Part shown: one piece after another, positions 1 to 64,000 of the stretch
Layout: each line of letters begins with the position of its first letter
Numbering within the stretch: the stretch's first letter is position 1
Assembly: GCA_032622095.1 (NCBI GenBank)
Contig: CP136067.1
Location: forward strand, 197,804,052-197,868,051
DNA: 64,000 bases
Direction of reading: 5' to 3'
DNA from: Siphonodentalium dalli
Taxonomy: Eukaryota; Mollusca; Scaphopoda; Gadilida; Siphonodentaliidae
Notes under the pieces: generated by a model
Told to the model about the DNA's origin: nothing
What the model saw: the letters and a program-made list of their open reading frames with translations, nothing else
Databases searched by the model: none
Made by a program: the position numbers and the translations under genes

Positions 1-140
1 TTAACTGTCATGTGGACTGTTTTTATGGAGATGTAACCGTGAGGTAAGTGGACATAACTTGTGTAAAACCCTTTACATACAAGTTATGACCACTTACCTC
101 ACGGTTACATCTCCATAAAAATAGTCTACATGACAGTTAA
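1..140. repeat. Near-perfect hairpin MITE with TTAA ends
   Basis: The two halves are reverse complements (TTAACTGTCATGTGGAC at the left, GTCTACATGACAGTTAA at the right) around a short loop near 55-80. Both ends are TTAA, as expected for elements that duplicate TTAA targets (piggyBac or Kolobok types). It has no coding capacity. Its left end falls on the window edge, so the flank cannot be checked. Confidence 0.75.
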
Positions 141-497
141 TCCTTATATTTATATATATTTAGCGAAAAAGCCACTTTTGTAAATGTATTTAAATTGAAT
201 AGTGTATCGTGACAAAAACAGCCCAAAGTACCCAATAGCACCCTTGGCAAAAGTTAATAGGAACAATTTCTCTTCATATTGCAACCAGGTGATGTATTAA
301 GTCAATCCTGCGCGAGTCCAAATGCGCCCAAAACATTACGCGTTCGTCTTTCCAAACCCAATGACGTATGGATGGTGTTGTGAGCTTGGTGTTATGAGCC
401 GTTGCGCATTCACCGAGAAATAACTGCAACTAGCCACGTGGGCGCGGACCAATCAGTATGCTGGATTTAGTGATGACAACACTTAGTATGTAAATAT
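141..497. other. Unassigned intergenic DNA
   Basis: No ORF, repeat or RNA gene could be recognised in this stretch. Confidence 0.4.
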
Positions 498-2238
498 ATG
501 TATTTGTAGCTGATTCTGACCAACATGCAGCGTTTGAATGGATAACAATACTCTTATAACTGCCCCCCCCCCCCCCCCCCCCCCACCCCCGGGTGATTAA
601 TTTGGACCGTACATCTTAATAATATGTACATGATTAGTCATTCCGCTTTTCTGATGTCATTACAAGCATTCAAATCTTATTTTTCAGACAGGAGGAGCTG
701 CCTGATTGGATTGAGACATACAAATTTCATTCAAGGCCTGATATCTGATAACCAATCATAGAATCATGTTTCCTGAGTGTTTCTTGCAGATAATGATTAC
801 ACTTGATACCAATATTATTAATTCTGTCCAAGACTGGATGAGGAAGGATTTCAAATGTTATTCGGTGTACATGTAACGGATACATGTAATCTAGATGTTA
901 TCGGTATTCGTCCATGCATGACATAATGTGAGTTGTTGCTTTGTGACAGTCCTGGCTATATACATGTACCATATGTATACCAATGAATGGTATGCACTGA
1001 ATTCAGTACCGTGCAGTGTGCAGCGAAGGGGAGGCTTTAATATATAACCAAATGATGACCAATGTCTTCATCAAAGGCAAAAATGACACATCCATTCCTT
1101 CCTTGATGGAGACCGATCAGTGACGTCTACATTTTATCAGACTTAGTGGTGAAAATCTTGGCAAGTGAAGTTAGTGAATTCAATTCTACAACATACATGT
1201 ACATGTACCTGTATGCTTCTGTATGTACCTGTATGAGTCTCAGAAAATGTGCACTATGGCATCCAGTGTATGCATAACCTTTGTTATACCGTACTTCATA
1301 CTACATTGACCAGAATTTGGAGGTGTACCAGTTTCATATCTCTACACAAAGCACAACAGTACCCATGGATCAGTCTCAAGCCTTGTTTCTGAGCTTGTCT
1401 GAAGGATATGAACTTTTAAAGATATATTATGCACTTGTTCTGGTGCGTGAAACTGATCAGTTAGTACCAAGGCAGGAAGAAGGTAGCATTCTACTAACAT
1501 AGCCGAAAATCGAAAGCAAATCAACCGTATCACTCCATAGAACACATTGTCTGAACTACGCTCATTTGTGAATATTTACTACTCGATTCGGGGCGCATCT
1601 ATCGGCGATAATATAACGAAAACGAGTTCGCCTTTGATAGTTACTGCATTTAATTATGTATACGAATGATGGTGTGTGTTGTTAATTTGGATATAATATT
1701 TGTAAAAAGTACTACTTTGAACAAGATTATTCTCCATTTATATTTTATCACCCTATTGGAGTGTTTCACATCACTTTAAGTGACAAATTATTGCAGCATG
1801 TCAATATAATCAGATTCATGTACATGTACACACATACAGGCCTTAAAATCCATCACAGAATAAAAATATTCTGATGTTCCTTTATCTTTGTCAACCTGCT
1901 GTATCACCAAGTAATATGTACAAGGAGCTTAATGTGGCTTAGACATGTACCATACATGTACATTTAAAGACAGATAATCCGAGTTCACGCTCCTCAATTA
2001 CCATTTCTTTGGCTTCAGGGGTAAAAATAACTTATTCGAGTTGAGGAACACACCCTTTAAAGTTCTGAGTTAAAAAATAAAAATTTTTGAAATCTGTTAT
2101 TTTTCACCACCATGAATATTTCCCGGCCTAGCAAATATTCAATGAGTCGATTGACATAATCTTGATACCAAGTTGCGATGAACAAAATGTTGATTTATAA
2201 CACGTTTTGGAAAATGTTACACTAGAGTTGACAGTAGT

Positions 2239-2427
2239 TACAGTAATGCCCAAAATAATTGACCACTTAACCACAGCAGAATTAAATGGCTTGTTGCCAT
2301 TCATCGGAAAGCTCTTGGGGGAGAGCTTTCCGATGAATGGCAACAAGTCATATTTCCGACTAAATCCTGAAAAATTACCCATAATTCAGCTGTGGTTAAG
2401 TGGTCGATTACTTTGGCCATTACTGTA
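2239..2427. mobile_element. Tc1/mariner-like MITE, TA-flanked
   Basis: The ends are inverted repeats of about 45 bp, TACAGTAATGCCC... and ...GGCCATTACTGTA. The centre is a hairpin of GCTTGTTGCCATTCATCGG and its complement. The duplicated locus near 35495 lacks the insertion. The CAGT start after TA points to Tc1/mariner mobilisation; that class is inferred from the ends only. Confidence 0.75.
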
Positions 2428-2707
2428 GCATTATGTTTTGGTAAATGGTAATTAATTGATTAAGAAATGTTGTTCTTAGAATCTGATGATATGGAGACCA
2501 TGGAGAGATTGTTTACCTTTAATTGTCAATGTTGACTTTAAAGCATACTAGTAACATATGTTATGTTTATTTTATGTATCCCTGCATAAAATGGGGTGAT
2601 AAATTTATATTATACTCACATCTGGTCTTTTGATATTTTGTGAGTAATTTATATGAAAGAATGGCATTGCATGCTAGCAATTCTGATAAACATCACTGTT
2701 AAAATGA

Positions 2708-2839
2708 GGCTTGTTGCCATTCATCAGAAAGCTCTCAGAGAGCTTTCCGATGAATGGCAACAAGCCATATTTCCGACTAAAAGTTACCCATAATTCTACT
2801 GTGTTTAAGGAGTCGATTATACTTGGGGGCATTACTGTA
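2708..2839. mobile_element. Truncated copy of the TACAGTAATG MITE
   Basis: It has the same central hairpin and right terminus (ATTACTGTA) as the element at 2239-2427, but the left TIR is gone. The full-length counterpart is in duplication copy 2 at 37917-38133, so the left end was probably lost in the 2.2-kb deletion from this copy. Confidence 0.65.
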
Positions 2840-3511
2840 TTCGATATCTCAAGCTGTTGCATACCGAAAAGACTTGGGCTAGTACCTGAACAGTAAACCT
2901 GCAATCTGCATGATTCATGAAACAGCTATTGAAACCATGCTGTATATACACAGAATTACACAATTTTGTTTATGAGTTTGTTGATATGACACGAGTGCTA
3001 GCGCACAATGACGGAATGAACAGCACACCCTAGAGTTCTATCTTTCCTCAATGGCACAAGTGCCGTATCAACAAATCCATTAATACAAGTGTCTTTCTGT
3101 GTTTATTACACATCACCCGTCCTAGAATATGTGCATTTAAAAATACAGGGTTACGATGTTTATTAAGGCACATACAGTGCTTGTTTTGTCATGTGTGATG
3201 ATTTTTTTTCCTATCGTTTGAACTGGATACTCAAATAACAGAAATTGTTATATATTTTTTTAGCAACCGACAGATTTGAGGTAACTCTTTCTATAAATAT
3301 ATTGAAAATCATGTGTCGGGATGTAATTATTAGCAATCAATATATTTTTTGTTGCATATATAGGTTTATACAATTTTAAGAGGCAGAACAAGATACAGGT
3401 ACTTTGTATAGTTTCATTTCGCGAATGTACACAGTATCTTGTTTGGCCTCTTGCAATTTTAGAAACCCATAACTGTAACGAGAAATTGTTGATTGTATAT
3501 TTAAAGTTTAA

Positions 3512-4004
3512 AGGTACGGGAGGCCTTGGCGGTGGGTATGCTGTGAAAATATTTCCACCGGTCAAAAACCGCCACAAACAGAAAGAATATTAAAATGTAG
3601 ACAGACTTTGTCCGTATACAAATAAGAAATATCGCATAAACAGTATGTTATTGTCATATGTTTGACCATTCTTATGTAAACAAAAGGATAAAAAGGTACT
3701 TTCCTGGTGTTTGTTTATATTATGATGGTAAACATAAAGAGCGTTCATTGTTGCTGAATTTTGATATGGAACGAATAAAGAGCATTTATATGATTTGTGT
3801 GTGATTAGCCAGTAACACTGTGCTGCCTTCTGTAACACAATCAGGCTCCTACTTAGGTAAAATATAGTAGGTCTTTATGATAGCATGCTGTTTACGCGAT
3901 GGTCATGGTATATATGAACAAAACTCTATGCGTTTTAATGTTTTTCTGTTTACGGTGATTGAAACAAATATGAATATTTTCGACAACTAAGGCCTCCCGT
4001 GCCT
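3512..4004. mobile_element. MITE with AGGTACGGGAGGCCTT termini and TTAA flanks
   Basis: The ends read AGGTACGGGAGGCCTT and AAGGCCTCCCGTGCCT, with TTAA directly outside each. The interior has no convincing coding sequence. A second copy lies at 38799-39291 within the duplication. Confidence 0.65.
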
Positions 4005-4089
4005 TTAAGCCACCTTATTGTCTCTATTATACATTTAACAATGATATTTACAAAGAAGTTTTTATATTCAGAATAAAATGTCAATTGTA

Positions 4090-4666
4090 TATTTTAAAAC
4101 ACAATTGAAATTATATATTAATTTAAAATTAAATGTTTTTCTTAATTAAGAATTGTTTTCTAATGTATCTTTCCTAATTGGGGAAAATATTCCTAGTTAA
4201 GAAAACTTGTTTTCCTTACTTAGATTTATTTTCCTGCTTGAGAAAATCTCATTCTAGAAAAAATTGGCATCACTTAAGAAAAAATATCTTGACGATATTT
4301 CTAACTATAGAAAATATAATTTCTTGTTCTAGATTAATTGTATAGCTTTCTTAAATTTCTAGCTATTCTCCCAAGATAATCGCAGTATCTTAAACTTATC
4401 TTATTTCAAGAAAAATAAACTTATGTGAGAAAAACAATCTTTCCTACATTAAGAAAAAAAATCTATACTAAGATTTTTTTACTAGGATTTTCTTACTAAG
4501 ATTACTGTGTTTTCTTAAAGAAATTTTCTCAGACAAGAAATTTTTCCACCCTTTCATTTCTTGACCTAGAAAATATGTTTTTCTTATTTTTCTAGCTATT
4601 CTCCCAAGATAATATCTCATTTCAAGATTTTTTTTTTCCTGAATTGAGAAAATATTTTTGGCAGTG
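4090..4666. repeat. AT-rich AAGAAA/TTTCTT repeat ending in GGCAGTG
   Basis: The stretch is packed with short inverted AAGAAA...TTTCTT motifs. It ends in TATTTTTGGCAGTG, the reverse complement of the CACTGCCAAAAATA start of the repeat at 16024. Copy 2 of the duplication holds the same sequence at about 39340-39928. It is probably a nonautonomous element, but its left end is not clear. Confidence 0.5.
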
Positions 4667-4670
4667 CAGT

Positions 4671-4946
4671 TATGCCAATATCCTTGTTAAAGTGTACGAT
4701 CATCCTCTTCGTCCCGCTGGCCAAATTGGTCCATTTCTTTCGTTTATCGGCGACTGTCCACTGAACCGAGCAATCGTTCACATAATTAACCTTCCGACAA
4801 ATGTCCGCCCATAGTTTGTCCTTCCTTGAATATGTAACTGTGCTTTTGAATTTAGAAAACAAAACATCTGTAATTGCTTGGACAGATTATGTAAGTGCCT
4901 CGAGTTCATGGTTTGAAAAATTAGGATTTCTTTTCGTTGCTAACAT
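4671..4946 (-). pseudogene. Myb/SANT-like DNA-binding domain fragment
   Basis: Reading from an ATG at 4946-4944, the translation has the spacing of Myb/SANT-like domains found in Harbinger-type partner proteins and related nuclear proteins: an NFSNHELEAL helix, then KLWADICRKVN, then WTVADKRKKWTNL. An in-frame TAA at 4889-4887 breaks it after about 19 codons, and the 3' side runs into the AT-rich repeat ending at 4666. No continuation exon was found. It is most likely a decayed exon of a transposon-associated or host Myb/SANT gene. The homology call rests on pattern recognition alone. Confidence 0.5.
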
Positions 4947-7754
4947 TTCGGAAGCAATGCGTCTAGTAACAATAGTATCATATTCGAAATGGTTAGAACA
5001 TTATCACGCTGTTCTTTTGGAACAGTAAATGCCGTGATTTTCAATGCTGTTCAAATTTTTGTCATGTTTATGTTGTGTGCAGGGGTTCGATAACCATTGT
5101 ACTGCATGCTGTATATGATATACACACCCGTAACAATGACATCCCTTGTGCTAGTTTACTGATGAAAACATAGCTATATATCGCAATTATATGACAACCG
5201 ATACAGATACATATAAGAATATAAAGTTACTGTAATACATACTTTTCAATTCCCGTTGAATCGAAAAATGACCTATGTGTGTCCTGATGACAACGCCGAT
5301 TTATTTTGATTATTGCTACATGTATAGAGAGCGACAGTCGATAATACACTTGTTATGTCGGCTCACCTAAAATATCGCTGCCTGATCATTGTTCTCAGTG
5401 GATTAAGTCGGCATGAATGCATGGTCACAATCATGCATCGATCCATATACCTATAGTGTCTGATTTGTAACACCGCCCTCACCAGTAAACGCAAATCTCG
5501 TCATTTTAAGAGCATGTGATATATTTATATTCGAATTTACATCGTGGAAACCATGCAAGTCTAAGATCCATATGCAAATATAAGGACACTGACTAATAGA
5601 CAGTAAGATACATGCGCTGATTCGCCCACACTACCCCACCCGCTATACAGTATCCCTATCACACAAACATGTCAATTCGGACTCGGCTCTTTCTCGATAA
5701 GCTCTGCAATGCCGTACATATAGATTGCACAAGCCCACATTTTTGATTGTTCCGGACTGTAGAAAATTGTCGATAACCAGTCTAAATGAGCGGGAACTTA
5801 ACTTACTACTTAAGTAGGACTTAAGCTTGTGTTATGAAACGCTTTCCTGATACGGAAAAGTAACATAATAAGATACACTTTACGTCTTAGGTTAAGACCA
5901 TCTTAAAACCATCTTAAGGCATTGCTTCATGAAACTGGGCCCCCTGATGTCTAAACAAACTACTCATAATAAACGTTTGCTACCATATTTATAACGAGTT
6001 GTTATAATATAACTCGATGATTAGCCGATGATAACAAATTATAACGAGATGTTATAATATATCACGATGATTAGCCGGTGATAAGAATTTGGATCCAAAT
6101 GATATTTAGTATGGAATTCGCATTTTATATACATTTCGATAGCTTTATTCTCGAAGCCCGATTAGACTAGCGAGCCTATGATAGAGCAATGCTATAGAGA
6201 CGGGAATACAATGTATTATTAAATGTACGCAATCCGATTCGATGGTCCCCATATAATCAGATTCTAACATCAACATTTTTAGAAATGCCGCTTCAGTTAT
6301 CATAATCGATTAGTTGCCCAAAAATAACGCAAACAGCTGTCAACTATAGTATAAAATTGCCCGAAACGTGTCATTTATCAACATGTTTTTCGACGAAATT
6401 TGGCCTTATTACCAACAGAAAGCCTCTTGATTTTAGAGTTATCCATCTTCATTCGCAATTTGGTCCAAGACCGTCGGCTGCTTACTTGGCCACTATTCAT
6501 TCTCGATTGTGAAAAATAATAGATGTCAAAAATCGATATCTAATAACTCTGAACTTTGATAGATGGGTTCTTCGACTCGAATCAAATATGTTTTTCCCCC
6601 GAATCCAAATAAATAGTAATTGATGGGCGTTTAATCGGTACGCATCTATAATCGTGGCTAAAGGGGTCTTTATCCTCCGTTGATCGGTTGGTGTTCCGAT
6701 GACAAATATCCTGTAAGGATCCGCTAAACCGAATAATTTTCATAGGAAAACCCACCGATAATCGTCCCAAAATTACACCAGACAGTTTATTTATCCCCTA
6801 CATTACCGATAATAAAACAGTTAGTACAAAGTTTAATCAAAACGCTACGGTAAACATTGGTAAAAAGTCAAATCGTTGAACAAATATTCTGAAAATGATA
6901 TTGAGACTAAAATAATTGAACTTACATTTTACGATGTACTGCATGATTAGCAATCGCTGTAACAGTTTTGTATACATAGCAATGGGTTCAACTTGCGAAC
7001 GTTCGTTGTTGGAGAACTATCAATAATGAATATATTAACACAAATGTGTCTATTTCTCCATGTTCTACTTGCTGGTGATGTTATATATATATTTTTAACA
7101 AAACCTATTTTTTTTTTTTTTTTTTTTTGTTGCCTTGTGTCTTTTTTTTGGCCTTGTGCCTTTTTACCCCTTTAATTCTTTACTACATACTCATTAACGA
7201 ATATTCACCTTAGGAAATGTTCAGATAATAAGTTTTGAACAATTGTCGCCAATATGTAGGAATCCTTCTGCATTTATCATCTGTTTGAGTGTTTGCCGTC
7301 TGCTCATTTTTCCTGAACACCCCTCCAAATACATAATAGTCCATTCCAATAAATAATTATATAACTGGGTTGGAGAAAATCTTCAGCAAAGAGAGGGTTA
7401 ATTCCGTCTGAAAACTATCACTACTGAATAAAATGACAAACGTGTAGCGATTTATGCATGTAAATCTTGGTGAATATGTTTTTTGCACATTTACCTGCAT
7501 TTACCCACTACTATAAATCCAAACTCCAGGCAGAGTTATCTCCCATCGCGCCGCTGAGAATATGATCTATATACATTGTACGTTACAAGCAACTAATGTT
7601 TGAGTTAGCTTTCCTGAATTTTTGTAGGGAAACAAAGAGTCAGCATAAACAAGATTCAGGCTGCTGATTGGTTGATTATCTTTGAGGGAAAATTCCCTAA
7701 AAGGGAACAGACAATCATAGCCTACGTAAATATGGCGATAAGTTTTTTCTAGAT
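4947..7754. other. Unassigned DNA with scattered repeats
   Basis: No supported gene. At about 5800-5942 there is a degenerate repeat ending in GCTTCATGAAACTGGGCCCC, a tail seen in many invertebrate interspersed repeats. At 6826-7190 lies a member of the family also found at 16341-16770 and 36110-36400. A poly-T run lies near 7110-7130. Confidence 0.4.
6826..7190. repeat. Interspersed repeat family copy (CTGTAACAGTTTTGT)
   Basis: It shares ATATTCTGAAAATGATATT, CTGTAACAGTTTTGTATACA and TAGCAATGG with 16341-16770 and 36110-36400. Its class is unknown. Confidence 0.5.
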
Positions 7755-8070
7755 AGTCAGGAAGAGTCCGGTGCGGTTACGAAGTTATGGGAGTGGTCTG
7801 GTGGTGTCCAGAAGTTATGGGAGGGGTCTGGGTAATTTTATGATGCGGTTACGAAGTTATGGGAGGGGTCTGGGTATTTTTATGATGCGGTTACGAAGTT
7901 ATGGGAGGGGTCTGGGTATTTTTATGATGCGGTTACGAAGTTATGGGAGGGGTCTGGGTATTTTTATGATGCGGTTACGAGGTTATGGGAGGGGTCTGGT
8001 GGTGTCCAGAAGTTATGGAGGGGTCTGGTGGTGTCCAGAAGTTATGGGAGGGGTCTGGGTATTTGTATGC
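7755..8070. repeat. 42-bp minisatellite
   Basis: Tandem copies of a 42-bp unit containing GCGGTTACGAAGTTATGGGA, with shorter variant units at both ends. Because 42 is a multiple of three the array is open in one frame, but it lacks other signs of a gene. Confidence 0.8.
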
Positions 8071-8764
8071 TGCTGATTGTTATGCAGTAAATAGGTAGTT
8101 GAGGAAATGCAAGATTATAGTTTTAAAAAATACCGCGAAGGCGCGTTTGTTGTCACCAAATTGTGTATCGGATGACATTCTAATGGAAAATTTACACTTG
8201 GAGTTCAAATAGGCTTAACATATCACCGGCGGGAATTAAAGTTAACAGTGTCGCCTATGGAAACTAAATAGTTATTTGTAACCTATACGGGCGTATATCT
8301 GGAGTAAAGATTCATTGGCATGATCTATATACGAATATTGTATCTCACGTGACTTTGTTATTAAAATCAAGCTTTCCGATTGGTTGGCTACTCGACTCTA
8401 TTAGTCGTAGTTGTATACTACGCCTTCAAGACTCTCCCATCGTGCACTATGCATATGTAGTTTTGACTACTAAAAATAGTAACGAACACTACATCAAACT
8501 TTGTTCTGAAACTACTTGTTATTTCGCCGCTGATCCAAATTAAAGCTTCAGTAAGGCGAACATCAATTGTCTGAACTTAGTAAAAGTTGAAAATAGTAGT
8601 TTCCTACTGCTAATTAATTAAAAAAAAACAAACAAACAAACCTGAACAAAGAGGAATTTAAATTTATTTTGTTTACATATTATTATTTTTTCTTTTAAAA
8701 AAAATGGTGTTTGCCCACTGGTTTGCCTTTAATTTCTGCATTTGTTCGATACAATATAACAATT
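8071..8764. other. Unassigned DNA
   Basis: No gene or clear repeat was recognised apart from short A/T runs. Confidence 0.35.
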
Positions 8765-8902
8765 AGAGCATGACTTGTCGTGAAATACGCCGATATAGTG
8801 CATAGTGTGGTTGTGTAGTTCACTCCGCTTCGCGTCGTGAACTACACAACCTCACTATTATATATGCACTATATCGGCGTATTTCACTCCAAGCCATGCT
8901 CT
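8765..8902. repeat. Hairpin MITE
   Basis: AGAGCATGACTTG...ATACGCCGATATAGTGCAT pairs with ATGCACTATATCGGCGTAT...CAAGCCATGCTCT. The tip contains GTAGTTCA...TGAACTAC. No coding capacity. Confidence 0.7.
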
Positions 8903-8912
8903 ATTTATTAAT

Positions 8913-9015
8913 AATAGCATAGTGTGTTTTGAGATGTGTTTTATCTCAACGAGTTAGAAGAGCCTCGCGAAAAATCATACTTCTGTCGAGTTGAGATAAA
9001 ACACACTATGCTATT
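8913..9015. repeat. Second hairpin, adjacent
   Basis: AATAGCATAGTGTGTTTT at the left pairs with AAAACACACTATGCTATT at the right, and TTTATCTCAACGAG pairs with CTCGAC... inside. It begins about 10 bp after the preceding hairpin, so the two could be parts of one structure. Confidence 0.65.
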
Positions 9016-10088
9016 GTTGTATTTATCTTATGCCAACTGACACTATCATTTTTGGTCAAATTAAGCCAAGTTTATGACAATTTTCAGACAAAAACAACCT
9101 ACATTTTGGTCATTTCGAAGAGCAATTCCCGTTGCGCACGAATACGCAGTTACAGTGCATGTGATGAGGTCGCGAATTTATGGAACATTGGGGTGATTTG
9201 TCAGCAATAAACAAGATATAAGTCTTGATTTAATATGAATCCATGTACAGAAATCAGAACAGTGAAATTCTTTCAATAAAATATCAATGTTCAAACTGTT
9301 ATAGCTCAGAATTCGCTAAATTGAAAATAACTATGCAAGTTCTGAGAACAGTCAAGTGTACATCGTAAATTTAGCAAATTTTGTGCGGTGCAAGCTGTCT
9401 AAAATGACGGGAACAGAATAGTGAAAGCTAAATTGACATGTAATCATGTTTCATTGAATATGTAGCTACATTACTATTTTATTCCACATGTATGCATTAA
9501 TTTTGTATTCGTTTAAACCATCCGAAACGCTAAAGTAGATGTGACCAAATTTCGAGGTGAGTTTTTGTTGATATGTCGCCATAGCAGCAACGTCGTGATG
9601 TGAAAGGTCACGTTGCGCATAGTCCTTTCTTGGAGCTTAATATACATAATATTATGTAAGATATAGCAAAAATCTAGCACACAGTATAACATCAAACCGG
9701 TATAAGATAAACCACTATAATGTTATAGTACTACCTTGGGTCACTTTAAATTGCTACCAGGTAATATCTCGGTGATCGAGCACAATAAATCTCTCAGTGT
9801 ATAGAAGGATAAACTATAGACAGAAAATATCAATAGGTTGTATAGGTGATAATGAATTATGGCAGGGCAAATCGCAATATTCATTAGTAAATGATAACTG
9901 CTGTCAGCATTACGGGTATTTTAATATAGTATAGAAGCTTTGGGGAAATGGTTATCTGACCCTGGTAGAGAAAGTACAAATAATTCCAATCATTCTCGAC
10001 AACAATCAGATATATCTTGTTTCATACGGACACGAACATGGCATCGCACTTGTATCATGAATTTGTAGCATGCATATGAGTCGATATT
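9016..10088. other. Unassigned DNA
   Basis: No supported gene or repeat was seen. Confidence 0.35.
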
Positions 10089-10092
10089 TTAA

Positions 10093-10370
10093 CCCTTTCA
10101 GTGCCAGGGGCCGATCTCATCGGCCCTAAACCTACAAAATAAGTCTGTTAAAGAATATAAGAATAAATTATTAAAATTGTAAAAAATTGTAAAAAAATAA
10201 TAAAATAAAATAAAAATTGTTAGGACAATGGCTGCGGACACACGTATCACAGTTTCGATGGCATAGTATGTGTGACAATTAATTATGGTGCAATATTGGT
10301 GACACTTGGTCGTCATATTTCTGTGCCATAGTGAGCCATGTCGCCCGCCGCACATTCACACAATGAGTCT
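10093..10370. repeat. Left terminal inverted repeat of Harbinger-type element
   Basis: The inner part, from about 10232 (GCTGCGGACACACG) through GTCGCCCGCCGCAC, is the reverse complement of 14590-14731 with scattered differences. The outer part is AT-rich and unlike the right end except for the terminal 20 bp or so. Confidence 0.7.
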
Positions 10371-10575
10371 TTTCCAAGCTCTATCAGCGTCGAGATCGAC
10401 ATCTCAATGATTTATCTAACCGAATGTCTTGTCGCTGTTGATCTTTACTCAACACGCAATGTTATATTTTAATGCTAACACACAAGTCCACTTGATAACT
10501 TAATGAATACCTTGTTTCTGTCAACAGTCATGATTGTTCTTACTAAGAACAAATCACCGGTGTAATTTCTCAGCA

Positions 10576-10585
10576 TATATAAAAG
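10576..10585 (+). promoter_or_regulatory. TATA box of the transposase gene
   Basis: TATATAAAAG lies 33 bp before the ATG at 10618. This is a plausible core promoter with a short 5' leader. Confidence 0.6.
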
Positions 10586-10617
10586 TGGGTCAAACATTGC
10601 GATCAGTTATAAGTGTT

Positions 10618-12243
10618 ATGTCGCGTTCACATGTACGGTCGAATGATGATACGTTGTTGGCCCTTGTGGGTCTGGGCACGTTACTATTGGGATAACTGGA
10701 ACGAACAAAACGACATCTAAATCGTAAGTGCTGGACAAAACCAATGAACTCCACCCTAGAACGGAACCGGTATGGAATTTCTCACAGTCTACTGCAGGAA
10801 TTAGAAGACGCGGATGAGAAAGAATTCACCAACTTCACGAGGTAAATATAAATGTTTATGTTGATAGGTGCATATTACCAGGAGAGTATTACTATTGAGA
10901 CATAACCATTTCACATGGGTGGACAATATAAAATATATTATAGGGTGAGTTGATGGCTGGTGCCACAGTCCCATGATGTACATAGTTCCAGTGCCACCGG
11001 GGGCCTATACATTACAACGCATCGTGCGAATGTTCTTGGGTGAGAATGCGTGCGTATTTGCAGTAAAGTTATTTTGGCATTCTGTGTTTTCGGCGTCTGT
11101 GTCTTCTGCGTCGTTTTCAGCGTATAAAATATGGCCCATTCTATGATTGCATATGGGAGGGGGTGATAATTTGTCAAAATATGTTATGAGCTACTTTACA
11201 TGGTGTTTTCTTTTTTCTTCAGGCTGAACAAGTCGGAGTTCCATACCGTATTGCAAAAAGTGACCCCATTGATTGCGAAACAAGATACAGTTATGAGATC
11301 AGCGTTGACTCCATATGAAAAACTTGCCACAACACTCAGATTTCTTGCTACAGGGGAAACGTACACAAGTCTACACTTCACTTCCAGAATCGCCAGATCA
11401 ACCATTGGTGCGTTTATTCCGGAAGTTTGTGATGCTATTTACGACACTCTACAGGGAGATTTCTTGAGAATGCCCGAAAACAAGCAAGAGTGGTTGCTCC
11501 ACGCAGATAACTTTGACAAAATGTGGCAGTTTCCTCATTGCTTGGGTGCAATCGATGGGAAACACATTGAAATTCGGAGGCCGTCTGACAGTGCATGCGA
11601 TCATCGGAACTATAAGGACTACGAGAGCATTGTTCTGATGGCTGTAGTTGATGCAACGGGAAAATTTATATGTTATGATCTGGGATCACCAGGGAGTAGT
11701 GCTGATGGTGGCATTTTCAAGGACAGTGGGATGTGTGATATACAGCAGAACTTCCCAGATGCTAGTCCACTTTCCAGTCCTAACAGAACACTGAGCATAC
11801 CGTATTTCCTTGTTGGTGATGACGCTTTCGCATTAAGCAATCACCTAATGAAGCCGTATCCCCATCGAACAGCCATTGGTGATCAGAAAGTTTTCAATTA
11901 CCGACTTTCGAGGGCACGTAGGACCGTCGAGTGTGCATTTGGTGTTTTGGTGGCTAGATTTAGAATACTTCTAGGGTCCATACAGTTGGACACCGATAAC
12001 GTGAATCGGGTAGTCCGTGCATGCATTGCTCTTCACAATTTTCTTGGGAAGGATGCGGATTTAGGTGTTTCGCAGAGCGGATGTTTACGATATGCTGAAC
12101 ATAATGCACAGTTGACTGCAACTGGAGATATTGGAGATTCGACAACTGTTCCGAATGTCGATGCTCGTGAAGTGAGGGACGAACTCAGTGACTTTTTTTT
12201 TGATGAGGGTGCGCTCCCTTTTCAGTGGAGTCTTATTGAGTAA
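10618..12243 (+). pseudogene. HARBI1/ALP1-like DDE transposase, two exons, one premature stop
   Basis: Exon 1 is 10618-10841 (donor G|GTAAAT, phase 2) and exon 2 is 11223-12243 (acceptor TTCTTCAG). Joined, they read through FTNFTR into LNKSEFHTVL, a junction typical of this family. The DDE_Tnp_4 fold is visible: the first Asp in GAIDGKHIEI (codon 11554), the second in VGDDAF (codon 11818) and Glu in RRTVECAFGVL (codon 11929), spaced about 88 and 37 residues. Length would be about 413 residues, normal for the family. Codon 26 is TAA (10693-10695), between LLLG and LERTKR in an otherwise continuous frame, so this copy probably makes no full-length transposase unless the stop is read through or an internal ATG (the first is in KPMNS) is used. 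It would act in the nucleus with the MADF protein encoded opposite. Confidence 0.85.
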
Positions 12244-13355
12244 TAATTATTATGTGCTTGCAAAATTCAACACTCGATTTAATGAGATTAAACTATAAAC
12301 TATGTTTTATAATGTGTGCGGTTTATGTGTATAGTCGTGTAGTCCCAGTAATATGCCATATGTAAATATTTCGCTGCTTAAATGTAGGTGTCATTGAACT
12401 CTTGACAATTGTTTTGGTAGTTTTGAAATATTTTTCAAATGACTAATATTAACATGTACTGATATATGATTATAAGGAATGACTTGCTGGTTGATTGGGG
12501 TCATTGGTTTTGACCGGCAGGGTAGTTAAACAAAGTTCGTTTGAATCATTTTGGGATTCACACACTTTATTTAATTACTCTGCCGGTCAAAATCCAATGA
12601 TCCCAATCGATCTGCAAGTCGTTCCTTGAGTAACGTATTTACCAAGCTAATTTATCCCCGGAACAACTGTTCTTAACATTAATATATGTGGTTCCGGCGT
12701 GTATGGGTGTGTTTATAAGTTATCTTTTCTGCGTATGTCCAACTTCGAATGTTGACCCCCCCCCCCCGAGTCCGATATGAAAGATCAAAAGTCTTATTTT
12801 CTCCATATTTGTTGTTGGAAATATCCACATTACTGTCTATATGCAGTCATCCAATGATGAGATGTCACATGTTAAAACATATGTTATGTAAACAGATCAG
12901 CAAATTAAGATCAATTTACAAATGGTAACAACAATAAATTAAACCCCAAAAAAATTCGACTTAACATTTGATTAGCTACTCCATTTGGCGATATGTATGG
13001 GATGACTGGCGTGTAACAGTACTGTTTACAAAAGAATGGTGCCAACATGCTATACATCGTCATCGGAGTTATCAGTATTGATAATAAAAAATACTTTTTC
13101 CATGTTAATTAATTTTGTTATATTTATTAAATATTTTTATTTTATTTTCCACATTTACTTGAACCCACTGCGACTGCCTTGTGTCTCTTTTTAACTAGTT
13201 GGAATTTTTTACCATCAGTGCGGTCGATTACCATCCACTTCTCCCTATCCCCATGTCAGTGATAAAATGGAATGACACATAAGAAACTCACGAACGCTCT
13301 TTTAATCAATTATCTCAAGACACCAACGAACTAGTTCAAAATGTCAGTCATCAGT
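12244..13355. other. Intergenic spacer between convergent transposon genes
   Basis: It contains the hairpin at 12476-12625 and a short poly-C run near 12756. No further gene was seen. Confidence 0.5.
12476..12625. repeat. Hairpin MITE inside the Harbinger element
   Basis: GGAATGACTTGCTGG...TTTTGACCGGCAGGGTA pairs with TACTCTGCCGGTCAAAA...GCAAGTCGTTCC. It is probably a nested insertion, or a fold-back structure in the 3' regions of both genes. Confidence 0.65.
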
Positions 13356-14312
13356 TCAACAGTCTGGTGTACTAGGGGGTTGTACGTCCGTGGTGACACA
13401 TGACTGTCCAGTCGGATAAACATTACCATTCTGCATTCCATTCAGAGAATTATAATTCGATGTGAACATAACATTAGATCCTTGATTAGATTGTCCATTC
13501 ATCGAAGATCCAACATTTGGATACGCTGGCACCGTCGGTCCGGAAATAAAAGTTGAAGGGAAACTTTGATTTCCTTGGAAATTTTGTAAATAGCTGCTGC
13601 TCTCTTCAAAATTATATACAGTGGTTTGTAGCAAAAACTTGAGTCTACGTCGCTTTTCTGCATCCGGACAACGCCTCATTGCCATCGCGATGTCTCTACC
13701 AAACACATCACATTCATCCTCTTTCTGTGTAACATTATCGGCGATTGTAGCGAATGCCTGGGCTGCTGTGTCCACCCATGACGTAGCACCACGCTTCCTT
13801 CTCACGTTGGATGTCGACGGTAGCGTCGATTGCACAGAACTGTTATCGTTTGTGTCATTACTGCTGGTAGCAGGCACATCAGCATCACCTGAAATACTAT
13901 CCGAGATACTGGCTTGTGTTACATCGGAGTGGTCAGAAACGACGGTATTTGCACGTGTTTGTGGAATGTTAGAATAAGTCCCTGGTCCGGTCCACAGACT
14001 TTCCTCCAGAAAAGAGCATTCCTCAAAAAACTTCCATTTTGGTACATATATATCTTTGGCAGCAACGCCGCTTTTCTTGCTTTTATTCACCTTTCTCACT
14101 TCCTCTCGATACATGGTCCTTAAACTCTGTATTTTACTCTTCAGTGATTTTTCCGATAAACCCGGAATAATCGTGGACAAAATTTCCAAAAGTTCGTTAT
14201 AATCAGCTTTTTTCTTGTTTAGATCCTTGTATAAGTCGCTTTGTTTATTCCATATACTTTCTCTTATCTGCATCGCTTCCAACAATTCCGATACAGCTGC
14301 ATCTGTCCACAT
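13356..14312 (-). CDS. MADF-domain protein, Harbinger DNA-binding partner
   Basis: This is a 318-residue single-exon ORF. Residues 1 to about 107 form a MADF (Myb/SANT-like) domain: WTDAAVSELLEAM, KKADYNELLEIL, LSEKSLKSKIQSLRTMYRRE-like region, then VPKWKFFEECSFLEESLW. After it come a Ser/Thr/Asp-rich linker, a helical segment around WVDTAAQAFATIADNV with ADAEKRRR-type basic residues, and an Asn/Gly/Ser/Gln-rich tail. In PIF/Harbinger elements such a protein binds the TIRs and helps carry the transposase into the nucleus; that role is inferred from the family and from its place opposite the transposase in one TIR-bounded element. Unlike the transposase, the frame is intact. The start chosen is the first ATG, directly before the domain. 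Confidence 0.85.
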   Translation of the reverse strand: MWTDAAVSELLEAMQIRESIWNKQSDLYKDLNKKKADYNELLEILSTIIPGLSEKSLKSKIQSLRTMYREEVRKVNKSKKSGVAAKDIYVPKWKFFEECSFLEESLWTGPGTYSNIPQTRANTVVSDHSDVTQASISDSISGDADVPATSSNDTNDNSSVQSTLPSTSNVRRKRGATSWVDTAAQAFATIADNVTQKEDECDVFGRDIAMAMRRCPDAEKRRRLKFLLQTTVYNFEESSSYLQNFQGNQSFPSTFISGPTVPAYPNVGSSMNGQSNQGSNVMFTSNYNSLNGMQNGNVYPTGQSCVTTDVQPPSTPDC

Positions 14313-14566
14313 GATGTTAGCCTAATTATGCGTAGAATTTAACGTCGCAAAATAAAACACGCAATTGGGGAACTGACTTAATACGCGTGAAAATAATATA
14401 AGTAGATAAACATATATTCAGCTCATATCAATAAAAACATGCCACTTGCATGATATGTGAGTGAATAGGTTCAAACACAATTATGGACGATCGATCGTGC
14501 AATTTTATGTATCGTAGAGAATACAATGTGGCTAAACGTAATGAGTAGAGATCAGCCTTGGTGAAA

Positions 14567-14841
14567 CGCAATGGGTTAATTGGTCAGTCGACTCACTGTG
14601 TGAATATGCGGTGGGCGACATGACTTCCTATGCCATATAAATTATGTTGGCCAATTGTCACCAAACTCCACCATAATTAATTGTCACACCTACTATGCCA
14701 TCGAAACTGTGGTACGTGTGTCCGCAGCCAATGCATTATCTTATATATGCGAGGCGACCTATGGTCGACTCGCATATATAAGAGAATGCATTGGCACATG
14801 TTATATGGGTTGATACAAAAATCGACCTGGCACTCAAATGG
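14567..14841. repeat. Right terminal inverted repeat with embedded hairpin
   Basis: It mirrors 10093-10370. At about 14731-14797 it contains the hairpin CCAATGCATTATCTTATATATGCGAG... and complement. The left TIR lacks that hairpin, which recurs in several other elements in this window. Confidence 0.7.
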
Positions 14842-14867
14842 TTAAAGACACACGATCCGATTTGACA

Positions 14868-15140
14868 TACAGTAATGCCCAAAGTAATTGACCACTTAAC
14901 CACAAATATATATTTACATATCGACATGCAATCGCGCTGTGGAACTTAAATGGAGGACTGGTTGGTTAAAATCATGTCATGTGACGTCACCCACAGACCC
15001 CAAGCATTACGTCGATGTCAGTCAATCACAACTGAGAGCTTTCCGATGAATGGCAACAAGCCATATTTCCGACTAAATCCTCAAAAATTACCGATAATTC
15101 TGCTGCGGTTAAGTGGTCAATTACTTTGGGCATTACTGTA
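14868..15140. mobile_element. TACAGTAATG MITE, internally altered
   Basis: The ends are TACAGTAATGCCCAAAG and CTTTGGGCATTACTGTA. Only half of the central hairpin is present (GAGCTTTCCGATGAATGG...). The rest of the interior, about 14905-15030, is unrelated sequence. Confidence 0.7.
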
Positions 15141-15478
15141 CTATCAATCAAACTTTCCTGAGCTTAATTTTAGCTTACCGGAGAATGGAAAAGTGAAAAA
15201 ATATTTGCAATCTCAATAATTCTCATGGTATTTTTTAGTTTGAATACCGGAAATATCTCACTCGTGCTTGGAAAGAAATAGCGAATTTTCACTCGCGGAT
15301 TGCAGTTGCTCTTGTAAATTCGATATTTCTTTCCAGAAACAACACAAAACTCGAGGTATTCTCTGTAGGTTTACCATATCTGGAACATATTAACAAGGGA
15401 CGCTCTTTAGTACTCCACTCCGAAAATATCAGTATTATCCTAAATGTATGTGCCATATATAGAGGATATACAACGAAT
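15141..15478. other. Unassigned DNA
   Basis: No gene or repeat recognised. Confidence 0.35.
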
Positions 15479-15597
15479 ACCCAGTTTATAGCGGAATTTA
15501 CAAAACGAGTCCAGTAAATTAGGTCTGGACCTAGCCTTTAGTGAGGTCCAGACCTAATTTACTGGACGATTTTTGTAAATTCCGCTATAAACTGGGT
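15479..15597. repeat. Near-perfect 119-bp hairpin
   Basis: ACCCAGTTTATAGCGG and its complement CCGCTATAAACTGGGT bound a palindrome that continues through CCAGTAAATTAGGTCTGGAC near the centre. Confidence 0.75.
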
Positions 15598-16023
15598 ACG
15601 AATTGTAGATTATATTTATTACATGATCCAAAACCTCGACAAAACATACTTAAATCAACAAACGGGACGCGAACTTTACATCAGCTTCTATTTAAGGCAT
15701 GCGATGACGTTGCACGTAACTATGCGTTGTTTGTCCGCGTAAAGAAATAGTCCCAGATAAATAAAGACACTATGTCGTATTTAATGGCGTATATATAATG
15801 ACATAACTTTTCAAACTCTTCATTCATTATAGTTTGTTGGGAAAAAATGGGAAACTATAGTATTTTGAGATGTAGCGTACGGAATGTAAACAGGTAACAC
15901 ACCGGAAGACATAGGTCACCTGACACTATTTCCTGTTATTAAACGAACGTTTAATATCATAATTTATAGAATGGGTTTATTGAATGGAATAAGGGTATGA
16001 TCATGTAATAAATATATACATGC
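15598..16023. other. Unassigned DNA
   Basis: No supported feature. Confidence 0.35.
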
Positions 16024-16340
16024 ACTGCCAAAAATAATTTCTTAATAAGATAAAATATCTTGAAACAAGAAAAACTATTTCCTGAAACAGGAAAATAAAT
16101 CTTATTTTGGGAAATATACCCCCCAAGTCTGCTACATCAAGAAAATTTAAGAAACTCCCACCAGACAAGAGATAGTTTTCTCAAATAAGATAGATTTTAG
16201 TCTTGAAACAAGAAACAATTTCCTTACTAAGAAAATGGCTTCAAAAATTAAATATATATTTCTTGTTTCAAGATTTTTTTTCTAAGTTAAGAAATACTTA
16301 AAGAAAATATTTCTAAACCAAGAATTAATTGTTATGTAGA
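16024..16340. repeat. AT-rich AAGAAA/TTTCTT repeat starting CACTGCC
   Basis: It begins CACTGCCAAAAATAATTTC, the reverse complement of the terminus at 4666 and 39928, and is filled with AAGAAA/TTTCTT inverted motifs. The right end is not defined. Confidence 0.5.
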
Positions 16341-16770
16341 AATTACTGCTGTATTGGAATAACTGTAAAAGTCCAACGAGAGCAAAATTGTGATCAAAAG
16401 TTTATGGTAAACATTGAAAAAGGTCCAACCAGACCAACCTGTTGATTAAATATTCTGAAAATTCATATTCATACTTAAATATTTGAACTACATGTAATAC
16501 TACAGCTATAAGATTATATAATTGTTGACAAGTCACTCACTGTAACAGTTTTGTTTACATAACATTGGAAAAGGTCCAACCTGTTGATTAAATATTCTGA
16601 AAATGTTATTCATAGTTAAATATTTGAACTAATAATACAGCTAGAATTATATATTTGTTGACAAATCACTGTAACAGTTTTGTTTACATAAAAATAGTTT
16701 CAACAGATGTAATTTTGTCATTGGCAATCTGTCAGTAAGTGTTTTTATCTATTTCTCAATGCTCGTAGGG
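16341..16770. repeat. Interspersed repeat family, two partial units
   Basis: Two partial units in tandem, each with GGTCCAACC..., GATTAAATATTCTGAAAA and CTGTAACAGTTTTGTTTACA. Related to 6826-7190 and 36110-36400. Confidence 0.5.
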
Positions 16771-17004
16771 CATGCTGACCTTTATACAATTTTAATAAAA
16801 AAAAAATTGCACAATATAGTGGGTCGCCATTGAGGATGCCTCCCTTGAAATCTCCAGTTGGCGGTTTGCCACACCATCCCGAACTAGACAAACCTCTTTG
16901 GTGGCCCCTTGCATTGAACCTATTAATTAAACCGGTACTTCAAGCTGGTATATACCCCTCTTATATAAGGATGGAAGATGCTACCAATTTCAAACCGATG
17001 GTAT
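16771..17004. other. Unassigned DNA before the satellite
   Basis: A short ORF here (16830-17018) shows no recognisable domain. No call is made. Confidence 0.3.
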
Positions 17005-18791
17005 TTCTTCAGAGTTGACTCTCTTGTATTATGAAAGCAAGCCCAATGAGGCCATGCACCTATTGTATGTTTATAACACACAAAAGACTATATCTTAGCA
17101 GAATGTATGTCTCTGATGATACAAACAATAAAATATCCAATGTATCCATAGTTGAATTTCATTTGGCAATATAGGAAAGCATACAATGTGACTTTATTTA
17201 GTTTCCACAAAGTATTTAAAGTAAAATATCCATGAAGTGATGTATTCTGCCTTGTCCTATATATTAAAATGCATGCAATGGACATGAGAAATGCTTAATT
17301 TATTGGTAGAGATGTCCATCTGATAAGAAATACTGACATTTTAGGTTTGATACACCATTTCAGCTGGCTTGGTATCTTTTAAATTTGAAACCTAAGGGAA
17401 TTTATTCAGCTTTGACTCTCTAAATTATGGAAGAAAGCCCAAATGAAGCCACTATTTGCATGTTAGTAACATGTATAAGGATATATCTCAATAGAATACA
17501 TGTCTCTGATAAAATGCACAATAAAATATCCATAGTTCAATTGCATTTGGCTATAGAGGGATGCATACAATATTGCTTTTATGTAGGTTCCACAGACTAT
17601 TTTAAGTAAAATATCCATCAAATGATGTTTTCTACATAGCCTTGTATATTAAAATGCATGTAATGACCATGGGAAATGTTTAATTCATTAGTTGATATGT
17701 CCATCTGATAAGAAATACTGACATTTGAGGTTTAAAATACCATTTCATGGGATTATGGGATCATAAATATCAAACTAAGGGAATTTCTTCAGATTTGACT
17801 CTCTAAATAATGGAAGAAAGCCCATATGAAGCCACTATTTGCATGTTAATGACATGTATAAGGCTATATCTCAACATAATACATGTCGCTGATAAAATAC
17901 ACAATAAAATATCCATAGTTTAATTGCATTTGGCTATAGAGGGCTGCATACAATATTGCTTTTAAGTAGTTTCCACAGACTATTTTAAGTACGATATCCA
18001 TCAAATAATGTTTTCTACCTTGCCCTATATATCATAATGCACACATTGACCATGAGAAATGTTTAATTTATTGGGAGAGATGTCCATCTGATAAGAAATA
18101 CTGCCATTTAAGGTTTGATATACCATTTCAGCTGTCTTGGCATCTTACAAATTTAAAATAAGGGAATCTCTTCAGGTTTGACTCTCTAAATTATGGAAGC
18201 AAGCCAAAATGAAGCCACTATTTGCATGTTTATAACATATATAAGGCTATATCTCAACAGAATACATGTCTCTGATGAAATCAACAATAAAATATCCATA
18301 GTTTAATTTATTTTGGCTATACAGGGATGCATACAACATGGCTTTTAGGTTGTTTCCACAGACTATTTTAAGTAAAATATCCATCAAATGTTGTTTTATG
18401 CATGGTCCTATATATTATAATGCATGCAGTGACTATGAGAAATGTTTAATTTATTGGTACAGATGTCCATCTGATAAGAAATACTGTCATTTGAGGTTTG
18501 ATAGACCATTTCAGCTGGCTTGGCATCTTACAAATTTGAAATAAGGGAATTTATTCAGCTTTGACCCTCTAAATTATGGAAAAAAAGCCTAAATTATGCC
18601 ATTATTGGCATGTTTATAACATATATAAGGCTATATCTGAACAGAATACATGTCTCAGATGAAATAAACAATACAATATCCATAGTTTAATTTGATTTGG
18701 CTATACAGGGATGCATACAATATTGCTTTTATGTAGTTTCCACTGAATATTTAAAGTAAAATATCCATCAAATGATGTTTTCTATCTTGGC
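17005..18791. repeat. 384-bp tandem satellite, left block
   Basis: The landmark TTGACTCTCTAAATTATGG recurs at about 17010, 17412, 17793, 18176 and 18558, and ATATCCATCAAATGATGTTTT recurs with the same spacing, so the monomer is about 384 bp. The last monomer is cut at CTTGGC (18786-18791) and resumes after the palindrome at 25666. Confidence 0.9.
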
Positions 18792-19154
18792 TGATGATAC
18801 CCCGCCCGTTTGGTCTCATTTCAGGAACGATAACTCTATCCGAAGTACACGACCTATATGCAGTACATGGAGTTTGACCTATATTCTCTGCCCACGCGTC
18901 GGTCTATTTGTATACCGGTTGGACATGTCCGGACATGACCCGCTGGTTATATCCAGATTTCTCCATATGAATGGTATATTATCTACATGTATATCACGTG
19001 ATGATCTCGGTGTAGTAGCTTCAGTCTTGAATATTAAAGGGATACTAGTCTCTCACGGGGGATGATTATTAAAGTGACACTCACTATGGATGAATGTTAA
19101 AGTAACACATGGCGCACACTGTGGGATAATGTTAAAGTGACACTCGCATTGAAA

Positions 19155-19385
19155 ACTTCAAAAAGTTCAAAAAGTTCAAAAAGTTCAAAAAGTTCAAAAA
19201 TTTCAAAAACTTCAAAAATTTCAAAAAGGTCAAAAAGTTCAAAAATTTCAAAAACTTACAAAAGTTCAAAAATTTCGAAAAACTTCAAAAACTTCAAAAA
19301 ATTTCAAAAACTTCAAAAACTTCACAAATTTCACAAATTTCACAAATTTCACAAATTTCACAAATTTCACAAATTTCAAAAAACT
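19155..19385. repeat. 9-bp tandem repeats, left arm
   Basis: Runs of TTCAAAAAG-like 9-mers pass into TTTCACAAA 9-mers. They lie between the outer end of the arm and the 3' side of the ATPase gene. Confidence 0.8.
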
Positions 19386-19421
19386 TTAAAAATTAAACAA
19401 AATTCAGGATTTAGTCATAAA

Positions 19422-19513
19422 TGTGACCCGCTATATCAAATCCAGTCGAAAGTCGGGATTTTTTTTATCCTGTGCCAATGCATTCTCTTATATATGCGAG
19501 TCGACCAGCCACC
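19422..19513. repeat. Half of a TGTGACCCGC MITE inside the left arm
   Basis: It runs TGTGACCCGCTATATCAAAT through the half-hairpin CCAATGCATTCTCTTATATA to GCGAGTCGACC, then switches to GCC-rich DNA. The same sequence is the left terminus of the complete MITEs at 44459 and 55522. The mirror copy is at about 24944-25035. Confidence 0.75.
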
Positions 19514-19739
19514 GCCGCCGGCGGCGGCGGCGGCAACTACATAATCCTATGGCATGCAAAGAAATTGGCGCCGGCGCTGCCGCCGGCGGTTCAGGATTTA
19601 GTCAAAAATATGGCTTGTTTCCATTCATCGGAAAGCTATGGGGGTACGGTGGTGAGCGCCACTGAAAAAAGCAAGTGAGCGAGGGAAAAAAGAGAAAAAT
19701 AACATGACAAGTAGTACATAGTACAATTTATTATATTAA

Positions 19740-21464
19740 CTATTCACAGTCACTTTCGTCCGAATTGTCATCACTTTCGTCAGATGTGTCATTTGTTTCG
19801 TCCATGAACTTTTCTAGCAATGGTCTGTACTTTAATATTGACATTTTCACTGCATCACGATCTTCAAAACCATTCTTCATATATTTCTCCACTTTATCCA
19901 TGACACTATTGTGCAGCGTACCATTGCGCAGCCACATATTCTTTATTATTGTCCAAGCATAAACATTCATAAATAGCCTCATGCCTTCAGTTTTAAGATC
20001 TGTACTTTTAAGGTCCTTGTCAGCTTGTACTTTTGCCTCTTTTTCTGTCGAGCCATTTTCCATATACGTTTCCACGTTATCACTCCATGCTTCTTGTGCT
20101 TTATCTCTACTCTCATCACACAAACTTTTGAAGTATTCATCTTCATTCGATTTAATTTTCTTATTCTGACTATCATCCGTGTCCTCAGTTAATTTTCGTT
20201 TTAACTTATTTTCTTGACACCAGTTTTTTACGTGTCTCTGGACATCATGCTGATCTTCGAACAAAAGCCCACAGTCATTGCAAGGGTACGACATGTCTTC
20301 TCGAATGCCTATGTTTTTATGGTTTTCTTTATTAATTTCATTGATCTCACCAGGTGTCCTTATGTCCTTAGTATAGCCATTATGTTGACCCTGGGGCACA
20401 CTATAATTATATGTCATGCACTCCCGTTGACCAGGGAGATCTCTGTCATCATATTTCATCTCATTCCGTTGATCCGGGCTATTGTTGTCATCACATTTCA
20501 CCACATTCTGTTCATCTGGGTGCTCGCTGTCCTTATGGAGATTATATTTCATGCCATTCCATTCACCCATATGTTGGTTCGTGTCCTCTTTTAGCACATT
20601 CTGTCGCAGCCGTAATGTGTCCGGGGTTGCGGCTTTTAAATCCACCAGTAGGTAACCGTACGGTTCACTCGTCGCTTCCGAAAACTCTCGCATCATACGT
20701 TGAGGGCATTCAGGATACATCTGTCTTGATAATGTTGAAATTAAACCCTTGTCAATTGGATTATTGAACAATACCAAATATTGACAATTTCGTCGTTGCG
20801 TCGGATCCTTGTTGTAGTAGAAATTCTGGTTCAAACTTATCAAAGATAAGTTCAAATGGTGACTTCCTTCGGAATGTAAATCATTAACTCTCTGGTCTTT
20901 TGATGAAGTTTGCATCAAGTCATCGAGTACAACTAGATTTTTATACTGGGGGTTGATAAGAGAATCCAAGTTTGCTGGTATTCCCCGTATAAAGTTGACC
21001 TGAGGGGTGACGGTATACTTTATGTCATCATATAGGGGCTGCCAATATTTATAAAACCATATTATTCTGTCAGGTGCGGGTGATATTTTTGAGGCAGACT
21101 TTTGTAGCAAGGTTTTCACGAAGTACGTCTTCCCACTAGATGTTGGTCCACTTACACATGCCGTGAATGGATGCTTGAAAATAAAATCTTCTTGGACATT
21201 GGCCATTGAATCATCAAAGCAGGATGTTATGTCGCTTTGTTGCTGTTTCCCCTGCTGGTGTTGTAGTATCTGGTGTTGCTGTAATGGCGGTTGTTGTGGC
21301 TGATGATGCTGCTGCCTGTTGCTGCTGCTGCTGTTTGTTGCTGCTGCTTGGTGGTGCTGCTGTGGGTGTCGGTTAACAAACTCAGTGTGCTTAGATTGTA
21401 CATGTCTTATCAAATCATGGTTCCGCACATACTCACTAGAGCAAATTGAACACTGGTGCTTCAT
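19740..21464 (-). CDS. Zinc-finger P-loop ATPase, left-arm copy
   Basis: The 574-residue translation is identical to that of 22993-24717, described in full there. The gene runs outward from the spacer. A TATA element (CCTTTATA on the plus strand, 21503-21510) lies about 39 bp before the ATG, and an AATAAA signal on the minus strand (19727-19732) follows the stop closely. Identity of both whole reading frames implies recent formation or active homogenisation of the arms. Confidence 0.85.
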   Translation of the reverse strand: MKHQCSICSSEYVRNHDLIRHVQSKHTEFVNRHPQQHHQAAATNSSSSNRQQHHQPQQPPLQQHQILQHQQGKQQQSDITSCFDDSMANVQEDFIFKHPFTACVSGPTSSGKTYFVKTLLQKSASKISPAPDRIIWFYKYWQPLYDDIKYTVTPQVNFIRGIPANLDSLINPQYKNLVVLDDLMQTSSKDQRVNDLHSEGSHHLNLSLISLNQNFYYNKDPTQRRNCQYLVLFNNPIDKGLISTLSRQMYPECPQRMMREFSEATSEPYGYLLVDLKAATPDTLRLRQNVLKEDTNQHMGEWNGMKYNLHKDSEHPDEQNVVKCDDNNSPDQRNEMKYDDRDLPGQRECMTYNYSVPQGQHNGYTKDIRTPGEINEINKENHKNIGIREDMSYPCNDCGLLFEDQHDVQRHVKNWCQENKLKRKLTEDTDDSQNKKIKSNEDEYFKSLCDESRDKAQEAWSDNVETYMENGSTEKEAKVQADKDLKSTDLKTEGMRLFMNVYAWTIIKNMWLRNGTLHNSVMDKVEKYMKNGFEDRDAVKMSILKYRPLLEKFMDETNDTSDESDDNSDESDCE

Positions 21465-21502
21465 TTATACTTGACTAAAATATCTCGGGGGTATATGGCT
21501 TT

Positions 21503-21510
21503 CCTTTATA
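21503..21510 (-). promoter_or_regulatory. TATA box, left ATPase gene
   Basis: TATAAAGG on the minus strand, about 39 bp before the start codon; mirrored at 22947-22954. Confidence 0.55.
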
Positions 21511-21620
21511 CAAATGTTCCTTATAACCTCAAATCTGTCCTGTATTAACGGCGGCGGCGTTTGCCGACGGCGTTTTTTCCACCGGCCTTTCAATAGCCTT
21601 CGAAAATTTAGGTAAATTAC

Positions 21621-21842
21621 TCATTTTAGTTCAGTGAATATGTCGTTTGGAGTTTTCTTTTTAACTTTTCCAATGTTTGTCTTCTTCGCTTTTCCTGCTT
21701 TTATCTCTTTAACTTTTATCTTCTTAGATCCGGGTTTCCTTATAAGTTTTTCAGGTTTCACTTCAGTCTCGGGTAGGTACTTCGAGTCATCGTAGGGTAC
21801 ATATTTTTTAAGATCAAAGTCATAATAGTGCGGAGTCCCCAT
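21621..21842 (-). CDS. 73-residue lysine-rich protein, left-arm copy
   Basis: Identical to the product of 22614-22835, described there. It lies nearest the spacer and is transcribed outward, ahead of the ATPase gene on the same strand. Confidence 0.65.
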   Translation of the reverse strand: MGTPHYYDFDLKKYVPYDDSKYLPETEVKPEKLIRKPGSKKIKVKEIKAGKAKKTNIGKVKKKTPNDIFTELK

Positions 21843-21878
21843 TCCGGCTAAAGTTCAAAGTGTACTCTGAAGTAGTAA

Positions 21879-21888
21879 TTTTTATATA
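21879..21888 (-). promoter_or_regulatory. TATA box, left small gene
   Basis: TATATAAAAA on the minus strand, 37-46 bp before the ATG at 21842; mirrored at 22568-22577. Confidence 0.6.
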
Positions 21889-21959
21889 CGCCAAAATACC
21901 ATCCAAGACGTATACCCTTATAAACTACGGGTCAGTCCTAGTAACGCGCACGTCAACGC

Positions 21960-21991
<32 letters not shown>

Positions 21992-22016
21992 TCTGTTGTT
22001 GTTGTAGTTGTTGTTG

Positions 22017-22430
22017 ATACAAATGTCATTGCAATTATGAGTGATTTCCAATTGCACCACCCCCTCCTTCAACCAGACCAAACTCCGATACCAAATACCA
22101 TATTTGCACCTCCTCCCTTAGGTTGGAAAGTTGGTACCTCAAACGTTCGAACAGTTTGAAATGTCTAATCTAAATTTCCAACAGACGGATGGACATCATT
22201 TCAGACTATTATTGGTCTAAAAACTACAAATTTCACACTAATAACATGTTGGAAAATCAGACAATGAAACAAGTTCAACCTACATGTGGTGTAAAATTCC
22301 AACTAATGTGTCGGGCATGACATTTTCAACTTATTGCTATCAAAGTTGAGGGTGGGGGCAGACATCCCAGCCCCCTGTCGCCACGTCCCTGTCGTCCTTG
22401 TATATAATGCAGGAAGTTTGAACATGTGAA
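22017..22430. other. Unique central spacer of the palindrome
   Basis: This 414-bp single-copy segment lies between the arms. It is flanked on each side by GTT/AAC triplets and a pure GCC/GGC tract (9 units ending at 21990; 12 units from 22457). The promoters of both small genes point away from it, so it is the natural place for an origin or a bidirectional control region; that is inference. Short open frames crossing it (36-50 residues) have no recognisable features. Confidence 0.7.
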
Positions 22431-22455
22431 CAACAACAACTACAACAACAACAGA

Positions 22456-22496
<41 letters not shown>

Positions 22497-22567
22497 GCGT
22501 TGACGTGCGCGTTACTAGGACTGACCCGTAGTTTATAAGGGTATACGTCTTGGATGGTATTTTGGCG

Positions 22568-22577
22568 TATATAAAAA
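22568..22577 (+). promoter_or_regulatory. TATA box, right small gene
   Basis: TATATAAAAA, 37-46 bp before the ATG at 22614. Confidence 0.6.
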
Positions 22578-22613
22578 TTACTACTTCAGAGTACACTTTG
22601 AACTTTAGCCGGA

Positions 22614-22835
22614 ATGGGGACTCCGCACTATTATGACTTTGATCTTAAAAAATATGTACCCTACGATGACTCGAAGTACCTACCCGAGACTGAAGTGAAA
22701 CCTGAAAAACTTATAAGGAAACCCGGATCTAAGAAGATAAAAGTTAAAGAGATAAAAGCAGGAAAAGCGAAGAAGACAAACATTGGAAAAGTTAAAAAGA
22801 AAACTCCAAACGACATATTCACTGAACTAAAATGA
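22614..22835 (+). CDS. 73-residue lysine-rich protein, right-arm copy
   Basis: The short ORF is preceded by a good TATA box and present identically in both arms. The N-terminal third is acidic/aromatic (HYYDFDLKKYVPYDD), and the rest is strongly basic (KKIKVKEIKAGKAKK, then KVKKKTPNDIF). No signal peptide or membrane span was seen. The charge pattern would suit a nucleic-acid-binding or DNA-condensing protein such as the small core proteins of DNA viruses and Polinton-like elements, but I recognise no family. It lies 157 bp upstream of the ATPase start on the same strand, with a separate TATA box for the ATPase in between, so the two are probably separate transcripts. Confidence 0.65.
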   Translation: MGTPHYYDFDLKKYVPYDDSKYLPETEVKPEKLIRKPGSKKIKVKEIKAGKAKKTNIGKVKKKTPNDIFTELK

Positions 22836-22946
22836 GTAATTTACCTAAATTTTCGAAGGCTATTGAAAGGCCGGTGGAAAAAAACGCCGTCGGCAAACGC
22901 CGCCGCCGTTAATACAGGACAGATTTGAGGTTATAAGGAACATTTG

Positions 22947-22954
22947 TATAAAGG
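22947..22954 (+). promoter_or_regulatory. TATA box, right ATPase gene
   Basis: TATAAAGG, about 39 bp before the ATG at 22993. Confidence 0.55.
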
Positions 22955-22992
22955 AAAGCCATATACCCCCGAGATATTTTAGTCAAGTATAA

Positions 22993-24717
22993 ATGAAGCA
23001 CCAGTGTTCAATTTGCTCTAGTGAGTATGTGCGGAACCATGATTTGATAAGACATGTACAATCTAAGCACACTGAGTTTGTTAACCGACACCCACAGCAG
23101 CACCACCAAGCAGCAGCAACAAACAGCAGCAGCAGCAACAGGCAGCAGCATCATCAGCCACAACAACCGCCATTACAGCAACACCAGATACTACAACACC
23201 AGCAGGGGAAACAGCAACAAAGCGACATAACATCCTGCTTTGATGATTCAATGGCCAATGTCCAAGAAGATTTTATTTTCAAGCATCCATTCACGGCATG
23301 TGTAAGTGGACCAACATCTAGTGGGAAGACGTACTTCGTGAAAACCTTGCTACAAAAGTCTGCCTCAAAAATATCACCCGCACCTGACAGAATAATATGG
23401 TTTTATAAATATTGGCAGCCCCTATATGATGACATAAAGTATACCGTCACCCCTCAGGTCAACTTTATACGGGGAATACCAGCAAACTTGGATTCTCTTA
23501 TCAACCCCCAGTATAAAAATCTAGTTGTACTCGATGACTTGATGCAAACTTCATCAAAAGACCAGAGAGTTAATGATTTACATTCCGAAGGAAGTCACCA
23601 TTTGAACTTATCTTTGATAAGTTTGAACCAGAATTTCTACTACAACAAGGATCCGACGCAACGACGAAATTGTCAATATTTGGTATTGTTCAATAATCCA
23701 ATTGACAAGGGTTTAATTTCAACATTATCAAGACAGATGTATCCTGAATGCCCTCAACGTATGATGCGAGAGTTTTCGGAAGCGACGAGTGAACCGTACG
23801 GTTACCTACTGGTGGATTTAAAAGCCGCAACCCCGGACACATTACGGCTGCGACAGAATGTGCTAAAAGAGGACACGAACCAACATATGGGTGAATGGAA
23901 TGGCATGAAATATAATCTCCATAAGGACAGCGAGCACCCAGATGAACAGAATGTGGTGAAATGTGATGACAACAATAGCCCGGATCAACGGAATGAGATG
24001 AAATATGATGACAGAGATCTCCCTGGTCAACGGGAGTGCATGACATATAATTATAGTGTGCCCCAGGGTCAACATAATGGCTATACTAAGGACATAAGGA
24101 CACCTGGTGAGATCAATGAAATTAATAAAGAAAACCATAAAAACATAGGCATTCGAGAAGACATGTCGTACCCTTGCAATGACTGTGGGCTTTTGTTCGA
24201 AGATCAGCATGATGTCCAGAGACACGTAAAAAACTGGTGTCAAGAAAATAAGTTAAAACGAAAATTAACTGAGGACACGGATGATAGTCAGAATAAGAAA
24301 ATTAAATCGAATGAAGATGAATACTTCAAAAGTTTGTGTGATGAGAGTAGAGATAAAGCACAAGAAGCATGGAGTGATAACGTGGAAACGTATATGGAAA
24401 ATGGCTCGACAGAAAAAGAGGCAAAAGTACAAGCTGACAAGGACCTTAAAAGTACAGATCTTAAAACTGAAGGCATGAGGCTATTTATGAATGTTTATGC
24501 TTGGACAATAATAAAGAATATGTGGCTGCGCAATGGTACGCTGCACAATAGTGTCATGGATAAAGTGGAGAAATATATGAAGAATGGTTTTGAAGATCGT
24601 GATGCAGTGAAAATGTCAATATTAAAGTACAGACCATTGCTAGAAAAGTTCATGGACGAAACAAATGACACATCTGACGAAAGTGATGACAATTCGGACG
24701 AAAGTGACTGTGAATAG
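22993..24717 (+). CDS. Zinc-finger P-loop ATPase resembling packaging ATPases, right-arm copy
   Basis: 574 residues. A C2H2 finger is at residues 5-26 (C5, C8, H21, H26), then a Gln/His-rich linker to about residue 75. The ATPase core follows: Walker A GPTSSGKT at 106-113, Walker B NLVVLDDL at 176-183 with D181/D182, and a polar sensor-like strand LSLISLNQNFY. This order fits the A32/FtsK-HerA packaging ATPases of Polinton, adintovirus-like and large DNA virus elements, which pump DNA into capsids; the family call is by pattern only. A second finger (C395, C398, H411, C416) precedes a basic stretch and two similar helical repeats (VETYMENG..., VEKYMKNG...), and the C-terminus is Asp/Ser-rich. 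Fingers at this position are an unusual addition to such ATPases. AATAAA at 24725-24730 directly follows the stop. Confidence 0.85.
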   Translation: MKHQCSICSSEYVRNHDLIRHVQSKHTEFVNRHPQQHHQAAATNSSSSNRQQHHQPQQPPLQQHQILQHQQGKQQQSDITSCFDDSMANVQEDFIFKHPFTACVSGPTSSGKTYFVKTLLQKSASKISPAPDRIIWFYKYWQPLYDDIKYTVTPQVNFIRGIPANLDSLINPQYKNLVVLDDLMQTSSKDQRVNDLHSEGSHHLNLSLISLNQNFYYNKDPTQRRNCQYLVLFNNPIDKGLISTLSRQMYPECPQRMMREFSEATSEPYGYLLVDLKAATPDTLRLRQNVLKEDTNQHMGEWNGMKYNLHKDSEHPDEQNVVKCDDNNSPDQRNEMKYDDRDLPGQRECMTYNYSVPQGQHNGYTKDIRTPGEINEINKENHKNIGIREDMSYPCNDCGLLFEDQHDVQRHVKNWCQENKLKRKLTEDTDDSQNKKIKSNEDEYFKSLCDESRDKAQEAWSDNVETYMENGSTEKEAKVQADKDLKSTDLKTEGMRLFMNVYAWTIIKNMWLRNGTLHNSVMDKVEKYMKNGFEDRDAVKMSILKYRPLLEKFMDETNDTSDESDDNSDESDCE

Positions 24718-24943
24718 TTAATATAATAAATTGTACTATGTACTACTTGTCATGTTATTTTTCTCTTTTTTCCCTCGCTCACTTGCTTTTTTCAGTGGCG
24801 CTCACCACCGTACCCCCATAGCTTTCCGATGAATGGAAACAAGCCATATTTTTGACTAAATCCTGAACCGCCGGCGGCAGCGCCGGCGCCAATTTCTTTG
24901 CATGCCATAGGATTATGTAGTTGCCGCCGCCGCCGCCGGCGGC

Positions 24944-25035
24944 GGTGGCTGGTCGACTCGCATATATAAGAGAATGCATTGGCACAGGATAAAAAAAATC
25001 CCGACTTTCGACTGGATTTGATATAGCGGGTCACA
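24944..25035. repeat. Half of a TGTGACCCGC MITE inside the right arm
   Basis: Mirror copy of 19422-19513. Between it and the ATPase 3' end is a GCC/GGC-rich segment and half of the GCTTTCCGATGAATGG hairpin (24827-24866) known from the TACAGTAATG MITEs. Confidence 0.75.
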
Positions 25036-25071
25036 TTTATGACTAAATCCTGAATTTTGTTTAATTTTTAA

Positions 25072-25302
25072 AGTTTTTTGAAATTTGTGAAATTTGTGAA
25101 ATTTGTGAAATTTGTGAAATTTGTGAAATTTGTGAAGTTTTTGAAGTTTTTGAAATTTTTTGAAGTTTTTGAAGTTTTTCGAAATTTTTGAACTTTTGTA
25201 AGTTTTTGAAATTTTTGAACTTTTTGACCTTTTTGAAATTTTTGAAGTTTTTGAAATTTTTGAACTTTTTGAACTTTTTGAACTTTTTGAACTTTTTGAA
25301 GT
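25072..25302. repeat. 9-bp tandem repeats, right arm
   Basis: Mirror of 19155-19385 (TTTGTGAAA and CTTTTTGAA 9-mers). Confidence 0.8.
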
Positions 25303-25665
25303 TTTCAATGCGAGTGTCACTTTAACATTATCCCACAGTGTGCGCCATGTGTTACTTTAACATTCATCCATAGTGAGTGTCACTTTAATAATCATCCCCC
25401 GTGAGAGACTAGTATCCCTTTAATATTCAAGACTGAAGCTACTACACCGAGATCATCACGTGATATACATGTAGATAATATACCATTCATATGGAGAAAT
25501 CTGGATATAACCAGCGGGTCATGTCCGGACATGTCCAACCGGTATACAAATAGACCGACGCGTGGGCAGAGAATATAGGTCAAACTCCATGTACTGCATA
25601 TAGGTCGTGTACTTCGGATAGAGTTATCGTTCCTGAAATGAGACCAAACGGGCGGGGTATCATCA

Positions 25666-27245
25666 CTTGGCCTATATATTATAATGCATGCAGTGACTAT
25701 GAGAAATGTTTAATTTATTGGTACAGATGTCCATCTGATAAGAAATACTGTCATTTGGGGTTTGATACACCATTTCAGCTGGCTTGGCATCTTGTAAATT
25801 TGAAATAAGGGAATCTCTTCAGGTTTGACTCTCTAAATTATGGAAGCAAACCCAAATAAAGGTACTATTTGCATGTTTATAACATATATAAGGCTATATC
25901 TCAACAGAATGCATGTCTCTAATGAAATAAACAATAAAATATCCATAGTTTAATTTCATTTGGCTATACAGGGATGCATACAATATGGCTTTTATGTAGA
26001 TTTGACAGACTATTTTAATTAATATTTCCATCAAATGATGTTTCTACCTTGTCCTGTATATTAAAATGTATGCAATGACCATGAGAAATGTTTAATTTAT
26101 TAGTAGAGATGTCCATCTGATAAGAAATATTGCCATTTGAGGTTTGATACACCATTTCAGTTGGCTTCGCATCTTACAAATTTGAAATAAGGGAATCTCT
26201 TCAGGTTTGACTCTCTAAATTATGGAAGCAAGCCCAAAATGAAGCCACTATTTGCATGTTTATAACATATATAAGGCAATATCTCAACCGAATACATGTC
26301 TCTGGTGAAATAAACAATAAAATATCCATAGTTTAATTTCTTTTGGCTACACAGGGATGCATACAATATGGCTTTTAAGTTGTTTCCACAGACTATTTTA
26401 AGTAAAATATCCATCAAATGATGTTTTCTAACTTGTCCTGTATATTAAAATGCATGCAATGACTATGAGAAATGTTTAATTTATTGGTAGAGATGTCCAT
26501 CTGATAAGAAATACTGCCATTTGAGGTTTGATACACCATTTCAGCTGGCTTGGCATCTTATAAATTTGAAATAAGGGAATCTCTTCATGTCTGACTCTCT
26601 AATTTATGGGAGCAAGCCCAAATGAAACCACTATTTGCATGTTTTTAACATATATCTCAACAGAATACATGTCTCTGATCAAATAAACAATAAAATATCC
26701 ATAGTTTAATTTCTTTTGGCTATACAGGGATGCATAGAATATGGCTTTTATGTTGTTTCCACAGACTATTTAATAAAATATCCATCAAATGGTGTAATTT
26801 ATATCAGGCTCTGTGTATTAAAATGCATACAGTTGCAATGAGAAATGTTTAATTTATTGGCAGGAATGTCCATCTGACAAGAAGTAACAATATTTGATGT
26901 TTGTGACATCAACTCACCGGGCCAGGCTTGCTACAACTTTCAAACTAAGAGAATTTCCTCATGTTTGACTCACTAAATGATGGAAGTTAGCCCAAATGAA
27001 GCAACTATTTGCATGTTTATAATGTATAAGGCTATATCTTTGCAGAAGGCATGTCTCTGATAATAAAAATGATAACATGTCTATAGTTCATAGTTCAGTT
27101 GGTTAGACAGGGTTCATACAATATGGCTTTAATTATAGTTTTCACAAACTAGAAATTTTAGAATATTTATAAAATGATGTAATCTACCTTGCCCTGTGTA
27201 TTAAAAGTGCATGCAATAACCTAATGCATGTTCAGTTCATTGGCA
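25666..27245. repeat. 384-bp tandem satellite, right block
   Basis: It continues the array broken at 18791. TTGACTCTCTAAATTATGG-type landmarks lie at about 25822, 26206, 26587 and 26959. Later monomers are more divergent. In all about nine monomers are present, counting both blocks. Confidence 0.9.
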
Positions 27246-27249
27246 AGCC

Positions 27250-27385
27250 TTGTAAGCCAGTGCATTCTTTTATATATGATGCGAGGCTCCATATGGATGA
27301 CTCACATATATAAGAGAATGCTCTAGCACATGGTATGTTAAGACTTTAATGCTGCACCAGCGAATTCCCGCCATGGTCATATATA
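27250..27385. repeat. Fragment of the CCTTTCATGA-type MITE with TATATATGCGAG hairpin
   Basis: CCAGTGCATTCTTTTATATATG... with a complementary arm, then TTTAATGCTGCACCAGCG, matching the 3' part of the complete element at 35832-36093. Confidence 0.55.
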
Positions 27386-27419
27386 TATGGGGGAGGCCCT
27401 TTTAACATTTATTATTTAT

Positions 27420-27545
27420 TTAAGTTTGAGCGAAAATATTTGCATTTAAGCACACATATTTGCGCTTAAGCACACATATTTGCGCTTAAGCACACATATT
27501 TGCGCTTAAGCACACATATTTGCGCTTAAGTTCAAATAACCTCTA
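27420..27545. repeat. 20-bp tandem repeat
   Basis: About five copies of TTTGCGCTTAAGCACACATA, followed to about 27610 by diverged and partly inverted CTTAAGCGCAAAT motifs. Confidence 0.8.
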
Positions 27546-28619
27546 TCATTTAGGCTTAACCGCAAATGTTTATGCCTAAGCGTAAATCATTTGCGCTTAA
27601 ACGCAAATGAAAAATAATACGCATTGACCACCCCCCCCTCCCCCACCCCCCCCCAATTAAATTTAAATGGCACAGGTCAAAACACATCACTCAAGTCTAT
27701 ATTGGCCCACCATCTGAGTAATCCCGAGATACCTTTTATGAACATGCAAATTGTATAGATCTGTGTGCAGAACATGTCTCTATTATAAAATATACCAGAT
27801 TTCTATGATGGACGAAATTGATAATCACAACTATACACCTTTTACTGAAGTCGAACTCGGATTACAACGTTTGGTGTGTCCGCTGTTCGCGAACGCTGTT
27901 CTTTCGTCAGCCATTTTGGCAACAAAAAAGTTTTGAGGTCGGAAATGAAGAGATAAACTCCATTTGATCTGATTTTTCAGGTAAGTAAACTGTTGTAAAG
28001 TGTTTTCTCTTCACGAAAATGTTGTTACGAGTGATATACTTAATTGATCTACGATTACACGTGCGTAATTTATTCATATTTTTCAAATGAAATGATGGTG
28101 AATTTTACTGTCGGTGAAATATGGTCGAAATTTTAGGATACGTTCAATCTGCTTGTCATTTGTTATGATTTGTCATGTTAAAATAGTAACATCTGATGGA
28201 CTATGATTATATGGAATTGATCATTCGTATATTAATGTACCCATCCACAATATTCGCAAAACTGGGAAACTTGGCAAAATCGGTTTTTATTAAATTATAT
28301 TTTGTGCTTAATTTCTACAGTAAATAAAAGTAAAAATATTCCGTAACTGGCTTGAGTGGTAAATTTTACTCTGCAAAAATCAATTCTGACATAAAGCTAT
28401 GCATAATTGATGTGTATTATCGGTCGAGATTTGTATGACAATAGTTGGAAAACAAAAAGGTCACAATTATTGAAAATATAACTTAAAAGGCGATTGTATA
28501 GAAAGGTACTTCTTCATAGAATAATTTTGAACAAATGTGAACCTGATAATATTAAAAATAAAATGCTCATTCAATGATTTATTCTAGTTATTGTGTGGCC
28601 AATTCATCATTACCTGTAA

Positions 28620-28860
28620 GAGGCCCCCCCACCCCCCTTTTCGTACGCCGTATTCCATGCCCTGTTATGAGGTACGCCGTATTCCGGCCCCTCTGTTAGG
28701 AGGTATTCGGTATTCCAAATATACCGGTATTCCGTATTCGTACGCCGACCTTCCAAAAAATGAAGTTTTCATATATTTTTATGTATTCCATATGGCTGTT
28801 AACTGGTATTCTGTATTCCACCCTCTGTGTTAAGTGGTATTTCGTATTCCATGGGGGGTG
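28620..28860. repeat. Degenerate GTACGCCGTATTCC repeats
   Basis: Irregular tandem copies of a TACGCCGTATTCC/TGGTATTCCGTATTCC motif. No gene is supported. Confidence 0.6.
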
Positions 28861-28884
28861 GTGGACTCATGTACATGTAGTGTA

Positions 28885-29648
28885 CGTTCAGACGACCACG
28901 ATTAATTTGTAAGTAGAGGAATCAGGCCCGACAAGATCGTGGATGGTTTGTTCACAAAATTGCAATGCGGCGTCGTACATGATTATACCGTAGGTTGAAC
29001 ATCCTAAAGCATGTGATTGACTACACCGGTCATTTTCAGCTACAATTTTTATGCACACACCACTGCGAATCTTTCGTCACAAGTGGAGGTACCGGTATAA
29101 ACCAAGGATACGCCTCAATTTGGCATCTAAAAATAGTAAAATCAAACAGTGCTTGATATTATTTTTGACCTACAATTTCGATGTGAGCGTGCGCAGTCCA
29201 ATTATCAGTTATTTCCTATGATGGAAAAGTTTCGACAAGTTTACGATTGAATCGTGGTCATCTGAACTTTCACTAAGTGAATGTTCTGATGATCACGATT
29301 CAATCGTAAGTGGAAAGATTTTGTTGTGGGTAGTAACCGATACGGTGATAGTTGTACTGCGCATGGTCGGGCATTGTCATGAGTGATAAAAAGTAGTATC
29401 AAGCATTTTAGATGCAAAATTGTGGCGTATCCTTGGCTACCTCCACTTGTGACTGAATCAGAACTGTGTGTGTACTTAAAAATTGTACAAAGTAAATAAA
29501 AAAAACATAGGGTAGTTAATCACATGGTTAACCGCCGAGTCGCCGACAATATACTCATGTGTGATGACATCGTAATCGTGTCAACAAACTATCCATGATT
29601 TTGTCAGGCCCGATTCCCCCACTTACGATTGAACCATGGTCATCTGAA
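28885..29648. mobile_element. 0.76-kb long-TIR MITE with a central hairpin
   Basis: Left parts (GTTCAGACGACCACGATT, AGGCCCGACAAGATCGTGGA) are matched by complementary parts at the right (CCATGATTTTGTCAGGCC, ACCATGGTCATCTGAA). In the centre, near 29245-29310, TTACGATTGAATCGTGGTCA is again palindromic. No ORF. Confidence 0.7.
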
Positions 29649-29904
29649 TTGCTGAGGACGCTCACATTGTTGGTTGAATGAACTTTACACTTTGTTTATA
29701 AATATGTTTGCAAATTATAAAAATACATGTATCCATATCACATACATGTATATGCAGCATATTTTTCTTCTTATTACAGAAATGCCAGATTCATTAGCCA
29801 CGGACATTGTTATGGAACTACAGTACCGTGTAGTTATGATACACCAAAAGATATCACACCAAAAGTTGAAAATTAATACAACCACACGGATATCGTTAAA
29901 TTAA

Positions 29905-30304
29905 CTTATATATGCATGTATAAGACGAATCACTATCTTGTATTTCCATGCCTGTTTGTGTAATGCCAATGAATGCGGCCTGACAACAGGCGATGGGTGG
30001 AGTTTAAAAATTGACACCAGAAACAATGTCGGCAACTTCAAAGTTCATGGTGTGCTACATTTAACCCCCTACTTGTATATACTATTTACAAATTTTCTAT
30101 CAAGCATTCCCATTGCTTATAGAAAGTATAGTTGGAAAAATAGACGAAAATGGCCATATGATCAGGGGGTCGGAAAATATGTTCAGGCATGTATGCTGAT
30201 TTTTTTCGTTCGACCCTTGTTGGGACCCACCCCGCGTCCAAACATCCACCGGTTTCCACCCCCACCATTCTAACAATAAAACAGATTTGCGGGGGGGGTG
30301 TGGG
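29905..30304. other. Flank of the hAT-like cluster
   Basis: 30168-30300 shares a GGGGGTCGGAAA...TTCAGGCATGTATG...CCACCC segment with 31995-32165 in the middle of the next cluster. No gene recognised. Confidence 0.4.
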
Positions 30305-31346
30305 CAGAGGCGGACTGGGCCAAAAAACCGGCCCGGGAAATTAATATAATACCGGCCCATCTGTTCGGGGGGTGTCCACAGTCCACCTTGGGGAAATTCC
30401 AACTGCACCCCCCCCCCCCCCACACTTGAATCAGAATCAGACCAAATACATGTTTTTGCATAATTCCATTTGCACCTCTGGCCTAATATATCTTATATAT
30501 TCACAAACCATGGTTCTATATATTCCCGATATGAGACCATTCAGATATTTTTACCTGAAAAATTGCATAAATTCTAACATCTAGCGGTCTAACTCCAGAC
30601 AAATGCACACACTCACACAGCTACGGACAAGAGATCAGGACACACCGGGCTGTTCATTGTTGTTCGGCCCGGGGTGAGAAAATTTTGAAAACTATACAAG
30701 AAGCTCGCAAATCCTAGCATCTCTATATAGACTGGCATCAACTGAAGCGTTCCTATTTTGTTGTAAATTTCAATTGGGGGAGGGTCCGGGAGGGGTGTGA
30801 GATTTTTTTGGGATTTACAGCTGGAATCTCGAGATTAACGGGGTCTTTACGTGGTGTTATATGATGCTGACAAGTTCAATGACAAACTTACGATTAGCCA
30901 ATTCGGCTGGTTAAACAACACATGTGGCGGCCCACGTCCGGAGTTTTCCCGGTCTCCTGATCGGCCAGTCCGCCTCTGCCCCCCCCCCCATCGTCACATT
31001 ATGCTCACATGGGGAACCTGCCAACTTCCCAATTTAGGTAACTTCTGTCTTTCCTCGCCGGTTTTCAATAATGTCCGAATCAATATATTCTTAGAAGAGT
31101 GCCATCTTATTGGATACACGGCAGGTTAAACAACACATGTGGCGGCCCACGTCAGTTTCATTTGCGGCCCAAGTTGTGGTTGGGGCCGCCCAACCACTTA
31201 TACCCCCCCCCCCCAAACCGTAAAAAAAAACCCCTCGTATTCTCGCTTGATAGAAAATCACGTGGAATCAGAATTTTTCCGGCCTCCGGCCCATCGGGAA
31301 ATTTCCCGGTCTCCCGATCGGCCAGTCCGCCTCTGGGTGTGGGAGA

Positions 31347-31740
31347 TTCACTGTAAACAGCTGTATATGAATTTCTGTGAATACTATTTGTCATGGATGT
31401 TAACATTGACATGTAAATAGGAACGACTCATTTTGGGGTCATTCAGCAAAAAAACATGGCTGCCGGTCACCAGCCGGTGGCCATCTTGGAATTCAAAATT
31501 CAATCCATTAGCATGAGCTACAAGCTATACTGTTTGTCTGATCATCATGAAATTTGTCATTTCTGTTTTATAAATACCGGTATTTCTCTTATTGTAATGA
31601 GTTTTAAGCCAAACAGTCATACGACTTGCAGGAAAAAAAACATTTTAGTTGCGGAAAAAAATGTTTGTTGGTCCCATCAAGTTCATCCACCCCGGCATAC
31701 GTGCCCGGAAATCCCCCCCTGATATGACGGCCAATATTTT
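31347..31740. repeat. Direct repeat within the cluster, copy 1
   Basis: Matches about 32163-32520 (CAGCTGTATATGAATTTCTG, CATGGATGTTAACAT, ACATGGCTGCC, GTGGCCATCTTGGA). These two copies share one orientation while the elements around them are inverted. Confidence 0.65.
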
Positions 31741-32162
31741 TAAAGAAGTCAATCCGCAGTATAAGTGGTATATACTGGTATGTGTGATATTTGACATGCA
31801 GAAGTACTAGTTTGTGCTGCTATCTTCTAGTATACATAATTATGCTTGTATATTATCCAGTATAATTTGTTCAATTCCCCAATGATTATGTATAATTGTG
31901 TTTACTAGTATATGCATGGAAATAGAGTATTTGTGAACTCACCTATTCAAGTAAAGATGATAAAATCAAATGTTGTATTGACACATTGCCCCCCCCCCCC
32001 GGGGGGGTCGGAAACAAATTTCAGGCATGTATGGCATTTTTTCCCTTTCGATCATTTTTTGTACCCACCCACCCAAATTTGTTTCCGTTTTCAGCAGTTT
32101 TTTCCGACCATTTTGTTTACACCCACCCCCCTTTTAACACTAAAACAAAGATTTTCGGGGGG

Positions 32163-32520
32163 AAATTCAGCTGTATATGAATTTCTGTGCATACTATTTA
32201 TCATGGATGTTAACATGGACATGTAAATAGGAATGAGTCATTTTGAGGTCATTCGGCCAAAAAAACATGGCTGCCAGTGGCCATCTTGGATTTCAAGATT
32301 TGCAACAAAATACAACACGATAACTGCCTGCAGTCAGTTTACCAGTTATAATTACATTATTTCTCTCATTCAAAGTGGTTTTGAAGCCCAACTCATTGCC
32401 AAAACACTAAAAAAACAAGCAGGAAATTTTTGTTTTAGTTGCGGAAAAAATTGCTTGTTGGTGGCTTTGACCACCCACGCACCCCGGCATACGTGCCGGA
32501 ATTTTTTTTTCACCCCCCCC
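32163..32520. repeat. Direct repeat within the cluster, copy 2
   Basis: Counterpart of 31347-31740; both end in C-rich tracts. Confidence 0.65.
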
Positions 32521-33601
32521 CCCCAAGCTGTTTAACATGCCTTAAAACATTTACAAATATATGATATTTACAAGACCAATATGATATCATACCGGTACCT
32601 ATATACATGTATCTGGAATGTTTTTGGGAATATTTGGTGCAGGTACCGGTGTACAGAGGCGGACTGGCCGATCAGGAGACCGGGAAAATTCTGATTCCAC
32701 GTGATTTTCTATCAAGCGAGAATCCGAGGGTTTTTTTTACGGTTTGGGGGGGGGGGGTATATGTGATTGGGCCGCCCAACCACCACTTGGGCCGCAAATG
32801 AAACCGACGTGGGCCGTCACATGTGTTGTTTAACCAGCCGTGTATCCAATAAGATGGTACTCTTCTCACATAAATTCATGAGGGCAGAGGCGGACTGCAT
32901 GGCCGATCGGGAGACCGGGAAAATTCCGGACGTGGGCCGCCACATGTGTTGTTTAACCAGCCGAATTGGCTAATCGTAATTTTGACATTAAATGAACTTG
33001 TCGGCATCATATAACACCACGTAAACACCCCATTAATCTCGAGATTTTAACGGTAACTCCCAGCTGTAAATCCAAAAAAATTCTTACACAACCCTCCCCC
33101 AATTGAAATTTACAAGAAAATAGGAACGCTTCAGTTGATGCCAGTCTAGTTTATCGGATTCGAGATTTTCTTGTATAGTTTTCAAAATGTTCTCACCCCG
33201 GGCCGAACAACCATGAACAGCCTGGTGTGTCCTGGTCTCTTGTCTGTAGCCGTGTGCATTTGTCTGGAGTTAGACCGCTAGATGTTAGATTTTATGCAAT
33301 TTTTCAAGTAAAAATATCTGAATGGTCTCATACCGGGAATATATAGAACCATGGTTTATGAATATATATGATATTAGACCAGAGGTGCAAATGGAATTAA
33401 TTATGCAAAAACATGTATTTGGTCTGCATCTGATTCAAGGGGGGGGGGGGGGGTGCAAATGGAATTATGCAAAAATATGTATTTGGTCTGATTCTGATTC
33501 AAGGGGGGAGGGTGCAGTTGGAATTTTCCAAGGTGGACCAAACAGATGGGCCGGTATTATATTAATTTCCCGGGCCGGTTTCTTGGCCCAGTCCGCCTCT
33601 G

Positions 33602-33938
33602 CCGGTGTAACACGTCACCCCCTCCTGTCTGGATATCTTCCTCCATGGGGGAGTGTATTTGCGAATGTCCTCAGATATCTCACTCGCACACCCTGGGCAT
33701 TTTCCCCCATGTATGACTAAAAGAAAATTCACTCATTTAATATCTTTTGACCCTGAAATGGCCAGAAAGAAATGTTTTATGAGATTTAAGTTTGTTTTTT
33801 TATTTTTTATTTTTGTTTGTTCAAGTAACATTTATCAAATGAGTGAAATTTTAATTTAGTCATTCATGGGGGGTGGTATCCAGAGTGGGGGATATATCCA
33901 GGGGGAGATATCTGTTACACCGGTATATGATACCGGTA
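33602..33938. other. Unassigned DNA
   Basis: No supported gene. A TATCTCCCCC...GGGGGAGATA-like inverted pair brackets the segment (about 33630 and 33900). Confidence 0.35.
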
Positions 33939-35831
33939 CATGTATTTGTAGCTGTTTCTGACCATCATGCAGCATTTGAATGGATATAATTTACTGTTAT
34001 AACTCGGCCCCCGGGTGATTAATTTGGATGATGTATCTTAATAATATGTATATGATCAGTCATTCCTCTTTTCTGATGTCATTACAAGCATTAAAATCTG
34101 TTTTTTTCAGACAGGAGGAGCTGCTTGACTGGATTGAGACATCAAAATTTCATTCAAGGCCTGATATGATTATCTGATAACCAATCATAGAATCATGTTT
34201 CCTGTCAGAGTGCTTCTTGCAGACACTGCATGGTGACCCTTAATACCAATATTATTAATTCTGTCCAAGACTGGATGAGGAAGGATTTCAAATGTTATTC
34301 GGTGTACATGTACTGGATACATGTACTGTAGATGTTATCGGTATTCGTTCATGCATGACAATGATGATGACATGTGTGTTGTTGCTGTGTGACAGTGAGT
34401 CCTGCGTCTCCTGGCTATACACATGTACCATATGTATACCTACGGTCGGTATGCACTGAATCCAGTACCATGCTTACCTGGTAACTAGTGCACACTGCAG
34501 CGAAGGGGAGGCTTTAATTTATAACCAAATGACGATCAATGTGTTCATCAAAAGTCCTGAGTCTCCTGGCTATACACATGTACCATATGTATACCTACGG
34601 TCGGTATGCACTGAATCCAGTACCATGCTTACCTGGTAACTAGTGCACACTGCAGCGAAGGGGAGGCTTTAATTTATAACCAAATGACGATCAATGTGTT
34701 CATCAAAGGCAAAAATGACACATATATGTATGCATTCCTTCCTTGATGGAGACCGATCAGTGACCTCTACATTTTATCAGACTTATGTGGTGAAAATCTT
34801 GGCAAGTGAAGTTAGTGAATTCAATTCTACAACAGACGTGTACTTGTATGCTTCATCGAGTCTCAGAAAATGTGCACTATGGCATCCAGCGTATGCATAA
34901 TTTTTTTTATATTTCATACTACATTGACCAGAATTTGGAGGTGTACCAGTTTCAAATCTCCACACAAAGCACAACAGTACCCATGGAACAGTCTCAGGCC
35001 TTGTTTCTGAGCTTATCTGAAGGATATGAACTTTTAAGTGACATATTATTGCAGTATGTCAATATAATCAGATTCATGTACACATACAGGCCTTAAAATC
35101 CATAACAGAATCAAAATATTCTAATGTTCCTTTATCTTTGTCAACCTGCTGTATCACCAAGTAATCTGTACAATGAGCTTAAAGTGGCTTATACATGTAC
35201 CATACATGCACATTTAAAGATAGATAATCCGAGTTCACGCTCCTCAATTACTATTTCTTTGGCTTCGGGGGTAAAAATAATTGATTCGAGTCGAGGAACA
35301 CACCCTTTAAAGTTCTGAGTTACAAAATATAAATTTTTGAAATCTGTTATTTTTCACCGCCTTGAATATTTCCCGGCCTAGCAAATATTCAACGAGCCGA
35401 CTGAGTCGACTGACCTAATCTTGATACCAAGTTGCGATGAACAAAATGTTGATATATAACATGTTTTGGAAAATGTTACACTAGAGTTGACAGTACTTAG
35501 TTAGCATTATGTTTTGGTATTTAATCGATTAAGAAATGTTGTTCTTGGAATCTGATGGTATGGAGACCATCAATTCAGATTGTTTACCTTTAATTGTCCA
35601 TGCTGACTTTAAAGCATAACATATGTTATCTTTATTTTTTGTATCCCTTTATAAAATGGGGTGATAAATTTATATTATACTCACATCTGGTCTTTCGATA
35701 TTCTGTGAGTTAATTAATTTATATGAAAGATTGTCATTGCATGCTAGCAATTCTGATAAACATCACTGTTACAGTGACATTACCATCCAATGTTGAATAA
35801 GTCCAATAAGATGCCAAAGTTTAATAAAAAC

Positions 35832-36093
35832 TTAACCCTTCCATGACTGGAGATTCTTGAAATGTTGCTAAAACCCTGCGCCAATGCATTCTCTTATATT
35901 TGCGAGTCTCCAAAATGGAGCCTCACATATATAAGAGAATACATGGCCTAACAATATTTACCTTGACCTTGTAATCCAGTGCATTCTCTTATACATATGA
36001 GGCTTCCTATGTGAGACTTGCATATATACAAGAATTCACTGGTACATGATCTTTAATGCTGTACCAGCGCAGCTCCCATCATGAAAGGGTTAA
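35832..36093. mobile_element. TTAA-flanked MITE with two hairpins
   Basis: TTAACCCTTCCATGA and TCATGAAAGGGTTAA form the ends. The CCCTT tip inside TTAA is piggyBac-like. Inside are two hairpins of the ATGCATTCTCTTATAT...GCGAG type. Truncated relatives lie at 27250, 48630 and 52656. Confidence 0.75.
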
Positions 36094-36109
36094 ACATTGC
36101 ATGGCCAAA

Positions 36110-36400
36110 GCATTGAAAAATATTCTGAAAATAATATTTTAATAGACTAAAATATGTTTAACCTTCTACGCGATTACTAGTAGCAATGTTTGTTGACAAA
36201 TCACTGTAACAGTTTTGTTTACATAGCAATGGTTCCAACAGGAGAAATTTCGTTATTGGAAAACTTTCAATAATTAATATAGAAATCAGGAATTCATGTT
36301 TTTCTGAGTGGTGATGTTTTTACGAACTGTTGTATGTTATATGTTTGGCATATTTACTCACTATGAGTGCCTTGGGTCCCTTTAAAATGATTTGAAACAC
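36110..36400. repeat. Interspersed repeat family copy
   Basis: Shares ATATTCTGAAAATAATATT, GTTGACAAATCACTGTAACA and TAGCAATGG with 6826-7190 and 16341-16770. Confidence 0.5.
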
Positions 36401-37916
36401 TCAATGAAATATCTGCACACCAGTAGATTATTTTGTAGGGATTTTAGTGTGATGAGAGTCAGAATCATGATTCTTCGTTTGAGTCTGGTAAAAAGCAGCT
36501 GATTTGATGTAGAAATGCTATAGTTTGATTCTTGCTAAATTTTAAGGCCTGTATACATTCGCTTTTATCCATCAAAGGTGCTCCAGACACTTCATACCGC
36601 TATAATCATAGTATGTACATGTACCTTGTTTTACAAACTTTATGTTATTTTGCATGACCGCACTTCAAAGAACTCTAAAGACGCTCATGCACTTAATGCA
36701 TCAATTTAAAATTCTGCAACTTAATGCATCAATTTAGAATTCTGCACTTTTATCCGCATTTTTATCACAAAAAGTCTGGAAATACTAGTGAGTACTAGTG
36801 CTATACTATTAAACATGTAGACTATATATTGTGAAAAGACTTGATAAAGTCTTAATAAATTTAACAGTTGTTTCCAGTAGAAGATAGAGAAAAGCTCTTT
36901 AAGTTCCATATTTGCAGTGTTTTACACTGAGCATTAAGAGCATCTCCTTTTATTCTCAGCAGAATATATGCAAACAACATGGTATAAATTATAATGAAAA
37001 TGAATTTATGACTCCAGCCAATAATTCATTATCATTATAAATACCATGTTTGCATTGTTCATAGAGCACACAGGTGTTGCAATTATCCATGGGCAAAATT
37101 CATTCATTTGTTGCATATATTCTGTTGAGTATACAAGGAGATGGTCTCATAAATGGCCGGATTTAGTGTACCCTTTAATGCTTGTAATACATGCATGTAC
37201 TAGTACCTGTTTAGACCAAGTTTTCCCTGTCCACAACTTGTGGTATCGGTTGGGTTGATGCTGTTTTGGACCGAGTCCCATCCCGATACTCTTCTATAAT
37301 GGACTTTACGCCCAGAATTGTGGGTTGAAGTTATCTTGATTGTAGCACTACCAGTATTTCGTCAGATTAGGTCAAAGTGACGCTTTTTTATAAGAACATA
37401 GAGGGCAGCCTTTCCCAAGCGTGATGATTTCAAACCTGCATATACTTAAAGTAATTGACCATCTCTAACGTGGTGTTACCCAGGTAATGCTGCGGTATTA
37501 CACTGCAGTAATTTCCAACACCATGGTAAGGTTGTCACTTGAACACAAAACAGCACCACGATGGATGCGGTATGCAATTAAAATGCAGTGATTCTCCTTA
37601 TATCTTTGGAACTTAAAGGAATGGATGGCCTTCGTTATAGGTTATAATTTATAAATAACATTTACAAAAAGTTTCCCAAGAATATACTAATAGTATAGGA
37701 TAATGTTCATATGAATGCGTTATTATCCACAAAACACACTTTGTGTGAGTCAATCGTTTGTTTATATACAGCAGTAAATAGTGAGCGATAAGCAAAACAC
37801 TCAACACCGTTGCGATTGTTTAATTGAGCGATTCATGGTGACCCATTCAACACTTCAAAATCTTGAGAGGTTATAGAAGAGTAGCCGGACAGGACTCGAT
37901 CCAAAACAGTTTCAAC
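36401..37916. other. Unassigned DNA unique to duplication copy 2
   Basis: No gene with recognisable features. Short ORFs at 36721-36909 and 37046-37258 show no domain. Confidence 0.35.
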
Positions 37917-38133
37917 TGCAGTAATGCTCTAAGTAATCAACTCCTTAACCACAGCAGAATTATGGGTAACTTTTCAGGATTTAGTCGGAAATATGGCTTG
38001 TTGCCATTTATCGGAAAGCTCTCAGAGAGCTTTCCGATGAATGGCAACAAGCCATATATCCGACTAAATCCTGAAAAGTTACCCATAATTCTACTGTGTT
38101 TAAGGAGTCGATTATACTCGGGGAATTACTGTA
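37917..38133. mobile_element. TACAGTAATG-family MITE, diverged but complete
   Basis: Left end TGCAGTAATGCTC, right end GGAATTACTGTA, with the full central hairpin of GGCTTGTTGCCATTTATCGG and complement. It is the full-length counterpart of the truncated copy at 2708. Confidence 0.7.
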
Positions 38134-38798
38134 TTCGATATCTCAAGCTGTTGCATACCGAAAAGACTTGGGCTAGTACCTGAACAGTAAATCTGCATGA
38201 TTCATGAAACAGCTATTGAAACCATGCTGTATATACTCAGAATTACACAATTTTGTTTATGGGTTTGTTGATATGACACGAGTGCTAGCGCACAATGACG
38301 GAATGAACAGCACACCCTAGAGTTCTATCTTTCCTCAATGGCACAAGTGCTGTATCAACAAATCCATTAATACAAGTGTCTTTCTGTGTTTATTACACAT
38401 CACCCGTCCTAGAATATGTGCATTTAAAAATACAGGGTTACGATGTTTATTGAGGCACATACAGTGCTTGTTTTGTCATGTGTGATGATTTTTTTTCCTA
38501 TCGTTTGAACTGGATACTCAAATAACAGAAATTGTTATATATTTTTTTTTCAACCGACAGATTTGAGGTAACTCTTTCTATAAATATATTGAAAATCATG
38601 TGTCGGGATGTAATTATTAGCAATCAATATATTTTTTGTTGCGTATATAGGTTTATACAATTTTAAGAGGCAGAACAAGATACAGGTACTTTGTATAGTT
38701 TCATTTCGCGAATGTACACAGTATCTTGTTTGGCCACTTGCAATTTTAGAAACCCATAACTGTAACGAGAAATTGTTGATTGTATATTTAAAGTTTAA

Positions 38799-39291
38799 AG
38801 GTACGGGAGGCCTTGGCGGTGGGTATGCTGTGAAAATATTTCCACCGGTCAAAAACCGCCACCAACAGAAAGAATATTAAAATGCAGACAGACTTTGTCC
38901 GTATACAAATAAGAAATATCGCATAAACAGTATGTTATTGTCATATGTTTGACCATTCTTATGTAAACAAAAGCATAAAAAGGTACTTTCCTGGTGTTTG
39001 TTTATATTAAGATGGTAAACATAAAGAGCGTTCATTGTTGCTGAATTTTGATATGGAACGAATAAAGAGCATTTATATCATTTGTGTGTGATTAGCCAGT
39101 AACACTGTGCTGCCTTCTGTAACACAATCAGGCTCCTGCTTAGGTAAAATATAGTAGGTCTTTATGATAGCATGCTGTTTACGCGATGGTCATGGTATAT
39201 ATGAACAAAACTGTATGCGTTTTAATGTTTTTCTGTTTACGGTGATTGAAACAAATATGAATATTTTCGACAACTAAGGCCTCCCGTGCCT
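38799..39291. mobile_element. AGGTACGGGAGGCC MITE, copy in duplication 2
   Basis: Counterpart of 3512-4004, with TTAA on both sides. Confidence 0.65.
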
Positions 39292-39928
39292 TTAAGCCCC
39301 CTTATTGTCTCTATTATAGAAGTTTTTATATTCAGAATAAATGTCAATTGTATATTTTAACACACAATTGAAATTATATATTAATTTAAAATTAAATGTT
39401 TTTCTTAATTAAGAATTGTTTCTAATATATCTTTCCTAATTGGGAAAAATATTCCTAGTTAAGAAAACTTGTTTTCCTTACTTAGATTTATTTTCCTGCT
39501 TGAGAAAATCTCATTCTAGAAAAAATTGGCTCACTTAAGAAAAAATATCTTGACGATATTTCTAACTATAGAAAATATAATTTCTTGTTCTAGATTAATT
39601 GTATAGCTTTCTTAAATTTCTAGCTATTCTCCCAAGATAATCGCAGTATCTTAAACTTATCTTATTTCAAGAAAAATAAACTTATGTGAGAAAAACAATC
39701 TTTCCTACATTAAGAAAAAATATCTATACTAAGATTTGTTTACTAGGATTTTCTTACTAAGATTACTGTGTTTTCTTAAAGAAATTTTCTCAGACAAGAA
39801 ATTTTCCCACCCTTTCATTTCTTGACCTAGAAAATATGTTTTTTCTTATTTTTCTAGCTATTCTCCCAAGATAATATCTCATTTCAAGATTTTTTTTTTC
39901 CTGAATTGAGAAAATATTTTTGGCAGTG

Positions 39929-40352
39929 TGTATATAATCTTGAGTACATATTTTGACAAGGTTGTAACGCATTGCATGTGACTTGTCTTTTTTTGCGTGG
40001 GAATATGACATTTCACTCGTTTCGTTGCGTTTATGCTTCCAAGTATATGCTAAGCATTATTCATGGTTATAAACGGTGTGTGAGGGAAAGAAATAACATT
40101 ACCCCTGATTGGTATTCTATTTGACTAGCACGTGCCACGCCATGTTAGGATTGTATTTTATCACATAATTTGGCCATACAAGCAGTTTCATAATTATCGG
40201 TAATAGACACTAAATATTAGTTATATCTACTGATGTATGATATGGCGAGACAATTAAGACGACGCTTATGGCGCTCTCGTAAATTACTCTGATGAACTTT
40301 TGTCGTGATGTAAATGCTTAAAAACGATCTTTTAAAATACCAAAAACCAATG
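39929..40352. other. Unassigned DNA
   Basis: Nothing supported. Confidence 0.35.
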
Positions 40353-40533
40353 CTAAATCGCGTTTGGTAAACTTTACCCAACACAATGGTGCATATAGCA
40401 CCACGCGAACGTTGGTAACTTCTACCCAATGCTGGGTAATGTTTATACTCAACGCAGGTTAAAATTTACCCAACGTTCGTGTGGCGTATATGCACCATTG
40501 TGTCTGGTAAAATATTTACCCAACGCGATTTAG
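40353..40533. repeat. Hairpin MITE
   Basis: CTAAATCGCGTTTGGTAAA...AATGGTGCATAT pairs with ATATGCACCATT...CAACGCGATTTAG. Inside, GCGAACGTTGG pairs with CCAACGTTCGT around ACCCAATGCTGGGT. Confidence 0.75.
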
Positions 40534-40973
40534 AGTGTAGTATAGTAAATAATATTGCAATTATATATCGACGTCACTCACTCACTTACCTTTTGTTCAT
40601 ACTGTCGCAATTTTGCCAGGCAAACTTTTGCAGGAATTTCGGTACAGAACGCTATACACTGTGCCAGCAACCGAATGCAAAAATGCATCTGTACCACAGC
40701 TAACTAAATGGGAAGATAAAACTGTGTAGTTCCACTGGTAACAATTATATTGAAATTTGCCTGTAAATAGCCTGCAAATATCTAGCAAGAATCAATCATA
40801 CAATAATTTTAAGGCAATGTGTTAGTACCACAGTTAGATGTGGACCTATCGAATTTTACTCCTCATGTCGTTAGCGTTGGTAAATAATAATGTTATATGC
40901 ATCTTGCCGTTCATATGCTGGCGCCATAGGGTTTTCTATGAGAAAATGCCTACACAAAATATCGTGCAAATTT

Positions 40974-41017
40974 GCCAGCGTATGAACGTACCCTTAGGGT
41001 AACGTTCATACGCTGGC
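40974..41017. repeat. 44-bp palindrome
   Basis: GCCAGCGTATGAACGTTACC-type arms around CCCTTAGGG. A further TGCCGTTCATATGCTGGC lies at about 40903, giving three copies of the same motif within 115 bp. Confidence 0.7.
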
Positions 41018-44000
41018 AAGTCTGCACTGTAATCTGCAAAAATGTCATGCCAGATGGTCGTTAAGTTGGCTGGTATTTTTGCCAGCCGACGCCAATATCG
41101 TGTTCTGTCGTGGCAGGCTGATCGGAAATCAACGATGAGTTATAGTGACGCCGTGTATCTCTCTGCCGGTCGCCACAAATCGAGACCACTGACGACAAGA
41201 AAACCATAGTCAGAAATGGTAACGCGCCCAAGATCATATATTATATACCCATGATTGTAATTATAGAATCATTTTCATTTCTGTTATTTGTAATTGGCAT
41301 AGCTTATCACAAACCAAAAATCAACATTATTGACATAATGTAAACGCCAATAAACGAAATTGAAATTCTCAACTACACATTTTACCGGGCTCGGCATCGG
41401 AGTCGCACTACAGCTCGGCCTCCGGGTCGCACTACAACTTTTAATGTGTCCCAATAATTAACATTCTATAAATAGAACCCCAGCGCTATGGCAGCACCCA
41501 GGCGAAACAAGAATGTGTACATTAGTATACACGCGGCGCGCGAAATAATTGTCGGTGTATGTACCCAGTGCCGTCCTTGACACGAATTTGATCGGGGATA
41601 GGCATTGATAGAACAGTTTGTTCTCGGTGATTGTCATATACACGTAGTTATACATTTGTACGGATCTCCGCTGTAATAGGAATCACATGGCGTGATATAA
41701 AGTGTCCTAAATGTGGTGCTGGCAAGTCAGAAATATGGGGGGGGGGGGTGGATTGGTAACAAACATTGACGCAAACTTCACCAAACCTGAATAACGTCAT
41801 GGTACAAAGTCTTAATATAACACAGTGGTATAAACGTGACGCTGCTTGTGACAGTAGGGATAATGGTTAGTCTTTGCCATTGCTAACGCTTATATATAAG
41901 TAGGACACTTATTAATGAAAATACCGGAATCATGTTCAACTAACAGGGTTTGTTGCCTAGGTTAGAACGTATTTGTATATGCTTTCTGTCAGTACTATAC
42001 ATATAGATAATAATAACCTATATACATATAAACATAATAATTGATTGAATAGTTGTATATATGTTACAGTCAGATTGTGAAACCAGTCATTTCATGAAAT
42101 GACTGATATTAGTGGTCAGACATTTCACGAAATGACTGAACACTGTTTTTTGGTTCGGGAGACTTCAATTGTGAACTTAAAATTACGTCTTGATTTAATT
42201 TTTTTAAATTTTGTTCATAATAATAAATCATAAATGTAATAGAAACATAAAGATAAACATTGAAATAGTTTCAAATTGTTGGAGTCACATGTAGTATCAA
42301 CACACAATATAACCGATGCCAATCAAGGTAATACTTTACTTTACCTCCAGGGACGTGTGGCAGGGAGTGGATCCCCAAAACACAAAGGTGGGCATGTTAT
42401 GCGTGACTAAACTTTATTTGGAAATTTTCGACCACAATAGATTGAATTAGTTCTGATATTTCACATGGTAGTTTAAGTTTGATATATTGTTTTTAGACCG
42501 AAATAGCGAGTTTGTGTTACTGAAATTGCAATTAGTTGGGAAATTTCAACCCTAGAATGTATTACGTTGGGAATTTCCAATAATTGAACTGTTTGCTTAA
42601 ATCGCTGAGCCACATGTTTACAATATGTTAAGAACACGGTAGGTGTTAGGATTCTTGCCGAATAAAAAAACATTCACAGGGTGGTTATGTAATATGCATT
42701 GGCACGTCATTGGTAACGGTCCATTCACAGATGAATTCTACCTCTGTTCGTGTAATTACATCTACTTTCGTTTTCGCTTAAATTCGTGCATCTGATTGGT
42801 CAAGGCGCTTATTTCGCCCAGCGGATGATATTAATATTGAAACCCGCCGCTTACTCAGTGTCAATAGATTTCACATGGTATCGCCCGAAATGACCATTGG
42901 TTTTCTTTGTTATCATGGAATCGTATTAAACCAGCCCCCTAATGACATAAAATCAGCCCAAATATATTGACAGGGTGCCAATTACCGGTGTGACTAAAAA
43001 TCGCGGTACTAGCCCGGATCTGGATCAGCCCAGATCGACCCCATGGTTTATAGGCGTGATGTTAGAGACAAGAACAGTACGTGTCGGATCGAGATCATAT
43101 AAACCCATACACGCACGGTTGGGCCGCGGCCACACAAAAGTGCCGATATTAACACATAACTTGTCAGAATTTCAATATGGTACCTGCAATGACATGCCTT
43201 GCAGGCGAGACCCCATGTCACCATCGAACCGATAAGAACTCCACACATATATGTAACACCTATTTATTTATGTAAAACATTGTGTTCCAAAATTACTGTT
43301 GGAGTGTATAAATCAGCTGAAGCAAGGTTGACTTTTACCAGATTAAGAGTGAGCAATCATAAACTTAAGATAGAGCCAGGAAGGCACAATTATTTTACTC
43401 AATTAGCCAATTCCCGTCCGAAGTTTTTAGATCTTGCGGATCTTGGTAAATGCTTATTCATAATGAGATACAGGAAATTATTAATCTATCATATATATGC
43501 GACATGATCCGAGCCTTTGTCAAAAGAGAAACACGCAGCTAAAGTAGACGCGACAATTGATAGCGACAATATTGCATATATATATACCGATAATTTATTG
43601 TGCATGCATATATATCATAATTATATAGTTATGTAATGTTTATATAATTTATTTAATTATAATTGTGCAACTGCCCATTGATGTGCATTGCAATAAACAT
43701 CTTGTAGCGGTACTAACATAGACTACATTCGCATATACAGCATGCATCTTTCCGCCTGAATCTTGAATGTCATAATTTTAATTTATCGGCAAACGATAGA
43801 GCCCGTCTTTATGAACATATATTTTCAAATTGTCCATGTATGACGAGCCTTCAGATCTAATTTGGTCGTGTAAGTATCATGTGTTGCGATTAAACCACAC
43901 ATTACGTTCTTGTGTCAATCATCAATCACTTTCAATTTGGGTTTAATATTTTCCAAATATATACCTGATTAATTCTTGTAAATAGTTCACGGGCGATCTG

Positions 44001-44458
44001 ATGCATTCATCTTTTAATCGTTGATGCACTTGGTAGCGACAATCCCTACCAGCCGAGAGAAGCGTCGTTTCCCTTATCACAACGCACAGTCACACTTCAA
44101 GAACGTTGGCAACTCCAACCGTCGCCCCACAGCATGACGTCACTTTGTAAATACGAGCGTTCGTAGTAACAATACCGCGAAAAAAAATCAACGAATAATT
44201 CTAATCAGTGAAACTGTGAAATGCGATAATTTAGTTGTGGGTAAAGTAATGTGTTTCATACATATCTCCCTATTAACATTCATACAGCTTCTTTGCCTTC
44301 ATACCAATACTAATATGATCAGGAATGCATACATGTGACAATTACAGTGTCTGTTTACATTTCGAGTTTGTCATCGGGCACCGCAAATTCGGTCAGGAAG
44401 TTCAGAACACGATTTTGGATGAAGTTATATCGACTCTATGAGTGTGTTGGTGACGAGT
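41018..44458. other. Unassigned DNA
   Basis: No gene could be supported in 3.4 kb. It contains a G-run at 41739, a small palindromic motif CATTTCATGAAATG near 42090, and a few short ORFs without domains. Confidence 0.35.
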
Positions 44459-44911
44459 TGTGACCCGCCATATCAAATCCAGTCGGACGTCGGGATTTTT
44501 TACCCTGTGCCAATGCATTCTCTTATATATGCGAGTCGACCATAGGTCGCCTCTCATATATAAGAGAATGCATTGGCCTAACAATTTTTACAATTTTAAT
44601 AATTTGTTCTTGTTTTCTTTAACAATTTATAATTTCACCCATTCAGAGCCCCAGACAAACATGAGCAGACGACACTCTTCTATGTGCTTCTATATATGTG
44701 TGGGGCTCCCTGCAGGGTAATGGATGTTTTTTATTTTATGTCCTACAAATTGTAAGAAACATTTATTTTTTTAAAAATGATAAAAAATTGTTAGGCCAAT
44801 GCATTCTCTTATATATGCGAGGCGACCTATGGTCGACTCGCATATATAAGAGAATGCATTGGCACAGGGTAAAATCCCGACTTACAACTGGATTTGATAT
44901 GGCGGGTCACA
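44459..44911. mobile_element. TGTGACCCGCC MITE, copy 1 (453 bp)
   Basis: The ends are TGTGACCCGCCATATCAAAT and its complement. Each side carries a complete hairpin of CCAATGCATTCTCTTATATA...GCGAG. The middle contains CAGACAAACATGAGCAGACG. Related to 55522-55968, which carries the middle in the opposite orientation. The flanks suggest a short TA-type duplication but are ambiguous. Confidence 0.8.
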
Positions 44912-45166
44912 TATGTTCTAGTATCGGTTTAATTGTGTGAATTTTACACCAGCAAATATAGTTTACGGTTGTATTGTCTTATTTTTGTGTAATTTATCGT
45001 TGGAAACAGAGATCGAAGTGTGTGTATTTTATGAACTTTCGGCCGGTTTCGACCCGTCATTCGGATTCAGCTATCTATCAACGGAAAATCATGTTTTCCA
45101 AAGACTTTTTGTTTAGCGAAATACGTATTAAATAGTCGAAAATAAAGTTTCGTTGGTGTAATTATT
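44912..45166. other. Unassigned DNA
   Basis: Nothing supported. Confidence 0.3.
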
Positions 45167-45336
45167 AGCAATCGATTCAACATCGTTTTCGATGCATTTC
45201 TGACGTATAGAAGTGTGTCAGATACCGAACAACATACCGGTACTTGGTATAATTTCGCGAAATTATACAGTATGTTGTTCGGTATCTGACACTTATATAC
45301 GCCAAGGGGGTGCATCGAAAACGACATTGATTGCTT
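45167..45336. repeat. Hairpin MITE
   Basis: AGCAATCGATTCAACATCGTTTT pairs with AAAACGACATTGATTGCT; GTGTCAGATACCGAACAACATAC pairs with its complement; the tip is TAATTTCGCGAAATTA. Parts resemble 3310-3460. It has landed just downstream of the membrane-span remnant at 45337-45450. Confidence 0.7.
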
Positions 45337-45450
45337 ATATAAAGCCACGACATTAGAGGAGATGAGAAGCGTACTCAGAGTAGTTTTCAGACTGTACAAG
45401 AACAGTGAAATTGATTCAAATGCTATACGCACGATAAATTCTAGCGGAGC
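45337..45450 (-). pseudogene. Remnant of a second lectin-type transmembrane exon
   Basis: The minus-strand frame reads ...ESISLFLYSLKTTLSTLL then ISSNVVALYKQ. It lines up with the membrane span of the lectin exon at 46037-46521 (MSMLLCSLATLLLISS then DVVALYQ). No threonine-rich stalk precedes it and a hairpin MITE follows, so it is most likely a decayed tandem paralogue of that 3' exon. The similarity is short. Confidence 0.4.
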
Positions 45451-46036
45451 AAATATTATACACCACTTTTGGTGGCAAAGGTAATCCCTCCCGGGGGAGC
45501 TATTACTCTACCCATCTCGGGTGGCAACTTGATCCTGGTTGGAAAGGGTACTTTTGCCCTTTGGAAGGTGGCAATTAAGTGGTGGTTTTCTCAACTTATC
45601 AGGTGGTTGCATCCAAGTAATTTAACCCACTTTGGTAGCGTTCACAACTATAGCCCGTGTGTTATATATACCCAACAACCTTGGTGAGCAATATTAACTC
45701 ATTTGATTGTTGAATAGCAACTTGTCATTTAATTAGCCTCCACCCCTTCAATGCGACAAACGTAAATTTGACAAATCGAGGTTACCTGCTCCAGTTGTCG
45801 CGCACTTCAAATCGGCTGGTTGACCAGAAGTTGAACAAGCAACAATCCACAAATGGGTGAGGGTATATACGCAGACGATAATATAAAACAATACATAACT
45901 TATGTAAATCTAATATATTATGTGCGACACATTTGACTTTGTCAATCAGATCTTCACAAACAAAAACCATTGACAATGTGATTATATGTACTATACATTG
46001 ACACTGTATTGATACTGGTCCATTCACAGATGAATG
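45451..46036. other. Unassigned DNA downstream of the lectin 3' exon
   Basis: It may hold the lectin 3' untranslated region (minus strand). No other feature supported. Confidence 0.35.
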
Positions 46037-46521
46037 CTAGCTCTGACTTTCTGTTTGTTCATCTCTAATTGCGCCTTCGCGTCGCAACAAGCCAGTGATT
46101 AACTTCTTTGTAATCTGGTATAACGCCACAACATCAGACGAGATTAGAAGCAACGTCGCCAGACTGCACAACAACATAGACATTGATCCAAGTGCCACTT
46201 GAAATATAGCTGGTTCATAAACGCTGCATTTAGATCGTCGGTAGGATGATAGGTTTCTCCTGTCGAGCAAAGCAACGAAGATGAGATTTCCGTCGTAGAG
46301 GTTTCGTGCCATATCCATTGTGGTTGTTTGTGAGGCCTCTCCGACTGTTGCCGTCGATGTGTACATTGCTGTAATGTTGTGTGTTTTTGTCGTTGTTGTT
46401 GTTGTCGTTGTTGTTGACGTTGTTGTTGTTATTGACGTTGTTGTTGTCGGTGTTGCTGTTGTTGTTTTTATTGGTATTAATGATGACTTTGTTCTAGGGG
46501 TCGTTTCTGTAGTGAATTCAT
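46037..46521 (-). CDS. C-type lectin membrane protein, last coding exon (Thr-rich stalk and membrane span)
   Basis: The exon starts after a good acceptor (CACATATTCCAG, AG at 46523-46522) in phase 1 and runs 161 codons to a stop. It begins NEFTTETTPRTKSS, followed by about 45 residues dominated by threonine (mucin-like, probably O-glycosylated), then NLSSYRRSKCSVYEP, a hydrophobic segment of about 22 residues (ALGSMSMLLCSLATLLLISS), and a tail with basic residues (KKLITGLLRREG). This predicts a type I single-pass surface protein with a short cytoplasmic tail. Phase matches the donor of the CTLD exon at 49291, supporting one gene. The GTT-rich plus strand here is simply the complement of the threonine codons. 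Confidence 0.7.
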
Positions 46522-47194
46522 CTGGAATATGTGATCAGTATGGTTAGCGAAAACAATATTTAAAGAGCTCAAGTAGCTCTCATTGTTAATAAAAGTGTTC
46601 AAATTACTTATGAATAATTATAAACATGATGAATTAATCTTGAAACTCTGTCCTTCGTATGACCATTCAAACAGAAACTCACAAAAAGAACACAGACATA
46701 CCACCATCCACTCGCCGTTTCGTCCACACCCAATCCCATTATAATATATGTGTTTCTTCGATCATTACTCAAATTGAAATCATGTGGTAATAGTACATTT
46801 TAATTTAATATCGACTGTCAGTGGATTGAACTGTCGGTGTAACACAACACCCATTTGCGGGGTGGGGTATCGTAACCTTATATCTATATATTAGTTTGCC
46901 ATAAAATATTAGGATCTAAAGTTTTCGTCTCTAAGTAAGAACCAGATTTTCTCAAATGCAGACAATTTCACATGACACTGCGCAATTATTTTTTTTAATA
47001 ATTAGAGTGGATTTCCACTAAAAGAGAAATGTTGTCATAATTAAATTATGCTATGCATATTTGGTTAGGAGCTAACACAAAATGTTAGTCATAGAGTTAT
47101 CTCTCATTGACGGGGACCCGAGGATAACGATCTGAAGAGCAAGCTCTCTCTGCTAAACGGCGCGATGTTGACAGTCGCATTGCATACCGTACCA

Positions 47195-48420
47195 AAACAC
47201 CCAAAAACAGTAACTTCCCCCTGACATTTTTGAGGATATCTTCAGATATGGTAATAGAATTGCGCATCTATTTTCCTCGATTCTGATTGGACATGTCCCA
47301 ACAACGCCTTAGTTACTTGTTTGCTTGTTATTAAGTTATTAACAGAGTGCAATAAATTCGATTCGAGCCGAGCTTTAGAGAAGCTTGAATTACATTTAGT
47401 GGACGAGGTTAATAAATTTCGAATATAATTGCGACGCATTTGGGATCCATTTTATCACATCACAATTTAGCAAGGAAAGACGATAGAGTTATCTCTCATT
47501 GACGGAGATCCGAGGGTATAACGACCTGAATAGCAAGCTCTCTGTGCCAAACGGCGCGATGTTGACAGCCACAAGGATAGGATAATTTATTTACAATATA
47601 CATGAATTATATAATGGCATAAATACATAATACGGTAAAGCAGTATATTGTCGGGGAAGCCTAGCCCCACCGGGCTGTCTTCCTGCTGCACCCTAAAACA
47701 AGTATCAGTATAAATAATAGAATTTGTATATGCTTGTATTCATATCCACGCACACGTACATACTATAATCATATGTACAACGTTATATAATCTAGTACTT
47801 AGGGCATATCAAAGTATTGGTGTGGTTTTGAGCCAATCCAGAGGAGTTATAAGATCGAAAATGTATTATCTCTCCATATGAATGTTTTGAACTGTTAAGA
47901 TTTTCTAAGCATATGATAGTTTCGGTTCCAGTTCCAGTTCCATGGGTTTATTAGGAACAAAACAGTTAGTTTTTTGTTGCTACAACGGATTCAGGCGAGA
48001 GATACCACCATCTTTAGTTCGGTAAAACAAAATGAGAATCTATATAGATCGCCGTAAAGTTTCTTTGTTGAGTGAGGTTTTTGGATAATTCACAATCACA
48101 ATTCACAATCCATACTGTACTAAACACCTAAACAAACGTATTCCCCCTGACATTTTGTTGAGGATATCTTCATCTATGGTAGTAGAATTGCACATCTATT
48201 TTTCTCTTTCATTTTCCTCGATTCTGATTGGACATGTCCTAACAACGCCTTAGTAACTTGTTGCTTGTTATTAACAGAGTGCAATACATTCGATTCGAGC
48301 CGAGATTTAGAGAGGCTTGAATCACATTTAGTGGACGAGGTTAATACATTTAGAATATAATTGCGACGAATTTGAGATCCATTTTATCACATAATCACAA
48401 TTTAGCAAGGAAAGACGATC
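47195..48420. repeat. Direct duplication, two copies about 930 bp apart
   Basis: 47195-47484 and 48125-48420 share TTGAGGATATCTTC, GGACATGTCC, CGATTCGAGCCGAG and GCAAGGAAAGACGAT in the same order. Confidence 0.65.
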
Positions 48421-48629
48421 ATCTCGAAACGGCTGGGGTTAACACAAATTGATATTGAAGTTGAGTGGGCTCGCGGGGCGTACACGGTACACGATTTAGT
48501 ATACATAGATGGTAAATAATATCCACAATTAAGTATATATAGATGGCAAATAGTATCCACAATTAAGTATATATAGATGGTAAATAATAATATTCGCAAA
48601 CAAGTATCTGTATCTAATAATGCAATGCG

Positions 48630-48945
48630 GATTTGGTGAATCGTTTATGTATGCTAGTCTCCCATGAGGAGCGTCGCATATATACGAGAATACATTGGCG
48701 TAACAATATGTACATTGACATTGTAAGTCAGTTCATTCTCTTATATATATCTGCTAGTCTCCCATGTACAATGTATACGAGATTACATTGGCGTAACAAT
48801 ATTTACCTTGACCTTGTATATATGCCAGTGCATTCTCTTACATATGCGAAGCTTCCTATGGGACACTCGCATATATAAGATAATGCACATGCACATAATA
48901 TGTGATGCTGCACCAGCGCAGCTCCCGTAACGAATTGGTTAATTA
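48630..48945. repeat. Partial MITE with several TATATA hairpins
   Basis: Repeated CTAGTCTCCCATG, CATTGGCGTAACAATAT and TTCTCTTATATAT motifs, ending CTGCACCAGCGCAGCTCCC as in 35832-36093. The left end and the terminal TTAACCC are missing. Confidence 0.55.
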
Positions 48946-49290
48946 AATAATATTCATTGATCAGTGGTTTATTTGGGTAAATTAATGTTAAGCATTATGG
49001 GACCTCAATTTTTCCTAAAAATTTAACCAGTGTAATATTCGTCAAATATTGTAAATGTACATTGCTGAATAGAGCTATTGGCCAAAATAAATTGATCTGA
49101 ATACAACCTTTGCACAACATATTGGAAAAAAACAATTGTCACGGGGTCCAAACAACACCATCCAATTTCAAAGTTAATAGTGTGGTCCCGAAGGCCGTTC
49201 GTTGACATTATGGTATTTGAGCGTTTTCCACCACAAATGACGTGCATAGCTGGATAGGAAATTCATTGATGATTCAGTGTGTTAACTTAC

Positions 49291-49544
49291 TGACGTCTGG
49301 AATCACATTCCGCTCACAAATGAATTTGTAGTTATAGCTGCAGTCTATGGTCTTCCATTCGAGGTTGTATTCCATGCCCGCCCTGACACACTTATGTGTA
49401 CTTTCGCTGTTGGGTTCTCCTGTTTCCACGTTCCAGTTTTCCCAGGTTGAATTTTGTCCGTCTCTTTGCCAAACATACACGTAGCCAGAATCCGAGTAGC
49501 CAGGCACTATGTTCCTCAAGCCAACCCAAAACTCGGACACCAAG
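49291..49544 (-). CDS. C-type lectin-like domain, C-terminal half (middle exon)
   Basis: The exon runs from an acceptor (TTGTTCCGACAG) to a strong donor (GTCA|GTAAGT). It has the core of a C-type lectin domain: EFWVGLRN, then WENWNVETGEPN, two conserved cysteines (KCVRAG and WKTIDCSYNYKFICE) and the closing Phe-Ile-Cys-Glu motif. GEPN sits where mannose-type CTLDs have EPN, which hints at Ca2+-dependent sugar binding, though the matching WND is not intact (WKTID). It joins in phase 2 to the exon at 57648-57810 and in phase 1 to the exon at 46037-46521. Confidence 0.8.
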
Positions 49545-50082
49545 CTGTCGGAACAATAGTATTACGCATTAAGACCTGCATGGCTGGATCTCCAATGAAA
49601 TATCAAATGGAGCTCCCTTCGGGCTCTGTTAAAAACTGCAGCACGTCAAGCTCAACTGAGACGTATACAAATTCAAATTGACATCAAACCCTTTTAAAAT
49701 ACATATATTTGCAAGACAAATTGTATAACTTTCCGACTATTCCGATGCCGTTTGAGACTGTGTGAGTCTGTGTCTCGATTGCCTGCTAGAAAAGCCTGAT
49801 CGGCTTCATATTGGTGCTGGTTGGATAGTCGTCGGTATCACTTGTTCTACATCGGACAATGCGGTGTAGTGTCGTGGGGTGGCATTTACTCGATATAAAA
49901 AGACAGTCAAATGTATAAATTGCTGATACTTTACGAAATAGTAAAAATAAAAGCTTCCTCTTATCTATACTCTTAAAACCCAGGTATATACCACGGAGTA
50001 ACTACGTAGGTACGCTACCTGGCCCGTGCAGAATACCAAACTGTTGGTACTCTGTTGTGCCTCTCCTTGTACTTCACAGAGT
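49545..50082. other. Intron DNA, no feature
   Basis: Nothing recognised other than the lectin acceptor at its left edge. Confidence 0.35.
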
Positions 50083-50240
50083 GCATGTCCATGTACTCTG
50101 GAGTACCTGTCCGGGTAATATGGGTACCTGTCCGTGTACTCTGGGGTACATGTCCGGGTACTCTTGAATACCTGTCTGTGTATTTTGGAGTACCATATAT
50201 CCAGGTTCAGTACTATGTTGAGTTGATGTCAGGGTTCTCT
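50083..50240. repeat. Degenerate 30-bp minisatellite
   Basis: Irregular repeats of TACCTGTCCGTGTACTCTGG. Located in the lectin intron. Confidence 0.6.
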
Positions 50241-51048
50241 GGATTACCAAATATCCAGGTATTATTATTATATAATTAATTTCAAACGCATTCCACAATC
50301 AATTAGTTCCAATGCGCAATATAGGAAAATCCCACAGAACATATAATACAATAAGTAATGTTTAAGATTGTCACCGCACCACAAACAGCTAGCTAGTTAT
50401 TTATCTCAAAACATAATTTGAAGAGATGAGTCTTCACAGCCGTATGGCAGTCCTTGGCATCGTCCAATCTTCGTATAGCATATGGCAAGCAGTTTCACAC
50501 ATCAATGCATGTTTTTGAAAGCACATACGACCATGTTTAACATTGGTCTTGGCAATGTCCTTCAAGTATAATCAACTGGCAGTGCATCGAGTGAAACCAC
50601 CAGTACTCACAATAAACAAATCTTGTATATAAGAAGGCATATTATGATTTAACCACTTGTATACAACCATAGCACACTTGTATTGTCAACATATTCATCA
50701 TATGCAAATCTTTCATATCTGGTTGTATGTGGGAATATATTGAGACATTCTTGATTAGTCGTGCACAGTTATGCAACACCATATTCAATTTGTAAACATG
50801 GTCTTGCTTTATGTTGGTTAATAGTGAGTTGAGATGGTCAGTGCGGGAAACCACAACACTTAAAACAGCATGCATGTACTGATGAATGACAACGCACTCT
50901 TCTAAAACATCGCAGATGAAAATAAGACCATAGACATTGTGTCATCAAAAAATCTGCCAAGATTTCTTACAGAATCGGTTAATGGTATCTCACTCTCGCC
51001 AAGTTTAATTCTGAAAGGTGCACTTCCTCTTGAGTTTCGAAGTTACGT
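50241..51048. other. Intron DNA, no feature
   Basis: Short ORFs without domains; nothing supported. Confidence 0.3.
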
Positions 51049-51175
51049 ACTATCACGGGGGTTCATCTGTTACACGACAAACGCGCCTCTCTCCGATAAA
51101 CGCTGCGCGGTACATTCCGATTTGCTACGCTTCACACCGGATAATGGTGTGGAAATCAGCATATTTTCGCCAAAA

Positions 51176-52237
51176 TGGTAAGTTTTTACAGTATTCATAA
51201 ATTATTTCTGAAAAAACAATTAACATATATGATCGGACAGCTTTAACAATGATTTGTACCTTACTATAACACAGAACTGTTCCTTAATTGTAATACAATA
51301 GTCATTTATCGCTCGATTTTTGGGTGCTCATTTGTAAAATCTCACAACAAACTCAATCCCTTCTGTGAATAAGATACAGCTGGACGTTTTGAGGCGAGAT
51401 ATATTTTGTTCTGCATATCTATATTTGTGATGTCATAAAATTTCCACTTATATTGCCCGTTTATATAGCGAAAAATGATTTGAAACCAATACACATACGC
51501 TACGTTTCCGATTTTCGGCACGCTACTTTTCTCATGTTCCGATAATTGATATGCTACTCTTCTCTTCTCCAAACATCGCCTTGATCAATACGGCAAAAAT
51601 CTACCATATTCGGAGTATATGCATAGATTTTTGAATGTATGTCAACGGTATTATTCAATATAAGCACACACGTATGCAAATTACACGACATTATTGAGTA
51701 AAAATGACACTATTTTGCTTTCAGTCGTTATATTTTGGTATTTACGCGATTTATTATGATTATTTCTGATTGGCACACACTAATTAAGGTTATTGTTGTA
51801 TGATGTCGTGTCTGATTATTCTTATTTCTGGTTATTCTTACATGTGCTTGTTTCTTTTTCAGATATACAGGTGTTTCCATTGCAAAGAAAAGCACACCAC
51901 GCCACAAGATACATTTATACACACGGCCCATCATCACAGAACAGATGAAATAATGATCCTCGTGAGAGAAGAGAATTCCTCAACTTCGGAGGACGGGAAA
52001 GCACACTACCGTTCGATTAGATTCGGTGTGTCACCAGATGACCTCGATGATCGACCGGAGGAATATCTTCTGGCTATAGATGCGAAGTGTTTGACATTAA
52101 AAAACCCACACACGCCACCATGTGGAGAACGTCATTCAAAGATCAAACGTGAAGACACAACAATGAAATATGTCCATTGTCGTAAGACGTTATACGCAGA
52201 ATCGGATTCGGATGATAGGCCTTTAATGTTAAAATAA
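51176..52237 (+). CDS. Putative 125-residue zinc-finger-like protein of the CAC transposon
   Basis: This two-exon model has exon 1 contributing only the start codon (ATG at 51176-51178) at a strong donor (AAAATG|GTAAGTTT), and exon 2 running from 51863 (acceptor TTTCTTTTTCAG) to the stop at 52237, in phase 0. The protein starts IYRCFHCKEKHTTPQ and has a C-x2-C...H-x2-H cluster in the first 21 residues, then HYRSIRFGVSPDDLDDRPEE, and a Lys/Arg- and Asp-containing tail. I recognise no family. A start codon split off by an intron just inside the TIR suggests the TIR acts as promoter. If the ATG-only exon is wrong, exon 2 would need another upstream exon. Confidence 0.45.
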
Positions 52238-52310
52238 CTGAAATGCCGACTCCTCTAATGCCATGTGGATGGACCCCTCGGTTCCAGCATAATTATATTC
52301 TACAATAAAA

Positions 52311-52313
<3 letters not shown>

Positions 52314-52368
<55 letters not shown>

Positions 52369-52369
52369 T
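52314..52369. repeat. (TA)n microsatellite
   Basis: Almost uninterrupted AT dinucleotides. Confidence 0.9.
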
Positions 52370-52655
52370 AAAGAGGTGTTATTACACTGGTAGGTTATTA
52401 TTTATATAATGAGGTATGTGATAAGACATCAGGGAAGGATCCAGGGCTCTTTTGATACCTGTTACAGGTTTGGGGGCCCAAACTCTGGTGGCCTAAATGT
52501 CCCCAAATTGCAAGTGGATAGTTTTATTAAAGCAGAATTTTCTATATTTTGAAGGAAAACTTCTATTATAATTCAACAACATGCAATGCAAATCATCAAT
52601 ATACAGTTGATATAGAGCCTTTATTTGCTTAATCAAGTGTCCAGTGAGAAATATT

Positions 52656-52841
52656 TTAACCCTTTCATGACTGGGGCTTCTTGACATTTTTGCAAAAATC
52701 CTGTGCCAATGCATTCTCTTATATAAATGGGAGTCTCCCATCTACTAGTAAGGAGCCTCGTATATATAAGATAATACATTGGCCTTTATCTTGTCCTTGT
52801 AAGCCAGTGCATTTTCTTATGCGGGATCTTTAATGCTGCAC
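52656..52841. repeat. Truncated TTAACCCTTTCATGA MITE
   Basis: The left end and first hairpin match 35832-36093. The right end is missing after GCTGCACC. Confidence 0.6.
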
Positions 52842-52970
52842 CTAAGGGAGTGGGGGCGACCCCCTCCCGTACCTACCCCCATCTCGGGCCTACGGCCCTC
52901 GGGATATGCCTTCGGCATATCATGGTCCCAAAACAGGGGTCCCCAAAAAATCCCTGGATCCATCCCTGTA

Positions 52971-53063
52971 AGACATATCGTCACCTCAGTTCCAATGTGT
53001 CTTATATCCATAAATAAATCACATACATCTAGGACAAATTGGAACCGAGGTGACAATATGTCT
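52971..53063. repeat. Hairpin
   Basis: AGACATATCGTCACCTCAGTTCCAAT pairs with ATTGGAACCGAGGTGACAATATGTCT. Confidence 0.7.
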
Positions 53064-54489
53064 ACTAAGTATATGCTAAGACATATATATATATAGGCCT
53101 ACTAGTACTCGGATATATGTATATATATTATTGCTATTTATGTCGGGATATTTTAATATATAGACACAGCCACATATGACGTGAACAAATCTTAACTCTT
53201 CACTTTTGCGCACACGATTTAAACCGGCCTCAAATTACATTTTATATGTTACCGTACACTACATGAAATTGCCGCCAGGCCCTGTTCCAAAAAATATATT
53301 TGCAGGATAAGATAACTCTACGCGCATTACCGTAAAACGAATCTTATGATATCAATGTGTTATTAGATGTACTTAAAAACATACCCCTGCCCTATTGCAT
53401 AAAATGCCATTGACAGAAAAGATCCTTTGTATTCTATGGAAATGCTAACTGGTTTAGTTAGAAATCGAAAGTACTAAATGCATAATCATGGTTCAATATA
53501 CAGAGTTACACATCTTTGACCCGTTCTGAAACAAATAAAGAACGTTTATTAGAGCCAATAATATTATACGACATTACGAATATAACCACGTATATATAGG
53601 CGTATATATGATTAAGACATCGTGTATCAGTTTCAGTTGAATAGCGTGGTCACAATAGCATAACCATTGAAGATTCTCCCATTTATGCGGTACCAATTAT
53701 GTAATAGTATGACGATTTCATTTGGAAATATTAAATAAATAAATCACTGATTATCTCTCCAATGTCAAATAGAGCGTGATTGAAAAGTCGTAATTATATA
53801 ATGTTGTCCCCACATATCCTTCCGTCGCCATTTGGCTGCATATAGAACTATGTGATATATGCATGACACCTCGTATCAGTGGAAGTAGCATAGTCGTTCG
53901 GGGATTCCATCATTCACGAGTTATCAATGCTGTTACAATTATATTTATGACAATTTGCAATGATGCACAATCACTGCTTTCGTGCTAGAAGAAATCAGGC
54001 AGCATCAAACCCCGAAAAAACACGGGAAAAAAACACAAACAAAGATCATATGAATAAGCTTATCGGTTCGGAAATGTAACATATTTTATCGGAAAAAGTC
54101 AAACTGATGTAACGTTTATCGGAGATGAAACGTAGCGTTTTTGAGCACTTTTTAACTGCCGTTTGTTGTCAAATTATAGGTATATATCTCTAAACAATGC
54201 ATATCCATGTATCAACAAGACATATATCTATGGAAATGCAAGTTTCTATAACCATGGCGAGGTGTTATCACACTACAGCAGCCGTTGTTTTTGGTCCACA
54301 TTTTAGTGATAAAAGCACACGAATTTCATGTTGTCTCATACATGTCGAATAATGAATATAGGAGTATGTATAGTTGTTAGTAATGACTGGGACTACCGTA
54401 CACAATAAATTTAGCAGCAAACATATTACCTATTGTTCCTTTGTTGTTCTCTATGCAGCTCTATGTTCATTAATAAACTTTTTCTTCAT
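53064..54489. other. Interior of the CAC transposon without genes
   Basis: No ORF with recognisable domain; AT-rich. Confidence 0.35.
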
Positions 54490-54582
54490 CGGGTGTGAAG
54501 CGTATAGCGATCGGAAAGTGCCGCGCAGCGTTTATCGGAGAGAGGCGCGTTTGTCGTGTAACAGATGAACCCCCGTGACTAT

Positions 54583-55521
54583 GTGGAAAACATGTACTGG
54601 TACCTGATAGGGATAGTATTCTTTCCCCTACATGTATTAAAATGTGTCTGCATGTCTGAAATAATCGACCAAATGTATGTATGTGTGTGCAATTAAAGTA
54701 AAGATTATATAATAAGACATCTTAAACCGTTAAAGCTACTCATTCCGATCAGACGGTTCCCATATAATCAAGATACAACAACATCTCTTCAAAATATGCT
54801 TTAGTTATCAAAATAGATTTATTGCATCAAAATAATGCTAACCACTGTCAACTATGGTATAACATTTCCAAAACTTGTTATTTATCAACATTTTGTTCAA
54901 CAAAATATGGCGGTATTATCACCTAAGTATCACGGAATTTGGCCGTATTACCAGTTGATTTTAGAGTTATCGATCTTCATCCGCAATTTTGTCAGAGACC
55001 ACCTGTTTGACCACGTGTTTCTGGGCCACATTTAATTGCTCATCTCGAGAAATAACAAAAATCGATATCTGATCACTCTGAGTTTTTATGGGTGGGTTCA
55101 TCGACTCGAATCACATATTTGTTTACCCCCGAAGCCAACGAAATAGTAATTTATTAGCGTTAATTCGGATTAATTAAAGTAGTCAGACAAGGCTGACAAC
55201 CCGATGGTCACCAGCCATTCCACCACATTATCACATGACCAAATTCAATTCGGAAGATGATCCTATATGCCACCATAGTATTGTTCTTCACAGTAAGATA
55301 TAGGCTGTAAATATTATGGTAAAATACCGGCAGCAGAGTTGCCACCAATGATATTTAACGAAAACGTTTTGGTCACCGAAATTGCCACAAACTTATTAAT
55401 AGTCACCCCATTGTACTTGGAATCTATGGTACGAATCATATAGCACCGCGAGGAGTCAAAGATCATGATTGGAGCAACGCCAAATTCGACAACAAAATAT
55501 CTCCGATTTCCTCCGAACATA
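54583..55521. other. Intron DNA
   Basis: 54730-55170 resembles 6225-6620 (AACATTTCCAAAACTTG..., ATCGATATCT, ACTCGAATCACATAT), so an old interspersed repeat is present. No gene. Confidence 0.4.
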
Positions 55522-55968
55522 TGTGACCCGCCATATCAAATCCAGTCGTAAGTCGGGATTTTGTTTACCCTGTGCCAATGCATTCTCTTATCTATGCGAG
55601 TCGACCATAGGTCGCCTCGCATATATAAGAGAATGCATTGGCCTAACAATTTTTTATCATTTTTTTAAAATAAATGTTTCTTACAATTTTTAGGATATAA
55701 AATAAAAAACATCCATTACCCACACATAAATAGAAGCATATAGAAGAGTGTCGTCTGCTCATGTTTGTCTGGGGCTCTGTATGGGTGAAATTATAAAATT
55801 GTTAAAGAATACAAGAAAAAATTATTAAAATTGTAAAAAAATGTTAGGCCAATGCATTCTCTTATATATGCGAGGCGACCTATGGTCGACTCGCATATAT
55901 AAGAGAATGCATTGGCACAGGGTAAAACAAATTCCGACTTACGACTGGATTTGATATGGCGGGTCACA
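55522..55968. mobile_element. TGTGACCCGCC MITE, copy 2 (447 bp)
   Basis: Same termini and paired hairpins as 44459-44911, with the middle section in the opposite orientation. Confidence 0.8.
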
Positions 55969-56029
55969 TATATACATGTAGACTTAGTGTGATATATTAG
56001 TGCTATCTTTCATGGCAGGAATGGAGATA

Positions 56030-56510
56030 GGTGTATCGTGGTCTAGTGATGAAGGTACAGTTGGCCGCGTACTGGAACAATAAAGAGTCCAGAATATTCG
56101 ATAACTTTTATATTATTAAGTAAGTCTCCGTCGATAAGCACAGTGTCGGTAGATGAACAGAGGAGTTGGTGGATCGGTGGTCTAAGCGGGAGTGTATCTG
56201 TATCCCTCGACACGAGTAGTTATTCCAACGTATGCTGTATCATGCATCCAAATAAGGTCTGATATACCACGATACACTTGTCTATGACGTGTACCGTACT
56301 ATTGTTTACTATAGATTGATACTTGTTTGATCCTCCCTCACTTATACAATGGTTGATACCAGTCATAACCAATTAAGAATATGATCTTGTTAATTATGCT
56401 TGTGTGTTATTATACTATATCATTTACATTTACCACGTACTGTGCTTAACTATAAAATTAACCCTATCATTACAATCACTGGGGGAAGGAAGGGTATCGT
56501 AGATCCGGGA
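56030..56510. repeat. Local duplication, copy 1
   Basis: Similar to 62035-62530 in the same orientation (CTGGAACAATAAAGAGTCC, GATAAGCACAGTGTCGG, GTCTGATATACCACGATA, ATTAACCCTATCATTACAAT). Immediately after it the 63-bp minisatellite begins. Copy 2 has no such expansion. Confidence 0.65.
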
Positions 56511-57450
56511 ATACCTATAACAATAGCTATACTATCGTATGTACTATCGGACAGAGGGACAGCTCCTCCGGGAATACCTATAACAATAGCTATACTATCG
56601 TATGTACTATCGGACAGAGGGACAGCTCCTCCGGGAATACCTATAACAATAGCTATACTATCGTATGTACTATCGGACAGAGGTACAGCTCCTCCGGGAA
56701 TACCTATAACAATAGCTATACTATCGTATGTACTATCGGACAGAGGGACAGCTCCTCCGGGAATACCTATAACAATAGCTATACTATCGTATGTACTATC
56801 GGACAGAGGGACAGCTCCTCCGGGAATACCTATAACAATAGCTATACTATCGTATGTACTATCGGACAGAGGTACAGCTCCTCCGGGAATACCTATAACA
56901 ATAGCTATACTATCGTATGTACTATCGGACAGAGGGACAGCTCCTCCGGGAATACCTATAACAATAGCTATACTATCGTATGTACTATCGGACAGAGGGA
57001 CAGCTCCTCCGGGAATACCTATAACAATAGCTATACTATCGTATGTACTATCGGACAGAGGTACAGCTCCTCCGGGAATACCTATAACAATAGCTATACT
57101 ATCGTATGTACTATCGGACAGAGGTACAGCTCCTCCGGGAATACCTATAACAATAGCTATACTATCGTATGTACTATCGGACAGAGGTACAGCTCCTCCG
57201 GGAATACCTATAACAATAGCTATACTATCGTATGTACTATCGGACAGAGGGACAGCTCCTCCGGGAATACCTATAACAATAGCTATACTATCGTATGTAC
57301 TATCGGACAGAGGGACAGCTCCTCCGGGAATACCTATAACAATAGCTATACTATCGTATGTACTATCGGACAGAGGTACAGCTCCTCCGGGAATACCTAT
57401 AACAATAGCTATACTATCGTATGTACTATCGGACAGAGGTACAGCTCCAA
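56505..57450. repeat. 63-bp minisatellite, 15 nearly identical units
   Basis: Fifteen tandem units of 63 bp (CCGGGAATACCTATAACAAT...) differ almost only at one site (GAGGGACAG or GAGGTACAG). Because 63 is a multiple of three and the unit has no stop, it is open on both strands (21-residue repeats on each). It lies about 200 bp downstream of a lectin exon donor, inside the intron. Confidence 0.95.
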
Positions 57451-57647
57451 AAACTGATGAAATATCTGTATGCCGATTTCCCGGTAAACTGGATACAATG
57501 CATATGGGCATCCACGTAACGATGGATCAAATTAGGTGCTTTAAAGTTCCCAACATGGTGCTGTTCCGCAACGACATTATGGGATGCACATCGCTAAACA
57601 AAAGTGCCACTGACACCAATTATATTTGACACTACATGTACATGTAC

Positions 57648-57810
57648 CTGCTAGCGTTGAGTGCTACCATCGTAGCATTAGTCTTTTCCTTTGTGTCGAG
57701 TACCATCAGATGACCGTCATATAGGCCGACGCAGTACTGGTTAGCCTTCTCCCACGTCGTCGAGTTCATTATGGTGCTAATCTCTGTGTCAGACCCTACC
57801 ATGATAGCCG
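57648..57810 (-). CDS. C-type lectin-like domain, N-terminal half (upstream exon)
   Basis: The exon has acceptor ATATTGACAG and donor GCTAGCAG|GTACAT, phases 1 and 2. It encodes MVGSDTEISTIMNSTTWEKA then NQYCVGLYDGHLMVLDTKEK and ATMVALNAS, which is the first half of a C-type lectin domain (W-x2-A-x3-C ... GHLMVLDT-x-E). Joining it in phase 2 to 49544 gives a continuous domain (NASSLVSEFWVGL). N-glycosylation sequons NST, NAT and NAS are visible. The signal peptide and first domain cysteine must be in exons upstream of 57810 that I could not identify, possibly within or beyond the repeat region at 58-64 kb. Confidence 0.75.
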
Positions 57811-57899
57811 CTGTCAATATGTTAAGAAGTACATTTGAACCAATGTATATATTAATGTACATATATATTTAAGTAGTTTGTATTCCGTATGTGCAGTTT

Positions 57900-58120
57900 C
57901 ATATATTCATAAAAGTAAGTTATCCATGGTTCTAGAAAATATTTATGTCGCTAGGCCTTTCAGTGTTTTACATATCTTCAGGCAACATATATAGACATTG
58001 CTACAACAAAACTATGTTGCAGTAATGTCTATATATGTTGCCTGAAGATATGTAAAACATTGAAAGGCCTATAGCAACATAAATATTTTCTAGAACCATG
58101 GCTTTATTGAATATATCTCA
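57900..58120. repeat. Long near-perfect hairpin
   Basis: CCATGGTTCTAGAAAATATT through GCAACATATATAGACATT pairs with its complement across a loop near 58005. The arms extend outward into ATATATTCA...TGAATATAT. No coding capacity. Confidence 0.75.
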
Positions 58121-58136
58121 TATATATTTTGAAGAC

Positions 58137-61100
58137 CTCTGTCTGTCTGTCTGTCTGTATGTCTGTCTGTATGTCATTTATACAAATCTACGATTCTCGA
58201 CTGATCGGGACGAAACTTGGTACGTGCGTGTAGTTTGACCAGGCGGTCGTCGTTGTCGTATTGGCGAGCCCGTGTGTCGCCCGCTTCGCGCATGCGCAGA
58301 CGAGATCTCGGAAACGGATGGAGCTATCGACTTGAAATTTGCTATGTGAATGTATCTTGCCCCGGATACGAATTTTATCTGGTCGCCGAGCCCGTGCGAC
58401 GCCAGCTTCGCGCATGCGCAGACGAGATCTCGGAAACCGATTGAGCTATCGACTTGAAATTTGGTACGTGAATATATCTTGCCCCGGATACGAATTTTAT
58501 CGGATCGCCGAGCCCGTGCGACGCCAGCTTCGCGCATGCGCAGACCAGATCTCGGAAACCGGTAGAGCTATCGACTTGAAATTTGGTTTTTGTATAGCCC
58601 GGACTACGTCGGGCTGGGTAGAGCTATCGACTTGAAATTTGTCACCCCCCGTCCGAAAATACCCCCACAGACCAAGTTTCATCGAAATCGGGCCGGCCGT
58701 TTTAGAGTTCATCGATTACACACAAATAGATCTTCCAAAATATATAATAGACTAGCCGATGAGCCCGATGTTGTCCGGGCTACGTTGTCCGAGCTATTTT
58801 CAAGTCGATAGCTCCACCCGTTTCCGAGATATGGTCTGCGCATGCGCGAAGCTGGCGTCGCACGGGCTCGGCGACCCGATAAAATTCGTATCCGGGGCAA
58901 GATACATTCACATACTAAATTTCAAATCGATATCTCCACCCGTTTCCGAGATCTCGTCAATACTCGCCAATACGACAACGTCCGCCGCCTGGTCAAACTA
59001 CACACACGTACCAAGTTTCGTCCCGATCGGTCGAGAATCGTAGATTTGTATCAATAACAGACAAACAAACATACAAACAGAGGTCTTCAAAATATATATG
59101 AGACTAGCCGATGAGCCCGACGTTGTCCGGGCTATTCAAAAACCAAATTTCAAGTCGATAGCTCTACCCAGCCCGACGTTGTCCGGGCTATTCAAAAACC
59201 AAATTTCAAGTCGATAGCTCTACCCGTTTCCGAGATCTGGTCTGCGCATGCGCGAAGCTGGCGTCGCACGGGCTCGGCGACCCGATAAAATTCGTATCCG
59301 GGGCAAGATATATTCACATACCAAATTTCAAGTCGATAGCTCCACCCGTTTCCGAGATCTATTCTGCGCATGCGCGAAGCTGGCGTCACACGGGCTCGGC
59401 GACCCGATAAAATTCGTATCCGGGGCAAGATACATTCACATAGCAAATTTCAAGTCGATAGCTCCACCCGTTTCCGAGATCTCGTCTGCGCATGGGCTCG
59501 CCAATACGACAACGACGACCGCCTGGTCAAACTACACACACGTACCAAGTTTCGTCCCGATCGGTCCAGAATCGTAGATTTGTATAAATGACATACATAC
59601 AGACAGACAAACAGAGGTCTTCAAAATATATATTAGACTAGCAGGTTAGCCCGCCACCGGCGGCTTGTCCGAAACATGACATTTAAAATTTTTGTTTTTT
59701 TAATATTTAGCTCCACGCGTTTCAATAAGAAAAATTTGTACCCGGTAGCTCCACCCGTTTCCGAGATCTGGTATGCGCATGCGCGAAGCTGGCGTCGCAC
59801 GGACTCGGCGACCCGATAAAATTTGTACCCGGCGCAAGATACATTCACATAGCAAATTTCAAGTCGATAGCTCCACCCGTTTCCGATATCTCGTCTGCGC
59901 ATGCGCTGCACGGGCGTCGCACGGGCTCGCCAATACGACAGCGACGACCACCTGGTCAAACTACACTCACGTACCAAGTTTCGTCCCGATCGGTCGAGGT
60001 GTTGGTATCTGATGCAAAAGACGAAATTGTGAGTGTTGGTCAATAGTCCCCGCCGTGAACCTCATCGTCGCAAAGAGCGGACAGTCAATTAACCCCGTTG
60101 TGAACCTCAATCACCAACGCGACGTAAACATGTGTTGCGCTCTAAAAATAGGAAAGCACTTTCTGTCTGCATAATTCTGCAGATGCTAACAACGTTGCTC
60201 CCCGTAGGTAGCAATATCGTTGTTGTTGATATTTACGGCTTGGGGGCTATTTTCTTATTTAGCAAGTTTGAGCTCAATCGGTTCGAGTCTATAAAGGACA
60301 CACTCATATATATGACACTTCCCGTGGGTAGCAAGTTTGAGCTCAATCGGCATTCCCTGGAATTTCCCGTAGATTGGCAGATTCCAGTAGCTATATCTGG
60401 GGAGAAAGCTGATGCTATATTCGTGATTATCTGGGATGATTTCGGTATATAACTATATACTGTAAAAACAAAGCGCGCCATCCGTGCTCGCAGGGTTGGT
60501 CAGAAACAAATGTTTTTTTAATTTAATGTATGTTCCGTATATCTCTCTGCAGATGCAAATAACGTTGAATGGCAAACAGACGCTCTTTATAGAGATGCGT
60601 CAAAAACAAACGCTCATTAAATAATCACTTGATTAACCCACGCCGTGCCTTTGCGGTGATTTGAGATTGGAGAACGGGTGCTCTGAGCTTTTCTAAACTG
60701 CGACCACGGTCGTGTCGGTGGTATTTGACACTTTCATAGGAAGTTTGAGCTCAATCTTTACACGCGTTTTGGATTCTATGAAGTACATACATACATATAT
60801 ACGAAGTCTCAAAATATATAGTATAGATAGACTAGCCGATGAGCCCGACGTTGTCCGGGCTATTCAAAAACCAAATTTCAAGTCGATAGCTCCACCCGTG
60901 TCCGTGATCTCGTCTGCGCATGCGCGAAGATGGCGTCGCACGGGCTCGGCGACCCGATAAAATTCGTATCCGGGGCAAGATACATTCACATAGCAAATTT
61001 CAAGTCGATAGCTCCACCCGTTTCCGAGATCTCGTCTGCGCATGCGCGAATCTGGCGTCGCACGGGCTCGGCGACCCGATAAAATTCGTACCCGGGGCAA

Positions 61101-61340
61101 GATACATTCACATAGTAAATTTCAAGTCGATCGCTCCACCCGTTTCCCAGATCTCGTCTGCGCATGCGCTGCACTGCGTCGCACGGGCTCGCAAATACGA
61201 CAGCGACGACCGCCTGGTCAAACTACACACACGTACCAAGTTTCGTCCCGATCGGTCGAGAATCGTAGATTTGTGTCAATGACATACAGACAGACATACA
61301 GACAGACAGACAGACAGAGGTCTTCAAAATATATATGAGA
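58137..61340. repeat. 122-bp repeat clusters carrying GCGCATGCGC
   Basis: The unit GAAGCTGGCGTCGCACGGGC...GCAAATTTCAAGTCGATAGC recurs in short runs at 122-bp spacing, inverted in 58190-58660 and forward in 58745-59640, 59700-60010 and 60830-61290. Outer ends are TCTG/CAGA microsatellites next to TTTTGAAGACCTC or GAGGTCTTCAAAA. 60050-60820 is a different filler with TTTGAGCTCAATCGG repeats. Open frames through the array follow from lack of stops; no gene is supported. Confidence 0.8.
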
Positions 61341-61467
61341 TATTATATATATATATATTTGTTTTTATTATTATTATATATTTTATTCGTCAAAAATAAG
61401 ACAAGAAACGAATATACAAACATAAACCAGCTCATATAAATACAGTGCAAATACAATGCATTTATTA

Positions 61468-61650
61468 TATATATACTATTTGATTATTACATATTATAAT
61501 ACGGTACATATCATATATATACTATTTGATTATTACATATTATAATACGGTACATATAATATATATACTATTTGATTATTACATATTATAATACGGTACA
61601 TATCATATATATACTATTTGATTATTACATATTATAATACGGTGCATATC
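61468..61650. repeat. 46-bp tandem repeat, four units
   Basis: Copies of TATATATACTATTTGATTAT with TTACATATTATAATACGGT at 46-bp period. Confidence 0.85.
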
Positions 61651-62034
61651 ATATATGCAATAATTGTCGATTAATCCTTTCTTATCGAAGTTTTTTCCGT
61701 TGCCTGTTTAGCGTCGTTCCGCTTTTTTGATTTGTCGTAATATTTTACGTATTCCGATAAAACAGTTTGTTGTATATTTACCGAAATTAAATTACAGCTT
61801 CTGCAAATGATACCTGATGTCTTGGTTATATTACTAATCTTGGAAAAATATCCTCAGAAAAAACATTGAATGTCAACTAAATGTGTGCTATATTGTGGGA
61901 TTAGGACATTAATCTTCATTCTAATACAATTTCCTAAAATAACTCGCGTCGTTGACATCCGAAATGTGTTGTTCTGCGAGATATCCCTTTTAAGAATGAG
62001 CCGATATGCGATATGGTGATATGTAAGTTATCAA

Positions 62035-62530
62035 ATGGCAGTCTGTCTCGTAGCTAGTGGAGAATGGTAGATTAGCCGTGTACAGGAACAAAGTCAGGAG
62101 TCCAAAGGTTTTGATAACTGTTATATTTGTGTATAAGTATTTGCCGTTAAGCACTATGTAAACAGGTTATGAAGAGGTGTTTCTGGTAGGAAGGTTCCAG
62201 GAGAAGTGCCGTTCTGTCCCGTAAGAACGGGTAGTTATTTTCTCGTATCGTTGGTACCTTGTGTCCATATAAGATCTGATGTATCATGATATCCATGTTA
62301 TATATACGTTCACTTTTGCGTATATCACACTATTGTTACTGGATTATTCTATTCTTCTACTCATACCTATGTTGTACAATGAATGCAACCAGTCACGGGC
62401 AATTAAGGTATGTGTGTGTACGCTCGTATTCATCGTTTCATATGCCACTCCTGTTACGCGGTAATTACCACAACATAATTAACCCTATCAATACAATAAC
62501 GGGGAATGGAAGATTATCCCATATCCGGGA
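62035..62530. repeat. Local duplication, copy 2
   Basis: Counterpart of 56030-56510. In place of the 63-bp minisatellite it continues with an unexpanded sequence. Confidence 0.6.
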
Positions 62531-63355
62531 GCACATCAACACCCCCGTGTACGTGGTATCGCCAAACCCGAGGGTATCGCCTAACCCGAGCAAATGGGAA
62601 AGTCATTTTCACGTATATGATATGGGGATATGTTGGTTTCTCATCCTAAAACAGACAACAAACAACGTGTGTGTATGTCCACATGAAGCAGGAGTATTTA
62701 TCCACCCGCTGTCAATCAGTTTTCCCAGATCAAACCATTTAATATTTTTTTGCGATTTTTTTCAATAGTGTTTTTGCTTTTACTTACTCAAATTTTCGAG
62801 AACATCCACCCACTAGTATGGAGTTCCACGCTGCCAAAACAAATGCCGGTACATAGTTGAATCTGTCAATGAAGCATAGGATTGAACAGAATTTAAAAAG
62901 TTAGTGTCGTTCTCAATATCCGCGCGATATAGAGTGACCACTGTCGGCACAGAAAGATGTTAACGCCGCAGACGAAGATGTCACCAAACGCCGATAATAT
63001 GTGCAGTAAATACGCGTAGTACTTAAGGAGTTCTGATGAGTTTTCGAGTGTTTTATGTGTATCTGAGACTGATCAATTGGACTGCGAATGTCATCTGAAA
63101 TATGAATCCATAACATATTCGAAATATTTGTACATATCTATTATGAATGTATTTCAATTGAAATTAATTGAACATCCATCTCAGCATTCAGATTTGCGAT
63201 CTCAAAAAGGTGAATGAATGATAACGTGATGTCTTGATCACACGCACGTGAATGCTGCCGTTCGCATGCATGCAGCTAACCGGATAATCGTTTAGTATTA
63301 ACAAGCTTGGAATTTGTTTATAGACCACACACGCAGGTCGAAACGCTACATCGTA
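62531..63355. other. Unassigned DNA
   Basis: No supported feature; a lectin 5' exon could lie here but none was identified. Confidence 0.3.
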
Positions 63356-63943
63356 TCAACGAATTGTTACAATTATGTTTATTTTACAGACTTTATGACT
63401 CGTTCCCACTCGCATAATATTGTTTTGTGGGTATTTTATGACCATTCTAATGGGCCTGTAATTTGAGAAGTCCAGTGCATCGTCGCCGATGATTTCGATT
63501 GCCTGCACTAAATATGTTTCTTCCTCGGGAATGATGATGTGGTATATCATGGTACCGGGGCCACCATCGGCAGGGACATATGTTGCAGAAGGCCCAGTGC
63601 AAACTTCCGTGTTATTGACAGACACCAACTGCATACTGCCGTTGAAATAACCCATTACGACAACATGCCCTATAGCTGAGTACATATCAAATAGATCATG
63701 TATATCATTTATATATTCTCTACACAATGCAACTGGGTAATTACTGGACGGTAGGTACACCTGAAAGATGTAGACATACTGCGATTCTGAGATTCGTACT
63801 TGGATACCGCAAATGTGATCGTCGTCGTATTGGATGATTGAAACGGCACTGTCCAGTCTCGCATGCCACATAATGGCAACTCCCCCTTCAGCCTATCCGC
63901 CTTTCTCATTTGCATTGGGATTTTATGTGAATAATCGCACACA
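63356..63943 (-). pseudogene. LINE endonuclease (EEP) remnant
   Basis: The minus-strand frame at 63871-63356 reads like the endonuclease/exonuclease/phosphatase domain of invertebrate non-LTR retrotransposons: VSIIQYDDDHICGIQVRI, FQVYLPSSNYPVALCREYI, VVVMGYFNG (usually GDFN), VNNTEVCTGPSATYV and IIGDDALDFSNYRPI (the closing S-x-H/Y-R-P motif). The upstream frame (MQMRKADRLKGG...VAIMWHARLD) needs a frameshift near 63886. A block between FNG and VNN appears deleted, and the catalytic Asp of GDFN is replaced. No reverse transcriptase follows. It is a dead fragment. Confidence 0.7.
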
Positions 63944-64000
63944 ATATGGTGGCGATAGGTTTTGTGTAATGTGTCGAGAAAGTGAGAATTGTGCTCCCAG

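Follow-up and report, generated by a model that had tools for sequence, protein, structure and literature searches.

The question raised by positions 18,792–25,665 of the window, the 64,000-nucleotide stretch of the Siphonodentalium dalli genome that was analysed here, is what kind of mobile element carries both of its genes twice in mirror image. This region is a palindromic element of two 3.22-kb inverted arms and a central loop (Table 1), and the 3.2-kb length excludes a chance origin. The only differences between the arms are a 1-nt indel at 21,573 and a 9-nt difference in (CGG)n length at 21,963. The initial annotation of the locus had described reverse-complement arms of about 3.2 kb around a 414-bp spacer; the arms were borne out, and the spacer is present, with a length of ~395–427 nt depending on how its ragged GTT/AAC edge is counted. 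The element ends in TGATGA...TCATCA, a trinucleotide given twice at each end. Joining the two flanks minus one CTTGGC restored the 383-bp satellite unit.

Table 1. Coordinates of the features of the palindromic element and its flanks in the window
Feature	Position	Strand	Remarks
383-bp satellite (insertion target), left flank	17143..18784		
Left target-site duplication CTTGGC	18786..18791		exact match to right copy
Left arm of palindrome	18792..22014		3223 nt
Left terminal ~600 nt	18792..19392		begins TGATGATACC; 86-90% shared with ~14-kb palindromes
9-bp tandem repeat array, left	19152..19394		
About half of first host foldback repeat family, left arm	19421..19507		mirrored in right arm
About half of second host foldback repeat family, left arm	19590..19637		mirrored in right arm
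574-aa ATPase, left copy	19740..21464	-	
73-aa basic protein, left copy	21621..21842	-	
(CGG)n GC-rich tract, left arm inner edge	21957..21992		
Central loop/spacer, 425-nt block	22017..22441		between arms
Right arm of palindrome	22442..25665		3224 nt
(CCG)n GC-rich tract, right arm inner edge	22456..22503		
TATA-like box, upstream of 73-aa gene	22568..22577	+	mirrored in left arm
73-aa basic protein, right copy	22614..22835	+	
TATA-like box, upstream of ATPase gene	22947..22952	+	mirrored in left arm
574-aa ATPase, right copy	22993..24717	+	protein identical to left copy
AATAAA 3′ of ATPase stop	24725..24730	+	mirrored in left arm
9-bp tandem repeat array, right	25063..25305		
Right terminal ~600 nt	25065..25665		mirror of left terminus; ends GGTATCATCA
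Right target-site duplication CTTGGC	25666..25671		exact match to left copy
383-bp satellite (insertion target), right flank	25666..27221		

Both genes face outward in both arms. The ORFs and the TATA-like boxes agree with the initial annotation, which had assigned the same 73- and 574-residue genes to each arm and a TATA box to each gene. The 574-aa protein has a C2H2 finger (amino acids 3–26), an A32/FtsK-HerA-type P-loop domain (~91–298), a second C2H2 finger (~393–417) and a helical C-terminus. Pfam analysis, which covered the two genes only, placed it with the A32/FtsK-HerA packaging ATPases, an outcome that supports the link to Polintons for which a profile search had been proposed. Its named relatives were bivalve proteins, and gene models join some relatives to Polinton genes encoding an integrase, chromodomain or protease. 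A sequence comparison with the PDB gave weak matches to zinc fingers only, and Foldseek with a predicted structure model gave no match at E ≤0.001. After Foldseek, the VIA second look alone was informative on the model. Relatives of the 73-aa protein were found only within its own element family; there was no match at E 0.001 among 5.8 billion proteins and nothing convincing in PHROGs. When IMG/VR was scanned with the ATPase, with the 73-aa protein and with an alignment, no relative was confirmed, and Rfam and tRNA scans gave no match. Between 18,792 and 25,665, the frames outside the two genes reach at most 147 aa from stop to stop. The PolB of an autonomous Polinton/Maverick is thus missing from this region, as are a retroviral-type integrase, for which the frames are too short, an adenovirus-type protease and a jelly-roll capsid.

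The genome-wide search for other copies suggested by the initial annotation showed that the 76 hits to the ATPase scored across the 2.23-Gb host genome contain 28 mirrored pairs. All 14 palindromes with both ends readable had their own exact 6-bp duplication, read by eye; among the terminal-repeat pairs, five of which overlap these 14 palindromes, the duplication was exact in 12 of 13 and had one mismatch in the other. It had been envisaged that the copies might always be part of a larger known Polinton; those read were all stand-alone palindromes, each with separate duplications. The 425-nt loop is 98.6–100% identical among the loci that retain it (a single element, L005/L015, retains 301 nt), and the centres of three elements are spacerless. 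In one copy, L038, the arms join at the (CGG)n GC-rich tract. A second ATPase subfamily likewise occurs in −/+ pairs, and other families have the same palindromic plan. Between the ATPase arms of old copies there are as many as 28 substitutions over ~1.7 kb. Two of the seven unpaired list entries with loci were one-armed and another had an N gap at its centre.

The ends of the element are shared with palindromes of other content. Termini of ~600 nt are common to palindromes of 4.7–14 kb with differing contents, and the ~14-kb palindromes share their last ~600–983 nt with the element at 86–91% identity. A larger sister palindrome, with which the element has its termini in common but nothing beyond the last 983 nt, encodes a 75-aa stub followed by another ORF, and this ORF also follows long-frame, unmirrored copies elsewhere in the genome in the same order. 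The stub is probably the 3′-end of a PolB, as judged from its likeness to L001, whose PolB match (22.1 bits) is below the Pfam cut-off of 25.8. The gene order of the stub-bearing sisters would suit arms taken unbroken from the end of an ordinary Polinton. The ~14-kb elements were also considered as complete ordinary Polintons, an idea that was dropped as their ends and centres are palindromic. The 69 PolB places that were scored all lay outside the listed ~14-kb palindromes, and no complete gene for PolB, capsid or protease was apparent in the sequence read from the palindromes, which takes in little of the inner ~14-kb arms. Intact, unmirrored PolB and integrase frames are present elsewhere in the genome and could act in trans. 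Among the matches listed there was no ordinary Polinton with the ATPase or 73-aa gene at its end.

Comparison of the copies revealed how the arms change. Eight substitutions common to several copies were each found in both arms of every carrier, and in both of its arms L036 passed on an insertion that breaks the frame. Because shared substitutions occupy both arms, whereas in old copies each arm has drifted separately after insertion, we infer that the arms are re-matched in the cycle of the element and not in place; gene conversion in place was rejected, as one-arm changes persist in old copies. The exceptions are one-arm differences common to two elements (six gap places and one substitution) and three adjacent one-arm substitutions at a deletion edge, also common to two elements. 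Inherited substitutions in the ATPase caused fewer amino acid changes than post-insertion ones (P = 0.0017; 23 inherited versus 72 arm-versus-arm differences, with copies ranked by protein score), and to judge by these sequences the gene looks constrained. The test disfavours the view that the ATPase is a harmless passenger, which is kept as a caveat because the copies were ranked by protein score.

The element is likely to be a non-autonomous snap-back derivative of the Polinton/Maverick lineage, copied in self-complementary form and dependent for its insertion on Polinton enzymes acting in trans. It may have arisen while a Polinton was being copied by protein-primed strand displacement, when a displaced or nascent strand would have folded back and been self-copied, so that a terminal piece (the terminus, the ATPase and the 73-aa gene) was doubled head to head around a loop. 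In the cycle that would follow, a strand displaced from the palindrome would fold to half its length as a hairpin, with one arm paired to the other as a duplex. Replication that starts at the terminal origin and passes around the loop would give the full palindrome again and erase arm mismatches, and an integrase acting in trans would insert the product, generating the 6-bp duplication. Two readings had been offered in the initial annotation, and they are mutually compatible and each partly right. The symmetry of the arms, and the fact that they change in concert, are as expected of a head-to-head dimer produced by self-primed or hairpin replication. A passenger of Polinton-like elements fits the A32-type ATPase and its gene-model fusions, the 6-bp duplications, the repeated terminal trinucleotide and the sister with the probable PolB 3′-end.

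Snap-back genomes are by-products in virus populations. Here the form appears to have become a heritable family, integrated and amplified, and sister families accompany it in the genome. Mutations acquired after insertion are one-armed and those made in the cycle are two-armed, so each copy records the changes that passed a replication cycle. Sequence alone can thereby be used to test whether Polintons continue to replicate as free DNA and whether use is still made of their packaging genes.

Comparison with Polintons/Mavericks (polintoviruses, adintoviruses) showed that the 6-bp target duplication, the A32-type packaging ATPase and the trinucleotide repeated at each end are held in common, although the letters of the latter (TGA/TCA) differ from the vertebrate motifs, the commonest of which in intact Mavericks is AGT/ACT in the section consulted of PMC8097293. 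Unlike these elements, the palindrome is mirrored throughout and has two genes only, both duplicated, with no PolB, integrase, protease or capsid gene; its arms are 3.2 kb long, whereas the terminal repeats given for intact vertebrate Mavericks in the same section are 46–1447 bp. Adintoviruses, as defined in the excerpt used of PMC11071296, encode a PolB with an OTU-like domain, a hexon and an integrase with a chromodomain, for which the element has no frame long enough. The snap-back genomes of adeno-associated virus, symmetric or asymmetric with a loop in the portion used of PMC8235507, likewise have part of the parent genome and a terminal repeat duplicated head to head. The element resembles the asymmetric form, and L038 and the ~14-kb class resemble the symmetric one. 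The parvovirus forms described there are subgenomic particles within a virus population, in contrast to a family that is amplified, integrated and flanked by target duplications.

Four other explanations were weighed. The common termini would also suit a segmented (multipartite) Polinton, in which each palindrome is a segment with one module and all jointly form one virus-like element: the packaging ATPase would lie in 18,792–25,665, and the PolB 3′-end with its ORF, a finger protein and others elsewhere. The constrained appearance of the inherited ATPase substitutions and the −/+ pairs of the second subfamily are in its favour, as are the differing contents of the 4.7–14-kb palindromes behind shared ends. 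A precedent is provided by the two-segment bidnaviruses with a Polinton-type PolB (PMC4061559), which also have separate DNA molecules with a conserved terminal structure but a different gene set, and for which the part of that source drawn on describes no palindromic segments or integrated copies. However, the probable PolB of the palindromes is a stub with its intact counterpart, and the integrase, unmirrored elsewhere; the lack of whole PolB, capsid and protease genes in the palindromes as read also argues against segments, which are needless if the helper is a complete Polinton. We consider a segmented Polinton unlikely, though deserving of some weight, and give a similarly small chance to its corollary, that the ATPase segment is kept functional by selection and re-symmetrised in each cycle via a half-length hairpin. 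If it is true, the Polinton genes of an animal genome are spread over palindromic segments with common termini, and we know of no earlier integrating, palindromic, multipartite double-stranded DNA element.

It is distinctly improbable that an independent linear replicon with hairpin ends, linked to Polintons only by a captured ATPase and an integrase in trans, gave rise to the element as its head-to-head dimer. Symmetric and concerted arms and the three spacerless centres agree with such a dimer, but the duplication length and the reiterated terminal trinucleotide are of the Maverick kind, the same-termini sister has the probable PolB 3′-end and, after it as in long-frame copies, the further ORF, and a free monomer was not seen in the assembly.

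Foldback elements and MITEs are mostly inverted repeat, non-autonomous and present in many copies. The long inverted arms, and the halves of host foldback repeats within them, recall a foldback-type or long-terminal-repeat cut-and-paste DNA transposon with a captured Polinton gene. Whole copies of the first of these repeat families are at 44,459–44,912 and 55,521–55,973, and copies of the second are near 2290–2370, 15,037–15,084 and 37,973–38,075. The halves are internal to the arms, however, and not terminal, and unlike foldback elements and MITEs the palindrome has an apparently constrained viral-type gene. The consistent 6-bp duplications, the Polinton-like ends, the sister with the probable PolB stub and the lack of further frames over 147 aa make such a transposon very improbable.

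An assembly artefact from palindromic chimeric reads or a duplicated contig end, which the almost identical arms of 18,792–25,665 and the one-armed and N-gapped entries might suggest, is scarcely credible, since the same plan recurs in other families, the flanks differ between copies, each with matching duplications on both sides, and the diverged ATPase arms of the old copies, together with those duplications, refute it for the family as a whole.

The mirrored repeat and the outward-facing gene pair of the initial annotation were both borne out, as the arms of the element differed by a single 1-nt indel and by 9 nt in the length of a (CGG)n tract, and each encoded the 73-aa and the 574-aa ORF. 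The termini were TGATGATACC...GGTATCATCA, and CTTGGC adjoined both. When the flanks were joined without one CTTGGC, units of the surrounding 383-bp satellite aligned across the join, the longest alignment covering 585 columns and the fewest gaps being 2, which indicated a single clean insertion. Beyond the 3′-end of the ATPase gene, the arms held approximately one half of each of two foldback families of the host DNA, which suggests that these halves were acquired in such a genome prior to arm mirroring. We filed the element as not being an autonomous Polinton.

Coordinates of features in the window and of paired matches elsewhere in its genome (G000, contigs C1 to C9)
Feature	Location	Coordinates	Remarks
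Element arms	window	18792-22014 / 22442-25665	
Foldback repeats, two families	window	44459-44912, 55521-55973; also 2260-2520, 14680-15130, 37930-38120	host DNA
DDE_Tnp_4 transposase ORF	window	11170-12243 (+)	Pfam
MADF/Myb-like ORF	window	13356-14321 (-)	Pfam
63-bp tandem repeat	window	56504-57448	15 copies, 99% alike
122-bp tandem repeat	window	58265-58587, 59189-59494, 60872-61191	three blocks
Distant ATPase subfamily, head-to-head pairs	G000	C3:252236683, C4:214227685, C5:130151874, C5:132348704, C2:173787449, C6:161827052, C5:53853933, C7:57845452, C8:90296718, C6:126697651	probably a second palindromic family
Further pair	G000	C7:128252357/128255771	may be a third palindromic family
119-aa stub pairs	G000	C5:57892524, C1:246168291, C2:5456497, C4:267029633, C2:183739200, C3:6792767, C9:160489878, C7:181392788	perhaps a further, smaller palindromic family
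Inward-facing integrase pairs	G000	C3:112391982/112402030, C3:293381532/293386035, C6:118373111/118378936	intact 363-aa frames
Inward-facing integrase pair (perhaps)	G000	C3:217836049/217848880	intact 377-aa frames

A search of the same genome (2.23 Gb, 9 contigs) with the ATPase scored 76 of 5434 candidates, with an identity of 97-100% throughout. Twenty-eight -/+ pairs accounted for 56 of these matches; the other 20 were without a mate in the list, and loci were available for seven of them. The inner part of a second arm was present at L021 and L025, a fragment of it at L020 and a copy carrying a deletion at L024, L023 and L026 were single arms joined to unrelated DNA, and L029 had an N gap at its centre. 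Among the loci keeping the loop (301 nt of it in the L005/L015 element), loop identity was 98.6-100%, which points to a single founding palindrome behind the family. L035 and L038 gave no match to the loop, and in L038 the arms met at the GC-rich tract. Among 17 elements for which the two arms were available, both ends could be read in 14, and in all 14 the 6-bp duplications, scored by eye, were exact and mutually different.

The ATPase coding arms had no differing sites in 10 of the 17 elements and one in L005/L015, whereas those of the six oldest elements (L032-L035, L037 and L038) differed at 3-28 sites. Between 22560 and 24860, eight substitutions were common to at least two elements, and every element that carried one had it in both arms. 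As counter-evidence, some one-arm differences were also common to at least two elements. These were gaps at 22746-22747, 22815-22816 and 23124-23126 (L035 and L037), within 22918-22957 (L002/L003 and L035) and at 24665-24685 (L034 and L037), a substitution at 23003 (L035 and L037) and a homopolymer length change at 22878, found in one arm of six elements and in both arms of L037. The 23003 substitution, at coding nucleotide 11, is doubtful in L035 because one arm of this locus lacks coding nucleotides 1-25. The 24665-24685 gap belongs to a 21-nt direct repeat, where repeated independent loss would be expected, and three shared substitutions lie at its edge; L035 and L037 are old copies rich in deletions. 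Young elements had private both-arm substitutions and few one-arm changes, an approximately 40-nt one-arm gap in L002/L003 being the exception, whereas old elements had accumulated one-arm changes. It therefore seems to be in the cycle, rather than in the chromosome, that the arms are matched.

Taking the ATPase gene of the window as reference, we compared both-arm differences (12 synonymous, 11 amino-acid, 0 stop) with arm-versus-arm differences within elements (12, 55 and 5; Fisher test, P = 0.0017), equal rates being expected to give 19% synonymous and 5% stop. For L032-L038 alone these counts were 10:9:0 and 12:54:5 (P = 0.0026). Changes after insertion look neutral, and inherited changes were poor in amino-acid replacements; the numbers are small, and the loci had been ranked by protein similarity. 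At L036, a 1-nt insertion in both arms broke the ATPase frame and the copy was inserted nevertheless; a broken ATPase can thus go through a cycle, and an intact one is not required in every copy.

The terminal 349 nt were also used as a query (40 of 1468 candidates scored). Both loci were obtained for 13 end pairs, of which five spanned 6.9-7.1 kb (already known), five 13.6-14.3 kb and three 4.7-5.8 kb. In all 13 the inverted repeat extended about as far as the fetched sequence (≤1.85 kb), with indels interrupting a few, and the 6-bp duplication was exact in 12 and had one mismatch in the other. The last ~600 nt of the ~14-kb elements were shared with the window element (86-90%), as were 983 nt of the 13.6-kb element (90-91%). 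Palindromy of this class was read at the ends and, for two elements (one of 13.6 kb and one of 14.3 kb), over the middle 1250 nt, which were 98% palindromic in each and 96% alike between the two. In the 4.7-5.8-kb class a C2H2 finger reading adjoined the terminal repeat in all eight loci examined (L055-L060, L064, known from one end with its mate not seen, and L068), continuing into a frame with a long polyQ tract in L055/L056, L059/L060 and L068. A second, distant ATPase subfamily (81 of 16216 candidates scored; coordinates only) formed at least 10 -/+ pairs, with 377-538 bp between the matched parts, and palindrome formation therefore looks recurrent.

Close to both ends of the 13.6-kb element was a 75-aa stub, followed by a 201-aa ORF. 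The stub resembled the end of the PolB remains of locus L001 (E 1e-9 over 34 residues); as a Pfam scan of it gave no convincing match, we grade it, from sequence likeness, as a probable PolB end only. The contig of L001, assigned to the MAG of a Bathymodiolus symbiont, encodes an ATPase relative and, in degenerate form, what is probably a Polinton PolB; it is probably contamination from the host. The stub search of the window's own genome scored 150 of 1188 candidates. Among these, the 33 best matches had a frame of just 75 aa, and 28 of them made 14 -/+ pairs (the other five had no listed mate); eight tight head-to-head pairs with starts 336 bp apart made up a second set, in which the frames were of 119 aa. 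Most remaining scored matches covered residues 9-75 only and were unmirrored, a few in long frames (1282, 1085, 873, 760 and 720 aa) and many in short or broken ones. The 201-aa ORF directly followed the stub in several unmirrored copies, for example C2:24625461-24625661 (frame 1282) and then C2:24625651-24626229, so the stub-bearing palindromes appear to hold a contiguous Polinton stretch, cut at differing points. This ORF was highly conserved whether or not the copy was mirrored; that of L053/L054, the start of which may be F-box-like, had no convincing Pfam match.

PolB matches by Pfam (69 of 1596 candidates scored) had frames of mostly ~952 or 1312-1324 aa, with no head-to-head pairs among the 69. 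Integrase matches (150 of 3102 scored) were nearly all unmirrored, and many were intact frames, of 363 and 377 aa, identical to one another; three, perhaps four, inward-facing pairs were possible palindromes with the integrase pointing at the centre. The enzymes for a trans-acting helper thus exist in this genome.

Intact vertebrate Mavericks are given terminal repeats of 46-1447 bp in the section of PMC8097293 consulted, and the ends of our element carry a trinucleotide twice, like the commonest motif reported there. Snap-back genomes of adeno-associated virus, looped or loopless, are described in part of PMC8235507. Combining these two parallels, we propose that terminal-protein-primed replication would displace a strand, which could fold back and be copied round the loop; a displaced self-complementary strand would fold into a half-length duplex, matching the arms, and Polinton integrase acting in trans would insert the product. 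Titles and abstract beginnings, with most subscription journals outside the scope, yielded no description of palindromic or segmented Polintons; portions of PMC8097293, PMC8235507, PMC11071296, PMC8905726, PMC10294476 and PMC4061559 were also covered.

Elsewhere in the window, the DDE_Tnp_4 and MADF/Myb-like ORFs presumably represent a PIF/Harbinger two-gene set. Several frames were open through the 63-bp tandem repeat.
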